A stretch of 64,000 nucleotides of DNA from Sphaerolaimus hirsutus (lineage: Eukaryota; Nematoda; Chromadorea; Monhysterida; Sphaerolaimidae): the NCBI GenBank assembly GCA_964036195.1, contig OZ038456.1, forward strand, positions 10,850,001-10,914,000, read 5' to 3'. Both the position numbers and the translations under genes were made by a program. The notes beneath the pieces were generated by a model. It saw only the letters and a list, made by a program, of their open reading frames with translations. It was not told the DNA's origin and did not search any database. This document shows, piece by piece, positions 1 to 64,000 of the stretch (position 1 is its first letter; each line of letters begins with the position of its first letter).

Positions 1-3000
1 TTCACTCAAAGTTTACTAAATACCACTCCAGCGCACTCCTATTTGCATGGATGTATTTTTGACACGTTCTTACCATCTTTGCTATGTTTCAAGTAAAAAT
101 GACTTCTTCGCAAGTATTATTCTTTGTAAAGTGTATCCATGCAAATAGGAAAACACTGTGCACGAGTGTTTTAGTATTATAATTGAATAAAACAAGTACA
201 TTTGTAATTTAAATGTGCAGATGCGAAAAGTGCAGAGAAGACGCCGAAAAAAACCGTTCAGCAGCAGACAAGCGACACTGCAGCTGCTGCAACTGTAAGT
301 GGAAAGAAGGTGCGATCAGATCACAAGAAGCAACACGATCCACAGGAAGAAACTGGTAGGTGCTTTACGATTGCACAAAATTTCACTCCTTATTACATTT
401 ACACCAATCTCAGTGCACTGCAAAGTCGCAGTGCACTTGTATTTGCATGGAGTTTGTTTGTTGAAAATTTGACTTGTGCACAAGTCACTTGTGTTGTGCA
501 CACGTCATTTTCACTCAAAGTTTACTAAATACCACTCCAGCACACTCCTATTTGCATGGATGTATTTTTGACACGTTCTTACCATCTTTGCTATGTTTCA
601 AGTAAAAATGACTTCTTCGCAAGTATTATTCTTTGTAAAGTGTATCCATGCAAATAGGAAAACACTGTGCACGAGTGTTTTAGTATTATAATTGAATAAA
701 ACAAGTACATTTGTAATTTAAATGTGCAGATGCGAAAAGTGCAGGGAAGACGCCGAAAAAAACCGTTCAGCAGCAGACGAGCGACACTGCAGCTGCTGTG
801 ACTGTAAGTGGAAAGAAGGTGCGATCAGATCACAAGAAGCGACACGATCCACAGGAAGAAACTGGTAGGTGCTTTACGATTGCACAAAATTTCACTCCTT
901 ATTACATTTAAACCAATCTCAGTGCACTGCAAAGTCGCAGTGCACTTGTATTTGCATGGATGCAGTTTATTGAAAATTTGACGTGTGCACAAGTCACTTG
1001 TGTCGTGCACACGTCATTTTCACTCAAAGTTTACTAAATACCACTCCAGCGCACTCCTATTTGCATGGATGTATTTTTGACACGTTCTTACCATCTTTGC
1101 TATGTTTCAAGTAAAAATGACTTCTTCGCAAGTATTATTCTTTGTAAAGTGTATCCATGCAAATAGGAAAACACTGTGCACGAGTGTTTTAGTATTATAA
1201 TTGAATAAAACAAGTACATTTGTAATTTAAATGTGCAGATGCGAAAAGTGCAGGGAAGACGCCGAAAAAAACTGTTCAGCAGCAGACAAGCGACACTGCA
1301 GCTGCTGCAACTGTAAGTGGAAAGAAGGTGCGATCAGATCACAAGAAGCAACACGATCCACAGGAAGAAACTGGTAGGTGCTTTACGATTGCACAAAATT
1401 TCACTCCTTATTACATTTACACCAATCTCAGTGCACTGCAAAGTCGCAGTGCACTTGTATTTGCATGGATGCAGTTTATTGAAAATTTGACGTGTGCACA
1501 AGTCACTTGTGCCGTGCACACGTCATTTTCACTCAAAGTTTACTAAATACCACTCCAGCGCACTCCTATTTGCATGGATGTATTTTTGACACGTTCTTAC
1601 CATCTTTGCTATGTTTCAAGTAAAAATGACTTCTTCGCAAGTATTATTCTTTGTAAAGTGTATCCATGCAAATAGGAAAACACTGTGCACGAGTGTTTTA
1701 GTATTATAATTGAATAAAACAAGTACATTTGTAATTTAAATGTGCAGATGCGAAAAGTGCAGAGAAGACGCCGAAAAAAACCGTTCAGCAGCAGACAAGC
1801 GACACTGCAGCTGCTGCAACTGTAAGTGGAAAGAAGGTGCGATCAGATCACAAGAAGCAACACGATCCACAGGAAGAAACTGGTAGGTGCTTTACGATTG
1901 CACAAAATTTCACTCCTTATTACATTTACACCAATCTCAGTGCACTGCAAAGTCGCAGTGCACTTGTATTTGCATGGAGTTTGTTTGTTGAAAATTTGAC
2001 TTGTGCACAAGTCACTTGTGTTGTGCACACGTCATTTTCACTCAAAGTTTACTAAATACCACTCCAGCGCACTCCTATTTGCATGGATGTATTTTTGACA
2101 CGTTCTTACCATCTTTGCTATGTTTCAAGTAAAAATGACTTCTTCGCAAGTATTATTCTTTGTAAAGTGTATCCATGCAAATAGGAAAACACTGTGCACG
2201 AGTGTTTTAGTATTATAATTGAATAAAACAAGTACATTTGTAATTTAAATGTGCAGATGCGAAAAGTGCAGGGAAGACGCCGAAAAAAACCGTTCAGCAG
2301 CAGACGAGCGACACTGCAGCTGCTGTGACTGTAAGTGGAAAGAAGGTGCGATCAGATCACAAGAAGCGACACGATCCACAGGAAGAAACTGGTAGGTGCT
2401 TTACGATTGCACAAAATTTCACTCCTTATTACATTTAAACCAATCTCAGTGCACTGCAAAGTCGCAGTGCACTTGTATTTGCATGGATGCAGTTTATTGA
2501 AAATTTGACGTGTGCACAAGTCACTTGTGTCGTGCACACGTCATTTTCACTCAAAGTTTACTAAATACCACTCCAGCGCACTCCTATTTGCATGGATGTA
2601 TTTTTGACACGTTCTTACCATCTTTGCTATGTTTCAAGTAAAAATGACTTCTTCGCAAGTATTATTCTTTGTAAAGTGTATCCATGCAAATAGGAAAACA
2701 CTGTGCACGAGTGTTTTAGTATTATAATTGAATAAAACAAGTACATTTGTAATTTAAATGTGCAGATGCGAAAAGTGCAGGGAAGACGCCGAAAAAAACT
2801 GTTCAGCAGCAGACAAGCGACACTGCAGCTGCTGCAACTGTAAGTGGAAAGAAGGTGCGATCAGATCACAAGAAGCAACACGATCCACAGGAAGAAACTG
2901 GTAGGTGCTTTACGATTGCACAAAATTTCACTCCTTATTACATTTACACCAATCTCAGTGCACTGCAAAGTCGCAGTGCACTTGTATTTGCATGGAGTTT

Positions 3001-4080
3001 GTTTGTTGAAAATTTGACTTGTGCACAAGTCACTTGTGTTGTGCACACGTCATTTTCACTCAAAGTTTACTAAATACCACTCCAGCGCACTCCTATTTGC
3101 ATGGATGTATTTTTGACACGTTCTTACCATCTTTGCTATGTTTCAAGTAAAAATGACTTCTTCGCAAGTATTATTCTTTGTAAAGTGTATCCATGCAAAT
3201 AGGAAAACACTGTGCACGAGTGTTTTAGTATTATAATTGAATAAAACAAGTACATTTGTAATTTAAATGTGCAGATGCGAAAAGTGCAGGGAAGACGCCG
3301 AAAAAAACCGTTCAGCAGCAGACGAGCGACACTGCAGCTGCTGCGACTGTAAGTGGAAAGAAGGTGCGATCAGATCACAAGAAGCGACACGATCCACAGG
3401 AAGAAACTGGTAGGTGCTTTACGATTGCACAAAATTTCACTCCTTATTACATTTAAACCAATCTCAGTGCACTGCAAAGTCGCAGTGCACTTGTATTTGC
3501 ATGGATGCAGTTTATTGAAAATTTGACGTGTGCACAAGTCACTTGTGTCGTGCACACGTCATTTTCACTCAAAGTTTACTAAATACCACTCCAGCGCACT
3601 CCTATTTGCATGGATGTATTTTTGACACGTTCTTACCATCTTTGCTATGTTTCAAGTAAAAATGACTTCTTCGCAAGTATTATTCTTTGTAAAGTGTATC
3701 CATGCAAATAGGAAAACACTGTGCACGAGTGTTTTAGTATTATAATTGAATAAAACAAGTACATTTGTAATTTAAATGTGCAGATGCGAAAAGTGCAGGG
3801 AAGACGCCGAAAAAAACTGTTCAGCAGCAGACAAGCGACACTGCAGCTGCTGTGACTGTAAGTGGAAAGAAGGTGCGATCAGATCACAAGAAGCGACACG
3901 ATCCACAGGAAGAAACTGGTAGGTGCTTTACGATTGCACAAAATTTCACTCCTTATTACATTTACACCAATCTCAGTGCACTGCAAAGTCGCAGTGCACT
4001 TGTATTTTGCATGGATGCAGTTTATTGAAAATTTGACTTGTGCACAAGTCACTTGTGTCGTGTACACGTCACTTTGAGTT
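1..4080 (+). repeat. 509-bp tandem array, eight units, each with one 45-codon exon of gene 1
   Basis: Exon starts are spaced by exactly 509 bp (221, 730, 1239, 1748, 2257, 2766, 3275, 3784). Each unit has a 135-nt exon after a TGTGCAG acceptor and before a GGTAGGT donor; the rest is intron made of GTGCAC foldback sequence. Units are nearly identical. Exon variants run in a three-unit pattern (units 1 and 4, 2 and 5, 3 and 6 match), giving a 1,527-bp higher-order repeat, but intron variants break it at unit 6, which suggests gene conversion. The array continues past the left edge. The 61-72-codon open frames that cross the introns contain acceptors or donors and are not separate genes. Confidence 0.93.
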
Positions 4081-7000
4081 GAAGTAAAATAAATGGCAAA
4101 TGTGTCAAAGCGCATAGTCATGCATACATAAATACGAATATGAACTTATTTGCATTTCACAATTGCAGCCGGTGACAAAGATGAAGACAAGAGGCGGCAA
4201 TCACCACGGAAGCATAAAGGAAGGCGAGCTTTGCAAACCGTAGATGAGGAGGCAGAGGAAATCGAGGAGGACAGTGAGGAAATCGAGGAGGACAATGAGG
4301 AAATCGAGGAGGACAATGACGAAATTGAGCCGAGAGAAAGGGTCAGTTATGATCACATTGAGGAGGACAGCAATGAACATGACAGTGACAAGGAGTTGGA
4401 TGATGACAAAAACGATGAAAACAAGGACGACAGTGACGGCGACAGTGACAGTGACAGTGACAGTGACAGTGATGGTGGCGGTGGCGGTGGTGGAACAGAG
4501 GCTAAAAAAGGACGCGATAATGATGACGATCGTGATGATGAGCCTGGAGCGCCTCATCCTCCTGCTGGTGCTCAGCCTCCTGCTGGTGGTGAGTCTCCTG
4601 CTGGTGGTGAGCCTCCTGCTGGTGGTGAGTCTCCTGCTGGTGGTGAGCCTCCTGCTGGTGGTGAGCCTCCTGCTGGTGGTGAGCCTCCTGCTGGTGGTGA
4701 GCCTCCTGCTGGTGGTGAGCCTCCTGCTGGTGGTGAGCCTCCTGCTGGTGGTGAGCCTCCTGCTGGTGGTGAGCCTCCTGCTGGTGGTGAGTCTCCTGCA
4801 CATGGAGATCGTGAGCCTCCTGCAAATGGTGAGTGACAATACCTATGATAGAGGGGGTAGGTAGGGTACTTCAATTTTATATTTGGTCTGCATCTATCTT
4901 TTGAATTACTTATCTTACGTTTCATGTAGTTAATTGTTGTGCATAAGTGTTCTGTTATTCTAAGATGCTATCAAAGCACACCCACATTACAAATATTAAT
5001 ATTTAGTTGCATTTATAAAATTGCAGGGTCCAACTCTTACGTGAAATAAGGTATACGTTAAATTGAAGCCACAACCAAAAAATGAAACATGACCTCACAA
5101 AGCCACACAGTATCAAATTTACACCAATCTCAGTGCACTGCAAAGTCGCAGTGCACTTGTATTTGCATGGAGTTCGTTTGTTGAAAATTTGACTTGTGCA
5201 CAAGTCACTTGTGTCGTGCACACGTTATTTTCACTCAAAGTTTACTAAATACCACTCCAGCGCACTCCTATTTGCATGGATGTATTTTTGACACGTTCTT
5301 ACCATCTTTGCTATGTTTCAAGTAAAAATGACTTCTTCGCAAGTATTATTCTTTGTAAAGTGTATCCATGCAAATAGGAAAACACTGTGCACGAGTGTTT
5401 TAGTATTATAATTGAATAAAACAAGTACATTTGTAATTTAAATGTGCAGATGCGAAAAGTGCAGGGAAGACGCCGAAAAAAACCGTTCAGCAGCAGACGA
5501 GCGACACTGCAGCTGCTGCGACTGTGAGTGGAAAGAAGGTGCGATCAGATCACAAGAAGCGACACGATCCACAGGAAGAAACTGGTAGGTGCTTTACGAT
5601 TGCACAAAATTTCACTCCTTATTACATTTACACCAATCTCAGTGCACTGCAAAGTCGCAGTGCACTTGTATTTGCATGGAGTTTGTTTGTTGAAAATTTG
5701 ACTTGTGCACAAGTCACTTGTGTTGTGCACACGTCATTTTCACTCAAAGTTTACTAAATATCAAAAAACATGTCAAAAATATTTCCATGGAAATAGGAAC
5801 GCCCTGCAAATTCAGTTTTCTTTAGTCCAATTGCTATGAGGTTTTTTATGAAATGAAACGAATTACATCAATGTCACTGCACTGCAAAGTCACAGTGCAC
5901 TTGTATTTTGCATGGATGCAGTTTATTGAAAATTTATCTTTATAAAATTTTCCACTGCAGATGCTGCGAGTGGTAGGTCAAAAAAGATATACATACAATT
6001 TAAGCCGCCACCAAAAAAGAAAACATCAACTCACAAAGGCACCGCTGGATTGTCTAGTGTTACTGTGGATCTGAGTTCACGAGGTGATCCTGATGTTCGT
6101 GACGGGGCAGAGACTGTCGAGCAAAATGTTCCTGCACCAACAAAACGACAACGAAATCCATCATCATCCTCTTCATCATCGGGTCAGTTTCTTCATACTG
6201 AATTTTCATTATTATTATGAACAGATTATTTTTAGGATGGTAATGTGCAGAAAGCAGGTAGTAAAAACCGCGAATAATTCCCCCTAGAATATACCCGCCT
6301 CTGAAATGATGTAATGTATGCTCAATGTACACAGTGTAAAACATGATGATCTTTAAGCAGAAAAGATATCGCAAAATTGTATTTTAATTGATGCTTAAAG
6401 ATTTCATTATACTTACATTTTCGCATTGATCCAATTTTATGCGGTGCTTTCATGGATTTTTGACAAAATTCGGGATTATACTTTTACATTTAGATTCAAA
6501 AGCAAACAACACTTGCCTATTTGTCTGCTTCAATTAAAACCTACTTTTGCACAAGTCAAATTTTCAATAAACTGCATTCATGCAAATAGAAGTGCACTGC
6601 AATTTGAAATTTGTAAAATTGGTGTAAAATGGTGTAAAATTAATAAGGATTGAAATTGAATGCAAGCGTTGATGTAAGTATACTGAAATGTTTACGTATC
6701 AATAAAAATACAATTTTGTGATGTCTCTCCTGCTTCAAGTCAAAATGACGTGTGCACTGCAGATGCGACTTGTGCACAAGTGATATTTGTATAATATAAT
6801 ATAGTATGTAAAATGAAATACTTATGTATCACTGTAAATACAAATTTACATTCCTTTTTTACATTTCAAGTCATTTCGTTTCATTTCAATTTCAAGACAT
6901 GTTGACAGTCGACTTCATTCGCACTGTACAAATGACATTGCACTATTAATTATATTTAGGCCCCTACCATTGCATACAAGTAATGAATCATTTCTTTATG

Positions 7001-9715
7001 CAGAGTCTACATATCAACCATTTATGAGAAGTATTCCAAAGGATCATAAAGCAGTTCTTTACCCTGATGAGAAATCCGCATTCTGGAGACCACAGAATGT
7101 AGATGATCAGCAACTGTTGTCTGAGTATGGAAGTGATATGCATTTATTGAAGAGACATATGAATGGAGACCTGGGAGATGTCATTGAGCTGCTGGTTTGT
7201 AACAATTTTGCATTTAAATTTAAAATAATGTTGTCCATGCGAAATGTACCTTTTCAAATTTATCAAGCTTCTATACCTCCACACAACGCTTCATTCATTC
7301 AACGCAATCTTCATTTCAGAACCGGGAACCACCTGACGCTGGCGGGCCGGTTTATACGCCTTCCGTGGCCGAGGGCTTGCTGTTTCTCAGGCGTAATAGC
7401 GGAAATATCCGCATACATCCGACTTTGATCAACATTGATGGGTTTTCCCCTATGCTGACTGATTTGATTGATGAACTGGCAGCGGTGCCAACAAACAGGG
7501 ATGTGAACAAAGTATTCCTGATGCATGATTTGGATTCAATGTACATCGTGCACCGATATTGTCATCCAGTAAATCCCACTGCTCATTCTTTTGTGAAAGT
7601 CTATGATCCGCTGCGAAAGGACGGCCACGACACAACTACAAATGCTGAATTGATGGTAGGTTTATGTAAATATTCTTTGTTTAAATAATATTTTTTGACA
7701 TTACCCCCAATCAGGGACACTTCACACTGGGAATTTACCATCAAATTATTACTTTATTCAACTTTCCGCTTATCTCAGTGCACTGCACAAGTCGCAGTGC
7801 AGTCCTGCGTGCATGGATGTGTATCGTAGAAAATATAACTAGTGCACAAGTCATATGAGTGGCGCACAAGTCTTTTTAACTTGAAACATAGAAAAATATA
7901 TCCATGCAAATAGGACTGCACTGCGACATGTGCAGTGCACTCAGACTTTTGAATATTTTTCAATACTAAATTTATGTTAAATATAAATACTTTTGACACA
8001 CTTTCCATGAGTTTAAATTTCAATTCAAGAACAAACAAAGCCCACGGACTTTTCCACCTTTTATTTACTCTTTATTATTAAATTTTTATATTTTTAAGTG
8101 ATACATAACTATTTCATTATACTTTCATGTACGCTTGCATTCAATTTCACTTTACATCAACTTTACACACGTCTCAGTGCACTGCACAAGTCGCAGTGCA
8201 GACCTATTTGCACGGATGTATATTGTGGGAAATTTGACTTGTGCACAAGTCGCATGTGTCGTGCACCAGTCACTTTGACTTGAAGCACAAGACATCACGC
8301 AAAAAGCTGTCAAAAAGATATCCATGCAGATAGGAGTGCATAAATCAACTTTACACACGTCTCAGTGCACTGCGCATGTCGCAGTGCAGTCCTATTTGCA
8401 CGGATGTATATTGTGGGAAATTTGACTTGTGCACAAGTCGCATGTGTCGTGCACAAGTGACACATAAACATAATAAAAAATATGTTTTGATTAGATAGAT
8501 ATCTCAAAATTACACGTACTGCAGTCTTCTATATGATTTTTTTACAATATAACACTAAATTCATCTAGCCTGTAACTTGATTGTGTTCATTCCGATGTGG
8601 TTGACGACACATGTTACTTGTGCACGAGTCATATTTCCTTTAATATATGTCCGTGTATATTATTATAGTACAAGTACAAGTGTATGGCTTTTTAGATGGT
8701 GTAATTCCAATTGCACGTAGCTTCAATTTAGGTTTTTTTAGCTATACTTAATTGTAAATTGATGTATTTGTATTATACACAGGCGGCAGCTGCTTGCACG
8801 AGCAATTTAGAAAAACCACAGGTTCAAATTGTATGGACACAGGGGAGGGGCAGTAGAAATTTGCCAGCCGATGCAAAATCCGATTACCTCACGATGCACC
8901 TGATTGATATCATGTCAGGAACGTACAAAACGTTAGCTCTTTTTATTTGTGTGTTAGCTTAAAAAATTATATTTCTGTTTCTGGAGATGTAAGTAATGGT
9001 ATAAATTAAATGCATCCAGAATTCTCTATTTACATCTTGAAATTACATACACGTCATTTATTTCAGGGATAAAATGTATGCACAACAGTGGAGCATGGAA
9101 ACAAATGAGTATGATCCGAGGAATGCACTGCGCATCTACGTTGAAGAGCACATCAAACCAAAGATGGATAACAAAGATTTTACAGAGTTCAGAGAGGAAG
9201 ATCGTTTGCCTGAAATTCCGCCGCTGAGATTTGCAGTACGGATGTTATGTATATTTGCAGATAGAAATGTCAAATATGCCACGTTTCAGCGGTTAGTATA
9301 CTGATTGGACTGTACACAATAAAAAATAAAAGTTACCATAATTTCATGAATGACATTTTAGTGAATTGCATTACATTAAAACACACCTGACAAGGTCCAC
9401 ACAAAAGTCAACGATCATGAGCATTTAGGTAATATAACTTTGTTTTACTTTCAGTAAATAAAACGCTGAACAAAAAATTTATATCAAAAATGTTTTAAAT
9501 CATCTGTATCCCTTTGGGTAATTCTCTGTAAGCATTTGCCTTATTTTCTGTATCCATTCATGTACTTAAACAACTTCCTCAGAGACTGCGTGTGTGGTTT
9601 CCCAAGCATAAATCATTTGAAAGCAATGAAAAAGGGTTGGCAAATAATTCAATGCAAGAATATGGACCGCTGTGTGCGACCTCTTTGTGGACAGCTAAAC
9701 ATGAAGTTGTCATAA
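1..9715 (+). CDS. Gene 1: tandem-exon repeat protein with unrecognised C-terminal domain (5' end outside window)
   Basis: Spliced gene read from GT-AG sites with matching phase. Exons: 45-codon repeat exons at 221-355, 730-864, 1239-1373, 1748-1882, 2257-2391, 2766-2900, 3275-3409 and 3784-3918; then 4169-4828, 5450-5584, 5961-6182, 7004-7194, 7320-7655, 8783-8922, 9067-9291 and 9583-9715 (TAA 9713-9715). Every junction up to 7004 is phase 1. The visible part is about 1,039 residues. The N-terminal part is Lys/Gln/Thr/Ala-rich repeats, then an acidic and Pro/Gly exon, then a basic segment with PPPKKKTSTHK and PTKRQRN, which looks like a nuclear localisation signal. From 7004 the protein looks globular, but I do not recognise a family. 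A faint resemblance to Ulp1-type cysteine peptidases (a VYDPL strand) lacks the catalytic cysteine. The last exon is the weakest, because its final codons lie in a dispersed repeat. AATAAA follows at 9807-9812. Confidence 0.62.
4169..4828 (+). CDS. Acidic and Pro/Gly-repeat exon of gene 1
   Basis: This single 660-nt exon follows an AATTGCAG acceptor and ends at a G|GTGAGT donor, phase 1 at both ends. It begins with a basic stretch (DKRRQSPRKHKGRR), then a seven-residue acidic repeat of EEIEEDN type, then an Asp/Ser run and a poly-Gly run, and ends in a hexapeptide repeat of GEPPAG or GESPAG type, encoded by an 18-bp minisatellite from about 4556 to 4800. Such low-complexity acidic tracts suit a disordered linker or chromatin-interacting region; that role is an inference. 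Open frames in the other five frames here are shadows of the repeat. Confidence 0.7.
4556..4800. repeat. 18-bp coding minisatellite (CCTCCTGCTGGTGGTGAG type)
   Basis: About thirteen head-to-tail 18-bp units inside the acidic exon of gene 1. The unit length keeps the frame, so copy number can change without breaking the protein. The only common variant is CCT to TCT, giving GESPAG instead of GEPPAG. Confidence 0.9.
5026..5105 (+). pseudogene. Decayed copy of the basic exon of gene 1
   Basis: After a TTGCAG acceptor this stretch aligns with the start of the intact exon at 5961-6182 (shared pattern AARATATACRTWAAATT, then the CCACCAAAAAAG and ACTCACAAAG blocks). It has in-frame TAA codons and no donor, so it is not usable. 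It lies between the acidic exon and the ninth repeat exon, as expected if a block holding a repeat exon and the basic exon was duplicated and one copy decayed. Confidence 0.7.
5102..5757 (+). repeat. Detached ninth copy of the 509-bp unit
   Basis: This is one full unit plus part of another, downstream of the acidic exon. It carries an intact phase 1-1 exon at 5450-5584 and an intron of the same type as units 1 and 4. Similarity stops abruptly after TTTACTAAATA at 5757. The array was therefore split by, or grew around, the acidic exon. Confidence 0.85.
6183..7003. other. Intron of gene 1 with decayed repeats
   Basis: The donor GGTCAGT at 6183 and the acceptor TTTCTTTATGCAG ending at 7003 bound this intron and give matching phase 1. 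It contains fragments of the GTGCAC repeat family (about 6541-6600 and 6730-6790) and a short stretch with GAATAATTCCCCC near 6272 that resembles the C-run element ends. I see no coding exon in it. Confidence 0.6.
7774..7945. repeat. GTGCAC foldback element, well-preserved copy
   Basis: Near-palindromic element of about 170 bp inside an intron of gene 1. It starts CTCAGTGCACTGCACAAGTC and ends GTGCAGTGCACTCAG. The inner arms hold GTGCATGGATG and, inverted, CATCCATGCAAAT-type sequence. The centre holds GTGCACAAGTC and an inverted AAGTC copy. No coding capacity; the short open frames through it are by-products of the palindrome. It is the typical member of the family that fills the left 31 kb. 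Confidence 0.8.
8166..8462. repeat. Two nested GTGCAC foldback copies
   Basis: One copy starts at about 8171 (TCTCAGTGCACTGCACAAGT) and runs to GATAGGAGTGCA near 8340. A second copy starts inside or next to it at about 8360 and ends near 8462. Both lie in the intron of gene 1 between 7656 and 8782. The same double arrangement recurs inverted at 12640-12960 and in part at 18320-18600, so the pair has moved or been copied as one block. Confidence 0.75.
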
Positions 9716-10140
9716 ATCATTGCCTTTGGCGGCGCCTTTTGTGAAATCGATCAAAAGAATTTCCTCGTCCCATCAATAACCAAACACGAGAAATATTTGC
9801 TGAAATAATAAAATACTTGGCAATTGAATGTCATTGACACATACTTAGGATTTTTTCTTGTGAGTATGGATTATGCAAATCGAGAAGTATTTGCATACGG
9901 CTCAACAGCGGGTCAGATAACCCCTTTATGCGCATCCGTTGAGCATAGGATTATCGAATTTCTTTCATGTTACGCTAGAAGGGGTCAAACAATGCGACAA
10001 TTATGCATTTCATTCTTTCCGACCGGTAAAACAGAACGTATTTTGTTAGGATAGTGCACAACAGTAAGCAAGTATTTGTGTATGCACACAATGAATTATT
10101 CCCCAGTCAAAATAAAGGAATCAGAGGTCAAAAATGCATC
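9676..10140. repeat. Dispersed repeat R1, copy a
   Basis: The sequence from CAGCTAAACATGAAGTTG to CAAAAATGCATCAGAGAT recurs almost unchanged at about 19735-20178, and its last part again at 24640-24700. Both full copies keep an identical 76-codon frame (9824-10054 and 19868-20098), but it has no recognisable domain and the flanking sequence is equally conserved, so it is weak evidence for a protein. Confidence 0.75.
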
Positions 10141-10147
10141 AGAGATT

Positions 10148-11040
10148 TTTGGCATCTGTCTAATTAATAAAAATTTGACTAGTGCACAAGTTGCTTGCGT
10201 CGTGCACAAGTTGCCTTGACTTGAAGCAGACAAATATGCGAAAGCTGTGGGGTGCAAGTTTACGTCATCTAAATCAATGTATTTATCTTTGTTGTAAATA
10301 TTTCAATGACAATGGTTAAGATCGAAGCGTCACAGTTATAAAATATTCAAATTTGTCTACAAAAAAACGACTGCAAGCTCATTTGAATTTGAATTTGAGA
10401 AATTTGAATTACAAAGTGAAATCGATCAAAAGAATTTCCGCTTCACATCCATGACTTGTGCGCGAGTCATATAAATCTGATGTAAATTTCGTGCTGTCGT
10501 GAACACAAATATTTCATTGTTTTACATTCGATGGAGAAATGAACGTAAATGTCAAAATAAATGAAGCGACATTTCCTGTAGCATATTTATTTTGATGTTC
10601 CGATAAGAGATAGAATGGAAGTAGGTAAACAAAGTTGCTATCAGTTATTTGCCAATGACGCAGCGATGTTGTTTTCACTGACTTTAACATTTATGCCTCC
10701 ACAATGATAAGAACATGTATTTGTTTTGAGCACAACAGCACTGCACTTCAACAACTGCACTAAATACGCATTCAGTCTGATTCTATGTGCTAAAACATTT
10801 TATGAGCTTGGAGTTGTCTTTTTTTAGACAAATTTGAATATTTTATACCTGTGACGCTTCGATCTTAACCATTGTCATTGAAATATTTACAACAAAGATA
10901 AATACATTTAATTAGATGACGTAAACTTGCACCCCACAGCTTTCGCATATTTGTCTGCTTCAAGTCAAGGCAACTTGTGCACGACACATGCAACTTGTGC
11001 ACTAGTCAAATTTTTATTAATTAGACACATGCCAAAAATT
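10148..11040. repeat. Large foldback with arms of about 225 bp
   Basis: Sequence at about 10148-10372 returns as its reverse complement at about 10812-11040; shared blocks include GCTGTGGGGTGCAAG, TTACGTCATCTAA and TTAAGATCGAAGCGTCAC. The loop of about 440 bp has no gene. The right arm merges into the repeat that recurs at 19080-19720 and 25000-25690. No gene is seen from 9716 to 11929; the rest is further copies of these repeats. Confidence 0.75.
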
Positions 11041-11560
11041 ATTATTACAGTGCTACCAAATTATTTAAAAGCGCTTAAAATGGACACCTACCTCAGTGCA
11101 ATGCACAAGTCGGAGCGCACTTCTATTCGCATGGATGTATTTTTGACATGTTTTTCCGATGTTTTTTGTGCTTCAAGTCCAAACGACTTTTGCATGTGTC
11201 ATATTTCCTAAAATATGCATCCATGCAAATAGAAGTGCGCTGCAACATGCGCAGTGCACTGGGACAACTATATCGATTTAAACACACTTTTTCTCATGCT
11301 CGAATTGAAAATGACTTGTGCACGACACATGTGACTTGTGCGCGAGTCATATAAATCTGATGTAAATTTCGTGCTGTCGTGAACACAAATATTTCATAGT
11401 TTTACATTCGATGGAGAAATGAAGCAACTTTTGCATGTCATAAACCGATAACTTTACGATCCTACAGTAAATCAAATTCAGGGTCGTAAAAGTATCGCAT
11501 GTCAATAACAAATTTGGACCCACGCAGCAATGACCAGAAGCCCAATAATTGTAAATAGCT
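11040..11560. repeat. Dispersed repeat R2, copy a
   Basis: The stretch containing AATGGACACCTACCTCAG, a GTGCAC foldback and the tail GAAGCAACTTTTGCATGTC recurs at about 19250-19720 and 25075-25560. The three copies differ by a few substitutions, so they are recent relative to most repeats here. No coding capacity is supported. From 11560 to 11929, just upstream of gene 2, I see nothing I can name. Confidence 0.75.
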
Positions 11561-11929
11561 CACGTACGTCTCGTGTCGTAAATCATTTCAGCTCGCTGTG
11601 CAGTGCAATATGTCTTTTCGCATTAGAAGAACCCTTGTATCATGAGTGAGAAAAACTGTCGATTTAAAATATTTATTCATGTTGTCGTCCACTGACTTAA
11701 CGCTCTTCACTGAAATCTGCCATATCTCATCTGAATAGTAAATAAAGTATGTCCATTCTGTTTCTTGTGATGGATTCCTTTGACATTGAAGGGCTGCAGT
11801 AAAAAAGTTTTCATGTCATTTTATTCATGATGACACAGTAGCATTTGTTTGTAAGAGAAGTTTACAATTAAAATATTGACCATATATTTCAGTTACATAA
11901 TCATTTAATAATCGACATAAATTGCGGAA

Positions 11930-14900
11930 ATGGCTAAGCTTATCCAGTTCGCTATAATTGCAATGCTCCATTGCATTGAATTGCGTGCCGACGGGATAGT
12001 GGTGCAAGAGGCACCAGATCCCACATTCTCAATGCCTACCACAAATGACCTGCTGAACGAAAATGTGTGGATGGAGCTAGCAAACAGTTCGCTAGTTTTT
12101 CACCCACAAGAATTAGCCTACCGAACCAGTACTGTGTCCTGCATGGCTGTTGAGATTACTCTCACATGCGATATTATTGAGCAGACATATCTAGACAGCA
12201 TGTACTGGAAAAAGCTTCCACAGTGGCAAAGGGACATGTTGGAGGTTATTTATTTCTCAATATACTTCTTAAACTTTCACTCTTTTCGATATGTACCAGC
12301 TTGCAATTTTGATGCAAAACTTTTGAGCTTGCAAGCAACCTTTCGTAAAACAATTTACCTGTACAATTTTACCAATTTCTATACTGATATCATTATTGAA
12401 TCATTCTAATGCTTGTAATGAATAAAATGTTGCACAGCCTGAACTGGTCGAAATGGTCGAAAACTGCAACAACGAGATACGCGAATTGGTCAAAATGCAC
12501 CTGGAGCGCCGTCCGATCGTCAACCACATCAGACAGGACACAATCAAGTTACAGGTTATATGAATTTCGTGTTATATTGTAAAAAATCATATAGAAGACT
12601 GCAGTACGTGTAATTTTGAGATATCTATCTAATAAAAACATATTTTTTATCATGTTTATGTGTCACTTGTGCACGACACATGCGACTTGTGCACAAGTCA
12701 AATTTCCCACAATATACATCCGTGCAAATAGGACTGCACTGCGACATGCGCAGTGCACTGAGACGTGTGTAAAGTTGATATATGCACTCCTATCTGCATG
12801 GATATATTTTTGACAGCTTTTTGCGTGATGTCTACTGCTTCAAGTCAAAGTGACTGGTGCACGACACATGCGACTTGTGCACAAGTCAAATTTCCCACAA
12901 TATACATCCGTGCAAATAGGACTGCACTGCGACTTGTGCAGTGCACTGAGACGTGTGTAAATTGATGTGGAATGAAATTTAGTTAAATTAAAATCAAGCG
13001 TAGGCGTAATTAGAATTACCTAAATAGTTATTTATCACTTGAAATACATTGAATACTGAGTACTATTGAATTATTTTCTACGAGATGAAACGAAAGGACA
13101 CGAAACGTGTAAAAATCACGCACTTCCATCGATGCATGCATTGAATTTCATTCCGTATCAACCTCACACCTGCCTCAGTGCATTGGGCATGTTGCAGCGC
13201 ACTTCTATTTGCACGGTCATAGGGATTTTGACTAGTGCACAAGTCACATGTGACGTGCACAAGTTACATTTGTTGTGCACACGTTATTTTGACTTGAAGC
13301 GGACAAATAGGTAAACTTTGTTTACTTTTGAATCTAAATATAAGGGCACGGACGACTAGTGCAACCGCGCAAGCATCAACCACCCCTATGTATAGTCGCG
13401 CAACCCCCACTACTGTTCTGCCATGTATACTGCTGCAACTCCATGAAATATGAGCCGCAACCACTATGTGTAGTGCCGCAACCCCTGCCTATGTGTAATG
13501 CGACCACCCACCACATCTGTAGTTAGCTCTTCGCTGTGCAATTTTGACATGTAATGAATACTCTTGTAAATGACACCTCTTTCTTGGCATGTGAGACGTG
13601 TGACTTTATATATTTAATGTGGTACAGGTTGTAATTTGAATAAATAACTATGTAAAAAATGTCGTGTGCATGAACAAATAATATGGGAATAGTAAGGTGT
13701 GCTTATAATGTGCTAAAGATTGTATTTAGGTACATAAATGCGTGAATTTTGATTGACATTTTGCATGACATTTGACACATTTTGTGCAGGCTTTTTAAGC
13801 ACTAATACAGGGACATTCTGAACAATAAATAATGTGTGTGCACACGCTAAACTGTAAACTGTGTGCTGGTAAACTCATAAATCAGCTTTGAACGCATTTG
13901 AGTTTACTGGAATGGGTTATTCTGAATCCCCATCAACTGCAGTTGACAGACACCTCATTTTGGTGAACTCACATGCATTCAAAACCGACTTATGAGTTTA
14001 CCAGCACATGGTTTACAGTTTAGCGTGCGTGCCCCCAATACCGTGAAACATTTTGGAATGCCTGAATAAATATAAGCAACTTGAGAAAATCTAAATCTAA
14101 TCTTATCTAAATGGTGTATTTATATATTTACAAGTAGTCGGGTCGCGGTGCGAGTTGAAAAATGAATTTTTTAATATATTTTTCAACCTGGATCACGACC
14201 CGAAATTTTGGGTCGCTGTTTGGAACGCTATTTCATTGAATTAGGGTTCCAAACAGCGACCTGAAATTGCAAATATTGATTCCGGTTCCGGTTCCGGGTC
14301 GCGTGTCAGCTAATTACTTTGATATGCCGCTCATGTGAGTGCGGTCACTGGAGTCATTTTTATTTACTCACATTGTACGTCACTTGATACGCGACATCTG
14401 GTGCTGCGTGTGAGTTGCTCCTATGTGCGCCAGCATTAGTTATTTTTTTGTGTGGAATGCATCAACCTCATGTACAAACTATCAACCTGAGATGATTTTT
14501 TCCATGATGCGGGGTTGATGCATTCCATGCAGCCAATATAAGTGCAAACCAAAATGTAGATGCATCAAATTATCGCGCGAATTAACATCACATTGTCTAA
14601 GTGTATTCGCGATTTCATTTAAATATTTTATAGAAAATGTACTTTTGCGCAAGACATTTCTACTTAAACAATAGACAAATAATCTTTAAGGGGAACACTT
14701 ATTTATGTAGTTCAATGCACATGTTTACATGTAAGCTTGCACTAAATTTAACTTTGTATCAAATTCACACCCGTCTAACTGTGCTGTGCATGTCGCAGTG
14801 CACTTCTACTTGCACGGATGTATATTATGGGAATTATGATTCTTGCACGACACATGTGACGTGTGCACTAGTCAAATACCCTATGATATACATGCGTGCA

Positions 14901-17900
14901 AATCCAAGTGCGCTGCAACATGCGCAGTGCACTGGGACAGGTAAAACATTTTACAGGAGTAATTAAAGTATATATTTGTTCCAGGCACATTCTCAGATGG
15001 AGCATGCCGACGTATCGGCCACAGCAGAATCAGGTTTGATCGATGGGGTTCATGAAAATCCGAATATGCGTGAAAAACGAGCTGCATTTCTGGGTCCATT
15101 GATTTATGCTGGTTCTGCATTGCTAAAAGTGGGAAAAGTTGTCAAAGGTAGCGGTGCCTTCAATGCCCTTTGGAAAGGTGCACAAATTGGTCAGTGATAA
15201 ATAAGTTTTCTCTTGGATGCAATTTTATGAATAAGCCTTTTGCCTTTAAATGTGTCGAAATTTTTATAGCTGGTATGGCTGGAATGGGCGTTGAAACCTA
15301 CTTGCAACATAAGAAACTGACAAAAACCCAAGAGCAATTGGCGAGGTTAACCAAAAAGCAAAATGTTCAGGGGCAAACCATCAAGATGCTAGCTGTAGCA
15401 TCGGTGAAGAATAATGAGCTTATATCGCACAACACAAACTTTACAAGTCAGAATAGAAATGAGTTAGTCAAAATTTGTATTAACGACTCATGCCACATTT
15501 ATTCAAGAAAGCCGTAACTAATTTTCAGAATCGTAAATAACGAAAACAAGGCTGCTATGAAAGAAGCATTCACCAAATTCATAGCACTCGCTACGACTGG
15601 CATGCAATCACTTTCCTCACAAAACACACTGCACAATGCTATTTGTCCCAGTGTGTGCGTCCGCGAAACCGCAAGACGCATGCACAATATCTTCAATGGC
15701 GACACCTACTATGATCAGGTATTTACCTTGTGTATGAATTCGACTTGAAATTAGGTTTTCTACTAGTGCGCGACAACATGTTATCTATATTGTACTTATC
15801 GAAAAGCCTACAATGGTGTATATCATAATCCGTATAAAATAAAATGCTGAAAATATGCTTTTCCCATTCACTTTTATACATTGTTTACACTGCATGTGAT
15901 GTTGTAATTATTCTGTTCGAAAAACTGTATACTTCACTATGCTTTGAAGTGATAATGATTGTGTATTTGTTCCGATTCATGTTGAACAATGTCATTTCAT
16001 TTTTGTATGGCATTCTGTTTGATCAGTGGTCAATGAAATCCTCTGCATACAGGTACCCGGGGCTCTGGCACAGCTTGCTACTGCGCACTTGTCCAACTTC
16101 AATGCTGACACGTGCACCTTGTCCATAAACGTTTGTGCGCCGAATGTTCACTCTACTGACGACATCTGGATAACAGGCCACATCACGCATGCCGGTGCCT
16201 TCACAAATGATAGGAAGTGCTTCGCGAAGCCACATGTACGTGAATGCAGATTTTTCCACACAATAATAAATGTCGCACCCTACGTACTTGTCTGCATATA
16301 ACGTGTATATTCCATTGTGCAGGTTTTTCCGACTGTGGGCTTTCCTATGTCAGCGATAAAGCTGAAAGATGTCGTATTCCCGCAGCATTGCAGAAAAGTT
16401 GGAAATGCTGGTTTGTTGTTCATACTTTACATTTATTGGTGCACAACAAAATACTTTTATGCACAACACTTTTTTTTACAGAAAGTTGCACCGACTTTGC
16501 AACTCGAATGCCGCCCAGTGACACTATGTGTTCACCGAGAATGCCAGCGGAGTTCGCTAAATGCCCAATGGTCTGTTACTTGCACTGTTACATTGATCCA
16601 TCGTGATCTAAGTCCACAAAAATAGTTTGCTGTCAATTTAAACACACTTTTTCTCATGCTCGAATTGAAAATGACTTGTGCACAACACATGTGACTTGTG
16701 CGCGAGTCATATAAATCTGATGTAAATTTCGTGCTGTCGTGAACACAAATATTTCATCGTTTTACCTTAAGCGTTGGCTGGACATAACATGCATGTACAT
16801 TCGAAAACGTTTCCTGTAGGACCAAGTGAAGTGCCTCGCTTCGAATGAGCCTTTCATTCACGTGACTGCATCCGGCGATAGCTACATAATTGTGACCACA
16901 TGTGACAGGTGACTTAATTAAATATTATTTGTACTGACTTATAATTTGACAGTGATAACGAGTAATTTGTTCCAGCTACCGATTGATCAACCGCACGGAA
17001 GTCCTGCAGCAGACTGTTCACCAGATTGATGCTCCGGCCGTGTTTCAGCTGCACGTGCCAGATGGCTTCATTGCTGAAATTTGCCACGGTCTACACAGAC
17101 GACATCTACCGCATCTGGGGCAAGGTACTCCATTACCAAGACACCGGTTCATTATCAAAAAGTGGAACGTGTCTACGTATGATTTGGAATCGGCACAAAA
17201 ATGTTTGTTGAAATTCAATTTTCTTACCAAATTTATAAATATGCTGGACGCTTCACTGCTTGGAATGTAAATACATAGGCATTGTAAAAAACTTGTTTCC
17301 TTAGAAATTGATTAATTCCCCTTTGTATCAATTCAAAAACAATTTTTTTTGTAATTGTCATGCTTGTAGTCAAAACGACTATTGCATAACACTTGTGACT
17401 TGTACACAAGTAAGATTCCACATTGTAATTATCCATAAATACCTTGCAGATATTGCTGAGGCAGTAGCTAGCGTGAAAGTTGCTCGGCAAACACAAATGG
17501 ATATCGAACAGCAGATTGAGCAGATTAACGCTGTTAGTTTATCTTAATACTTGGTCTAGGATAAGAAAGATTACCTATGTATTTTTATCTATACAAGGCC
17601 TAATATTTTTATTATCACTGTAAAGTGACTAATTTTATATCAAGAAGAAACCCGTGCAAAAGCTAAAACATCTTTGGTTTGAAATACTACATTTTGTTGT
17701 TTTTTTTTGTTGTGGTTGTTGTGCACCACCGATTTTTATAGTTAAAATGCAAGACATTCCTATTTCACGGTCATGGGCACTTCTCATGTGCTTACATTAT
17801 TGTATCATTCATATTATTATGTGTATAAAAGTGAAAACACTGACAAAAACAGGAAACGGAAGCTCCTGCGGCGTATGACACCACTTGGGTATGGTGCCTT

Positions 17901-18014
17901 TCCATTTCGATTGGCATCATTGTCATTTTTTGCATCGGTTCCATCTCCTTCATGAAGTTCTACTGTTGCGTGCCCAGGAGCATCGAAAGCAGCTTCGAAA
18001 TGGTCGATATGTGA
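11930..18014 (+). CDS. Gene 2: class I fusion-like membrane glycoprotein, 12 exons
   Basis: Exons 11930-12244, 12438-12554, 14985-15189, 15270-15462, 15529-15718, 16053-16235, 16323-16410, 16482-16570, 16820-16908, 16976-17124, 17450-17532 and 17853-18014. All phases agree; total 1,863 nt, about 620 residues. A hydrophobic signal peptide opens exon 1. Exon 3 has REKR (15069-15080), a furin-type site, followed at once by a hydrophobic Ala/Gly/Leu stretch like a fusion peptide (15081-15149). Exon 4 is a heptad-like helix. Exons 5-10 are Cys-rich. Exon 11 is a second short helix. Exon 12 has one membrane segment and a tail of about 17 residues with a CC pair. This order matches class I fusion proteins (paramyxovirus F, baculovirus F, retroviral Env); I cannot assign it to one family. 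The introns indicate a host-resident gene, perhaps a captured envelope. A cellular adhesion protein of similar layout is the alternative. Confidence 0.72.
13841..14030. repeat. Small foldback element in gene 2 intron
   Basis: CACACGCTAAACTGTAAACTG with GTGCTGGTAAACTCATAA at the left is mirrored by TTATGAGTTTACCAGCAC and GTTTACAGTTTAGCGTG at the right. The arms are about 45 bp with a loop of about 100 bp. It looks like a MITE; the ends recall the TAGTTTAC ends of the Harbinger element at 37194-41027, but the match is too short to call them related. Confidence 0.65.
14772..14940. repeat. GTGCAC foldback copy
   Basis: A copy with ACTGTGCTGTGCATGTCGCAG at the left and GCTGCAACATGCGCAGTGCAC at the right, about 165 bp, just upstream of the exon with the cleavage site of gene 2. 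The preceding 200 bp (14570-14770) recur at about 26640-26810 next to another copy, so the flanking DNA was duplicated with it. Confidence 0.7.
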
Positions 18015-18970
18015 ATGTTGGATTTATTTTATTTTTTTCTGTATTATTTCTAACATTGTTTTCCCGCCTTATTCACCTTTTTATTATGCTGTAACTCAAC
18101 CGTTGTAAATCAATATTTAACTACAATTGACACACTTGACGTACCTGATGCATTCCTAAAAACACATGTAACTTGTTCACAAGTCATATTTTTTATTAAT
18201 CAGACCCATGTCCAAAATTGTAATTTCACTGCACAAGTCGCAGTGCAGTCCAATCTGGAGGAATGTATTTTTGACACGTTTTTCCGATGTCTTTTCTGCT
18301 TCAAGAAAAAACAACTTGTGCACGACACATGTGACTTGTGCACAAGTCAAATTTCCCACAATATACATCCGTGCAAATAGGACTGCACTGCGACATGCGC
18401 AGTGACCTGAGACGTGTGTAAAGTTGATATATGCACTCCTATCTGCATGGATATATTTTTGACAGCTTTTTGCGTGATGTCTTGTGCTTCAAGTCAAAGT
18501 GACTAGTGCACGACACATGCGACTTGTGCACAAGTGAAATTTCCTACAATATACATACATGCGTGCAAATCGAAGTGCGCTGCAACATGAAAAAACGTGA
18601 AAATGAATAAAAAAGGGGAACAGTAATTAGGCTTTGTTTGCTTTTAAATTGAAATCTTTACACTTCATAGGTCGCAAAGCAGTTCTACTTGCACATATGT
18701 ATTTTATAGAAAATTTGACCCTTGCAAAAGTCTCATGTGTTGTGCACAAGTCATTTTGACTTGAAACGGAAAAAGACATTGCAAAATTGTGTTTTAATTG
18801 ATACGTAAACATTTAATTCTACTTACATTTAAGCATTGATTAAATTTCATTCCGTGTTTTCATGCATATTTGAAAAAATTGAGGATTATACTTACATTTA
18901 GATTCAAAAGCAAACAAAATATACACAAAAGTCTGTTTCAGGTCAAAATGACTTTTGCACAACACCTGTG
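18015..18970. repeat. GTGCAC foldback cluster downstream of gene 2
   Basis: Copies lie at about 18225-18415, 18425-18590 and, degenerate, 18660-18780. They share the ATACATCCGTGCAAATAGGAC and ATCTGCATGGATATATTTT blocks with copies at 8300-8400, 12700-12800 and 26430-26560. I see no gene between the stop of gene 2 and 20688. Confidence 0.7.
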
Positions 18971-18974
18971 ACTT

Positions 18975-20500
18975 GCAGCTAAACATGAAGTTGTCATAAA
19001 TCATTGCCTTTGGCGGCGCCTTTTGTGAAATCGATCAAAAGAATTTCCGCTGTGGTTTATTTCACTGTGCTGTGCTGTACATTTAACATTTAATTAGATG
19101 ACGTAAACTTGCACCCCACAGCTTTCGCATATTTGTCTCCTTCAAGTCAAAGCGACTTGTGCACGACGCATGTGACTTGTGCACTAGTCAAATTTTTATT
19201 ACTTAGACACATGCCAAAAATTGTTATTACAGTGCTACCAAATTAATTAAAAGCACTTAAAATGGACGCCTACCTCAGTGCAATGCACAAGTCGGAGCGC
19301 ACTTCTATTTGCATGGATGAATTTTTGACATGTTTTTCCGATGTTTTTTGTGCTTCAAGTCCAAACGACTTTTGCACGTGTCATATTTCCTAAAATATGC
19401 ATCCATGCAAATAGAAGTGCGCCACAACATGCGCAGTGCACTGGGACAACTATATCGATTTAAACACACTTTTTCTCATGCTCGAATTGAAAATGACTTG
19501 TGCAGAACACATGTGACTTGTGCGCGAGTCATATAAATCTGATGTAAATTTCGTGCTGTCGTGAACACAAATATTTCATTGTTTTACATTCGATGGAGAA
19601 ATGAAGCAACTTTTGCATGTCATAAACCGATAACTTTACGATCCTACAGTAAATCAAATTCAGGGTCGTAAAAGTATCGCATGTCAATAACAAATTTGTA
19701 CCCGCGCAGCAATGACCAGTGGCGATATGTACTTGCAGCTAAACATGAAGTTGTCATAAATCATTGCCTTTGGCGGCGCCTTTTGTGAAATCGATCAAAA
19801 GAATTTCCTCGTCCCATCAATAACCAAACACGAGAAATATTTGCTGAAATTATAAAATACTTGGCAATTGAATGTCATTGACACATACTTAGGATTTTTT
19901 CTTGTGAGTATGGATTATGCAAATCGAGAAGTATTTGCATACGGCTCAACAGCGGGTCAGATAACCCCTTTATGCGCATCCGTTGAGCATAGGATTATCG
20001 AATTTCTTTCATGTTACGCTAGAAGGGGTCAAACAATGCGACAATTATGCATTTCATTCTTTCCGACCGGTAAAACAGAACGTATTTTGTTAGGATAGTG
20101 CACAACAGTAAGCAAGTATTTGTGTATGCACACAATGAATTATTCCCCAGTCAAAATAAAGGAATCAGAGTTCAAAAATGCATCAGAGATGCATCCATGC
20201 AAATGGCTGTGCACTGCTACATGCGCAGTGCACTGAGACAGGTATAAAATTTATTGCGCATGTCGCAGTGCACTCCCATTTGTATGGATACACTGTACAA
20301 ACAATATGACCTGTGCACAAAACTTGCGACTTGTGCACGAGTATAATGCACTTACATATACTTTGACATAACATTTCGGCATGAGTGCACAGAAACATTG
20401 CAGTACATTGAGACAGTTACAAAATTTAATAAGAAGAGAAATTTTTCAAAAGATAAATATAAGTAAATACACTGACATAAAGATTCGTATCACTGTAAAT
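18975..20500. repeat. Composite repeat block (R2 copy b and R1 copy b)
   Basis: The stretch 19080-19725 repeats 10900-11520 and 25000-25560; 19735-20178 repeats 9676-10140; 20100-20500 repeats about 24640-25000. The same junction sequence (CTTTGGCGGCGCCTTTTGTG) occurs in several orders, so these blocks have been shuffled rather than simply copied once. No coding evidence. Confidence 0.7.
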
Positions 20501-20688
20501 ATAAATGTAAATATCAATGTATATTGATTGACATAAAGTTTTGTCATGTGTGTAATTTGTCAACAACTAGACTAGTGCACAAGTCACGTGTGTCGTGCAC
20601 TAGTCAGTTTTACTTGAAGCAGAAGACATCAATTTTCATTTATATCAAACAATTTAAATCACGACACGACACCTTTGACAAAGCGCAT

Positions 20689-21870
20689 TCAAGTTCGTCG
20701 GCGCTGTGCCATGAGCCGGTCGAGCTGCTCGCTGGTGGGCACTAACTGCTCGACGACGATCGTCGTATTCTGCGAAAAAAATATTTGTAACAGTATGTTT
20801 GATGTATACCATATACGTGAATATGTACACCGCAATACGTGCAGCAAGCTGATACATGACATGACTTCTTGAAAATCTCACCCACCAAACCGATTTTTTT
20901 AAAAATTGTAAATGAGTACTGGGCACTGGCCCAGCCCCGCAAAGGTAAAAAAATAGGAAACACTTGCACATACCATATCGCGCACAGCATCCGGCGCCGT
21001 TGGCAACGTTGCCGGCGGTGGCGCCGCGTGTTTCTCTGCCTGTAAGCACTTAAAAATTTAAACACTTTTTCGCAGAAGGTTTGCCATCGTTAGGTGCTAG
21101 CAGTAGTATAATGGTATAATAGCAAGTAGTATATAGTATTATATGGTAGTATATAGTACATTGTACATTGTAAATATATAGCTTATATATAGTATCTAGT
21201 ATATAGAGGGGGGTAGAATGAGGGGGGTCTTTTTTTCCCCAGAATATTTTACCTGGGGGGTAGATTGAGGGGGGGGGGGGGGTTGAATGAGGGGGGGGTT
21301 GAATTAGGGGGGGTTCATCGAGGAAAGTCGGTAGCATCTTTTTTCTTCAATTTCAGTTTCAAAAACAGCCATTCTATTTCACATGGCCTTTTGTAAAGGT
21401 CTGTTATTCAATTGGAACAAATAGGGTAAATATTTTATGTATGCTAGATAACCGCTCGATACATAAGTTATGGACCATTGGTTTAACGTTATGGACCATA
21501 ACTTCAATTTTGCGTATTTCATTCTCGTGCTATGCATGCTCGTTAAAATAACATTAGTATGGAATCAGTGTAAATGAATAAAACATTATTCATTATTTAT
21601 TTTTGATAGAACAAGTTATGAAGTAACATAGCACTTTATAAACGCACCTGACAAAATACTACCTCATTGACATATTGCACCGGGTGTTCTTTCAAAATGT
21701 GGGCAAACATTTTCAAATCGTCTTGGGGTTTTTTGTTGTCCAATATTTGCAAATCACTTTCATTATCATCATTGAGATTCGAATCTGAGTCCCCAGTTGT
21801 ATACTTGCAAAGTGGACACTTGTGGTTGAATTTTTTTGGATCAGTCAAAGTCTGTTGATACATTTGTTTG
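20689..21870 (-). CDS. Gene 3: last three exons of a Cys/His zinc-finger-like protein (5' end not found)
   Basis: Minus-strand exons 21870-21663, 21039-20974 and 20769-20689 (stop at 20691-20689). The second and third have AG acceptors and the first two have GTAGTA or GTATGT donors; the junctions are phase 0, and the first visible exon enters in phase 2. The first exon has CPLCKY and, after an acidic Asp/Asn/Ser insert of some 35 residues, FAHILKEH, a CX2C...HX4H arrangement like a C2H2 finger but with a far longer spacer than usual. The middle exon is Ala/Pro-rich. The last is a short helix-like segment ending MAQRRRT. Upstream exons should lie above 21870; I could not identify them. A zinc-binding role is inferred from the Cys/His spacing only. 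Confidence 0.55.
21196..21320. repeat. G-run region
   Basis: Runs of G separated by TAGAATGA, TAGATTGA, TTGAATGA or TTGAATTA within an intron of gene 3. They resemble the G/C-run ends of the TA-flanked elements at 27297 and 56099, but no matching terminal inverted repeat is visible. TATA/GTA-rich sequence precedes it (21100-21200). Confidence 0.6.
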
Positions 21871-22263
21871 CTGCACACTGAAATGTTGTTGAAGGAGTTT
21901 TCATAAACACAAATGCAAAAATAATAGAACAAATAATTATTGTGAGAAAGAGTATACACTACATACATACTTTAAAAACACACAAAGTTGTCAAATGCAA
22001 AATGATGGGTAAACTCTAAATTCACTTTTTTACTTTGACATCACATAAAATATTTAAACAACTTTGACATGATTGCTAAGAAACTGGCATTTAGAGTACC
22101 TATGTATTAATTATGTATTATTCTATATTTGTATTTTAAAGTGATACATAACTATTTCATTATACTTTCATATACGCTTGCATTCAATTTCACTTTATAT
22201 CAACTTTACACACGTATCAGTGCACTGCACAAGTCGCAGTGCAGTCCTATTTGCACGGATGTA

Positions 22264-22835
22264 CAGGGGTGGGCATTTTCAGTTACCGCTGGAAAAACGC
22301 GATAGCTTGAGCTACGGTTGAGCTATCGCAGTGAAATTTTAGCACAATAGAGTAGACTCCATAGGACACCTATTCTGAAGTTTGCAACCCAAACGGGCAC
22401 ATTTTGGGTGAGTTGTGGAACACACAGTTTTTAGTGTAATTTTGTGACTCGGCGTCACGATAGGATAAATCAAGGGTGGCATTTGAGGGGGGGGGGGTCA
22501 CTGGCTTTGGCGTCGTCCCAATCTGTCGTACATTGGCCGATTTTGATGCCCTTTGAGTAAATATGTTGGGGTTTGGGGTCGGGGCTACGACCAAATTTTT
22601 TTTTTTTTTCTTCGAACAGTACCCCAGTCCCGAGATAAAGGGGGTTAAGACACAAAATTAAACAAAAAAACTGTGTGTTCCATAACCCACACAAAATGTG
22701 GCCGTTTTGGTTGCAAACTTCAGAATAGGTGTCCTATGGAGTCTACTCGATTGTGTTACAATTTCACTGTGATAGCTCAACCATAGCTCAAGCTATCGCG
22801 TTTTTTCCAGCGGTAACTGAAAATGCCCACCCCTG
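22264..22835. mobile_element. TA-flanked inverted-repeat element inside a GTGCAC foldback
   Basis: The element starts CAGGGGTGGGCATTTTC and ends with its reverse complement, with TA on both sides (22262-22263 and 22836-22837). Removing it and one TA restores the GGATGTATATTGTGGG core of the GTGCAC foldback it entered. TA duplication and the end sequence fit Tc1/mariner-type elements without a transposase. The terminal inverted repeats continue well inward (the GCGATAGCTTGAGCTA and CCTATTCTGAAGTTTGCAA blocks are also mirrored). Its middle (22480-22640) is related to 35398-35573. Confidence 0.82.
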
Positions 22836-23218
22836 TATATTGTGGGAAATTTGACTTGTGCACAAGTTGCATGTGTCGTGCACCAGTTACTTTGACTTGA
22901 AAAATATAAAAATATATGCACGCATATAGGACAGCTCTTCGACTTGCAATACAATAAATGCATACAAACGAGGGTGCAGAGTTACTTGTGCAATGTACTA
23001 AACTGACCACAAAAGGCCCAACCTGATTAGGTATCTCGTCTACAGCGCGATGAAGCTCCCCCTTTTTTGGTGCAAACGAATTTCCGTATGTGCTGTTAAG
23101 TAAATAAAACAGTTATTTGCCAGTGAAATCGAATGTACGTAGCAGATAAGAAATCGCAAAAATGTTTAACAAGCATTCAACAAAATTATTTATTTGTGTC
23201 CATATCACTTTACACACG

Positions 23219-23416
23219 TCTCAGTGTACTGCGCAAGTCGCAGTGCAGTCCTATTTGCATGGATGTATATTGTGGGAAATTTGACTTGTGCACAAGTCGC
23301 ATGTGTCGTGCACCAGTTACTTTGACTTGAAGCACAAGACATCACGCAAAAAGCTGTCAAAAATATATCCATGCAGATAGGAGTGCACTCAGGCTTGTGC
23401 AGTGCACTGAGACGGG
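23219..23416. repeat. GTGCAC foldback copy
   Basis: Starts TCTCAGTGTACTGCGCAAGT and ends GTGCAGTGCACTGAGACGGG, with both octamer-bearing arms present and an extra block (AGACATCACGCAAAAAGCTG) shared with the copies at 8290, 12825 and 26460. No gene is seen from 22836 to 27183. Confidence 0.7.
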
Positions 23417-25690
23417 TGTACATTTGATACGGGTGAATTTTAGTGCATGCACTGACGTATGTAAATGAAGCAGTTATGTATCAATGTAAATACAAAATTC
23501 ACATTGTTTTTTTTTACATTTCAAATCAATGCGTTACATGTCATCTAAAACAATCTCATGTTATCTAAAGTATTTAAATATCTAGCTCATTCTAGCTATC
23601 GGAATAGCTTTAAGGATGTCATGTTTCAAATTCTCAAAATCCATCGAAATTTTCATGTTAGTTATGTTCTGTTGAATACACTTTTGACACACGTTCAATG
23701 AGTTTAAATTTTGTGCTTTCATGCATATTTGAAAAAAATTGAGGATTACACTTACATTTAGATTCAAAAGCAAACAAAATATAGACAAATGTCTGTTTCA
23801 AGTCAAAATAACTTGTGCACAACACCTGTGACTTGTGCACTATTCGTATTTCCTATAGTATAAATAGATCCGTGCAAGTAAAAGTGCGCTGCAAAATGCG
23901 CAGTGCACTGGGAGAGGTGTAAATTTGATACTTTGTAGAACGAAAACTTAAAATTATATTTTGTAATGATAATCATGTTATAAAATAATTTGTTGCGACA
24001 TTTGTTGTACTAAAGCAACACGCGTTGTATAAAAGCGACATCCGTTGTAAAAAACCATCTTTTGTCCTAATGAGCACCTTTGTTGTATAAAAACTACTGT
24101 TGTACTAATGCACTTTTGTCCTAATGATGCACACTCCTTTGTCAGTGCACTGCACAAGTCGCAGCGCAGTCCTGCGTGCATGAATGTGCACCATACACAA
24201 TGTGACTAGTGCACCAGTCATATGACTTGCGCACAAGTTTTTTTAAATTGAAACTAACAAAAATATATCCATGCAGATAGGAGTGCAATGCGACATTACC
24301 GCAAATAACCAATAAACGTATCATTAAAATGATAGCAAACCTGAAAATACAGCTGCAGAAAGCACAGGATCCTGTTGCCCTCGTTTGTCGATTACCACGA
24401 AATGGGTAGTGAATTGAGTAACAATTTTTTTCCTGTGAAATGAGTGAATTTGTGCAGACTACATTTGTGTAAATTAATGTAGACGAAAAGGAAACGAATG
24501 TACGCAAAATATGAAAAACTCACAATTGTAACTACTTATTGAACATTAACATATTTACATTGACCCATGGTGCGCATACACTGTACAAATATTCAGAAAA
24601 TGGAATGTCATAAAGATATTCATTCGCAACACTATACTATGCACACAATGAATTATTCCCCAGTCAAAATAAAGGAATCAGAGTTCAAAAATGCATCAGA
24701 GATGCATCCATGCAAATGGCTGTGCACTGCTACATGCGCAGTGCACTGAGACAGGTATAAAATTTATTGCGCATGTCGCAGCGCACTCCCATTTGTATGG
24801 ATACACTGTACAAACAATATGACTTGTGCACAAAACTTGCGACTTGTGCACGAGTATAATGCACTTACATATACTTTGACATAACATTTTGGCATGAGTG
24901 CACAGAAACATTGCAGTACATTGAGACAGTTACAAAATTTAATAAGAAGAGAAATTTTTTCAAAAGATAAATATAAGTAAATACACTGACATAAAGATTC
25001 GGGCACGAGACATGCAACTTGTGCACTAGTCAAATTTTTATTAATTAGACACATGCCAAAAATTATTATTACAGTGCTACCAAATTATTTAAAAGCGCTT
25101 AAAATGGACACCTACCTCAGTGCAATGCACAAGTCGGAGCGCACTTCTATTCGCATGGATGTATTTTTGACATGTTTTTCCGATGTTTTTTTGTGCTTCA
25201 AGTCCAAACGACTTTTGCACGTGTCATATTTCCTAAAATATGCATCCATGCAAATAGAAGTGCGCTGCAACATGCGCAGTGCACTGGGACAACTATATCG
25301 ATTTAAACACACTTTTTCTCATGCTCGAATTGAAAATAACTTGTGCAGAACACATGTGACTTGTGCGCGAGTCATATAAATCTGATGTAAATTTCGTGCT
25401 GTCGTGAACACAAATATTTCATTGTTTTACATTCGATGGAGAAATGAAGCAACTTTTGCATGTCATAAACCGATAACTTTACGATCCTACAGTAAATCAA
25501 ATTCAGGGTCGTAAAAGTATAGCATGTCAATAACAAATTTGGACCCGCGCAGCAATGACCAGACGCGATATGTACTTGCAGCTAAATATGAAGTTGTCAT
25601 AAATCATTGCCTTTGGCGGCGCTTTTTGTGAAATCGATCAAAAGAATTTCCGCTGTGGTTTATTACACTGTGCTGTGCTGTGCATTGTGG
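23417..25690. repeat. Mixed repeat region with R1 and R2 third copies
   Basis: Foldback fragments at 23800-23920 and 24140-24290, R1 tail with GTGCAC copy at 24640-24960, and R2 copy c at about 25000-25690. A possible isolated exon (24336-24410, ending in AATGGGTAGTG) was considered but has no partner. The GCGACATTTGTTGTACTAAAG-like stretch at 23990-24125 is a short degenerate repeat. Confidence 0.55.
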
Positions 25691-25858
25691 GAATTTCCTT
25701 TATTACACAAGTGCGATTGTAATGGCGGCATTGTCTTTGATATTTTATATAAGTTGCACTCGTAAGAAATTCGGATCATTTGTTTGATCATTCCACTGTC
25801 ACTTGATCTTTTTCAAAGTGACGAATGCACGCTGGCCATGCGGGTTACCTACAATAAA

Positions 25859-26165
25859 AATCAGTCATAATTGCGATTGCTCAAATGCTTAATCTCTTGC
25901 CTGTGGTGCAGTAAAAGATGATTATCTCTGCATGACATTCCAGAATTTCTCCTCATTATGGAATCAGTCATATTTGTGATTGCTGAAATGCCTTAATCTT
26001 TTGCCTGTGGTGCAGTAAAAGATGATTATCTCTGCATGACATTACAGAATTTCTCCTCATTATGGAATCAGTCATAATTGCGATTGCTACAATGCCTTAA
26101 TCTCTTGCCTGTGGTGCAGTAAAAGATGATTATCTCTGCATGACATTCCAGTATTTCATTTTATT
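25859..26165 (+). repeat. 103-bp tandem repeat, three units
   Basis: Units begin at about 25859, 25962 and 26065 with AATCAGTCATA and contain GCCTGTGGTGCAGTAAAAG. The third unit runs into 26105-26280, a segment that recurs at 26967-27148 just upstream of gene 4, ending in the same TTTTTTTCAGCTACCATTTG. Confidence 0.85.
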
Positions 26166-26397
26166 TGATGGATCATGGACATTATTTTTTTGTAGCCTTA
26201 GGCAACCACTTTGAGTTTTTCCTGACATAAAAGGAACGTTCATTTTTTTCAGCTACCATTTGCGATCAAATTGTATATGAATTGATTTGAAATGTAAAAA
26301 AAGCAATGTGAATTTTGTATTTACATTGATACATAACTGCTTCATTTACATACGTCAGTGCATGCACTAAAATTCACCCGTATCAAATGTACACCCG

Positions 26398-26940
26398 TCT
26401 CAGTGCACTGCACAAGCCTGAGTGCACTCCTATCTGCATGGATATATTTTTGACAGCTTTTTGCGTGATGTCTACTGCTTCAAGTCAAAGTGACTGGTGC
26501 ACGACACATGCGACTTGTGCACAAATCAAATTTCCCACAATATACATCCGTGCAAATAGGACTGCACTGCGACATGCGCAATGCACTGACAAAGGTGGTT
26601 GCACTAGATTCCCATGCAAATTAATCTTACATTTGTCTCAGTGTACTCGCGATTGCATTTATATGCATTATAGAATATGTACTTATGCGCAATTTTTTTC
26701 TACTTAAACAATAGACAAATTATCTTTGAAGGGAATAGTTATGTAGGTCAATGCACATGTTTACACTTACGTTTGCACTAAATTTCACTTTGTATCAAAT
26801 TTACACCTGTCCCAGTGCACTGCGCATGTTGCAGCGCACTTCTACTTGCATGGATCTATTTATACTATAGGAAATACGAATAGTGCACAAGTCACAGGTG
26901 TTGTGCACAAGTCATTTTGACTTGAAACAGACATTTGTGT
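26398..26940. repeat. Two GTGCAC foldback copies
   Basis: The first (26398-26590) starts CTCAGTGCACTGCACAAGC and ends ATGCGCAATGCACTGAC. The second lies at about 26808-26935. The DNA between them (26640-26810) duplicates 14570-14770 in gene 2 intron 2. Confidence 0.65.
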
Positions 26941-27183
26941 ATATTTTGTTTGCTTTTGAATCTAAATGTAATCTTTTGCCTGTGGTGCAGTAAAAGATGA
27001 TTATCTCTGCATGACATTCCAGTATTTCATTTTATTTGATGGATCATGGACATTATTTTTTTGTAGCCTTAGGCAACCACTTTGAGTTTTTCCTGACATA
27101 AAAGGAACGTTCATTTTTTTCAGCTACCATTTGCGATCAAATTGTATATATTTTTTCGACGCACGACAGCTTCGACAAAAACG

Positions 27184-29085
27184 ATGGGCATCATTTTTTC
27201 CGGCGCTATGTGGGCAACCATCTTCTTTTCCCTGTATGCCGGCATTGGTCAGTTCAATTTTTTTATGGTGAATATTTATCTTTATAATTGAGCATACCGT
27301 ATTTCCTCGAAATACCCCCCGGGGGGTGATTGTTTCATAGTGGTCCCGAGAGGGGGGGGGGGGTTAAACGAGGGGGGGTATTTCGAGGGGGGGTTATTGT
27401 TTCACAAGAAAATTTTTGAAAACCGAGTACGAAATTGTCGTCTGAAACGTACGCAGACGTCGAAAAATGCAACAAAAACCGCAATTTAAAAGGTTCTGTA
27501 GACTAATATTAGTATGTAGATGGTATGTACACTGTTCTAACGTGACACCGACAGTGTTTTAACGTGTGTTCTGCAGTACACTGAACACAAACTACAGTTA
27601 TTGTCATGTACGTTCCCTTTACACTCAATTTGGGGGGGGGGTATTTCGAGGGGGGGGTGATTGTTTCATAGTGGTCTCGAGAGGGGGGGGTCAAACGAGG
27701 GGGGAGGGGTATTTCAAGGGGGGGGGGGGTATTTCGAGGAAATACGGTAAGCTGTGCCTTCATCGAGTACTTTTGCACAAGAAATTTATTGTTGTCAACC
27801 AACTTTGTATTTAGACCTATTCTTTAGTGAACAAGATGTTTTGCACAAGATATTTGAATGAATGTATTCATAATGAGTAATTCTAATTACATTGCGCAGC
27901 TCCATTGCTCAAATCGGACGCCCCCGCCCCCGCCCCCGCCCCATCTGTACCACGCAACGTCACCGATGACGCCAGTCGATCCCGCAGGGCGCTGGTCAAT
28001 GTTACAGACCAAATTTTGGACAATGACGGTCAGTTACACTACATAAAATGCGTAATTTGTTCATTAATTAATTACATTTCCTTCATTAACACTTCATTTT
28101 TCCGTATAATTGTGTAACACCTTTAAGACATTTTTAAACATGTAAATATTTACGATGTTTTATACAAAATATGACTAGTGCACAAGTATTATGTGTTGTG
28201 CACAAGTTATTTTTACTTGAAGCTGAAAAATATGTTTTGCTTTTGAATTTAAACGTAAGTAAAATCCAAACTTTTGTCAAAAATGATGAGTTTAGAATGC
28301 AATCCTTACGTATCAATTAAAATACAATTTTGCAATGTCTTTTCCGTTTCGAGTCAAAATGACTTGTGCACAACACATTCGACTTGTGCAAGAGTAATAT
28401 TTTCTATAATATAATGCATGCAAATAGAAGTTAATACACTGTCACATACGCATCAGTCCAGTCTCATTTCGAACTGCAGGTGCACTGCGTGTGCAGCGTT
28501 CCCATAACAACAACGACGGGATGGAAGACGCTATGGGTGAACAGAATGACACGAAGCCATGTCGCACTAACCTGTGCAAGCTGTACACCAAGCTGTTCAC
28601 CACGATTGGCGAAATGGACACCGTCACTATTGAGGATGTTGTGAGTTCGCTTTTTTATAACTTCCAGTCATGTGCGTGCGTGCGTGTGTGCGTGTCTGTG
28701 CGTGTGTGTGTCTGTGCGTGTGTGTGTCTGTGCGTGTGTGTGTCTGCGTGTGTGTGCGTATGCGTGTGCGTGTGCGTGTGCGTGTGCGTGTGCGTGTGCG
28801 TGTGCGTGTGCGTGTGCGTGTGCGTGTGCGTGTGCGTGTGCGTGTGCGTGTGCGTGTGCGTGTGCGTGTGCGTGTGTGTAATGATTAATTCAATGCTATT
28901 TCCCAAAAAGTTCAATCACACTCTGTTCATTCTCCCAGAATCCGTCGTCCAGACACATTGCCGCCACGGATGTACTGCTGGTGGTCCAAGTGACAATCAT
29001 CGTTTTTGTAATTGTTTCCGCTTTAATTTTTCTAATTAACAAGAAGAAAGCGGCTCATGTTCCAAATATTGTTCAACATGTGTAA
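27184..29085 (+). CDS. Gene 4: small type I membrane protein with a basic cleavage-type site
   Basis: Exons 27184-27247, 27900-28028, 28480-28640 and 28939-29085 (TAA at the end); all junctions agree in phase, 501 nt, about 166 residues. Exon 1 is a hydrophobic signal peptide starting MGIIFSGAMW. Exon 2 has an Ala/Pro run (PAPAPAP), two N-glycosylation sequons (NVT twice) and SRSRRA, a furin-like RSRR site. Exon 3 is hydrophilic with a PCRTNLCK Cys pair. Exon 4 has one membrane segment of about 22 residues (VLLVVQ...LIFLI) followed by NKKKAAH and a short tail. I do not recognise the family. Secretion, cleavage and membrane anchoring parallel gene 2, 9 kb upstream on the same strand. Confidence 0.68.
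27297..27747. mobile_element. TA-flanked element with C/G-run ends, copy 1
   Basis: The ends are CCGTATTTCCTCGAAATAC and its reverse complement, flanked by TA on both sides, each followed inward by long C or G runs. It lies in intron 1 of gene 4. A second copy is at 56099-56560, with the same interior (TGTAGACTAATATTAGTATG). It looks like a Tc1/mariner-type non-autonomous element. The interior frames are shadows of the repeat. Confidence 0.85.
28672..28880. repeat. GTGTGC microsatellite in intron 3 of gene 4
   Basis: A run of TGTGTGCG/TGTCTGTG that becomes a pure hexamer (GTGTGC)n from about 28757. It starts right after the donor of exon 3. Open frames through it in several frames and on both strands are artefacts of the hexamer. 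Confidence 0.95.
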
Positions 29086-29188
29086 ATACCTCGTTCCTCG
29101 TTATTTTGCCCATTATTTTGACCGTATATTTTGCGCAGTTGGTGAAAATGACTTATATTGACATTAGCAGAAATCAGAAATTGACATC

Positions 29189-29330
29189 AGAAAAATTAGC
29201 TGGGCATTAGTCACCTCCAACGAGGTGTCCGATCTGAGCGACGGGGACGCTCCCAGCGTGTCAGATCATGTACAGATTGCATGGACGTGTTTCTGTTATT
29301 GATCTCCTCGGCTTCAAGTCAAAGCGATTG
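29189..29330 (+). repeat. Coding-like segment, copy 1 of a duplicated block
   Basis: The block from AGAAAAATTAGCTGGGC to GGCTTCAAGTCAAAGCG recurs at 29894-30031 with almost no change. One frame reads TSNEVSDLSDGDAPSVSDH, flanked by possible AG acceptors and a GTACAG donor, like a small acidic exon. It could be an alternative cytoplasmic-tail exon of gene 4, which ends 104 bp earlier, or a decayed exon. The part 29310-29460 also recurs at 30225-30380, so three blocks here are shuffled. Confidence 0.45.
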
Positions 29331-29893
29331 ATGTTGATTATGGAAAATTGACTTCTGCACTAGTAACATGTGTTGTGCACAAGTCTCTTTGACTTGAAAT
29401 ATGAAAAATGTTTTCAAAAAGGTGTAAGACGTTCACCAATGTCCTACTAATTAATTCTCTAATGTTTGTTAATTTTATGTCTATTTTATTACTTATATTG
29501 ACAAATAAAATTAAAAATTGTTTAAATAATTACTCCCTGATTCTAACAACAAAGATTGAAATTGTATAAAATTAGTATATTTAAACACGCCATATATTCA
29601 AGTACTGATAAATTTATTTATGTATATAAATATGATAATTTATTTATTTATTTATTTATTCATACGCCAGCTTTGAACTGAGGTAAACAATAAATTCCAT
29701 TTAAATAGTTCAATATAAGCATAATAGTAACATGAACATGTCAATGAGAACATGCTGCAGTGCACTCATATTTGCACGGATTTATATTATAGGAAATACA
29801 ACTAGTGCACAAGTATCATGTGTCGTGCACAAGTTGTTTTGACTTGAAGCAGACAAATAATGTAGTAATACTTGATAGTCATTGATGGAATGA

Positions 29894-30380
29894 AGAAAAA
29901 TTAGCTGGGCATTAGTCACCTCCAACGAGGTGTCCGATATGAGCGACGGGGACGCTCCCAGCGTGTCAGATCATGTACAGATTGCATGGACGTGTTTCTG
30001 TTATTGATCTCCTCGGCTTCAAGTCAAAGCGACTTGTGCACGACACACGTGACTTGTGCACTAGTCTAATTGTTGACAAAATGATTTAATTTGATTGATT
30101 TGAACAAAAACGTATCACCTCTGCTTCAAGTCATGGCGACTTGTGCACGACACACGTGACTTGTGCACTAGTCTAATTGTTGACAAAATGATTTAATTTG
30201 ATTGATTCGAACAAAAACGTATCACCTCTGCTTCAAGTCAAAGCGATTGATGTTGATTATGGAAAATTGACTTCTGCACTAGTAACATGTGTTGTGCACA
30301 AGTCTCTTTGACTTGAAATATGAAAAATGTTTTCAAAAAGGTGTAAAACGTTCACCAATGTCCTACTAATTAATTCTCTA
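29894..30380 (+). repeat. Second copy of the coding-like segment and flanks
   Basis: The acidic frame is kept, with one Leu-to-Met change, while the neighbouring non-coding parts are rearranged: the TGACAAAATGATTTAATTTG block occurs twice in tandem (30070-30090 and 30180-30200). From 30380 to 31010 I see no gene, only AT-rich sequence and one 92-codon frame without recognisable features. Confidence 0.55.
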
Positions 30381-31016
30381 ATGTTTGTTTATTTTATGTC
30401 TATTTGAATTAGAAATGTGTCACCTGTACTTCCAATAAACACTTCACACATTCCAGTTGCAACACAAATTTATACTTGCACAATCCGCATTTGATGCAGT
30501 CAATAATTCTCTGCACCAAATGTCCCCAATCACTACATCTGCTTATTTCACATTGCTACAATTGACTGCATATATTCATCGATAAATGCATCGAGTGAGT
30601 AATTAAAGTGGGTTGGGTGCGCTGGAACACTTATCGATTGCTCTATTTATATATGCAAGTGCATTTTAAGTACAACGTGTGTTCTATTTCCAGTTCACAC
30701 GCATTAATCTGCTTAATTTACGTAACTTGCTACTTAGTGGTTTACATTTGCAAATTTATTCATTTGCGGCACCTAAGTGTGTTACATTCAACGATTCCTG
30801 AACTTGTACTTATGTTTTCATCTATTTATGACCTCTTTTTTGCATTTCTATCAGTAGCCAAATCGAACTTGAGATGCGCGATATAAGCTACTAGTGCACA
30901 ACATAATGTCTCTTTAATTACACCCCTAAGTTTGCCGATGCGCAACACACTTCAATGGCGGACCGGAAAATTTCATTTAATTACAGTTCCGGTACTCCGG
31001 TCCGATAGTCACGTGG

Positions 31017-31215
31017 ACTTGTGCACAAGTGCATTTTGCTTTGTTTATACCACAAAATAATAGCTCCACAAGTCATGTTTACTTGTGCACAAGTATATTT
31101 TGCTTTGTATACGAAACAAAAAAGCTGTCTCCGCAAATGCAGTTACTTGTGCACAAGTGATATTCTTACAAGTGTAATTGTGCGCGAGCAAAAGTCCATT
31201 TACTTGTGCACAAGT
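31017..31215. repeat. Four perfect ACTTGTGCACAAGT palindromes at regular spacing
   Basis: The 14-bp perfect palindrome starts at 31017, 31081, 31145 and 31202 (spacings 64, 64, 57). The first two are followed by the same CATTTTGCTTTGT or TATTTTGCTTTGT. Unlike the foldback copies, these lack the octamer arms. They stand at the right limit of the GTGCAC family; I found none beyond 31.3 kb. Confidence 0.85.
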
Positions 31216-31539
31216 TGAATTAGCCCGGTGTCATAACTATTGACACAGATGACCTGGGAATGTGATTTTTTGCATGCGATATCAGGAAGTGTTTTCAAAT
31301 TCGCATGGCAAATTGAAGCGCGATCGCACAACATTTAAAAAAATTTTATATTATGAGACAATATAGTGTTATGCGATAGACAGTCATTTGCGGACATTTT
31401 TGCCATTTTGTCTATTTCGAGTTCTAAGCGGATCCATAATCAGTGAGTCGTGCTTTATAAGGAACACACCATTTAACATCGATATAACACGTTTGAAATC
31501 TGCGCGACACACCGACTCCTGCAGTAGAACATGTATCAG

Positions 31540-31950
31540 ACCCAGTTTTTCTGCCTTTTTTCCATTTTCTGCCTCAATTTTCCATTTTTCCGCCTCATTT
31601 TACATTTTTCTGGCTCAACTTTCTGTTTTCTGATCAGCCAAACTGGTAAAAAAAATTTTGCAGATTATCAATGATGTAAAAATTTTTGTGTTTCAAGCAA
31701 AATTACTGCAAATTTTATCATTTTTCCGGCAAAATTTCAGCAAGTTTTTCCATTTCCGTGCAAATTTGATTTTTCCGTTTCCGTTTTTCCAGCCTCTTTT
31801 TCCGTTTTCCGACCGCTTAAATTTTTTTTTCCATTTCCGTTTTCCGCCAAGTGCAATTATTTTTCTGTTTTCCGTTCCGTTTTCCGGCCACTGAAAAATT
31901 TTTCTGTTTCCGTTTCCATTTTCCGTAAAAAAAATTTTTTGACACCCTAG
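31540..31950. mobile_element. One-ended hAT-like arm, TTTCCG family
   Basis: Repeated TTTCCGTTTTCCGGC-like motifs end in TTTTTTTGACACCCTA at 31950, the same right end as the elements at 35893-36411 and 52169-54140. No matching TAGGGTGTC left end is visible, so this is a truncated or one-armed copy. Confidence 0.7.
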
Positions 31951-32005
31951 TGGTACCCATTTGAAGAATTTTTTGACTACAATATTTTGTCTATATATTT
32001 TTAGG

Positions 32006-32348
32006 TACCGTAGTATATACTCGAATAATCCACCCGCCTTGAATAATCCCCCCCCCCTTGAATAATTCCCCCTGTTAGAGCAGCGAGAAAAAAATAATTC
32101 CCCCCCCCCTCGAATAATCCCCCCCCCTAAGCCATATGATAAAGTTTTTGTGTCTAATTTGAACAAAAAAGGCACGTTATTTTGTACATAAAGCATATTT
32201 CATGAAATCAGTTACTAGATACATGTTCGAAATTTTTGACGAAATAATAATTCCCCCCTTGAATAATTCCCCCTCTCGAATAATCCCCCCCTCATAAAGG
32301 TCTGACGAAAAAATAATCCCCCGGGGGGATTATTCGAGTATATAATTG
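32006..32348. mobile_element. C-run element with GAATAATCC ends
   Basis: The left end GTATATACTCGAATAATCC is mirrored at the right by GGATTATTCGAGTATATAA, with runs of C or G inside, like the TA-flanked elements at 27297 and 56099 but with GAATAATCC instead of GAAATACC. The exact limits are uncertain by a few bases. No coding capacity. Confidence 0.65.
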
Positions 32349-32477
32349 TATATATTACCTATATACAATTATAAGCTGCAGTTTATGTGGCTTTTAATAT
32401 TGAGGAAAATGGTATGACACATTGCTCTTATTTAGATGCTTCTGTGATGATCTACATGCTGAAAAAATTGCGTTAAT

Positions 32478-32674
32478 TTTTGGCGCCATTTTGGCGCCTG
32501 GCGCCATTTTGGCGCTGGCGCCATTTTTTCAGATGGCGCCGTGTCGCCATTGGCGCCTGGCGCTATTTTCTCTGGCGCCCTTTTGGCGCTGACGCCATTT
32601 TTTCAGATTGCGCCGTGACGCCATTGGCGCCTGGCGCCATTTTTCCTGGCGCTTTGCCATCACTACCCTGGGTG
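32478..32674. mobile_element. One-ended hAT-like arm, GGCGCC family
   Basis: A run of TGGCGCC/TTTTGGCGCC motifs that ends GGCGCTTTGCCATCACTA, the right end of the GGCGCC family. There is no TAGTGATGG left end. Translated frames of this arm have no meaning. Confidence 0.7.
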
Positions 32675-32772
32675 GTGAACTGCCATGTATAAGACTCTAT
32701 ATATTTAGACTTAAATAAGTACGTTGGGTAATATAAATTATCTCATAAAGGACAAAGCATGCAAGTTCAAAA

Positions 32773-33642
32773 CAGAGTTGGAAAAACGTATTTATGTTTA
32801 CCCGAAATACCCGGTTATTCGGGTATTTATACTTACGTTTACGTTTACGTTTTTCAAAAATACCATTACGATTTGTTACGTTTTCCTGACAAAAATACCC
32901 AGGTACTAGGGAAAACGTAAAAAGCGTATGGAAAATAGAAAAACTGCTATTTATTTGAAATATTTTCAACACCGTATGCATAAAGTTTGTGTGCGGCGAC
33001 TTTTGGTGTGTTTATGTATTGCGATTCATTATGACAACGCGCTAGGGTGCTGATATTGGTGGAAAAAGATAGCCAAAACATTTCTCTAGCAACGTATAAA
33101 ATGCACCCTAGCTTTATCCTACCCCCATCCCGTGTAGTCCCCAAAATGAAATTGGCGTAGACAAAAGTTAATGTGCCAGGAACAAAAGTTCACTTCTACA
33201 ATAATGCTAGAGGGGTACAATAAAGTTGGGGGGCTGGGATTTCATACTTTGGTAATGAAATGTTCTGGTCATATTTTGATACAAAAATCAGCCCCCCAGC
33301 ACACCGTCATCACAAATTGCAATTATAAACACACAAAAGTTGCCCGTGCAGGAACCTTATGCGTGGGGTGCATTAGATTCCACTCGCACTCACCATGTAC
33401 TTGACAATGAATAAATACTTCACATTATTCATCATGTTCATCAAACTGTAAAAATAGGTGAGGTTTTTCACACGCTCTGAAGATGGGAGTGCTTCAAAGT
33501 ATTTTTATGTTTACGTTTTTTTTACGTTTACCTGGGTACTTTCAAAGTATTTTACGCTTTTAGTATCAATACTTAAAATTGAGAAAAGGTATTTACGTTT
33601 ACATTTACGTTTTCCAAAAATACCGGTATTTGTACAACTCTG
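32773..33642. mobile_element. hAT-like element, ACGTTT arms, copy 1
   Basis: Starts CAGAGTTGGAAAAACG and ends ACAACTCTG; flanked by the 8-bp direct repeat GTTCAAAA (32765-32772 and 33643-33650). Both ends are arms of repeated ACGTTT (AAACGT) around cargo of about 550 bp with no gene. The 8-bp duplication and YAG-type ends fit the hAT superfamily. Confidence 0.85.
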
Positions 33643-34059
33643 GTTCAAAACTCTACATCTCGGCCATTTCTCACTCGATTTTCACCTATGAATGCTTAAA
33701 ATGGTCATAATGACCTGTACATTTTATTTTTATCTTCTGATTATCTGTATGCATTGTTCTTCATGTGGTTATTTTATGAGTGTGAGGCGAAAGTTCAAAG
33801 TGCTATAACTTTTGATTGGAAAGAGATATCGAAATAATTTTTATACCAGATTTATCCTTTTTATCTAAAGTATATGATAGCATGTTCAAAAAGTTACTTT
33901 TTCTTGTTCAAAAACCAGGTCAAATCCACATACGGAATTTAGACATCAATAATCCTATCACAAACATTGAATTTGCAGGTTGTCCTGATTATTTCAAATG
34001 TTGAACGATCCAAATCGGCCCAGAAATGGCTGAGTAACAAAGCTTCAAAATCAATGTCC

Positions 34060-35358
34060 AGATCGGCCATGTAAAGTGTAAAGTAAAGTGTCAAATGTAA
34101 AGTAAAGTGTAAAGTAAAGTGTCAAATGTAAAGTCAAATGTCAAATGTAAAGTCAAATGTCAAGTAAAGTGTCAAATGTAAGATAAAGTGTCAAATGTAA
34201 AGTCAAATGTAAAGTCAAATGTCAATTGTGATGAAAAACACAAAATATTGAAGAAAAAAGAAAAATATTAAAAGGAAATTCACGAGATCCGCGTGAAATG
34301 TATTCCGACATGGATAGTGTATGTTGGCGGTATTGTGAATCCACAATATCATATATTGGCATGTTCCAGATCATAAATGTGGTATGTATCCTAAATCAAT
34401 GGGGGATAACAGATGGGGTGACCTATGGTAACTTAACCCAACTCAAAGTTTGTATTGGATATTGGTGGATACAATTGGATATTGTACGAACAAAAGTAAA
34501 AGACGCGGGATTTCCGGCCGTGTCACTGATAATGGCCACGGAATACGATTAAGTGACCGGAGATGGTCGCTCATGCCGGCCGACACACTAGTTGACACAT
34601 GTATGGGATGTATGTGTACAAAGCGGTGTATCCAAACGGCTGCTTTGGCGAGCTGCCAAGTTCCCATACAGATAATTTTTTGGGATAACCCATATATAAA
34701 CTTGGCAGCTTCCCAAAAAGCTTTTTGTATATGCCTATTTGTATACCATTCAGAAATCAGTTTACATACATGTGTCAACTAGTGTGTCCATCGCCATTAG
34801 CGACCATTTTCGCTCGCTTTATCACATTCCATGGTCATTATCAGTGATGCGAACGCAAATGATGTGCCTTTAATTCTCGTTCGTACATTACTCCACTGTA
34901 TACAATGGTGAATTGGAAGCGTGCCAAGTTTATATAAAGTCTGTGATCCAAATCAACAGTTTAAATATTGAAAATCATGGTGTTTCGAAATGTCGCTTCA
35001 GACCTAAATTAACAAGGATCAACGCATTGCGCTGTTACAAAAAATCATAAATCGCGTTGTTTGAAAGATTCTACGTTTTCTGCCCCAAAATTCTGCTGCA
35101 GCCGATAAGTTGAAATTCTTGGTTTGCGATCGCCATCCAACACGATACTATCCCTGTCGGAATCCATTTCACACGGATTTCGTGACTTTCTTTTTATTAT
35201 ATTTCTTTTTTTGTGTATATTTATCGTTTGTCATGACAATTGACACTTAACTTTACACTTTACTTTACATTTGACACTTTACTTTGCATTTGACTTTACA
35301 TTTGACACTTTACTAGGCATTTCACTTTACATTTGACACATTACTTTACACTTTACAG
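34060..35358. repeat. Large foldback with TAAAGTCAAATG minisatellite ends
   Basis: The outer ends are AAGTGTAAAGTAAAGTGTC-like tandem motifs at 34075-34230 and, inverted, at 35230-35358. Inside, ACGAGATCCGCGTGAAATG...CCGACATGGATAG at 34278-34316 is mirrored by 35150-35190. A further inverted pair around GACCGGAGATGGTCGC lies at the centre. Looks like a palindromic non-autonomous transposon; no coding capacity is supported. Confidence 0.65.
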
Positions 35359-35374
35359 GGCTTGGGACTGCCCC

Positions 35375-37193
35375 CAGACCTCACACCCATAGCTGGAATC
35401 GAGGGTGGCATTTTAGGGGTGGGGGGGGGGTCTCAAAAGAGTGGCGCCTTCCCATGCTGGTGTACGTTGGACGATTTTGATGCCCTTCGAGTATGTTGGG
35501 GTTTGGGGTCGGGGCTACGACCAAATTTCTTTGTTTCCTCGAATAATCCCCCAGTCCCGAGATAAAGGGGGTTATAAAAACATGGTCATTTTACATGGCC
35601 AATCTTGTCGATCGACTTTGGAGATCAATGACTCGACCATTTCAGGGCCGATTTGGACCGTTCAACACATAAAATGATCGCGACAACCTGTAGATTCCCT
35701 TTTTATGGTCGGCTCAGTGATGTATAATTTCCTAATGCCGATTTGACCGGTTTTCAAGCACAAAAAATAAATTTTTCTGAACATGCTATCATATACTTTA
35801 GACAACCAGAATTCATGTACCAAAGAAATAAGTCCAATATCTCTTTCCGATCAAAAGTTATAGCACTTTCAACTTTCCCATCCACATAAAACTAGGGTGT
35901 CAAAAAAATGTTTTGACGGAAAACGGAAACGGAAACGGAAAAATTTTTTCAGTGGCCGGAAAACGGAACGGAAAACAGAAAAAAATTTGCACTTGGCAGA
36001 AAACTGAAACGGAAATGGAAAAAAAATTTCAGCAGCTGGAAAACGGACAAGAGGCCAGAAAAATGGAAACGGACAATTCTAATTTGCATGGAAATGGAAA
36101 AACTTGCTGAAATTTTGCCAGAAAACAGATAAAATTTGCTGAAATTTTGCTGGAAGTGGAAAAAATTTGCAGTAATTTTGCTGGAAACAGAAAAAATTTT
36201 ACATCATTGACAATCTGCATGAATTTTTACTAGTTTGGCTGATCAGAAAACAGAAAGATGAGCCAGAAAAAGGTAAAATGAGGCAGAAAAATGGAAAATT
36301 GAGGTGGAAAATGGAAAAAAAGTGGAAAAACTGGAAATTGAGGCGGAAAACGGAAAAAATTTGCCTGCGGAAAACGGAAACGGAAAACGGAAATGGAAAT
36401 TTGACACCCTACATAAAACGCCACATGGAGGACATTGCGTGGAACTTCAAAACTCCATATCTCTAGCATTTCTCAGCCGATTTTCACCAATAAACACTTA
36501 AAATGATCAGAAAAACCTGAAGATATCATTCCTTTTAGTTTTCCTTTACAATAATATAATGCGAACTTATGTATGAAATTATCATTATGAGAATGCATAG
36601 AGATAACCTGAGCATGGGAATGATATCGTCAGGTTTTTCTGATCATTTTAAGTGTTTATTGGTGAAAATCGGCTGAGAAATGGTAGAGATATGGAGTGTT
36701 GAAGTTGCACGCATCATTCTCCATGCGGTGTTTTATGTGGATGGGAGGAGAAAGTTTAAAGTGCCATAACTTTTGATCGGAGAGAGATATTGAACTCATT
36801 TTATTGGTATATGAATTATCGTTGTCTCAAGTTTATGATAGCATGTTCAGAAAAAATCATTTTTCATGCTTGAAAGCCAGGTCAAATCGGCATTAGGAAT
36901 ATAGACATCACTAAGCCGATCATAAAAATAGAATCTTCAGGTTGTCGCGATCATTTTAAGTGTTGAACGGTCCAAATCGGCCCAGAAATGGCCAAGTTAT
37001 TGATCTCCAAAGTCGATCGACAAGATTAGCCGTGTAAAATGACCATGTTTTTATAGACCCCCTTTATCTCGGGACTGGGGGATTATTCGAGGAAACAAAG
37101 AAATTTGGTCGTAGCCCCGACCCCAAACCCCAACATACTTGAACGACATAAAAATCGGCCGACGTACACCAGCATAGGAAGGCGCCACTCTTT
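35375..37193. repeat. Inverted module with GGGTCGGGGCTACGACC, left part
   Basis: Sequence from CATAGCTGGAATCGAGGG (35387) through GAGATAAAGGGGGTTAT (35573) to the CCACATAAAAC block (35890) returns inverted from about 36415 to 37193 and goes on at 41028-41085 after the Harbinger insertion. Related shorter copies lie at 22480-22640, 33785-33905 and 41085-42720. This is a repetitive family with no visible gene. Confidence 0.65.
35893..36411. mobile_element. hAT-like element, TTTCCG arms, compact copy
   Basis: Starts TAGGGTGTCAAAAAAATG and ends ATTTGACACCCTA; flanked by the 8-bp direct repeat CATAAAAC (35885-35892 and 36412-36419). The whole interior is GGAAAACGG-type repeats, so this copy has arms and almost no cargo. 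Confidence 0.88.
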
Positions 37194-37416
37194 GTGGCTG
37201 TACACGCTAGTTTACCAACACGGCACGTCGATCAAAAATGTAAACTGAAACGCGACGCGTCGCGCGTCGGTTTACATTTTTGATCGACGTGTGTACTTTA
37301 GTTTACGTTGGTGTTTCACTTTCTGGGGTTAGTGGTTTCGGCAAGTCACAAAAGTGCGACGCGTCGCACGATTACACACGAATGTGACACAGCTGGGTAA
37401 ACTGGAAGTGACGATT

Positions 37417-40171
37417 ATGCGACGCGTCGCTTTCGTCGCGCGACGCGTCGTATGCGACTCGCGACGCGTCGTACAGCCAAAAATAAGGAAGGATTTATTC
37501 CACGAGACTTATCAGGTGAGCAGTAAACTAATTTTTTTTGACTTTTCAAATTCCCTAACGTATCTTTGTTGCGAAACGTAGACAATTTAGACGTGACAAT
37601 TACGTTTGTGTGTCTGCTAACATTTGTTCTTTATCGTGACTGTTGATATTTCGTTTTTTATCGTGACTGTTAATAATTTGTTTTTGTTACTTTTTACTTC
37701 AATTTACAAATTGAAATCTACCTAACAGATTTATTGCGTGATTTCATCATGTTGTTACGGATAGAAAAATTAAAAATTACATGGACACGTGATTTGTATG
37801 GAAGTTCGACAAAAAGAAATGCAAGTGCGACAAAATAAAATCCAAACTTTGTACTCGCGAATTTTCAATGTATATCTAAAACTGTAAAAAAAGAAATCAT
37901 TCTCCTTCTTGCTTCGACAAAAAGAAAGGAAGTGCGACAAAAAAAAATCCAAACTTTGTACTCGCCAATTTTCAATTTAAATCTAAAACTGTAAAAAGAA
38001 ATCATTCTCCTTCTCGCTGTAACAAAAACTAAGAAAAAACAAAAACAAGACTATATTGCTGTTGACAAGAGTTACACTTTTGAGCAAAATTTAAAACTTG
38101 TTTACCTATCTCAGAATGCGAAATTTGACAATTGTATACGGAAGAAACTAAAAAAGTACATAACATTTTCACTTTGAAATGTGATAATTTGCGAATGATT
38201 GAAATGTTACAAAAAAAGGAACTGTATGAAAACGTAAAATGATAAGAAACTGCATTAAAACGTATTCACTACTTTCAGCACTTTCACATGACTGAAGCCT
38301 TCTGTGCATGTAAACCCAGTGTGCATGTTGTTTACTTTCTGTATACATGCGCAAACGGCCGGGAAGTTGAAGATTGTGCCGGCCAGTCACAGGTGATACC
38401 ATTTTTCATGCTTTTAGATTGCTTTATAGTTCATTGTATTTTGGAAAAACATTTACAGATTTCCGGCGCTACGATTAGAACGATTATTGACGAAGTGTCC
38501 ACCGGAATAGTGAAAGTTTTGAAGGACCACTTGAAACCTATGGGGAGTGATTTAGGGCAAATGAAAGATTTCGTGCAGCAATACTGGAAACTGTGGCAGA
38601 TGCCGAACTGTGTGGGGAGTCTGGATGGCAAACACATCCGTATTCGCAAACCCGCTGGTAAGTACATATCATTTTACGCATTCTACTTTTGCCCTCATGT
38701 GTGTTGTTTCCAGTAAACATAAACATGGTGAGTCGTATGCAACGTCACGGTAAACTAAGCGTCGCATTTGCGACGCTTGCGACACTTGCGACGCGTGCGT
38801 CCCCTTCAATCAGAAATAGTCGCCAGTTTACCAAGGTTGCAAATTTTTTTGTGAAAACGTCGCTTTTCGTCGCATTTTGCGTCGCAAACGTCGCAAAATC
38901 GTCGCTTTTGCTTGAGTTTCACCGCAACCCCCACCGATTTGAAAGTAACTTCATTTGGGTCATGGGAATGTTGTGCAAATGATTTTTGGATGTACTTGTA
39001 GAGAAAAAAATTGCGCTTCTTCTGACGTACCTGGCTTCTCATAAAAGTGATCCAAAAAAAAGTTATGATTTTTTTTAAAAAAAGGGCAAAATTGCGCGAC
39101 GAAATGGCGACGGTCTGGCGACGGTCTGGCGACTGTAGAAAAATGACTAAATTCACAGTGATGGGAAACTGTGCAGTGAGGTGGAAATGTTTACAGTTAC
39201 AAAAGTAAATGAAAAACGCCTTGCAGAGGGTGGAACGAGATACTGGTGCTACAAGGGCTTCTCGTCGATTATACTGTTCATCAGCGCCAGCGCAGATTTG
39301 AAAATTCAGTACGTGGACATCGGTATGCCGGGGTCACAAGCAGATGGTGCTGTGCTGATCACGTCTGATTTCGGGCAGGATTTGATGTGAGTTTACATCC
39401 TTTTTGACATGTTCCAATGAGGTGCTATACATTTACACATGATAAAAGTGTTACATTTACACAGACATGGCAGAATGCTTATGGCGCCACCGTGCTTGCT
39501 GCCCGGTGCAGATGCCAACGAACCTGCAAATACCATTCCGAGTTATTTTGTGGGTGATCAAGCGTTCGCGTTGCGCAAGTGGTGTATGGTGCCATATGCG
39601 CTGCATGCAGATGACAGCCAGCGACACTTCAACTATCGGTGTGTTTGAATATTGTGAAAGAAGCGTTGTTTGGTAAAACTGAAATCTAAATTTGACTGCA
39701 ACTACTGCAGCCTATCCCGAGCTAGGCGCACTGTCGAATGCGTCTTTGGTATTTTGGCTGGCAGATGGCGCATACTGATGACCTGTATCGTGATGGAACC
39801 CCCACGCGTACAAAGACTGGTTATGGCCTGTTGCCACCTGCACAATTGGCTGCGTGATATCCGCGGGGAAAGTGCTGCCAACCAATTTGATGAAAATGGC
39901 GATGAAAAACCACAAGATGACCCGAACGACACTGTTGAGCGTAATGTAAGTTTACCTTGCATATTCACTGTTACAATTCAACATCACATAAATTCATTCC
40001 CATACACAGCTGCAGTGGCGACCAGTGTACGACAACATGGATACGATCGATAACGTGCCAATCCGAAGGGACGTTGACGAAAGAGATGCGCGCCCCATCA
40101 GGGATGCAATCAAGGAGTGGATGATGACGGACGCCGGTCGTGTTCCGTGGGTGAATCCCGCTGACTGCTGA
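37417..40171 (+). CDS. PIF/Harbinger transposase (HARBI1-like, DDE_Tnp_4)
   Basis: Exons 37417-37515, 38279-38392, 38459-38657, 39227-39386, 39465-39638, 39711-39945 and 40010-40171; all phases agree, 1,143 nt, about 380 residues, close to the family's usual 350-400. It would cut and join the element's ends in the nucleus. The acidic triad is intact: D in SLDGKHI (exon 3), D in FVGDQAF (exon 5), E in RRTVECVFGIL (exon 6); RYWCYKGF precedes the second D as in the family. The ATG is uncertain, since exon 1 starts in a GACGCGTCGC repeat. A helix-turn-helix-like segment (ISGATIRTIIDEV) is in exon 3. The open frame suggests recent activity. Confidence 0.9.
38658..39226. other. Transposase intron with GCGACG-rich repeats
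   Basis: The donor GGTAAGT and the acceptor TTGCAG bound this intron. It holds TTTGCGACGCTTGCGACAC-like motifs and an inverted GGTCTGGCGAC tail. These resemble the GACGCGTCGC motifs near the left end of the element, so they may come from a related non-autonomous copy or serve as extra binding sites. Confidence 0.5.
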
Positions 40172-41027
40172 ATTTGCAACTACGTTGAATATAAAAATCA
40201 AACTGAAATATTTCCGTTGCAGTGGCAGTTAGCATTAAAGTGGCACTGGAATGGTAAACTGATGTAACAAATACAAAAAATTCATTTTCATGCTATCTGC
40301 TACAGCTACACTTCATTTTTCGATTGCAACCGGTTATAATGGTTGTTATGTAGTACACTGTCGTTGAATGGACAATTTTCATTCACTATTCGATTTTTGG
40401 CTGATTTTTTCTTTTTTAATTGTGATTAAATCATAATTCGCAAAGTCTTTCGTTTCACGCCGCGAAAAATTGTGTGATGTGTGCAGCTAATGTTACTCTT
40501 TCATGTGTGATTTTTTTTTCCGGATTCGGGCTTTCCGTTCACGTGCTAGTGATTTATTTGCGTTTAATTGAAATAAAATCATAAAAAATCGAAAGTTTAT
40601 ATTTCATGTCCGCTGTGTACACCAATCGATAGCGCAAAGAAAACTGATAATTTAGAACGTTTCAATAAACAAAAAAACGTAACAGGTGATTTTATAAAAA
40701 TTTATTTCCACAAAAAAATGATAAATTCAATAAAAAATCCAATGTTGCACTTAAAAATATTTTAAAAATTTTGACAACATCTACACAACGTACTGTACAC
40801 GATGACGCAAAAAAATTGCATAAACAATGCTCCGTTCTTCCACAATTAAAGAAATTAGAAATTAATGTTTACAGCGTAAATTCACATCACAGGCAAACTT
40901 GAAAAAAATAAAGATGGCGGCCTAAACTCCGCCCACTTTTACTATGCGTGAATTTAGCAGGTAAACTAAAAAATGGAGTTTACCGCCAGTAAACTGAAAA
41001 CGCCAGTAAACTAGTGTGCGTGGGGCC
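40172..41027. other. 3' non-coding part of the Harbinger element
   Basis: AT-rich sequence with no open frame, ending in the inverted repeat with three TAAACTR motifs (40951-41012). A Myb-like partner gene would be expected in this space or before the transposase, but I see none. Confidence 0.6.
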
Positions 41028-41099
41028 TTTGGAGACCCCCCCACCCCTAAAATGCCACCCTCGATTCCAGCTATGCGTACACCTCAACATACTCGAAAG

Positions 41100-42669
41100 T
41101 AGTGATGGAAAAGCGCCATGGCGCTGGCGCCTGGCGCTAGCGCCAAAGCAAAAAGTGCCATGGCGCTTTTGGCGCTTGGCGCTAAAACGCTCTGGCGCCA
41201 TTGGCGCTTGGCGCTGGGGTTTGAGAAAGCGCCATGGCGCTTTTGGCGCTTGGCGCTAAAACGCTCTGGCGCTATTGGCGCCTGGCGCCGGCATTTTAAA
41301 TGGCGCCAAAAAAGCGCCAACCATGATAATAAAAATTTTTTACAATACGGGGAAATCGACACTGCAGTTGATCAATTTTGAGGCAACTGAATAAATATTG
41401 ATTAATATTAGGGTAGACTTTATATAAATAGATGTGAACATCGAATAAAAGCAGAGGTGTTAAAATAGCGGTAAATCCCCTTTTATGCTTTCCTCCCAAT
41501 TCTTTCTTGCAGTCTAAATCAGGGGTTCTGTCTGGCGGGGGTTGGAGGGGGGTGGGGGGGGGGGGTTACCCCCCAACAAACGCTCCGACTATCTATCTAT
41601 AACCGGTGCCGCTCAGCTATATATCTAACCTGAGGCTAAATTTTAGGCTACTATCGCTCGAGAGCCCCCACCCTCCCAAATCGACCAGATATGTAAAGTC
41701 GGCGGACATTTCACCCTACAAAATCGGAGAGTTAGAATTCGCTCGTGAATAGAGCGAACAACGAAACTTGTGTCCCACGCGGACGCTAGAAATTGAAAAA
41801 GAAAATAATATTAAAAGAAAAATGGACGTTTCGCTGGGTCCGTGCATGCCACACCTTAGTTATATACATTTTCTACATTGCTCGTAAAGAATTTGACCGT
41901 TTAAACTACCGTTTTACCGTTCAAACTACCGTTTTTGTTTTTATTTTATTTTTCATTCGTTGGCTCTGTTCCAACAGAAGAGAACTTGGCAGCCAGCCAA
42001 AATTTCGAAATCCGCTATTAATATGAATAAAATAGGCTCACAATAGCTATATAACCATGTATATAAACAAAAATAGCGATTATGAAGGTGGAAATTAACA
42101 AAGCGAAGCAAATTTTAACGATTTTTAGCTAACTTTCAGTTTTCACTCTCATTTGTATAATACGCAACTGGTAACTGGGATAAGGGCCAAGTTTTCATAC
42201 GTGACCCGATGTTTTCCAATGGTTAAAATATTGCGTCACAATACCTAATGCCGTCATGCACTCTCCACTGGAGAGACTGACGCAAATGTTTGTAGGGCGA
42301 TACGTCTGCCGACTTTATCTCTCCAGAGCGGTTTTTTGAGAAATTTTGCCCCGATTTAGTGGTTGTTTGAATGGGCAAAAGTTGAATAGACTACTATGAC
42401 TTCAGCGGTACATCACTCACAGTTATGCACTCATTTTTCTGCCATCAAATTGTAGAAAAATTTTTTTGGCGCTGGCGCTATTGGCGCTTGGCGCCATCAC
42501 CCTGTGGCGCCATTGGCGCTTGGCGCTGAAGTTCAGAAAAGCGCCATGGCGCTTTTGGCGCTTGGAGCCATTTTGCTCTGGCGCCATTGGCGCTTGGCGC
42601 CGGGGTTAGAAAAGCGCCATGGCGCTTTTGGCGCTTGGCGCTGAAAGCCTGGCGCTTTTTCCATCACTA
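41100..42669. mobile_element. hAT-like element, GGCGCC arms, copy 1
   Basis: Starts TAGTGATGGAAAAGCGCC and ends GGCGCTTTTTCCATCACTA; flanked by the 8-bp direct repeat CTCGAAAG (41092-41099 and 42670-42677). The arms are about 200 bp of TGGCGCTTGGCGC motifs. The cargo includes a complete TA-flanked element (41694-42317) and a G-run at 41540-41570. The host sequence is the GATTTTGATGCCCTTCGAG module also seen at 35470. No gene. Confidence 0.88.
41694..42317. mobile_element. TAAAGTCGGC element, copy 1
   Basis: The ends are TAAAGTCGGCGGACAT and GTCTGCCGACTTTA; a 623-bp copy lies at 47724-48346 with over 95% similarity by eye. The TA inside each end fits a TA target duplication. The two copies have unrelated flanks, which confirms the limits. 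No coding capacity. Confidence 0.88.
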
Positions 42670-42686
42670 CTCGAAAGGCATCAAAA

Positions 42687-43615
42687 TCGGCCAATGTACA
42701 TGGTCCGGCTGAAATGTCCCCGGGCAGTGCTTGCCATTCGCGCTTGGGGTAAGCTACAGTCATAAAATTTGGACAGGTTAAGATATCAGGTGTTTTGAGT
42801 TTTCACCCAAAAATTCAACCCTCTAGCTCCACCCACTGCGGAACTGTGGGGGTTACAATTACGGTCATTTCGTACTGATGTACAAATGGTGCTCTAGCTC
42901 AATGCTGCTTTAAGTTGTGATCATGAAACTTTGGCTAGTGTAAGCAACCAGTGTTGGCAATGTGCCAGCACTAACCAACATTAGCTATGATATCATGAGC
43001 CTAGTCCATATTGTCATTACTGTCACTACTCTCACTACCAAATTCATCATTCTGCCTCTCCTTCTCAAAATAGACCCCCTTGGAGTCTACTCCCTGCAGT
43101 TGAACACAAGTAATGTGTCCACTACACATTAGTAATTAATCATAGGGGAATTTTGTCCACATAATTCATTTACTGCATAGTACAAAACAACATTAAAATC
43201 ACTGCAATACAACATGATCTCAGATGATCACCAAAAACATACATACATCAGAGTTCCGACGTTTCTTGCACATCACCCTGATCTGTATATTAATTTTACC
43301 TTAAGCATATGAACCTTAAGTGTATGAAAGTGTTGAATACTATCAGCACATTGCCAACACTGGTGGCTTACACTAGCCAAAGTTTCATGATCACAACTAA
43401 AAGCAGCATTGAGCTAGAGCACCATTTGTACATCAGTACAAAATAACCGAAATTGTAACCCCCACAATTCCGCAGTGGTGGAGCTAGAGAGGTGAAATTT
43501 CGGGTGAAAACTCGAAACACCTGATATCTTAACCGGTCAAAATTGTATGACCGTAGCTTACCCCTAGTGCGAATGGCGAGCACTGCCCGGGGACTTTTCA
43601 GCCCGACCATGTACA
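42687..43615. repeat. Large foldback with arms of about 270 bp
   Basis: The arm 42690-42968 (AATGTACATGGTCCGGCTG to AACCAGTGTTGGCAATGTGC) is mirrored at 43350-43612. The loop of about 380 bp has no gene. The arms are about 90% alike. The left arm runs on from the GATTTTGATGCC module, so this may be the end of a larger element. From 43616 to 44225 I see nothing I can name. Confidence 0.72.
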
Positions 43616-44225
43616 ACAGAATGGGACGCAGGAATGTGCATTTCTATGAGATTGCAAAAAATATAAGTAACTTAGTTTACAGCCTGATATTTTCTGTGCT
43701 GTGCAATGGGTTGTTCTGTGCAATAAATGTGTTTCACAGCGTAAAGAAACAAACACTTGGTGTCAAAAAGTCATTACAGCATACCTGGAAATAAACTCAC
43801 AACCCAGTTGATTAATAAAAATAAAATTATAGTAACATCAAAAAAACTTTTCATCGACTCATAAAATACCTGAGAAGTACAATATGCGCAACGTATGTAA
43901 ACAGCAACGCCATACAAATGCTGTAACATAACTTTACATTAAATGAAATGACTTTACGTTGAATCATGAAACTTACACGTGAAATTTCACATTTGACTTG
44001 ATAGAATGCATGATTGGTAGCTGATAAATTTCCTATTTCCTCGAAATTATCTCAGGGTGATTATGGTTTTTTTCAGCAATTTCCGTGAGGGTCACAGTGA
44101 AGGATAGGTAGGTAAATTTGGACATATGTAGACACCGTGCACCCATTTTTCTATTTGATGCTGGACGTTATATCTCCAGCTGTGGGAGGCGGGTGGATTC
44201 GAAATTTTGGGGGGTGTTACCCGAC

Positions 44226-45160
44226 TAGTGATGTAAAGGCACCAGGGCACCGGTGCCCCGGTGCTGGGCACCGAAGGGCACCAGCACCGGTGCTGGTGCG
44301 GTGCCATTGCAATCTTCAGGGGTGCCATGCCGGTGCCGGTGCCATTTTTTTCAGAATAGCACCGGTGCCGGTGCGGTGCGGTGCCATTTTTTTGCCGGTG
44401 CCAAAGGTGCTAGCACCAGGGCCAAGTAAAAGGCACCGGGAAAGGCACCGGCCAAGGCTTCATGTGCTGTGCAATTTTGTCCATAGTATGTGCTTATTCA
44501 TATTTCAAAAAACAGCGATATATTTACCCAACCGTTTTTGCCTATTTTGTAAACCTCCCATCAAATAAATATACCTACTGTTAAATCCATTATACCCGAT
44601 ACATGATCTGATGAGCGAATCTAAAATTTTGTTTAATTTTTATCATTTTTATATTTTATATTTATCTTACTTTTTTGTTCAAAATTTGTTGTCAGTTTAT
44701 GACAGAGATAGTTCCATTCTCTGTACAGCAACATCTCCGATCAGTAGACAATAGTGGCTATGGACATTGTAGTAAATTAAATATTTAATCTTTCAATTGT
44801 AATCATTGTAATTGCTTCATAAAAGTGATTGCCACATCATTCTGATCATTTTAAGTGCTCAACCATCAAAATCGGTTGAAAATTCATGGAAACATGCACT
44901 TCCAAAGGTGAAACCACTGAGAAACTGCCCGATATTTACTTCAGAAATTCCAGCCTGGTGCGGTGCCTTTCGGTGCTAGCACCGGCAACCCGCCGGTGCC
45001 CTTCGGTGCCGGTGCCATTTTTTCCAAAAGGCACCGGTGCCGGTGCGGTGCGGTGCCATTTTCTGACCGGTGCCCCAGGGTGCCAGGTGCCCTTTTCATG
45101 CGTTGGCAAAGGTGCCGGTGCGGTGCGGTGCCATTTTTCCCGGTGCCTTTAACATCACTA
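44226..45160. mobile_element. hAT-like element, GGTGCC arms
   Basis: Starts TAGTGATGTAAAGGCACC and ends GGTGCCTTTAACATCACTA; flanked by the 8-bp direct repeat TACCCGAC (44218-44225 and 45161-45168). The arms are repeats of GCACCGGTGCCGGTGCGGTG. The cargo at about 44690-44890 matches, inverted, the cargo of the ACGTTT element at 58967-60012. No gene; the long frames through the arms are by-products. Confidence 0.9.
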
Positions 45161-45231
45161 TACCCGACATCCCCTCAATGTTATATGCGGCACGGGGCCG
45201 GCCGGCGACCTACCTGAGTGTGGGTCGCAGT

Positions 45232-45542
45232 TAGCATTGAAAAAATCTCTGGGAGATTTATATTTAAAAAATATCAGAAAATCTCAGAAAATATAAGATT
45301 TTCTGAGATTTATATTTTTTTCACGATTTTTTAGAGAGATTTAATTATATTTTTTTTTTTGAGAGATTTTCTGAGATTTTTCAAAATATCAGAAAATCTC
45401 TCATATTCTGATATTTATTTATATTTATTTTTCCCCCAGATTTTTTAAGAAAGATTTAATGATATTTTTTTCTTGAGCGATTTTCTGAGATTATATTTAT
45501 TTAATTATATTTTCCAAACATAGACGATTTTTTTCAATGCTA
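45232..45542. mobile_element. hAT-like element, AATCTC arms, no cargo
   Basis: Starts TAGCATTGAAAAAATCTC and ends TTTTTTTCAATGCTA; flanked by the 8-bp direct repeat GTCGCAGT (45224-45231 and 45543-45550). The interior is AGAAAATCTCAGAAAATA motifs and their complement, so the element is nothing but arms. Confidence 0.88.
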
Positions 45543-45549
45543 GTCGCAG

Positions 45550-47260
45550 TACCGGTAAAAGTTTTTGGCTATTTACACAGGTCCCGGCTGGGGACCGGGA
45601 CCCGGCAAAAAATATTTTTTTTCAAAAGTGAATAATTGGCGCATATGGGTTGTTTGCATGTTAATTAGGTGAATTATCACTAAATTAGCATGCACAAAAT
45701 TGTTTTGAGATGGTTACACGCGCTGATGCATTTTCTTTGGGGGAGTGTATAAATTTTTTTTTGGATTTGTCTGAATTTTGGCATGTGAGTAGTGATGGAA
45801 TGGCGCCATGGCGCTGGCGCCATTTGAGGGCGCCAAAGGGCGCCGCGCCATGGCGCCATTGGCGCTTGGCGCCCATTCTCTGTGGCGCCCTTGGCGCCTG
45901 GCGCCCACATTCTGAAAGGCGCCATGGCGCCCTTGGCGCTTGGCGCCCTTTTTCCGTGGCGCCCTTGGCGCCTGGCGCCCACATTCTGAAAGGCGCCATG
46001 GCGCCCTTGGCGCCTGGCGCCCTGCTTTTAAAGGGCGCCAAAATGGCGCCAGCAGGGTTTCAAGGTGAGTGCTGTATAAATGAAAAAAAAAGATGAAAAA
46101 CGCATTCGTGGATGATCTGAATTCGCCAGAAAAATGGACGAAGTGGTGTGAGTGGGTATAAATCTTTTGTGCAACGGTTCATCAGATGTGTCTGACAGAT
46201 CAGAAGACGAGAATGATGGAACGTTGAACTTGCAAAATCATAAATCAATGGATTCAAATCGTTGCAATTCCGTTTTTTTTTCCATTTCGAGGAAACATGA
46301 TTGGAAAAGTCAATTTGCAGTGAATGGATTGTTGCCAAATGACAATATCCATTGTGTTTGAATTGTCATGTGAATTTTACTCGAATTTTTTTGTTGCTAG
46401 TGTTGTCTTTGTTCATTACACCCTGGAGAACGCAAATTAAGTAGTTAATGCATGTACTAGGGTGCTGTAGAAACACTTTTAGCACACGCAGGGTGTTGCA
46501 TGCACTTATTTATCCTGGCGCCCTTGGCGCCTGGCGCTCTATTTTTCAAATGGCGCCATGGCGCCCTTGGCGCTTGGCGCCCTCTTTCCGTGGCGCCCTT
46601 GGCGCCTGGCGCCCTTTTTCTGTGGCGCCCTTGGCGCTTGGCGCCCACTTTCTGAATAGCGCCATAGCGCCATTGGCGCCTGGCGCCCTTTTTTCTGGCG
46701 CTTTTCCATCACTACATGTGAGTACTCCTTCGTTTAGTGAGTACACATGCCAAATTTCAGCCCAGCGCGGTTCCTGGTTGTTATTTTAAGCCCAAATTTT
46801 CAGTCCCCTGCCGGAGACAAACGTTACTGTTTACTGAAAAAAAAAATTCTCACCGGGGACGTTTGACCCCAGTCGGGGCCATTTTGACATTGCCAGGGAC
46901 CCGTCCCCAGCAGGATTTCGATCACTATACAAAAATACAGTGATCAAAAAAATTGAAGTATAAATAAAATAGCAACCGGTAACTGTGCTGAGCTGAAATT
47001 TGGCATGCGTACTCACTAAACGAAGGAGTACACACATGCCAAATTTGAGACAAATCGGAAAAAAATTATACCCCCCCCCCCAAAAAAAAAAATTGCATCA
47101 GAGCATGTAACCATCTCGCAAAAATTTTGTGCATGCTAATTTGGTGATAATTCACTTAATTAACATGCAAACAACCCATACACGCCAATTATTCACTTTT
47201 GAAAAAAAAATTTTTGCCGGGTGCCGGTTCCACGCCGGGACTGCGGGTGGGGTTGAACTA
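45550..47260. repeat. Foldback element split by a hAT-like insertion
   Basis: Sequence 45580-45789 (with TTGTTTGCATGTTAATTAGG and the ATGCACAAAATTGTTTTGAG block) is mirrored at about 47032-47225. An inner inverted pair (AAACGAAGGAGTAC) lies at 46722-46760 and 46975-47040. It was entered by the element at 45790-46714. No gene. Confidence 0.65.
45790..46714. mobile_element. hAT-like element, GGCGCC arms, copy 2
   Basis: Starts TAGTGATGGAATGGCGCC and ends GGCGCTTTTCCATCACTA; flanked by the 8-bp direct repeat CATGTGAG (45782-45789 and 46715-46722). The arms are about 250 and 200 bp of GGCGCC motifs. The cargo 46050-46515 includes a 69-codon frame (46152-46361) with an acidic Ser/Asp/Glu start; it could be a captured exon fragment, but no splice partners are visible. 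Confidence 0.88.
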
Positions 47261-47413
47261 TATAAAAATTTGAATATTGAATATACCTATTTTGAAAATA
47301 CGGCGTCTGTGGAGGAAAAGTGCACGCTTGCGCGCATAATCTTAAAAATTGTCAGAAATTTATAGTGGTAGTTGCATTTTGCTGAAATTTTTTAGTCTCA
47401 CAACGTTTTTTTA

Positions 47414-47560
47414 TGTTTTCTCTGGTACCCGGGTATTTCGGTCAGGAAAACGTAACAAAACGTAATGGTATTTTATGAAAACGTAAACGTAAACGTAAGT
47501 ATAAATACCCGAATAACCGGGTATTTCGGGTAAACGTAAATACGTTTTTGCAACACTGGC
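47414..47560. mobile_element. One-ended hAT-like arm, ACGTTT family
   Basis: An inverted copy of the left arm of the ACGTTT family: TACCCGGGTATTTCGG then repeats of AAACGT, ending GTTTTTGCAACACTG, a variant of the CAGAGTTG end. No second end is visible. Confidence 0.65.
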
Positions 47561-47723
47561 GCGTGGGTTGCCGTGAAAACTACAGCAACTTGTTTATCTC
47601 AACGTTCACTGTCCCATCCAGGTCCACCCAAAAAATGGGCACCAAATATTGTAATAAGTTTGAATTGGTTCTTTTTAACATTTACCGTATGTAAAAGTAC
47701 TATAAAATAATGTGCAATTACCG

Positions 47724-48346
47724 TAAAGTCGGCGGACATTTCATCCTACATGATCGGAGAGTTAGAATTCGCTCGTGAATAGAGCGAACAACGAAATTTG
47801 TGTCCCACGCGGACGCTAGAAATTGAAAAAGAAAATCATATTAAAAGAAAAATGAACGTTTCGCTGCGTCCGTGCATGCCAAACCCTAGTTATCTACATT
47901 TTCAACGTTGCTCGTCAAGAATTTGACCGTTCAAACTACCGTTTTACCGTTCAAACTACCGTTTTTGTTTTTGTTTTATTTTTATTCGTTGGCTCCGTTC
48001 CAACAGAAGAGAACTTGGCAGCCGACCTAAATTTCGAAATCCGCTATTAATATGAATAGTATAGGCTCACAATAGCTATATAACCATGTATATAAACAAA
48101 AATAGCGATTATGAAGGTGGAAATTGGCAAAGCGAAGCAAATTTTAACGATTTTTAGCTAACTTTCAGTTTTCACTCTCATTTGTATAATACGCAACTGG
48201 TAACTGGGATAAGGGCCAAGTTTTCATACGCGACCCGATCTATTCCAATGGTTAAAATATTGCGTCACAATACCTAATGTTGTCATGCAATCTCCACTGG
48301 AGAGATTGATGCAAATGTTTGTAGGGCGATACGTCTGCCGACTTTA
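47724..48346. mobile_element. TAAAGTCGGC element, copy 2, at the BEL breakpoint
   Basis: Same element as 41694-42317. It directly abuts the broken 3' end of the BEL reverse transcriptase frame (which stops at 48355), while the sequence on its other side is not BEL. The BEL element was therefore cut at this point by insertion plus deletion, or by recombination. Confidence 0.85.
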
Positions 48347-48354
48347 CAGAACAA

Positions 48355-49371
48355 TCAGCAAACCATAGACAAGTGACAGATGTTTTGTTCTGGATATGTT
48401 TTGTCTTTGACGTCAATGCCAAAAGAGTGAAATGAGCGCGGAAATTTGATTTGACTAATGGACGAGAGATGTCGTTTCAAATCGTCCAGTAAGTCATCCA
48501 CCTCTGGGTCTTCAATGAGTTTGTCCCAGGCTGTGATATTGCACCTTTGAATTATTTGTGACACGCGAAATTTCAACTGAAATAACGCGGGCGCTGTGAT
48601 GCCAATAGGGTCATATGTTGAAGCCAGCAATTTGTTCAGATTGTGGCATGTAGCTGTGACAATGAGCGTAAAGTCTTTCTTTGGAGTTGGCAGCGCGATG
48701 GTGTCTTCGATGTGATCGTAAACAAGACCCATGACTTTGATATATTGTGACTGTTTCGGGTTGAGATCATCAGGTTTGATTTTCTCAGAAACAACACTCG
48801 AATTTGTCATCCATTCGCGCATGTTGAAGTTTGCTCTTGCAAAAACAGCTTTAATTAAACGATAGAGCTGGATTGCATATTTTTCATCATCTACGCTGAT
48901 AACTAAATTATCAACGTAAATGCTGTTGAGCAACAACTCCAATTTCGCTCGTTCATGTGAATCAGCGGGATGCATGGAAGCTAGTTCCGCTTCCAGGTGA
49001 TATTTGATAACAGTCGACAAAATGGATGGACTGCATGTGAGACCAAATAGCACCCTTGTGAATTGCATCATTTGAATGTTATCTTTGTGAGTCGGAATGG
49101 TGTCATCACGCAGCCAATAAAATTTTGTGAAAGCGCGTGATTTTGGGTGAAGAGCAATTTGTAAAAATGCTTTCTCGATATCTGCCAATAACACAACTTT
49201 TCCAGCTCTGAAGCGAAGCATTAATCCAAGCGCCAGTGGTGTGAGAACTGGGCCTCGAAATAAGCAATTGTTGAGACTTGGTTTGCCTGCAGAACCATCA
49301 TACACTATACAACATGTTGTTGATCTGCCAGGTGTGATGACAGGTTGATGCGGTAAGATGTGTTCTTGCAA
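48355..49371 (-). pseudogene. BEL/Pao reverse transcriptase fragment
   Basis: 338 codons with the family's VYDGSAGKPS, ADIEKAFLQI, FGLTCSPSIL and IYVDNL motifs, then TYDPIGITAP of the following segment. The active-site box is YVDN, not YVDD. The frame does not join the gag-protease frame: between the end of the latter (49398) and this frame some tens of expected residues are missing and the frame changes, consistent with a small internal deletion. The C-terminal RNase H and integrase are cut off at 48347. Confidence 0.85.
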
Positions 49372-49397
49372 ACCGTCTTGTGAACCATAGACGGGTT

Positions 49398-52166
49398 CTA
49401 TGACACCCTTGTGAAGTTGATCCGAAATGAATCTACGCTATAGCGTCCTGTTTCATGATCGAATGTAATTGATTCCAGAATAAACTGTTCCGCTATGTCG
49501 TCATCGTGTGACAATGGATCGTCTGTGATTCCTATTGACTCGAGACTGCGAAATTGAAATAATATCTCTTGACCAACAGCAACAGCTGATGATGCATGTG
49601 AACAGCATGAAACCATGAATTGATGTGGCATAGTGTCAGGTGTTGTGACAAATGACTGTGATGATGCATTTCCGCCAAACATCAATCCAAGTATTGACTC
49701 AACTACTATCAATCCAGATGGGAGTTCGACTTCTGTTGGTCGAATATCAAACTTCCAATAATAGTCTTGACCAATGACTACATCTGGTTGACATAGTTTG
49801 TGACAAAACTCATCAGTCATTTCTGTCAATTCAAGCGGTTCAGCGAATTGCTCTTGTGCATGTTTACCGTACACAACGTAAATGACTGTTTTGTCGTCTT
49901 GTGACAAAGGAGGCGGGCATGCATATGTTGCCAAATTATCGACCGCACGCAATGTGAGCGGGATTTGTAACATATTGCCCTGATTATCGACGTGTTTGTA
50001 AATAGGCATGACGGCCTTGATCAAAAACGTATTGACTGTGACTGGCATTTTTGTCGCAAACACGTTCATTTGAAGAACGACGTCTCCTTTGTTTTCAAAG
50101 TTATACTCATTTGCCACGGATGCTTTGATGTATGAATATTCGCATCCAGTGTCAAAGAATATTAACAAAGGGTCTGTGACTCGTTTTAACTCAGCGTCTT
50201 TATAAATTAATGAAGCCTGGGCCACTTGCAAACAAACAATAGGCGCAAAATCGAACTCACACTCTTGTTCGGCCTGCTGCCTAGTAGCGGCGTTTGGGTT
50301 ACTGTAACCCGCCTGTGCGCTCAGAACCTCCACCGTGGGCCTGTGACTTGGTTGAAGTGGCACCGACGATGACATCTGGTTCGGGTTGAGGTCTGGGTAG
50401 ACCTCGTACCGTTTCTGCTTGAAGCCGCGGATCTTGGCCTCGACGGTCTCCATGTCCATGCCGTCCTTGATGAGGCCGGCGCGGAGCGTCGTCCACAGCT
50501 CGTTTTCGCTGTGATACTTGCGCACTTCCTCCTGAGCTCTCGCCTGGAGCTCATTGGCAGGCTTCGGCCATTCGCCCATGTCCAGCGGGCTGTCCATGTC
50601 CATCTGGTACAGCGTCCGCTGTCCCCACCGAAAGTCGTCATCGTCCGGAGGGATGACGCGCGCGCTCATCGGTTCCGTGTGTGAAGGCGGATACGATGGC
50701 GGCGCTTGTGACGAAGCCACGCCCGTTGTGATAACCTGAGCGTTGACAAAATTAGCGCTCGTTGCTGTGACAAAGGCTTTAATTTGTGAATTGTTTACCT
50801 GACGCCGTGCAGGTGTCGGTCTGTTAGGACAGAACGCCCCGTGATGCTGATTGATCTGGCGACAATAGTAGCAACTCAATCGTTGAGTGCACTGCGCTGT
50901 CGGATGACCTCTGCGTGTGCACCGCGTGCACACTTCGCCCAAAGCTTGCAGCCGTTCGATGCGCTCTTTCGGTGTGACGTATTGAGGGCAATCAACGCTG
51001 TAGTGCTCTTTATTGCCACAGAACAGGCATTCGAATTTTGGCTTGCGGAAATCAGCAGCAGGTTGTGAGAACTGCTTTTGATTAGCCGCTCCGTTCGCTG
51101 GAGTTCTGGGAGGTTGTGTGGAATTTTTAATTTTTCCTTGTTGTTTACCAACGTTAGCATTTGTACCAGCAAAAGCAACCGTGTTGTGAATAGGTTTTTG
51201 CTTAGAAAAAGTATTTTGTGATTTATTTCCCTTTTTCTTTTGCTGTTGCCAACCACCTCCACTTTGTGGCTTTTTTGATGATGAATTTTGTGATTTCTGA
51301 ACAACATTTGTAGATTGTGAACCTTGCTGTTCAGTTTTCATCGCATCTAACCGAGCACGAGCAATGGTAGATAATGCATCAACAAACCTGACGACTGTGA
51401 GTTCTGTGTCATCGGTTGCCACAGTGCGCATCGAGTTCCGGTGTTCTTCTGCGACGGCAAGAACAATATTATCGGGGAGGTAACCTCGAATTATTCTTAA
51501 AACGGCACCAGAATCGACACTTTCGCCCCTTTCTTTTAGTTGATTGAGAGTTGACAAAAGGGTTCTTGTGAAATTTGTGAGGGAATCTCCTCTCGATGAA
51601 GGCTTTTCGAGTGAATACAATTTATCCCACAGGGCTGATTGTACCCTTTGCGTTTCACCAAAGTTTGACTTTAACATGGTGACCACTGTGATGTAGTCGC
51701 GACCATCACCTTTTAATCCGGCCAGCAGTTCTGCTGCTGGACCGGTGAGGCTGAGCTTGAGGTACGTATATTTCATACCGTTTGACAAAGTAGCTCGGTC
51801 GTGAATTTGAGCTCGAAAAATTTCCCACCAAGCTGCCCATTCTAATGGATCGCCACGGAACTTGGCAAGCTCGATTTTAGGCAACTTTAACAAAGTTTCC
51901 GGTTGTGAAGGTTGAGAACTACTTCCCGTTGTGACATTAAGGAGTGGTTGTGAAGGGGGTTGAGTAGTTAAATCAACAGTGGACTGACCTTTCATGGAAA
52001 GTATCAACCTTTCCGTGGATTTGATTTGCGCTTTGGCGAACGCCATTTTCGATTCCAGCTCGTCCATGAGCATCGTCGCGTTGTTCGAGCCCGAATAGAG
52101 CGCGCGTTCCAATTTTGCTGTGGCGCTCTTTGCTTCTTTGGCCGTACCGTCTTCGTCTCTGTCCAA
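49398..52166 (-). CDS. BEL/Pao gag-protease polyprotein segment
   Basis: 922 codons. In order: a coiled-coil-like N-terminus, the DUF1759 gag region (LPKIELAKFRGDPLEW), a Gln/Ser-rich linker, three Cys/His zinc knuckles (CLFCGNKEHYSVDC, CTRCTRRGHPTAQC, CYYCRQINQHHGAFC, about plus-strand 50830-51040), and a retroviral-type aspartic protease with FFDTGCEYSYI (about 50130-50165). Gag would form particles and bind RNA; the protease would cut the polyprotein. The segment ends prematurely at 49398. Its true start lies at 54473: the hAT-like insertion splits it, and the frame continues across it once one 8-bp target copy is discounted. Confidence 0.88.
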   Translation of the reverse strand: MDRDEDGTAKEAKSATAKLERALYSGSNNATMLMDELESKMAFAKAQIKSTERLILSMKGQSTVDLTTQPPSQPLLNVTTGSSSQPSQPETLLKLPKIELAKFRGDPLEWAAWWEIFRAQIHDRATLSNGMKYTYLKLSLTGPAAELLAGLKGDGRDYITVVTMLKSNFGETQRVQSALWDKLYSLEKPSSRGDSLTNFTRTLLSTLNQLKERGESVDSGAVLRIIRGYLPDNIVLAVAEEHRNSMRTVATDDTELTVVRFVDALSTIARARLDAMKTEQQGSQSTNVVQKSQNSSSKKPQSGGGWQQQKKKGNKSQNTFSKQKPIHNTVAFAGTNANVGKQQGKIKNSTQPPRTPANGAANQKQFSQPAADFRKPKFECLFCGNKEHYSVDCPQYVTPKERIERLQALGEVCTRCTRRGHPTAQCTQRLSCYYCRQINQHHGAFCPNRPTPARRQVNNSQIKAFVTATSANFVNAQVITTGVASSQAPPSYPPSHTEPMSARVIPPDDDDFRWGQRTLYQMDMDSPLDMGEWPKPANELQARAQEEVRKYHSENELWTTLRAGLIKDGMDMETVEAKIRGFKQKRYEVYPDLNPNQMSSSVPLQPSHRPTVEVLSAQAGYSNPNAATRQQAEQECEFDFAPIVCLQVAQASLIYKDAELKRVTDPLLIFFDTGCEYSYIKASVANEYNFENKGDVVLQMNVFATKMPVTVNTFLIKAVMPIYKHVDNQGNMLQIPLTLRAVDNLATYACPPPLSQDDKTVIYVVYGKHAQEQFAEPLELTEMTDEFCHKLCQPDVVIGQDYYWKFDIRPTEVELPSGLIVVESILGLMFGGNASSQSFVTTPDTMPHQFMVSCCSHASSAVAVGQEILFQFRSLESIGITDDPLSHDDDIAEQFILESITFDHETGRYSVDSFRINFTRVS

Positions 52167-52168
52167 GC

Positions 52169-54140
52169 TAGGGTGTCAAATTTCCGTTTCCGTTTTCCGT
52201 TTCCGCCTTTCCGCAGGAAAATTTTTTACCTTTCCGTTTTCCGTTTTCCGGCAGCCGAAAAATGTTTACCTTTCCGTTTTCCGTTTTCCGGCAGCCGACA
52301 AATTTTTACCTTTCCGTTTTCCGTTTTCCGGCAGCTGAAAGTTTTTTACCTTTCTGTTTCTGTTTTTCCGGCCCATTTTTCCGTTTTCCGGCTGAAAAAT
52401 TTTTACCTTTCCGTTTCCGTTTTACCAGGCCATTTTTCCATTTTCTGGCTCGATTTTCAGTTTTCTGGCATTTTTCCATTGTTTTTCCAATCTGTATTTA
52501 TCTTCAATTGGCTCATTCCATTGTGTTGTTTTTGTCTCTTGGAGCAGCATTGACAACTGGGATTTCAGGGTCAGTGAAACAGGTGCTGTGAACCCAATTG
52601 GGTCATATGCTGACACCAATAATTTATTCAAGTTTCATCTGGTTGGTGTTGTGATGCTGTCAATTTGCAATTTTGGTGTTGATATTGCCAGCAAGTCCAT
52701 TCGGTGATTTTATTTCATGCCCATTACTGCGACAATTTTATTCACCTTTGGACTGCTGTCGTTTTCTGCTATTTCATTCATGACTGATCTGGAGTTTGAC
52801 AGCCATTCCCTCATGTTCATAGAACATTGGTTAAATAAAGCTTTTACTTTGTAATATAGTTCTAAAGCTTCAACTTCATTCGTGACACTCATGATGAAGT
52901 TATTGACGTAAATGTTGTTTATTATCATTGCCAACTGGTTTCATTCCCCTTCATTTTCTTCATATTCACTCATGTTGTTTATTGTCACATTTAAATGGTA
53001 TTTTATGACTGCTCCCAAAATTGCTGGGCTGCAGACAAGTCCAAACAGTATGCATTTAAAACGATGTACTATTAAGTTATTTTCAGTTACTGGTTTTGAG
53101 GCATCTTTCAGCCAAAAAAATCGTGTGTAGTCTCTAGGTTGGTCATGCAATCCTATTTGCAAAAATGCCTTTTCAATATTGGCAATTAATGCTAGATTGC
53201 CTGCCCTGAACCTCAGGAGTAGGCCCAGTGCTAATGGTGTTGTAATTGGTAATCTAAAAAGGCACTCGTTGAAACTGGGCTTACCTGCCGACCCATCGTA
53301 CACGATTCTGCATGATGTCGATTTGCCCGGCGTGATTACTGGCTGGTGTGGCAGGTAATGAATCCCCTCGTTGTCTGTTTTGTCGTCACAGATCTCAATT
53401 ATTCCCTTTTCCAGTTGGTCATCCAAAACTTTCTGGTATTGTTCAAATAAGTTTGGATCTTTGTTGAATCTTCTTATCAGTGATTTAAACCGCACCAAGG
53501 CTTCTGCTTTTCCCGTGGGCAGGTCACTGATACTCTCTTTATACGGCCAGTCAATATAGTATCATTTGTTGTTGTTGTTGAATTTTATGCTATTTATTAT
53601 CATCTCCTCTGCAATGTTGTCATCAATTGCATAGGGGTCATCAGTGATTCCCACTGCTTCTAGACTGTGAAATTGTCGTAGTGTTTCCTTTCCTATGGCC
53701 ACTATGGCTACTTTTTGATGATTTTTTGTTGGTTCAGTTAAGCTTGAACTACAAGTGAAGTTACAGGCATGATCCATAGTTGCAGAATGTACAGCTACCA
53801 GCATCAAAGCCAAACAGGCAAACCTGCATGCAGGTTTTCCTTCTGCAAATTTGTCTATTACCGTGCTAATTTCACTTAATTTTTTTCCGTTTCCGTGAAA
53901 ATTTTGCTTTCCGTTTTCCGTTTTCCGGCATTTCATTTTTCCGTTTTCCGTTTTCCGGCCGACAATTTTTTTTTACCTTTCCGTTTTCCGTTTTCCGCTG
54001 AGTGAAATTTTTTTACCTTTCCGTTTTCCGTTTTCCGGCAGAAATTTTTTTTTACCTTTCCGTTTTCCGTTTTCCGTAAAGTGAAAAATTTTTACCTTTC
54101 CGTTTTCCGTTTTCCGTAAAAAAAATTTTTTGACACCCTA
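52169..54140. mobile_element. hAT-like element, TTTCCG arms, carrying a BEL fragment
   Basis: Starts TAGGGTGTCAAATTTCC and ends TTTTTTTGACACCCTA; flanked by the 8-bp direct repeat GTCCAAGC (52161-52168 and 54141-54148). The arms are about 310 and 270 bp of TTTCCGTTTTCCGGC motifs, in the same orientation at both ends rather than mirrored. The cargo of about 1.4 kb is a piece of a BEL/Pao pol gene different from the one it entered. No transposase. Confidence 0.92.
52500..53870 (-). pseudogene. Captured BEL/Pao reverse transcriptase fragment
   Basis: Minus-strand pieces: the region before the reverse transcriptase and its N-terminal part (53870-52941, with VYDGSAGKPS and ANIEKAFLQIGL), a middle part (52934-52710, with INNIYVNNF) and a later part (to about 52500, with AYDPIGFTAP). 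Frameshifts separate them. It differs at many residues from the host BEL copy (YVNN against YVDN), so it comes from another lineage and did not arise by local duplication. Its ends merge into the arm motifs. Confidence 0.85.
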
Positions 54141-54473
54141 GTCCAAGCTTGTGATGTAGCTTTGAACGATGGATGTGAATCGTTCCATCGCTATGGACAG
54201 GTCCGAGCGTTTCATCTCGGCTTGATAGACGTAGGCTTGAAGCAATTCTAATATGTCCTCCGCCGCACGCAAATTTGCTGCGGCGGGTTGTGACTCGTCC
54301 GTGACGACTCTAGGAATCGGTTTTTGTGTGAATCGCAATATGCCATTGCGAACTCCAGTCAACGCCCGGCTGTGCTGAGTCAACGGATGGGTTGTGTCGG
54401 CCTCATCTATGTTGCTCGTAGGCATAGCTGAAGCAGCCGGTGCGCCGCGTTGAGCGCGTAAGCGTTCGTCCAT
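54138..54473 (-). CDS. BEL/Pao gag N-terminus, separated by an insertion
   Basis: 111 codons from ATG (54473), Ala/Ser/Thr-rich at first, then a helical segment (LRAAEDILELLQAYVYQAEM). It ends just past the right border of the hAT-like element. I take this as the start of the gag frame at 52166, because the frame is the same on both sides once the insertion and one 8-bp target copy are discounted, and because the primer site lies 240 bp upstream. Confidence 0.75.
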   Translation of the reverse strand: MDERLRAQRGAPAASAMPTSNIDEADTTHPLTQHSRALTGVRNGILRFTQKPIPRVVTDESQPAAANLRAAEDILELLQAYVYQAEMKRSDLSIAMERFTSIVQSYITSLD

Positions 54474-54715
54474 AGCAATGTTCGATCGATAGATTGCTTA
54501 TTAGCAAAAGTGGTAGCTAGCTGTGAACGAAATAAAATAATAAAAATAAATATTTCGTCACTTGTGAATTGTACTTAAAATCGTATGTAAATACACGCGT
54601 TACTAACGATTTTGCGTCCAAAACCATATTCCCGTAACCTCGTGCTGTGACAAACAATTTCCAATGAAATTTCACGTGAGACAACTTAATTAGAGTGACA
54701 AATTAGTTAATTAGT

Positions 54716-54734
54716 CACCCTGCTTGCTGCGCCA
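54716..54734 (-). promoter_or_regulatory. Probable tRNA primer-binding site of the BEL element
   Basis: On the minus strand TGGCGCAGCAAGC begins directly after a CA that would end the LTR, as expected for a site complementary to a tRNA 3' end (CCA gives TGG). I cannot name the tRNA. Confidence 0.5.
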
Positions 54735-55588
54735 TGTAAAAAAATACGGAACTAGTTGAATTGACTTGTGAACGAGCTCCTATTCCTAACCTAGGAAGAG
54801 GACAAATGTGAACGGATGAATTGTGACGTGAAGCGTCGTCTCTTAGTTGACGTTCCGTTATTTTATCAATGTGATTAGTTGAGTTGAAGTGAATTGACGT
54901 GAGTTAGTGTGAAGCAATATTTAGATTGTTTCCAAAAGAGTTTGACGAACGTTTTTATTTAGACAATTAAATACCAAGAGATAAATGTAAATAAAAGATA
55001 CCAAAAGAAAGGAATTAATTTACAACTAAATTAATTACTTAAATGAAACGTAAATTGAACATAAATTACCGAAGAAATAAGGCAATTTAAAGAAGGCACT
55101 TAATTACGACAAAAAGGCGATAATTAAGTGGCGCGGTTGTGAATAAAGCACCTTAACTAGCGCGGGTGTGAATAAAGCACCTTAACTAGCGCGGGTGTGA
55201 ATAAAGCACTAAGGTGACTTAAAGCACCAAGGGTTAAAACTTAGCACCAAAAAATAAGCGACTTAATAAAGGTGACAACGGCGCTTATTTAGATCCTAGG
55301 AAGAGATTTGTGTGAAGTTGACGAGGTTGCAAACACTGCTGATTTTAGCTGTGAGATCGGCTTTTAAGGGCCAGACCGATGGCGACTAGCTTGGCGCCAA
55401 TCGGTCGGCTCTAATCTCCGATTTTTACCCAACATTTCCAATTGTGAAAGTTCAACCCTTGCCCGCTCGCTCTTCCGATGAAAAGCGAGCTAAACTGGCA
55501 AGATAGCAAAAATGTGAGACAAGCCAGACAGCATTTGAAATAGCGCGCGGGCCCGGCCCCTCGCTTGGGGCGGGCCCACCGCTTAACA
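54735..55588 (-). repeat. Candidate LTR of the BEL element
   Basis: The right limit on the minus strand (CA at 54736-54735) is set by the primer site. The other limit is proposed at TGTTAAGCGGTGGGCC (55588), giving 854 bp with TG...CA ends. The second LTR is lost, so the limits cannot be checked here. It holds a 30-bp tandem motif (TGTGAATAAAGCACCTTAAC, plus strand 55138-55210) and a GC-rich stretch near the proposed start. Confidence 0.35.
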
Positions 55589-56098
55589 TAAACATGTCGG
55601 CGTATTTGCGTGCTGCTTGTCAAGGAAATGTGGCGGAATGTGAGCAATGACTAAGATCTAAATATGTGAGCAACGTAAAGCGCACATTGTAAACATGATC
55701 GCTTGAGATATTAAATGGTGAATGTGAAGATGTTAAAAGGTGGAATGTAAATTGAAAAGGAATATTGATAAATTGAAATTAACTAAATATAAAAGCGAAC
55801 ATAAGAACGTCAACTTAAATATTAAAAGTTTTACATTTTACAATAATGTTACACCGAATTTTTGTCCAAAACCACTAATTTCATACTCCTCGGTAGATTT
55901 TAACTTTCAAAATCACTAGTTCATGTGTTTTTGCTTATTTTCAGCTATTTTTTGTCCTATGTGTGCTTATATACCTATTTTTGTGTAGTCATAAAGCACA
56001 ATATATCTAGTATGAGTGATTTTCTCAGTGATTTTATTTTCAAATTTCAAAAATATATAAAAAAATGTATCACTCAGAATTTAAAAAAAATATAAATA
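55589..56098. other. AT-rich sequence, nothing recognised
   Basis: Between the candidate LTR and the next C/G-run element. I see no open frame of note, no inverted repeat and no splice-flanked exon. The first 100 bp could still belong to the BEL element if its LTR is longer than proposed. Confidence 0.4.
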
Positions 56099-56560
56099 CC
56101 GTATTTCCTCGAAATACCCCCCGGGGGGTGATTGTTTCATAGTGGTCCCGAGAGGGGGGGGTTAAACGAGGGGGGGGGTATTTCGAGGGGGGGGGGGTTA
56201 ATGTTTCACAAGAAAATTTTTGAAAACCAAGTACGAAATTGTCGTCTGAAACGTACGCAGACGTCGAAAAATGCAACAAAAACCGCCATTTATAAGGTTC
56301 TGTAGACTAATATTAGTATGTAGATGGTATGTACACTGTTCTAACGTGACACCGACATTGTTTTAACGTGTGTTCTGCAGTACACTGAACACCAACTACA
56401 GTTATTGTCATGTACGTTCCCTTCACACTCAATTTGGGGGGGGGGGTATTTCGAGGGGGGGGGGGGTGATTGTTTCATAGTGGTCTCGAGAGGGGGGGGG
56501 GGGTCAAACGAGGGGGGGGGGGGGTATTTCAAGGGGGGGGGGTATTTCGAGGAAATACGG
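56099..56560. mobile_element. TA-flanked element with C/G-run ends, copy 2
   Basis: Same ends (CCGTATTTCCTCGAAATAC) and interior as 27297-27747, flanked by TA at 56097-56098 and 56561-56562. The two copies differ mainly in the length of the G runs. Confidence 0.87.
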
Positions 56561-57106
56561 TATATATAAATCACAGGTTATTTACATTTATTGTGATTTT
56601 CGAAAATATAAATCACAGGTTATTTTTTGAATGCTATCTGCAATGAGACATAGCTGATGAAACGCTCACGTGGTGCCTAGCGCACTGTGAAAAAAATGGT
56701 TGGGAAATGACACGTTGCCAAAAAATGCAACGTCGAAAAACTACTAAAAACGTAGGAATGAATCAATGAACGAATGTTGCAGTGACACTTTTTAGTTTGT
56801 GTATTTAGGTTTAAAAAGGTTTACCACTACGAGTATACTTTCACGCTCTGTTTAATTCACTTAAAAGCTGCTAATTATCAAGTATGCTCGGCGAACCGCA
56901 AAGTATGCGCAGAATCCTACCATACGTTGATGAATAAAATCTTGTGATAAATTTCGTGATTTATTATTTCATAGTAAAAACGAAATATTATGATGAAACA
57001 ACTGTATAAACTTTTGGTTCACTATTAAGATGGGTTACATACGGTAGGTTTCCATACTAAGTGTGATGTCCGCCGAGTATAAACGATATCACTACAACCA
57101 CACATC

Positions 57107-58288
57107 CAACGATGGAAAAAACACAGAAATTGAACACAGAAACTCATTGAGTTTCTGTGTTTTTGTTTTACACAGAAACACGGAAACTCGTAAATTTTGA
57201 AAAACTCAAAACTCAAATGAGTTTTTTTTTTGAAGAACACAGAAACACAGAAACACGGAAACACAGAAAAGTTTTTTGAGTTTTTGTTTTTTTTTTCAGC
57301 GAAGCGGTTGAATTCACATTAATTCAGTTAAACTAAACAAGATAAGATAAGCATCTATAGTATGTAAATATTTATGTACCTACATAATGTATTCATATTT
57401 TATAATGGTACAAAAAAGAAATTCAAGATGGCATGCACATCTCATGGTGGATTTGACAATTTAAGTTTCAACATTTAAGTATACCTTATTACCTTGAATT
57501 AACCCCCCCCCCCCTTGAATTAACTCCCCTGAAAATGGACTGGTGAAATATCAAGCCCCGCCCCCCTCGAAATAGCCCCCTCCGGGATGATGTACATCAT
57601 GTATCCAATGTACATGATGTATTTATTACTGCTAATTTGCATCGCAGCCACACATAGACTGTACTAGGTTGTGTAGCTATCTACATGTTTATTTCAAATA
57701 TATCCTGTTTGTACACATTTATAACCTGTTTTGGGTATGTAAATGCCTACTATTTTCTATGATCCTTACAAAACTTTCTGACGACATAATAATGCCCATG
57801 GGGGTATTTCGAGGTAATATGGTAGTTGTAGTTCAAATCAATTCCGTAGTCTTCCATACAGTGCACATCCATTGAAGAATTTTGGAGTACTGCGTAAATT
57901 GTTGTTTCTGGGCATTTTGTTGCTGGTGTTGTGATGTTGATGTCCTCATTGTGGACATTTATATGGACTTTTTTGACACTTGAATGAATAAACAAACGTT
58001 ATGTGGGGTTAAAACATGTGCAAAACCAATATTTTATAAGAAAACCACTGTTTCCAGATCGAAATGCTGTAAATCAAAATTTTTTTGGGGAAAACTCTAA
58101 TTTTTTGGAAAAAAAACTCGAGTTTTTTAGAAAAAAACTCAAAAAACTCAAGTTTTTACAAAAAACACAGAAATAAAAACAGAGTTACTCAAGTTTTTTT
58201 CAAGAAAAAAACTCAAAACACAGGTATTCATTTTTAAAAAACTCAAAACACAGAAAGTGTTTTTTTTTGGAGAACTTACCCATCGTTG
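57107..58288. mobile_element. hAT-like element, ACACAGAAAACTC arms
   Basis: Starts CAACGATGGAAAAAACACAG and ends ACTTACCCATCGTTG; flanked by the 8-bp direct repeat CACACATC (57099-57106 and 58289-58296). The arms are AAACACAGAAAC and AAAACTCAAAA motifs. The cargo includes the C-run element at 57483-57822 and a minus-strand 81-codon frame with no recognised domain. No transposase. Confidence 0.85.
57483..57822. mobile_element. C-run element with GAATTAACC ends
   Basis: The left end ACCTTATTACCTTGAATTAACC is mirrored by GGTATTTCGAGGTAATATGGT at the right, with C runs inside. A third end-variant of the CCGTATTTCCTCGAAATAC type, nested in the hAT-like element at 57107-58288. The limits are approximate. 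Confidence 0.65.
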
Positions 58289-58966
58289 CACACATCTTCT
58301 ACAAAAATATAGGGCCTTTCCATCATAGTTGTTAAAGCGTATTACTCGATAAATACGGATACTCCAGTACTGCGTAAATATGTTTATGTTTCCTCCCGAA
58401 AAAATACCGGTACTCACTTACTCGCGTACTTTTTGAAAGTACGCGAGTACAGAAAACGTATTTCAAACAGGTTCTTATAGGCTTTTTCAAGGCATAAAAA
58501 GGAAAGAAATGGTAAAAAAAATAGGAACAAAATATCCAAAATGGCATAAAAATAGGCAAAAACACATTTAATAGTTAACTTGATGGTAAAAAAGTTCAAA
58601 AATTAGTGATTTTGAGCGAAATCCAGATATGGTTATGATTCAACACTTACAGTTATATCAGATAGGTGGCAGTACTGATTGATGTTACGTTAGCCATAGA
58701 ATGGCCGTGGATGTGGAACCATCATAATGAATTATAAGTGGCGATTTCAGCTGACTTATATGTCCATCCACTGCTATGTCAACTCGGAGTGAATATCGGT
58801 GTTTGTCCAACATTTGTAACTTAAAGAGAAGTTGGGCTTTTAGTATTGCTTTTATAATATTGTCAGAGAAGGCTGTAAGTGTCTTTTTCACACTGTGATA
58901 GTAGTGGTAGCATATTGTCATGGTATTATTCACCACACCGATATATGACAGTTTATTATTAAATAC

Positions 58967-60012
58967 CAGAGTTGGAAAAACGTATTTACGTTTACCCGAA
59001 ATACCCGGTTATTCGGGTATTTATATTTACGTTTACGTTTACGTTTTCCAAAAATACCATTACGTTTTGTTACGTTTTCCTGACCAAAATACCCGGGTAC
59101 TTCGGAAAACGTAAAAATTCTGATATTTAGGTGTTTTTAGTGGCTGCACCCTCAGAAGAAACTGCATATTGCCATGAATTCTCTACCGATTTTGATGGTT
59201 GACCACTTAAAATGGTCAGAATGACGTGGCAATCACTTTAGTCCTGCGATTAGAATGAGTACAAACAACACCTCAAATATTTAATACACTCCAATACATA
59301 GCCACTAATTGTCCACTGACCGGAGTAAATGCTGTACATAAAAATGCAACTGTATTTTGTCATAAACTGACAATAAATTATGAACAAAATAATGAAAGAA
59401 ATGTAATATTTATGATAAAAATTCAACACAATTTTAGGTTCTGTCTTCAGATAGGTATGACAGATGTCACAGTATATTTGATGAGACATTTTTCCAAAAT
59501 AAGCTAGTCTAAACAAACAGTTTTAAAAGTTGCAATGCACTGAAACAGTGGCTGTAAAGTGTCCATTTAGCCACGCTGGGCTTTTGAAATTTGGTAAAAG
59601 TATCCATTTGGGATGTGGAAACATTTGAGCAAATTATTTATCAGACTGAATTACAAAAATATGTAATTTTTGCTCAATTTTGATGTCGATATCATTGTTG
59701 TGTTCAGTTAGATTATCATTTGTTATAGTTGTCTGACTCGATGTTGTTCATTATGGTAAGCATGTAGTGCTAAAACATAAAGATATTGTATGGAAATCAG
59801 TGATTGACCCATATAAAGGTGAAAATAATGGTATTTTCCAAAGCAAAATGGCAAATACTACGCGTATAAAATTTTTACGTTTACGTTTTTTTTTACGTAT
59901 TCCTCGGTATTATAAAAATACCTTACGTTTTAGTATTTATACTTTAGATTTGGAAAAGGTATTTACGTTTACGTTTACGTTTTCCAAAAATACCAGTATT
60001 TGTACAACTCTG
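58967..60012. mobile_element. hAT-like element, ACGTTT arms, copy 2
   Basis: Starts CAGAGTTGGAAAAACG and ends GTACAACTCTG; flanked by the 8-bp direct repeat TTAAATAC (58959-58966 and 60013-60020). The arms match those at 32773-33642 closely, but the cargo is different. Part of the cargo (about 59195-59400) matches, inverted, that of the GGTGCC element. No gene. Confidence 0.9.
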
Positions 60013-60222
60013 TTAAATACTAGCATGAAAAAATGCTTGAATACTGAAAAGTTCACATAAATACTGACATCCGTATTCCCCACATTCTTCGTTTCATACC
60101 TTGAAAAAGCCTATATATTGAACCCCACAAGCCCCCTACACCCCCACCCCAAAATAACAATTTTTAGCTATCTTTCCCTCGGGAGGAGCAATTAGCTACA
60201 AATCTATCCGGCCTCTGTGATC

Positions 60223-60387
60223 ATAGGCGGCGCATGGTCCCAATTTGTGCTTGTGACATTCACAAGCACATTGGCCAAAATTTGACCTTGTGACACTTTT
60301 TACTGGGTAAACATAGGTATTTCTGCTTGTGACACCGAAAATTCCGCTTGTGACATTCACAAGCGCACAAGCACTGACGCCGCCTAT
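60223..60387. repeat. Small foldback with ATAGGCGGCG ends
   Basis: ATAGGCGGCG at the left is mirrored by CGCCGCCTAT at the right. Inside, TGCTTGTGACATTCACAAGC occurs at both ends in short palindromes. About 165 bp, MITE-like. The rest of 60013-61337 is AT-rich with no gene seen. Confidence 0.6.
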
Positions 60388-61337
60388 GTCTGTGATTGTC
60401 GAAATTCAAGATACCCGTTTCGCATACCCAAGACTGCAACCCGTTTCACAAGTCTACATTAATTTTTTTGGTATTCATCTGCATGCTTCTAGTGTGCACA
60501 TCGTGTTATGGCCTTGCATCCAAGATGCCTCGTGTGCCTTGCATCCAAGATTGCGATTTTTTGTAAAAAATTTTTTTAAATATTTGTAAAATTTTGTAAA
60601 ATATTTGTGAAATTTTTGTAAAATGGTTTCATTTTATTCCATTTATGACATTCAAAAAAATATATAAAAAAATAGAATGAAACATGAATAAAATTAGAAT
60701 AAAATAAGATTAAAAAAATAGAATTCAGTTTTAGTAAAAATCATTTTACTAAAACCAACCATGCTCCCAAAGTTTTGATCTGACTGAATGAAATTTTATG
60801 GACACTCAATAGTTCACGTATACATTGAGAGCGGAGCCTGAAAATTTGACACTTTATTGTCAACATATGGAACTTGATGGAAAGCATGAGAGAGCCAAAT
60901 TGGACACACACCACAGGCCTGAATTGGGTTTGAAACTTAAAATGTGATATACACAAAATCGCATTTTGTGGACTTGTTGACTTTTGTGTATGCCTCAATT
61001 TGTATATCACAATGAAGTTGCTCACACAAATAAACATTTTTCACTCACATTCGTCTGAACTGCAGGGTAAATGTGACGTGGGCCAAGTTCACATGTGACC
61101 CAATTGTTATTTTCTACTTGTACACTCGTATGAAAATAACTTAGAACATTGACTTTGGTATAACGATGGTTATGTATGCATTCTTTAGACACAAAAAGGG
61201 CAGAAGACACATTGTTATTTTCCATGAAATGACAATTCTTTAGCTTTGACTGCCATTACTGATGCGATGATTGATATATATTTTAAACGTGTATGGAATC
61301 AACTCAGTTGAAATAGGGTGCTTGTGAATGTCACAAG

Positions 61338-61560
61338 TAGGGTGTCAAAAATTTTTTTATGGAAAACGGAAAGGGTAAAAATGTTTCATCTGCTGGAAAA
61401 CGGAAAACTGAAAGGGTAAAAAAGTTTTATCGGCCGGAAATCAGAAAACGGAAAAATGCAACTGCGGAAAACGGAAAACGGAAAGAGAAATTTGCACGGA
61501 AATGGAAAAAGTTAACAAAATTTTGCTAGAAATGGAAAAATTAACATGAAACACCTGCTT
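61338..61560. mobile_element. hAT-like left arm, TTTCCG family, with BEL-like cargo start
   Basis: TAGGGTGTCAAAAATTTTTT followed by repeated GGAAAACGGAAA, then CACCTGCTTGCAGGTTTGCC, the same cargo junction as in the element at 52169-54140 (inverted, about 53800-53860). The presumed target copy is GTCACAAG. No right end is found before 64000, so it is either one-ended or its other end lies outside the window. Confidence 0.7.
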
Positions 61561-62171
61561 GCAGGTTTGCCTGTTTAGCTTTGATTGTGGTAGCTGTATA
61601 GTTTTGAATTTTTGATTGTACCAGTGTACCTTTACTTGTACTGAGCATCTGAACTGAATCAGCAAAAATCATTACAAAAGGATCAAAGTAACAACAATAC
61701 TCTGAATTTAGCAAAATGGATCTGTGATGTAACATAACAGTAAACAGTATAAGAGTACACTCAGCAGACAGCAATGTATGCAACCAAAATGTCAGGACTG
61801 AGTTGGATACAAATGGTCTTTCATGGAGATGGTATCATTATGGTACATTTTCTTCTGAAAAATACATGGGATGCAGTCTGCAGAGTATATGAGACAATAT
61901 AATGCCAAATAGTGCCACAAAAGATCACTGCATTAAAATCAAATGGTGTAACAATAATCAATTTGAGGCAGTAGTTGGTGCAACACTATCAACTTCTAAA
62001 GCGGGAATTAGAGCTCAGCGTCGATTTGACGTGAAATGATGACGTGAAATGACGTCGTGAAATTAATTACACGAGTGTGGATCATGCTACGGGTCTACAA
62101 TTTTCTAAGGATAATATATGAATCAATACCTTAATCGTGTCCAATACTGAGTGTTATCAGACACAACTAAC

Positions 62172-62425
62172 GATGGCAAAAAAAGATTTGAAAATTCGAA
62201 AACATTTTCGAATTTTCGAATTTTTTCGGAATTTTCGAAATTTTTTTCACCCTTGGAAAAAACACTTAAAAATCGATTTATTTTTCAAAAAATTCGAAAA
62301 TTCGAAAATACTTTTCGAATTTTTTCGGAATTTTCGAATTTTTATTTCACCCTTGGAAAAAACACTTAAAAATCGATTTATTTTTCAAAAAATTCGAAAA
62401 TTCGAAAATACTTTTCGAATTTTTC
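62172..62425. mobile_element. Arm of ATTCGAAAA motifs
   Basis: After ACGATGGCAAAAAAAG the sequence is repeated TTCGAAAATTCGAAA/TTTTCGAATTTTTTCGG, with a direct duplication (62222-62310 and 62330-62415). The ACGATGG start resembles the end of the element at 57107, so this is probably another hAT-like arm; no matching right end or duplication is seen. Confidence 0.5.
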
Positions 62426-62691
62426 AGGGAATTCAAGGCCACAAAATACATTTCTGAAGTTCAACGTCTAGATCAATTGAGATTGATATGTGGCACATAT
62501 GAAAAAGTGTAATGTAATGAAAAAAAACATCAACAAAAAAGTTGGAAGCCGCGGCGGCAGAGGCGGACCCATAGATAGACTGTATATTCTGCGGACAGAA
62601 TACTCTGCAATCACACTCATTTATGTCTCACATAGGAAGCGTGCCAGTTATGATGAAGCATGCGATTTTGTATAAAAAATGACTGTAAACC

Positions 62692-62882
62692 CATAAATCC
62701 TCAAATAAGTCTTCCTCCCCTCGAAACCCACCCCCCTGTTGTGAACTTGAAGAAAAAATCACTCGTCCCTCATTAAACTCCTACCTCAAAATATTCTAAG
62801 GAAAAAATAACTCCCCGGGGGACTTCTGTATCGTTCCAATTTTAGTATATGTCCACGAGGGACTTATTCAAGGATTTACGGA
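62692..62882. mobile_element. C-run element with AAATCCTC ends
   Basis: CATAAATCCTCAAATAAGTC at the left is mirrored by GGGACTTATTCAAGGATTTACG at the right, with short C runs inside. A fourth, more degenerate end-variant of the C-run family. The limits are approximate. Confidence 0.5.
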
Positions 62883-63037
62883 AATGAATATCATTATAAC
62901 AGAGATGACTTTTTCAACTTTTCATGAAAATCGCATGGGCAAAAAAGGGGGTTTAAAGTGACTGGAGTAAATGTATTGTAGTATTTTTTAGGACTGGGGT
63001 GGGCGGTAGCCACAGAACACGTAGTATTAGCTCAGAA

Positions 63038-63787
63038 CAGAGTTGCGAAAGCGTATTTACGCTTACCCGAAATACCCGGGTAAATGGGTATTTATATTTA
63101 CGCTTACGCTTACGCTTTCATAAAATACCCATACGCTTTATTACGCTTTCCCGGCCGAAATACTCGGGTACTAAAAGCGTAAAAAACGTTTCAGACGGTA
63201 CAGTTTTACGCTTTTGAAAAAGCGTAAAACCACAAAAAAGAAAGTGAAAGAGAAGCGAGCGAGGAGGCGTACTAAAAAAATGACTGCGTGTGTGCAATAA
63301 CGCACTGAACATAGCGGCACATGTAAAAAATGTCTTGAAACACAAATGTCTAGTGAAATTTGTGCTGTCAAGCGTAGCTTTATATTAGGAATACTGGGGC
63401 CATTTTAGTAGTACGACGACGATTTTTTCACCGTCGACAGGGCCTTATCTGATTTAGAAGGTGAAGCATTTTCTGGGGGGGGGGTGGCTGAGTGTCTGGG
63501 GCTTCTGGGAATCAATAGGTACTGAGCCTCAGGAGGATCGATAGCTGAGCAACGTCTGGGATAAAAAGTTGGGTTTGGGCATTTTATTTGGGCAACCCAC
63601 AATCCCCCTACTAGACTGCTCAACAGCAAGACCACTTCATAAAAAATTTTTACGCTTACGCTTGTTTTACGCTTTCCTAGGTATTTAAAAAATACCTTAC
63701 GCTTACAGTATCCACACTTAAAATTTAGAAAGTGTATTTACGCTTACGCTTACGCTTTCCAAAAATACCGGTATTTTAACAACTCTG
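63038..63787. mobile_element. hAT-like element, ACGCTT arms
   Basis: Starts CAGAGTTGCGAAAGCG and ends TTTTAACAACTCTG; flanked by the 8-bp direct repeat GCTCAGAA (63030-63037 and 63788-63795). Layout and non-repeat parts of the arms equal those of the ACGTTT family (TACCCGAAATACCCGGGTA), but nearly every ACGTTT is ACGCTT. The cargo includes a 76-codon minus-strand frame with no recognised domain. Confidence 0.9.
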
Positions 63788-64000
63788 GCTCAGAACTGTA
63801 TGGCAAAAATTTCGATATATAGGTAGGCTTTTTTGAAGTGTAGAAGGAAGAAAATGGAGAGAAAGTGCTAAAAGTAGGTGTAAAATAGCACAAAATGGAT
63901 ATATAAGCATATACCTAGTACTAAAGATAGGTAAATAGGAACAAGAACTAGTGATTTTGGAGGTAAATATCTATAAAAACGTATGAAAAATAGTGATTAT

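What the first reader, a model, noticed from the sequence alone, without database searches (positions are those of the whole stretch)
11930..18014. An intron-split gene with the full layout of a class I membrane-fusion glycoprotein
Twelve exons with fully consistent phases give one frame holding, in order, a signal peptide, a REKR furin-type site, a hydrophobic Ala/Gly-rich segment right after it, a heptad-like helix, a Cys-rich region, a second helix, one membrane segment and a short tail. Viral fusion genes lack such introns, so this is either an envelope gene taken over by the host (as syncytins were) or a cellular protein that converged on the same plan. I recognise no described family in it.
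Basis: partly seen in the sequence, partly recalled or inferred. Interest (0 to 1): 0.9.

Follow-up and report, generated by a model that had tools for sequence, protein, structure and literature searches.

The report
Fusion-like gene inside giant jumping element
A twelve-exon gene built like a membrane-fusion protein turns out not to be a settled host gene but cargo of a 62,000-base "jumping" DNA element, probably of the Mutator type, which may use it to pass between cells.

Summary
The gene is real. All 11 introns are GT–AG, the phases agree, and the exon frame has only its terminal stop against 30 and 32 in the shifted frames. The layout holds: signal-like start, REKR, hydrophobic Ala/Gly-rich stretch, long predicted helix, 12 cysteines, second helix, one membrane span, short tail.

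The gene lies inside a 62,348-bp transposable element, C9:10819195-10881542 (window 1-31542 is its right half), with inverted ends, inverted arms spanning ~13 kb and a perfect 9-bp target duplication. All five full exon 3 copies found lie in matching element DNA with at least one element end. A 14-bp palindrome occurs 64 times in the window, all inside the element. A neighbouring exon weakly resembles IS256/Mutator transposase.

Best reading: a giant Mutator-like DNA transposon carrying an intron-split, class-I-fusogen-like glycoprotein, possibly for spread between cells or hosts. Element membership is shown; Mutator identity is likely; fusion activity is inferred. Exon-by-exon searches (exons 8 and 9 not searched) found no relative of the glycoprotein.

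The parts
1..31542 (+). right half of a 62,348-bp transposable element (whole: C9:10819195-10881542)
   Evidence: inverted ends and 9-bp TSD; near-identical copies elsewhere; palindrome confined to it within the window
31543..31551 (.). target site duplication CAGTTTTTC (same 9 bases directly left of C9:10819195)
18308..31542 (.). right terminal inverted arm, ~13.2 kb; matched in inverted orientation within C9:10819195-10832690 by blocks 97.8-99.6% alike that sum to about 10.3 kb, plus the terminal 91 bases
   Evidence: L019, L018; for the left end; unmatched stretches lie between blocks, the outermost ~1.5 kb of the left arm is not matched except at its tip, and C9:10819311-10820000 was not fetched
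31443..31542 (+). terminal 100 bp (end A, ...GTAGAACATGTATCAGACC); 40 matches listed in the genome, a lower bound; the element's left end is of type B, sharing 91 of these bases
11930..12244 (+). exon 1: signal-peptide-like start and N-terminal part
12438..12554 (+). exon 2
14985..15189 (+). exon 3: REKR site and following hydrophobic Ala/Gly-rich stretch
   Evidence: folded alone, mean pLDDT 68.6, helix 26-53
15270..15462 (+). exon 4: long helix (HR1-like)
   Evidence: one helix 3-62, mean pLDDT 90.8; heptad 765/2000 shuffles
15529..15718 (+). exon 5
16053..16235 (+). exon 6, Cys-rich
16323..16410 (+). exon 7
16482..16570 (+). exon 8, Cys-rich
16820..16908 (+). exon 9
16976..17124 (+). exon 10
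17450..17532 (+). exon 11: second helix (HR2-like)
   Evidence: heptad 46/2000 shuffles, one of seven exons tested
17853..18014 (+). exon 12: membrane span and short tail, stop
6838..7688 (+). overlapping open frames, probably exons of the element's other gene; OTU-protease-like by eye only (no family match)
1..4075 (+). tandem copies of a 509-bp unit repeating an open frame of ~106 aa
   Evidence: spacing of matches; repeated ORFs

Best explanation
The gene is cargo of a giant, recently multiplied cut-and-paste DNA transposon, probably of the Mutator type (62 kb, inverted arms spanning ~13 kb, 9-bp target duplication). It encodes a cleaved, trimer-type (class-I-like) membrane glycoprotein. 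Proposed working: the host transcribes and splices the gene; the precursor enters the secretory path; a furin-like protease cuts after REKR; the new N-terminal hydrophobic stretch and the two helices drive membrane merger. The element could thereby reach neighbouring cells, the germ line or another host, as envelope genes do for errantiviruses (recalled) and as proposed for nematode Mavericks. Shown: gene structure in the sequence, membership in the element, mobility of the family, layout. Likely: Mutator-type transposase. Inferred: splicing in vivo, cleavage, trimer, fusion, transmission role.
For: Exon phases and frame test. Five full copies of the exon 3 probe, each in kilobases of the same element DNA with at least one element end. 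All 12 exons found in the four other copies; one 1-base insertion (exon 3 of C571) is the only frame break seen (the first 20 bases of exon 3 were not compared in three of the four, and one split codon was not classified). Inverted ends plus 9-bp TSD for this copy and three shorter derivatives, 4 of 7 end pairs examined. Inverted arms. Palindrome 64 of 64 inside the element and 0 beyond the element end in five other loci. IS256 (Mutator kin) match of exon L017:5999-6436, E 6.1e-4, against no match at E<=1 for the 9 other frames and the 10; by eye IDTTY, ITDQG and CWKH in order. Exon 4 helix.
Against: No homology to any fusion protein, though exons could only be searched one at a time. Exon 4 heptad pattern not above shuffles; exon 11 weak after seven tests. 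The IS256 score (18.9 bits) is far below its curated cut-off (150 bits); the same exon gives an equally weak, surely spurious Pfam match (17.9 bits, E 0.0032) and a PHROG match at E 0.0027; the exons bearing IDTTY and ITDQG match no transposase model. The copies are too alike to show selection on the protein: exons 17 substitutions in 7392 sites, surroundings 87 in 22507, shared changes counted repeatedly; 13 of 16 classified exon substitutions change the residue.
Confidence: 0.5

Rival explanations
1. A host gene for an ordinary cleaved type-I membrane protein (for example adhesion or recognition) was captured with its introns by the transposon, as Pack-MULEs capture genes, and has no role in fusion.
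For: Eleven well-formed introns, typical of cellular genes; no viral relative found; Mutator elements are known gene catchers (passages of PMC6431247).
Against: No full copy outside the element at DNA level: 5 of 5 full exon 3 copies are in element DNA; a diverged host parent was not excluded, because the protein-level genome search did not complete. The order REKR, hydrophobic stretch, long helix, Cys-rich part, second helix, membrane span is unusual for an adhesion protein (inference). PMC6431247 passages say Pack-MULEs are mostly 1-2 kb and hold gene fragments.
Confidence: 0.25
2. The element is the reduced remnant of a large DNA virus fused to a transposon (Teratorn-like), and the glycoprotein is its entry protein that has gained introns.
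For: Giant size, glycoprotein, many short palindromes spread over the element, which recall the repeated palindromes of some large insect DNA viruses (recalled, no call).
Against: No viral replication or capsid family matched among the frames scanned, which do not cover every exon; exon-rich genes; low density of long open frames.
Confidence: 0.12
3. A domesticated host envelope gene of the syncytin kind.
For: Open, intron-split gene with the layout.
Against: It lies inside a TSD-flanked mobile element with several near-identical copies; no separate host locus seen at DNA level.
Confidence: 0.04

Closest known systems
Mutator-like elements (MULEs), e.g. Phantom, MuDR-6_HM, Rehavkus groups
   Same: 9-bp TSD, inverted ends, weakly IS256-like transposase exon, extra genes; passages and table rows of PMC6446971 give TSDs of 8-11 bp and a cnidarian group with an Ovarian Tumour domain
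   Different: 62 kb long with arms spanning ~13 kb, against TIRs of 14-500 bp stated for the elements of that study; carries an intron-split fusogen-like gene; the word 'envelope' occurs 0 times in the main text of that paper
Maverick/Polinton elements of nematodes with a putative fusogen
   Same: DNA mobile element carrying a fusogen-like gene (one passage of meeting report PMC10680173)
   Different: No DNA polymerase, integrase or capsid match in the frames scanned; 9-bp TSD and weakly Mutator-like transposase; fusogen class not compared
Teratorn (piggyBac-herpesvirus fusion)
   Same: giant cut-and-paste DNA transposon with virus-like capacity (abstract and passages of PMC10175614)
   Different: other transposase superfamily; no herpesvirus family matched in the frames scanned; 62 kb against 180 kb
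Class I fusion glycoproteins (F/Env type) and errantiviral/gypsy Env (layout recalled)
   Same: order of parts, with the basic site directly before a hydrophobic stretch
   Different: no sequence match in exon-wise searches; split by 11 introns; in a DNA, not a retro-, element

Membership tests
Mutator-like DNA transposon | 8-11 bp target site duplication | tested here: met
   9 bp, perfect, in 4 of 7 end pairs examined, each of the four made of one end A and one end B; the C3 pair is also A plus B but shows none; the C722 and C16 pairs are A plus A and show none
Mutator-like DNA transposon | terminal inverted repeats | tested here: met
   inverted ends sharing 91 of the last 100 bases and long inverted arms
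Mutator-like DNA transposon | Mutator/IS256-type DDE transposase | tested here: inconclusive
   one exon, IS256 match E 6.1e-4 but far below the curated cut-off; no Pfam match at cut-off; motif order by eye
Class I membrane fusion protein | signal peptide, single C-terminal membrane span | tested here: met
   (hydropathy only)
Class I membrane fusion protein | basic cleavage site directly before a hydrophobic fusion stretch | tested here: met
   sequence of exon 3; cleavage itself not tested; in the low-confidence model of exon 3 the site lies within a helix
Class I membrane fusion protein | two heptad-repeat helices | tested here: inconclusive
   exon 4 one long helix but heptad not above chance; exon 11 heptad 46/2000, best of seven exons tested
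Class I membrane fusion protein | trimeric six-helix bundle and fusion activity | not testable with these tools
   exons not joined; no experiment
Class I membrane fusion protein | detectable homology to a known family | tested here: not met
   single-exon searches; exons 8 and 9 not searched
Domesticated envelope (syncytin kind) | fixed host locus freed from its mobile element | tested here: not met
Maverick or Teratorn kind | viral polymerase, integrase or capsid genes | tested here: inconclusive
   no match in frames scanned, which do not cover every exon of the element

The most novel reading that the evidence does not exclude
A cut-and-paste Mutator-type transposon has acquired its own class I fusogen and become a virus-like agent that spreads as transposon DNA between cells or hosts, a route so far described (as far as I know) for retroelements, Mavericks and a herpesvirus-transposon fusion.
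Probability: 0.35. Interest if true: 0.95.

Novelty: new variant of a known kind. Interest (0 to 1): 0.8.

Why it matters
How DNA transposons cross between animal species is a long-standing question. A giant DNA transposon with its own fusion-type glycoprotein would give a direct, testable vehicle. It would also be a new fusogen family, and a case of an envelope-like gene with many introns that is still mobile.

Tried and rejected
Homology. Pfam on 10 of the 12 exons (all but 8 and 9): only sub-threshold matches (exon 1 E 0.18, exon 12 E 0.027 and 0.1). NCBIfam on six exons (1, 3, 4, 5, 6, 10): none. PHROGs on the same six: sub-threshold matches of exon 1 (E 0.072) and exon 4 (E 0.0055, 0.01, 0.028). 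PDB by sequence: exons 1, 4, 6 no match at E<=10; exon 3 weak matches to designed helical proteins (E 0.0094 and above); exon 5 E 0.38 and above. IMG/VR, close relatives only: exons 1, 3, 6, none confirmed. The large protein set: exon 3 (94 candidates), exon 1 (21) and a transposase exon (54), none scored. Rfam at gathering threshold and ARAGORN on the window: none.

Domesticated host gene: rejected because the gene moves with the element. Selection from exon/intron divergence: too few differences. A fold-library search of a lone helix met a full queue and was dropped as uninformative. Protein-level search of the own genome for distant copies or a host parent could not be run: the machine did not answer. 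The host species was not identified; the one family question meant for it did not complete.

Papers. Eight searches. The rows shown were 15 of 20, 15 of 158, 15 of 272, 12 of 12, 2 of 2, 8 of 14, 0 and 1 of 1; by title and start of abstract none is about a Mutator-type element with a fusogen-like gene. That covers only the open papers held. Seen of papers: passages by 'find' of PMC6431247, PMC6446971, PMC10680173 and PMC10175614; otherwise listings only.

Full report
Reading splice sites in the raw sequence gives twelve exons from 11930 to 18014 with 11 of 11 introns GT..AG and consistent phases. Tested exon by exon, the frame has 1 stop, the terminal one, among 616 whole codons, while the two shifted frames have 30 and 32 stops among 604 codons each. 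The parts appear in the order described. Exon 1 starts with a signal-like hydrophobic segment. Exon 3 holds REKR followed at once by a hydrophobic Ala/Gly-rich stretch. Exon 4 alone, without an alignment, is predicted as one helix of 60 residues (best model mean pLDDT 90.8, worst of five 62.5). Whole codons of exons 5-10 hold 12 cysteines. Exon 11 is a second amphipathic stretch. Exon 12 is one membrane span with a short tail. By a crude heptad score on seven exons, exon 11 alone stands out (46 of 2000 shuffles reach it), weak after seven tests, and exon 4 does not (765 of 2000). Exon 3 alone gives a low-confidence model whose helix 26-53 runs through the REKR site.

The surroundings change the meaning. 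The window is C9:10850001-10914000 of a 348-Mb genome. A 186-base probe from exon 3 has five full matches: four identical (the window included) and one at 98%, plus a 34-base fragment on C234. The copies on C664, C16, C11 and C571 match the window for kilobases around the gene, in blocks mostly 99-99.9% alike, and matches on several contigs stop at the same base, window 31542, give or take two. The last 100 bases before that point have 40 listed matches in the genome, a lower bound. Each of the four other gene copies has one such end in the fitting orientation; their far ends were not mapped.

That point is the end of a transposable element. Left of the window, C9:10819195-10832690 repeats window 18308-31542 in inverted orientation, in blocks 97.8-99.6% alike that sum to about 10.3 kb, with unmatched stretches between them. 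The outermost left end lies at C9:10819195. The nine bases left of it and right of window 31542 are the same, CAGTTTTTC. The whole is 62,348 bp. Three shorter derivatives (about 0.7, 2.8 and 13 kb, on C9, C4 and C14) also have perfect 9-bp duplications, and in each the two ends are one of type A (TATCAGACC or TATTAGACC) and one of type B (GTGCGCCCC or GTGCGCCCT). Three other end pairs I looked at show none: C3, C722, and C16:2969k with C16:3077k. So 4 of 7.

The family has multiplied recently. All twelve exons are found in the four other copies; the only frame break seen is one inserted base in exon 3 of the C571 copy (the first 20 bases of exon 3 were not compared in C664, C16 and C571). Exons differ at 17 of 7392 compared sites and surrounding sequence at 87 of 22507. 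Changes shared by copies are counted repeatedly, so this is at most a hint of constraint, and 13 of 16 classified exon substitutions change the residue.

A second, independent mark ties the gene to the element. The palindrome ACTTGTGCACAAGT, with up to two mismatches, occurs 64 times in the window, all 64 in 1-31542 and none in 31543-64000, and none of the 64 starts in one of the twelve exons; base-shuffled element sequence gives 0.3 on average (20 shuffles). L019, L018 and L017 hold 25, 22 and 19. Of seven loci taken as outside the element, six hold none and L021 (C664:46500-56499, next to an element copy, its membership not settled) holds 5. In five loci with an element end, no copy lies beyond the end. 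The motif sits in introns and between genes, so it may be a binding site for a protein of the element or of the host; that is inference.

The other gene of the element seems to lie mostly left of the window (about L018 7000 to window 8000) and is exon-rich. One open frame, L017:5999-6436, matches the IS256 transposase model, prokaryotic kin of Mutator, at E 6.1e-4 (18.9 bits, curated cut-off 150). The nine other frames in that call and the ten gave nothing at E<=1. Against it, the same frame has similarly weak and surely spurious matches in Pfam (E 0.0032) and PHROGs (E 0.0027), and the frames bearing the first two motifs match no transposase model. By eye the order IDTTY, ITDQG, CWKH fits the D, D and C-x-x-H signatures of Mutator-type transposases (recalled). 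A published survey gives TSDs of 8-11 bp for Mutator-like elements and TIRs of 14-500 bp in its set (passages of PMC6446971). Thus the superfamily is likely, not proven, and the arms here are far longer.

What the glycoprotein is remains open. No exon searched has a credible relative. These were single-exon searches, exons 8 and 9 were not included, and most collections hold few animal proteins as far as I can tell, so kinship may be missed. The best reading is a class-I-like fusogen used by the element for spread between cells or hosts, by analogy with nematode Mavericks that carry a putative fusogen (passage of PMC10680173). The main rival is passive capture of a host membrane-protein gene with its introns; a protein-level search for a host parent was tried many times and never answered.

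Noticed in passing
window 1-31542; L017, L018, L019: Palindrome ACTTGTGCACAAGT (<=2 mismatches) 64 times in the element part of the window, 0 in the 32 kb outside, none starting in an exon of the gene; some in pairs 20 or 188 bases apart.
   Followed up: partly
L024, L030, L032 against L017/L018: In the copies on C16, C11 and C571 the segment with the transposase-like gene is inverted relative to the glycoprotein gene, next to arrays of a 643-bp repeat, as if the centre can flip.
   Followed up: partly
window 1-4075: 509-bp tandem repeat whose unit holds a repeated open frame of about 106 aa, so an exon may be multiplied.
   Followed up: no
window 4144-4842: Open frame with a long PPAGGE-type 18-base repeat.
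   Followed up: no
window 48355-53972, - strand: BEL/Pao-type retrotransposon pieces outside the element: DUF1759, RVT_1, Peptidase_A17.
   Followed up: no
window 38246-40053: Harbinger-like transposase piece: DDE_Tnp_4 match in 39658-40053; the name Harbinger is recalled.
   Followed up: no
C9:24394520-24395330 (L036): A 0.7-kb internally deleted derivative with both ends and a perfect 9-bp TSD, MITE-like.
   Followed up: partly
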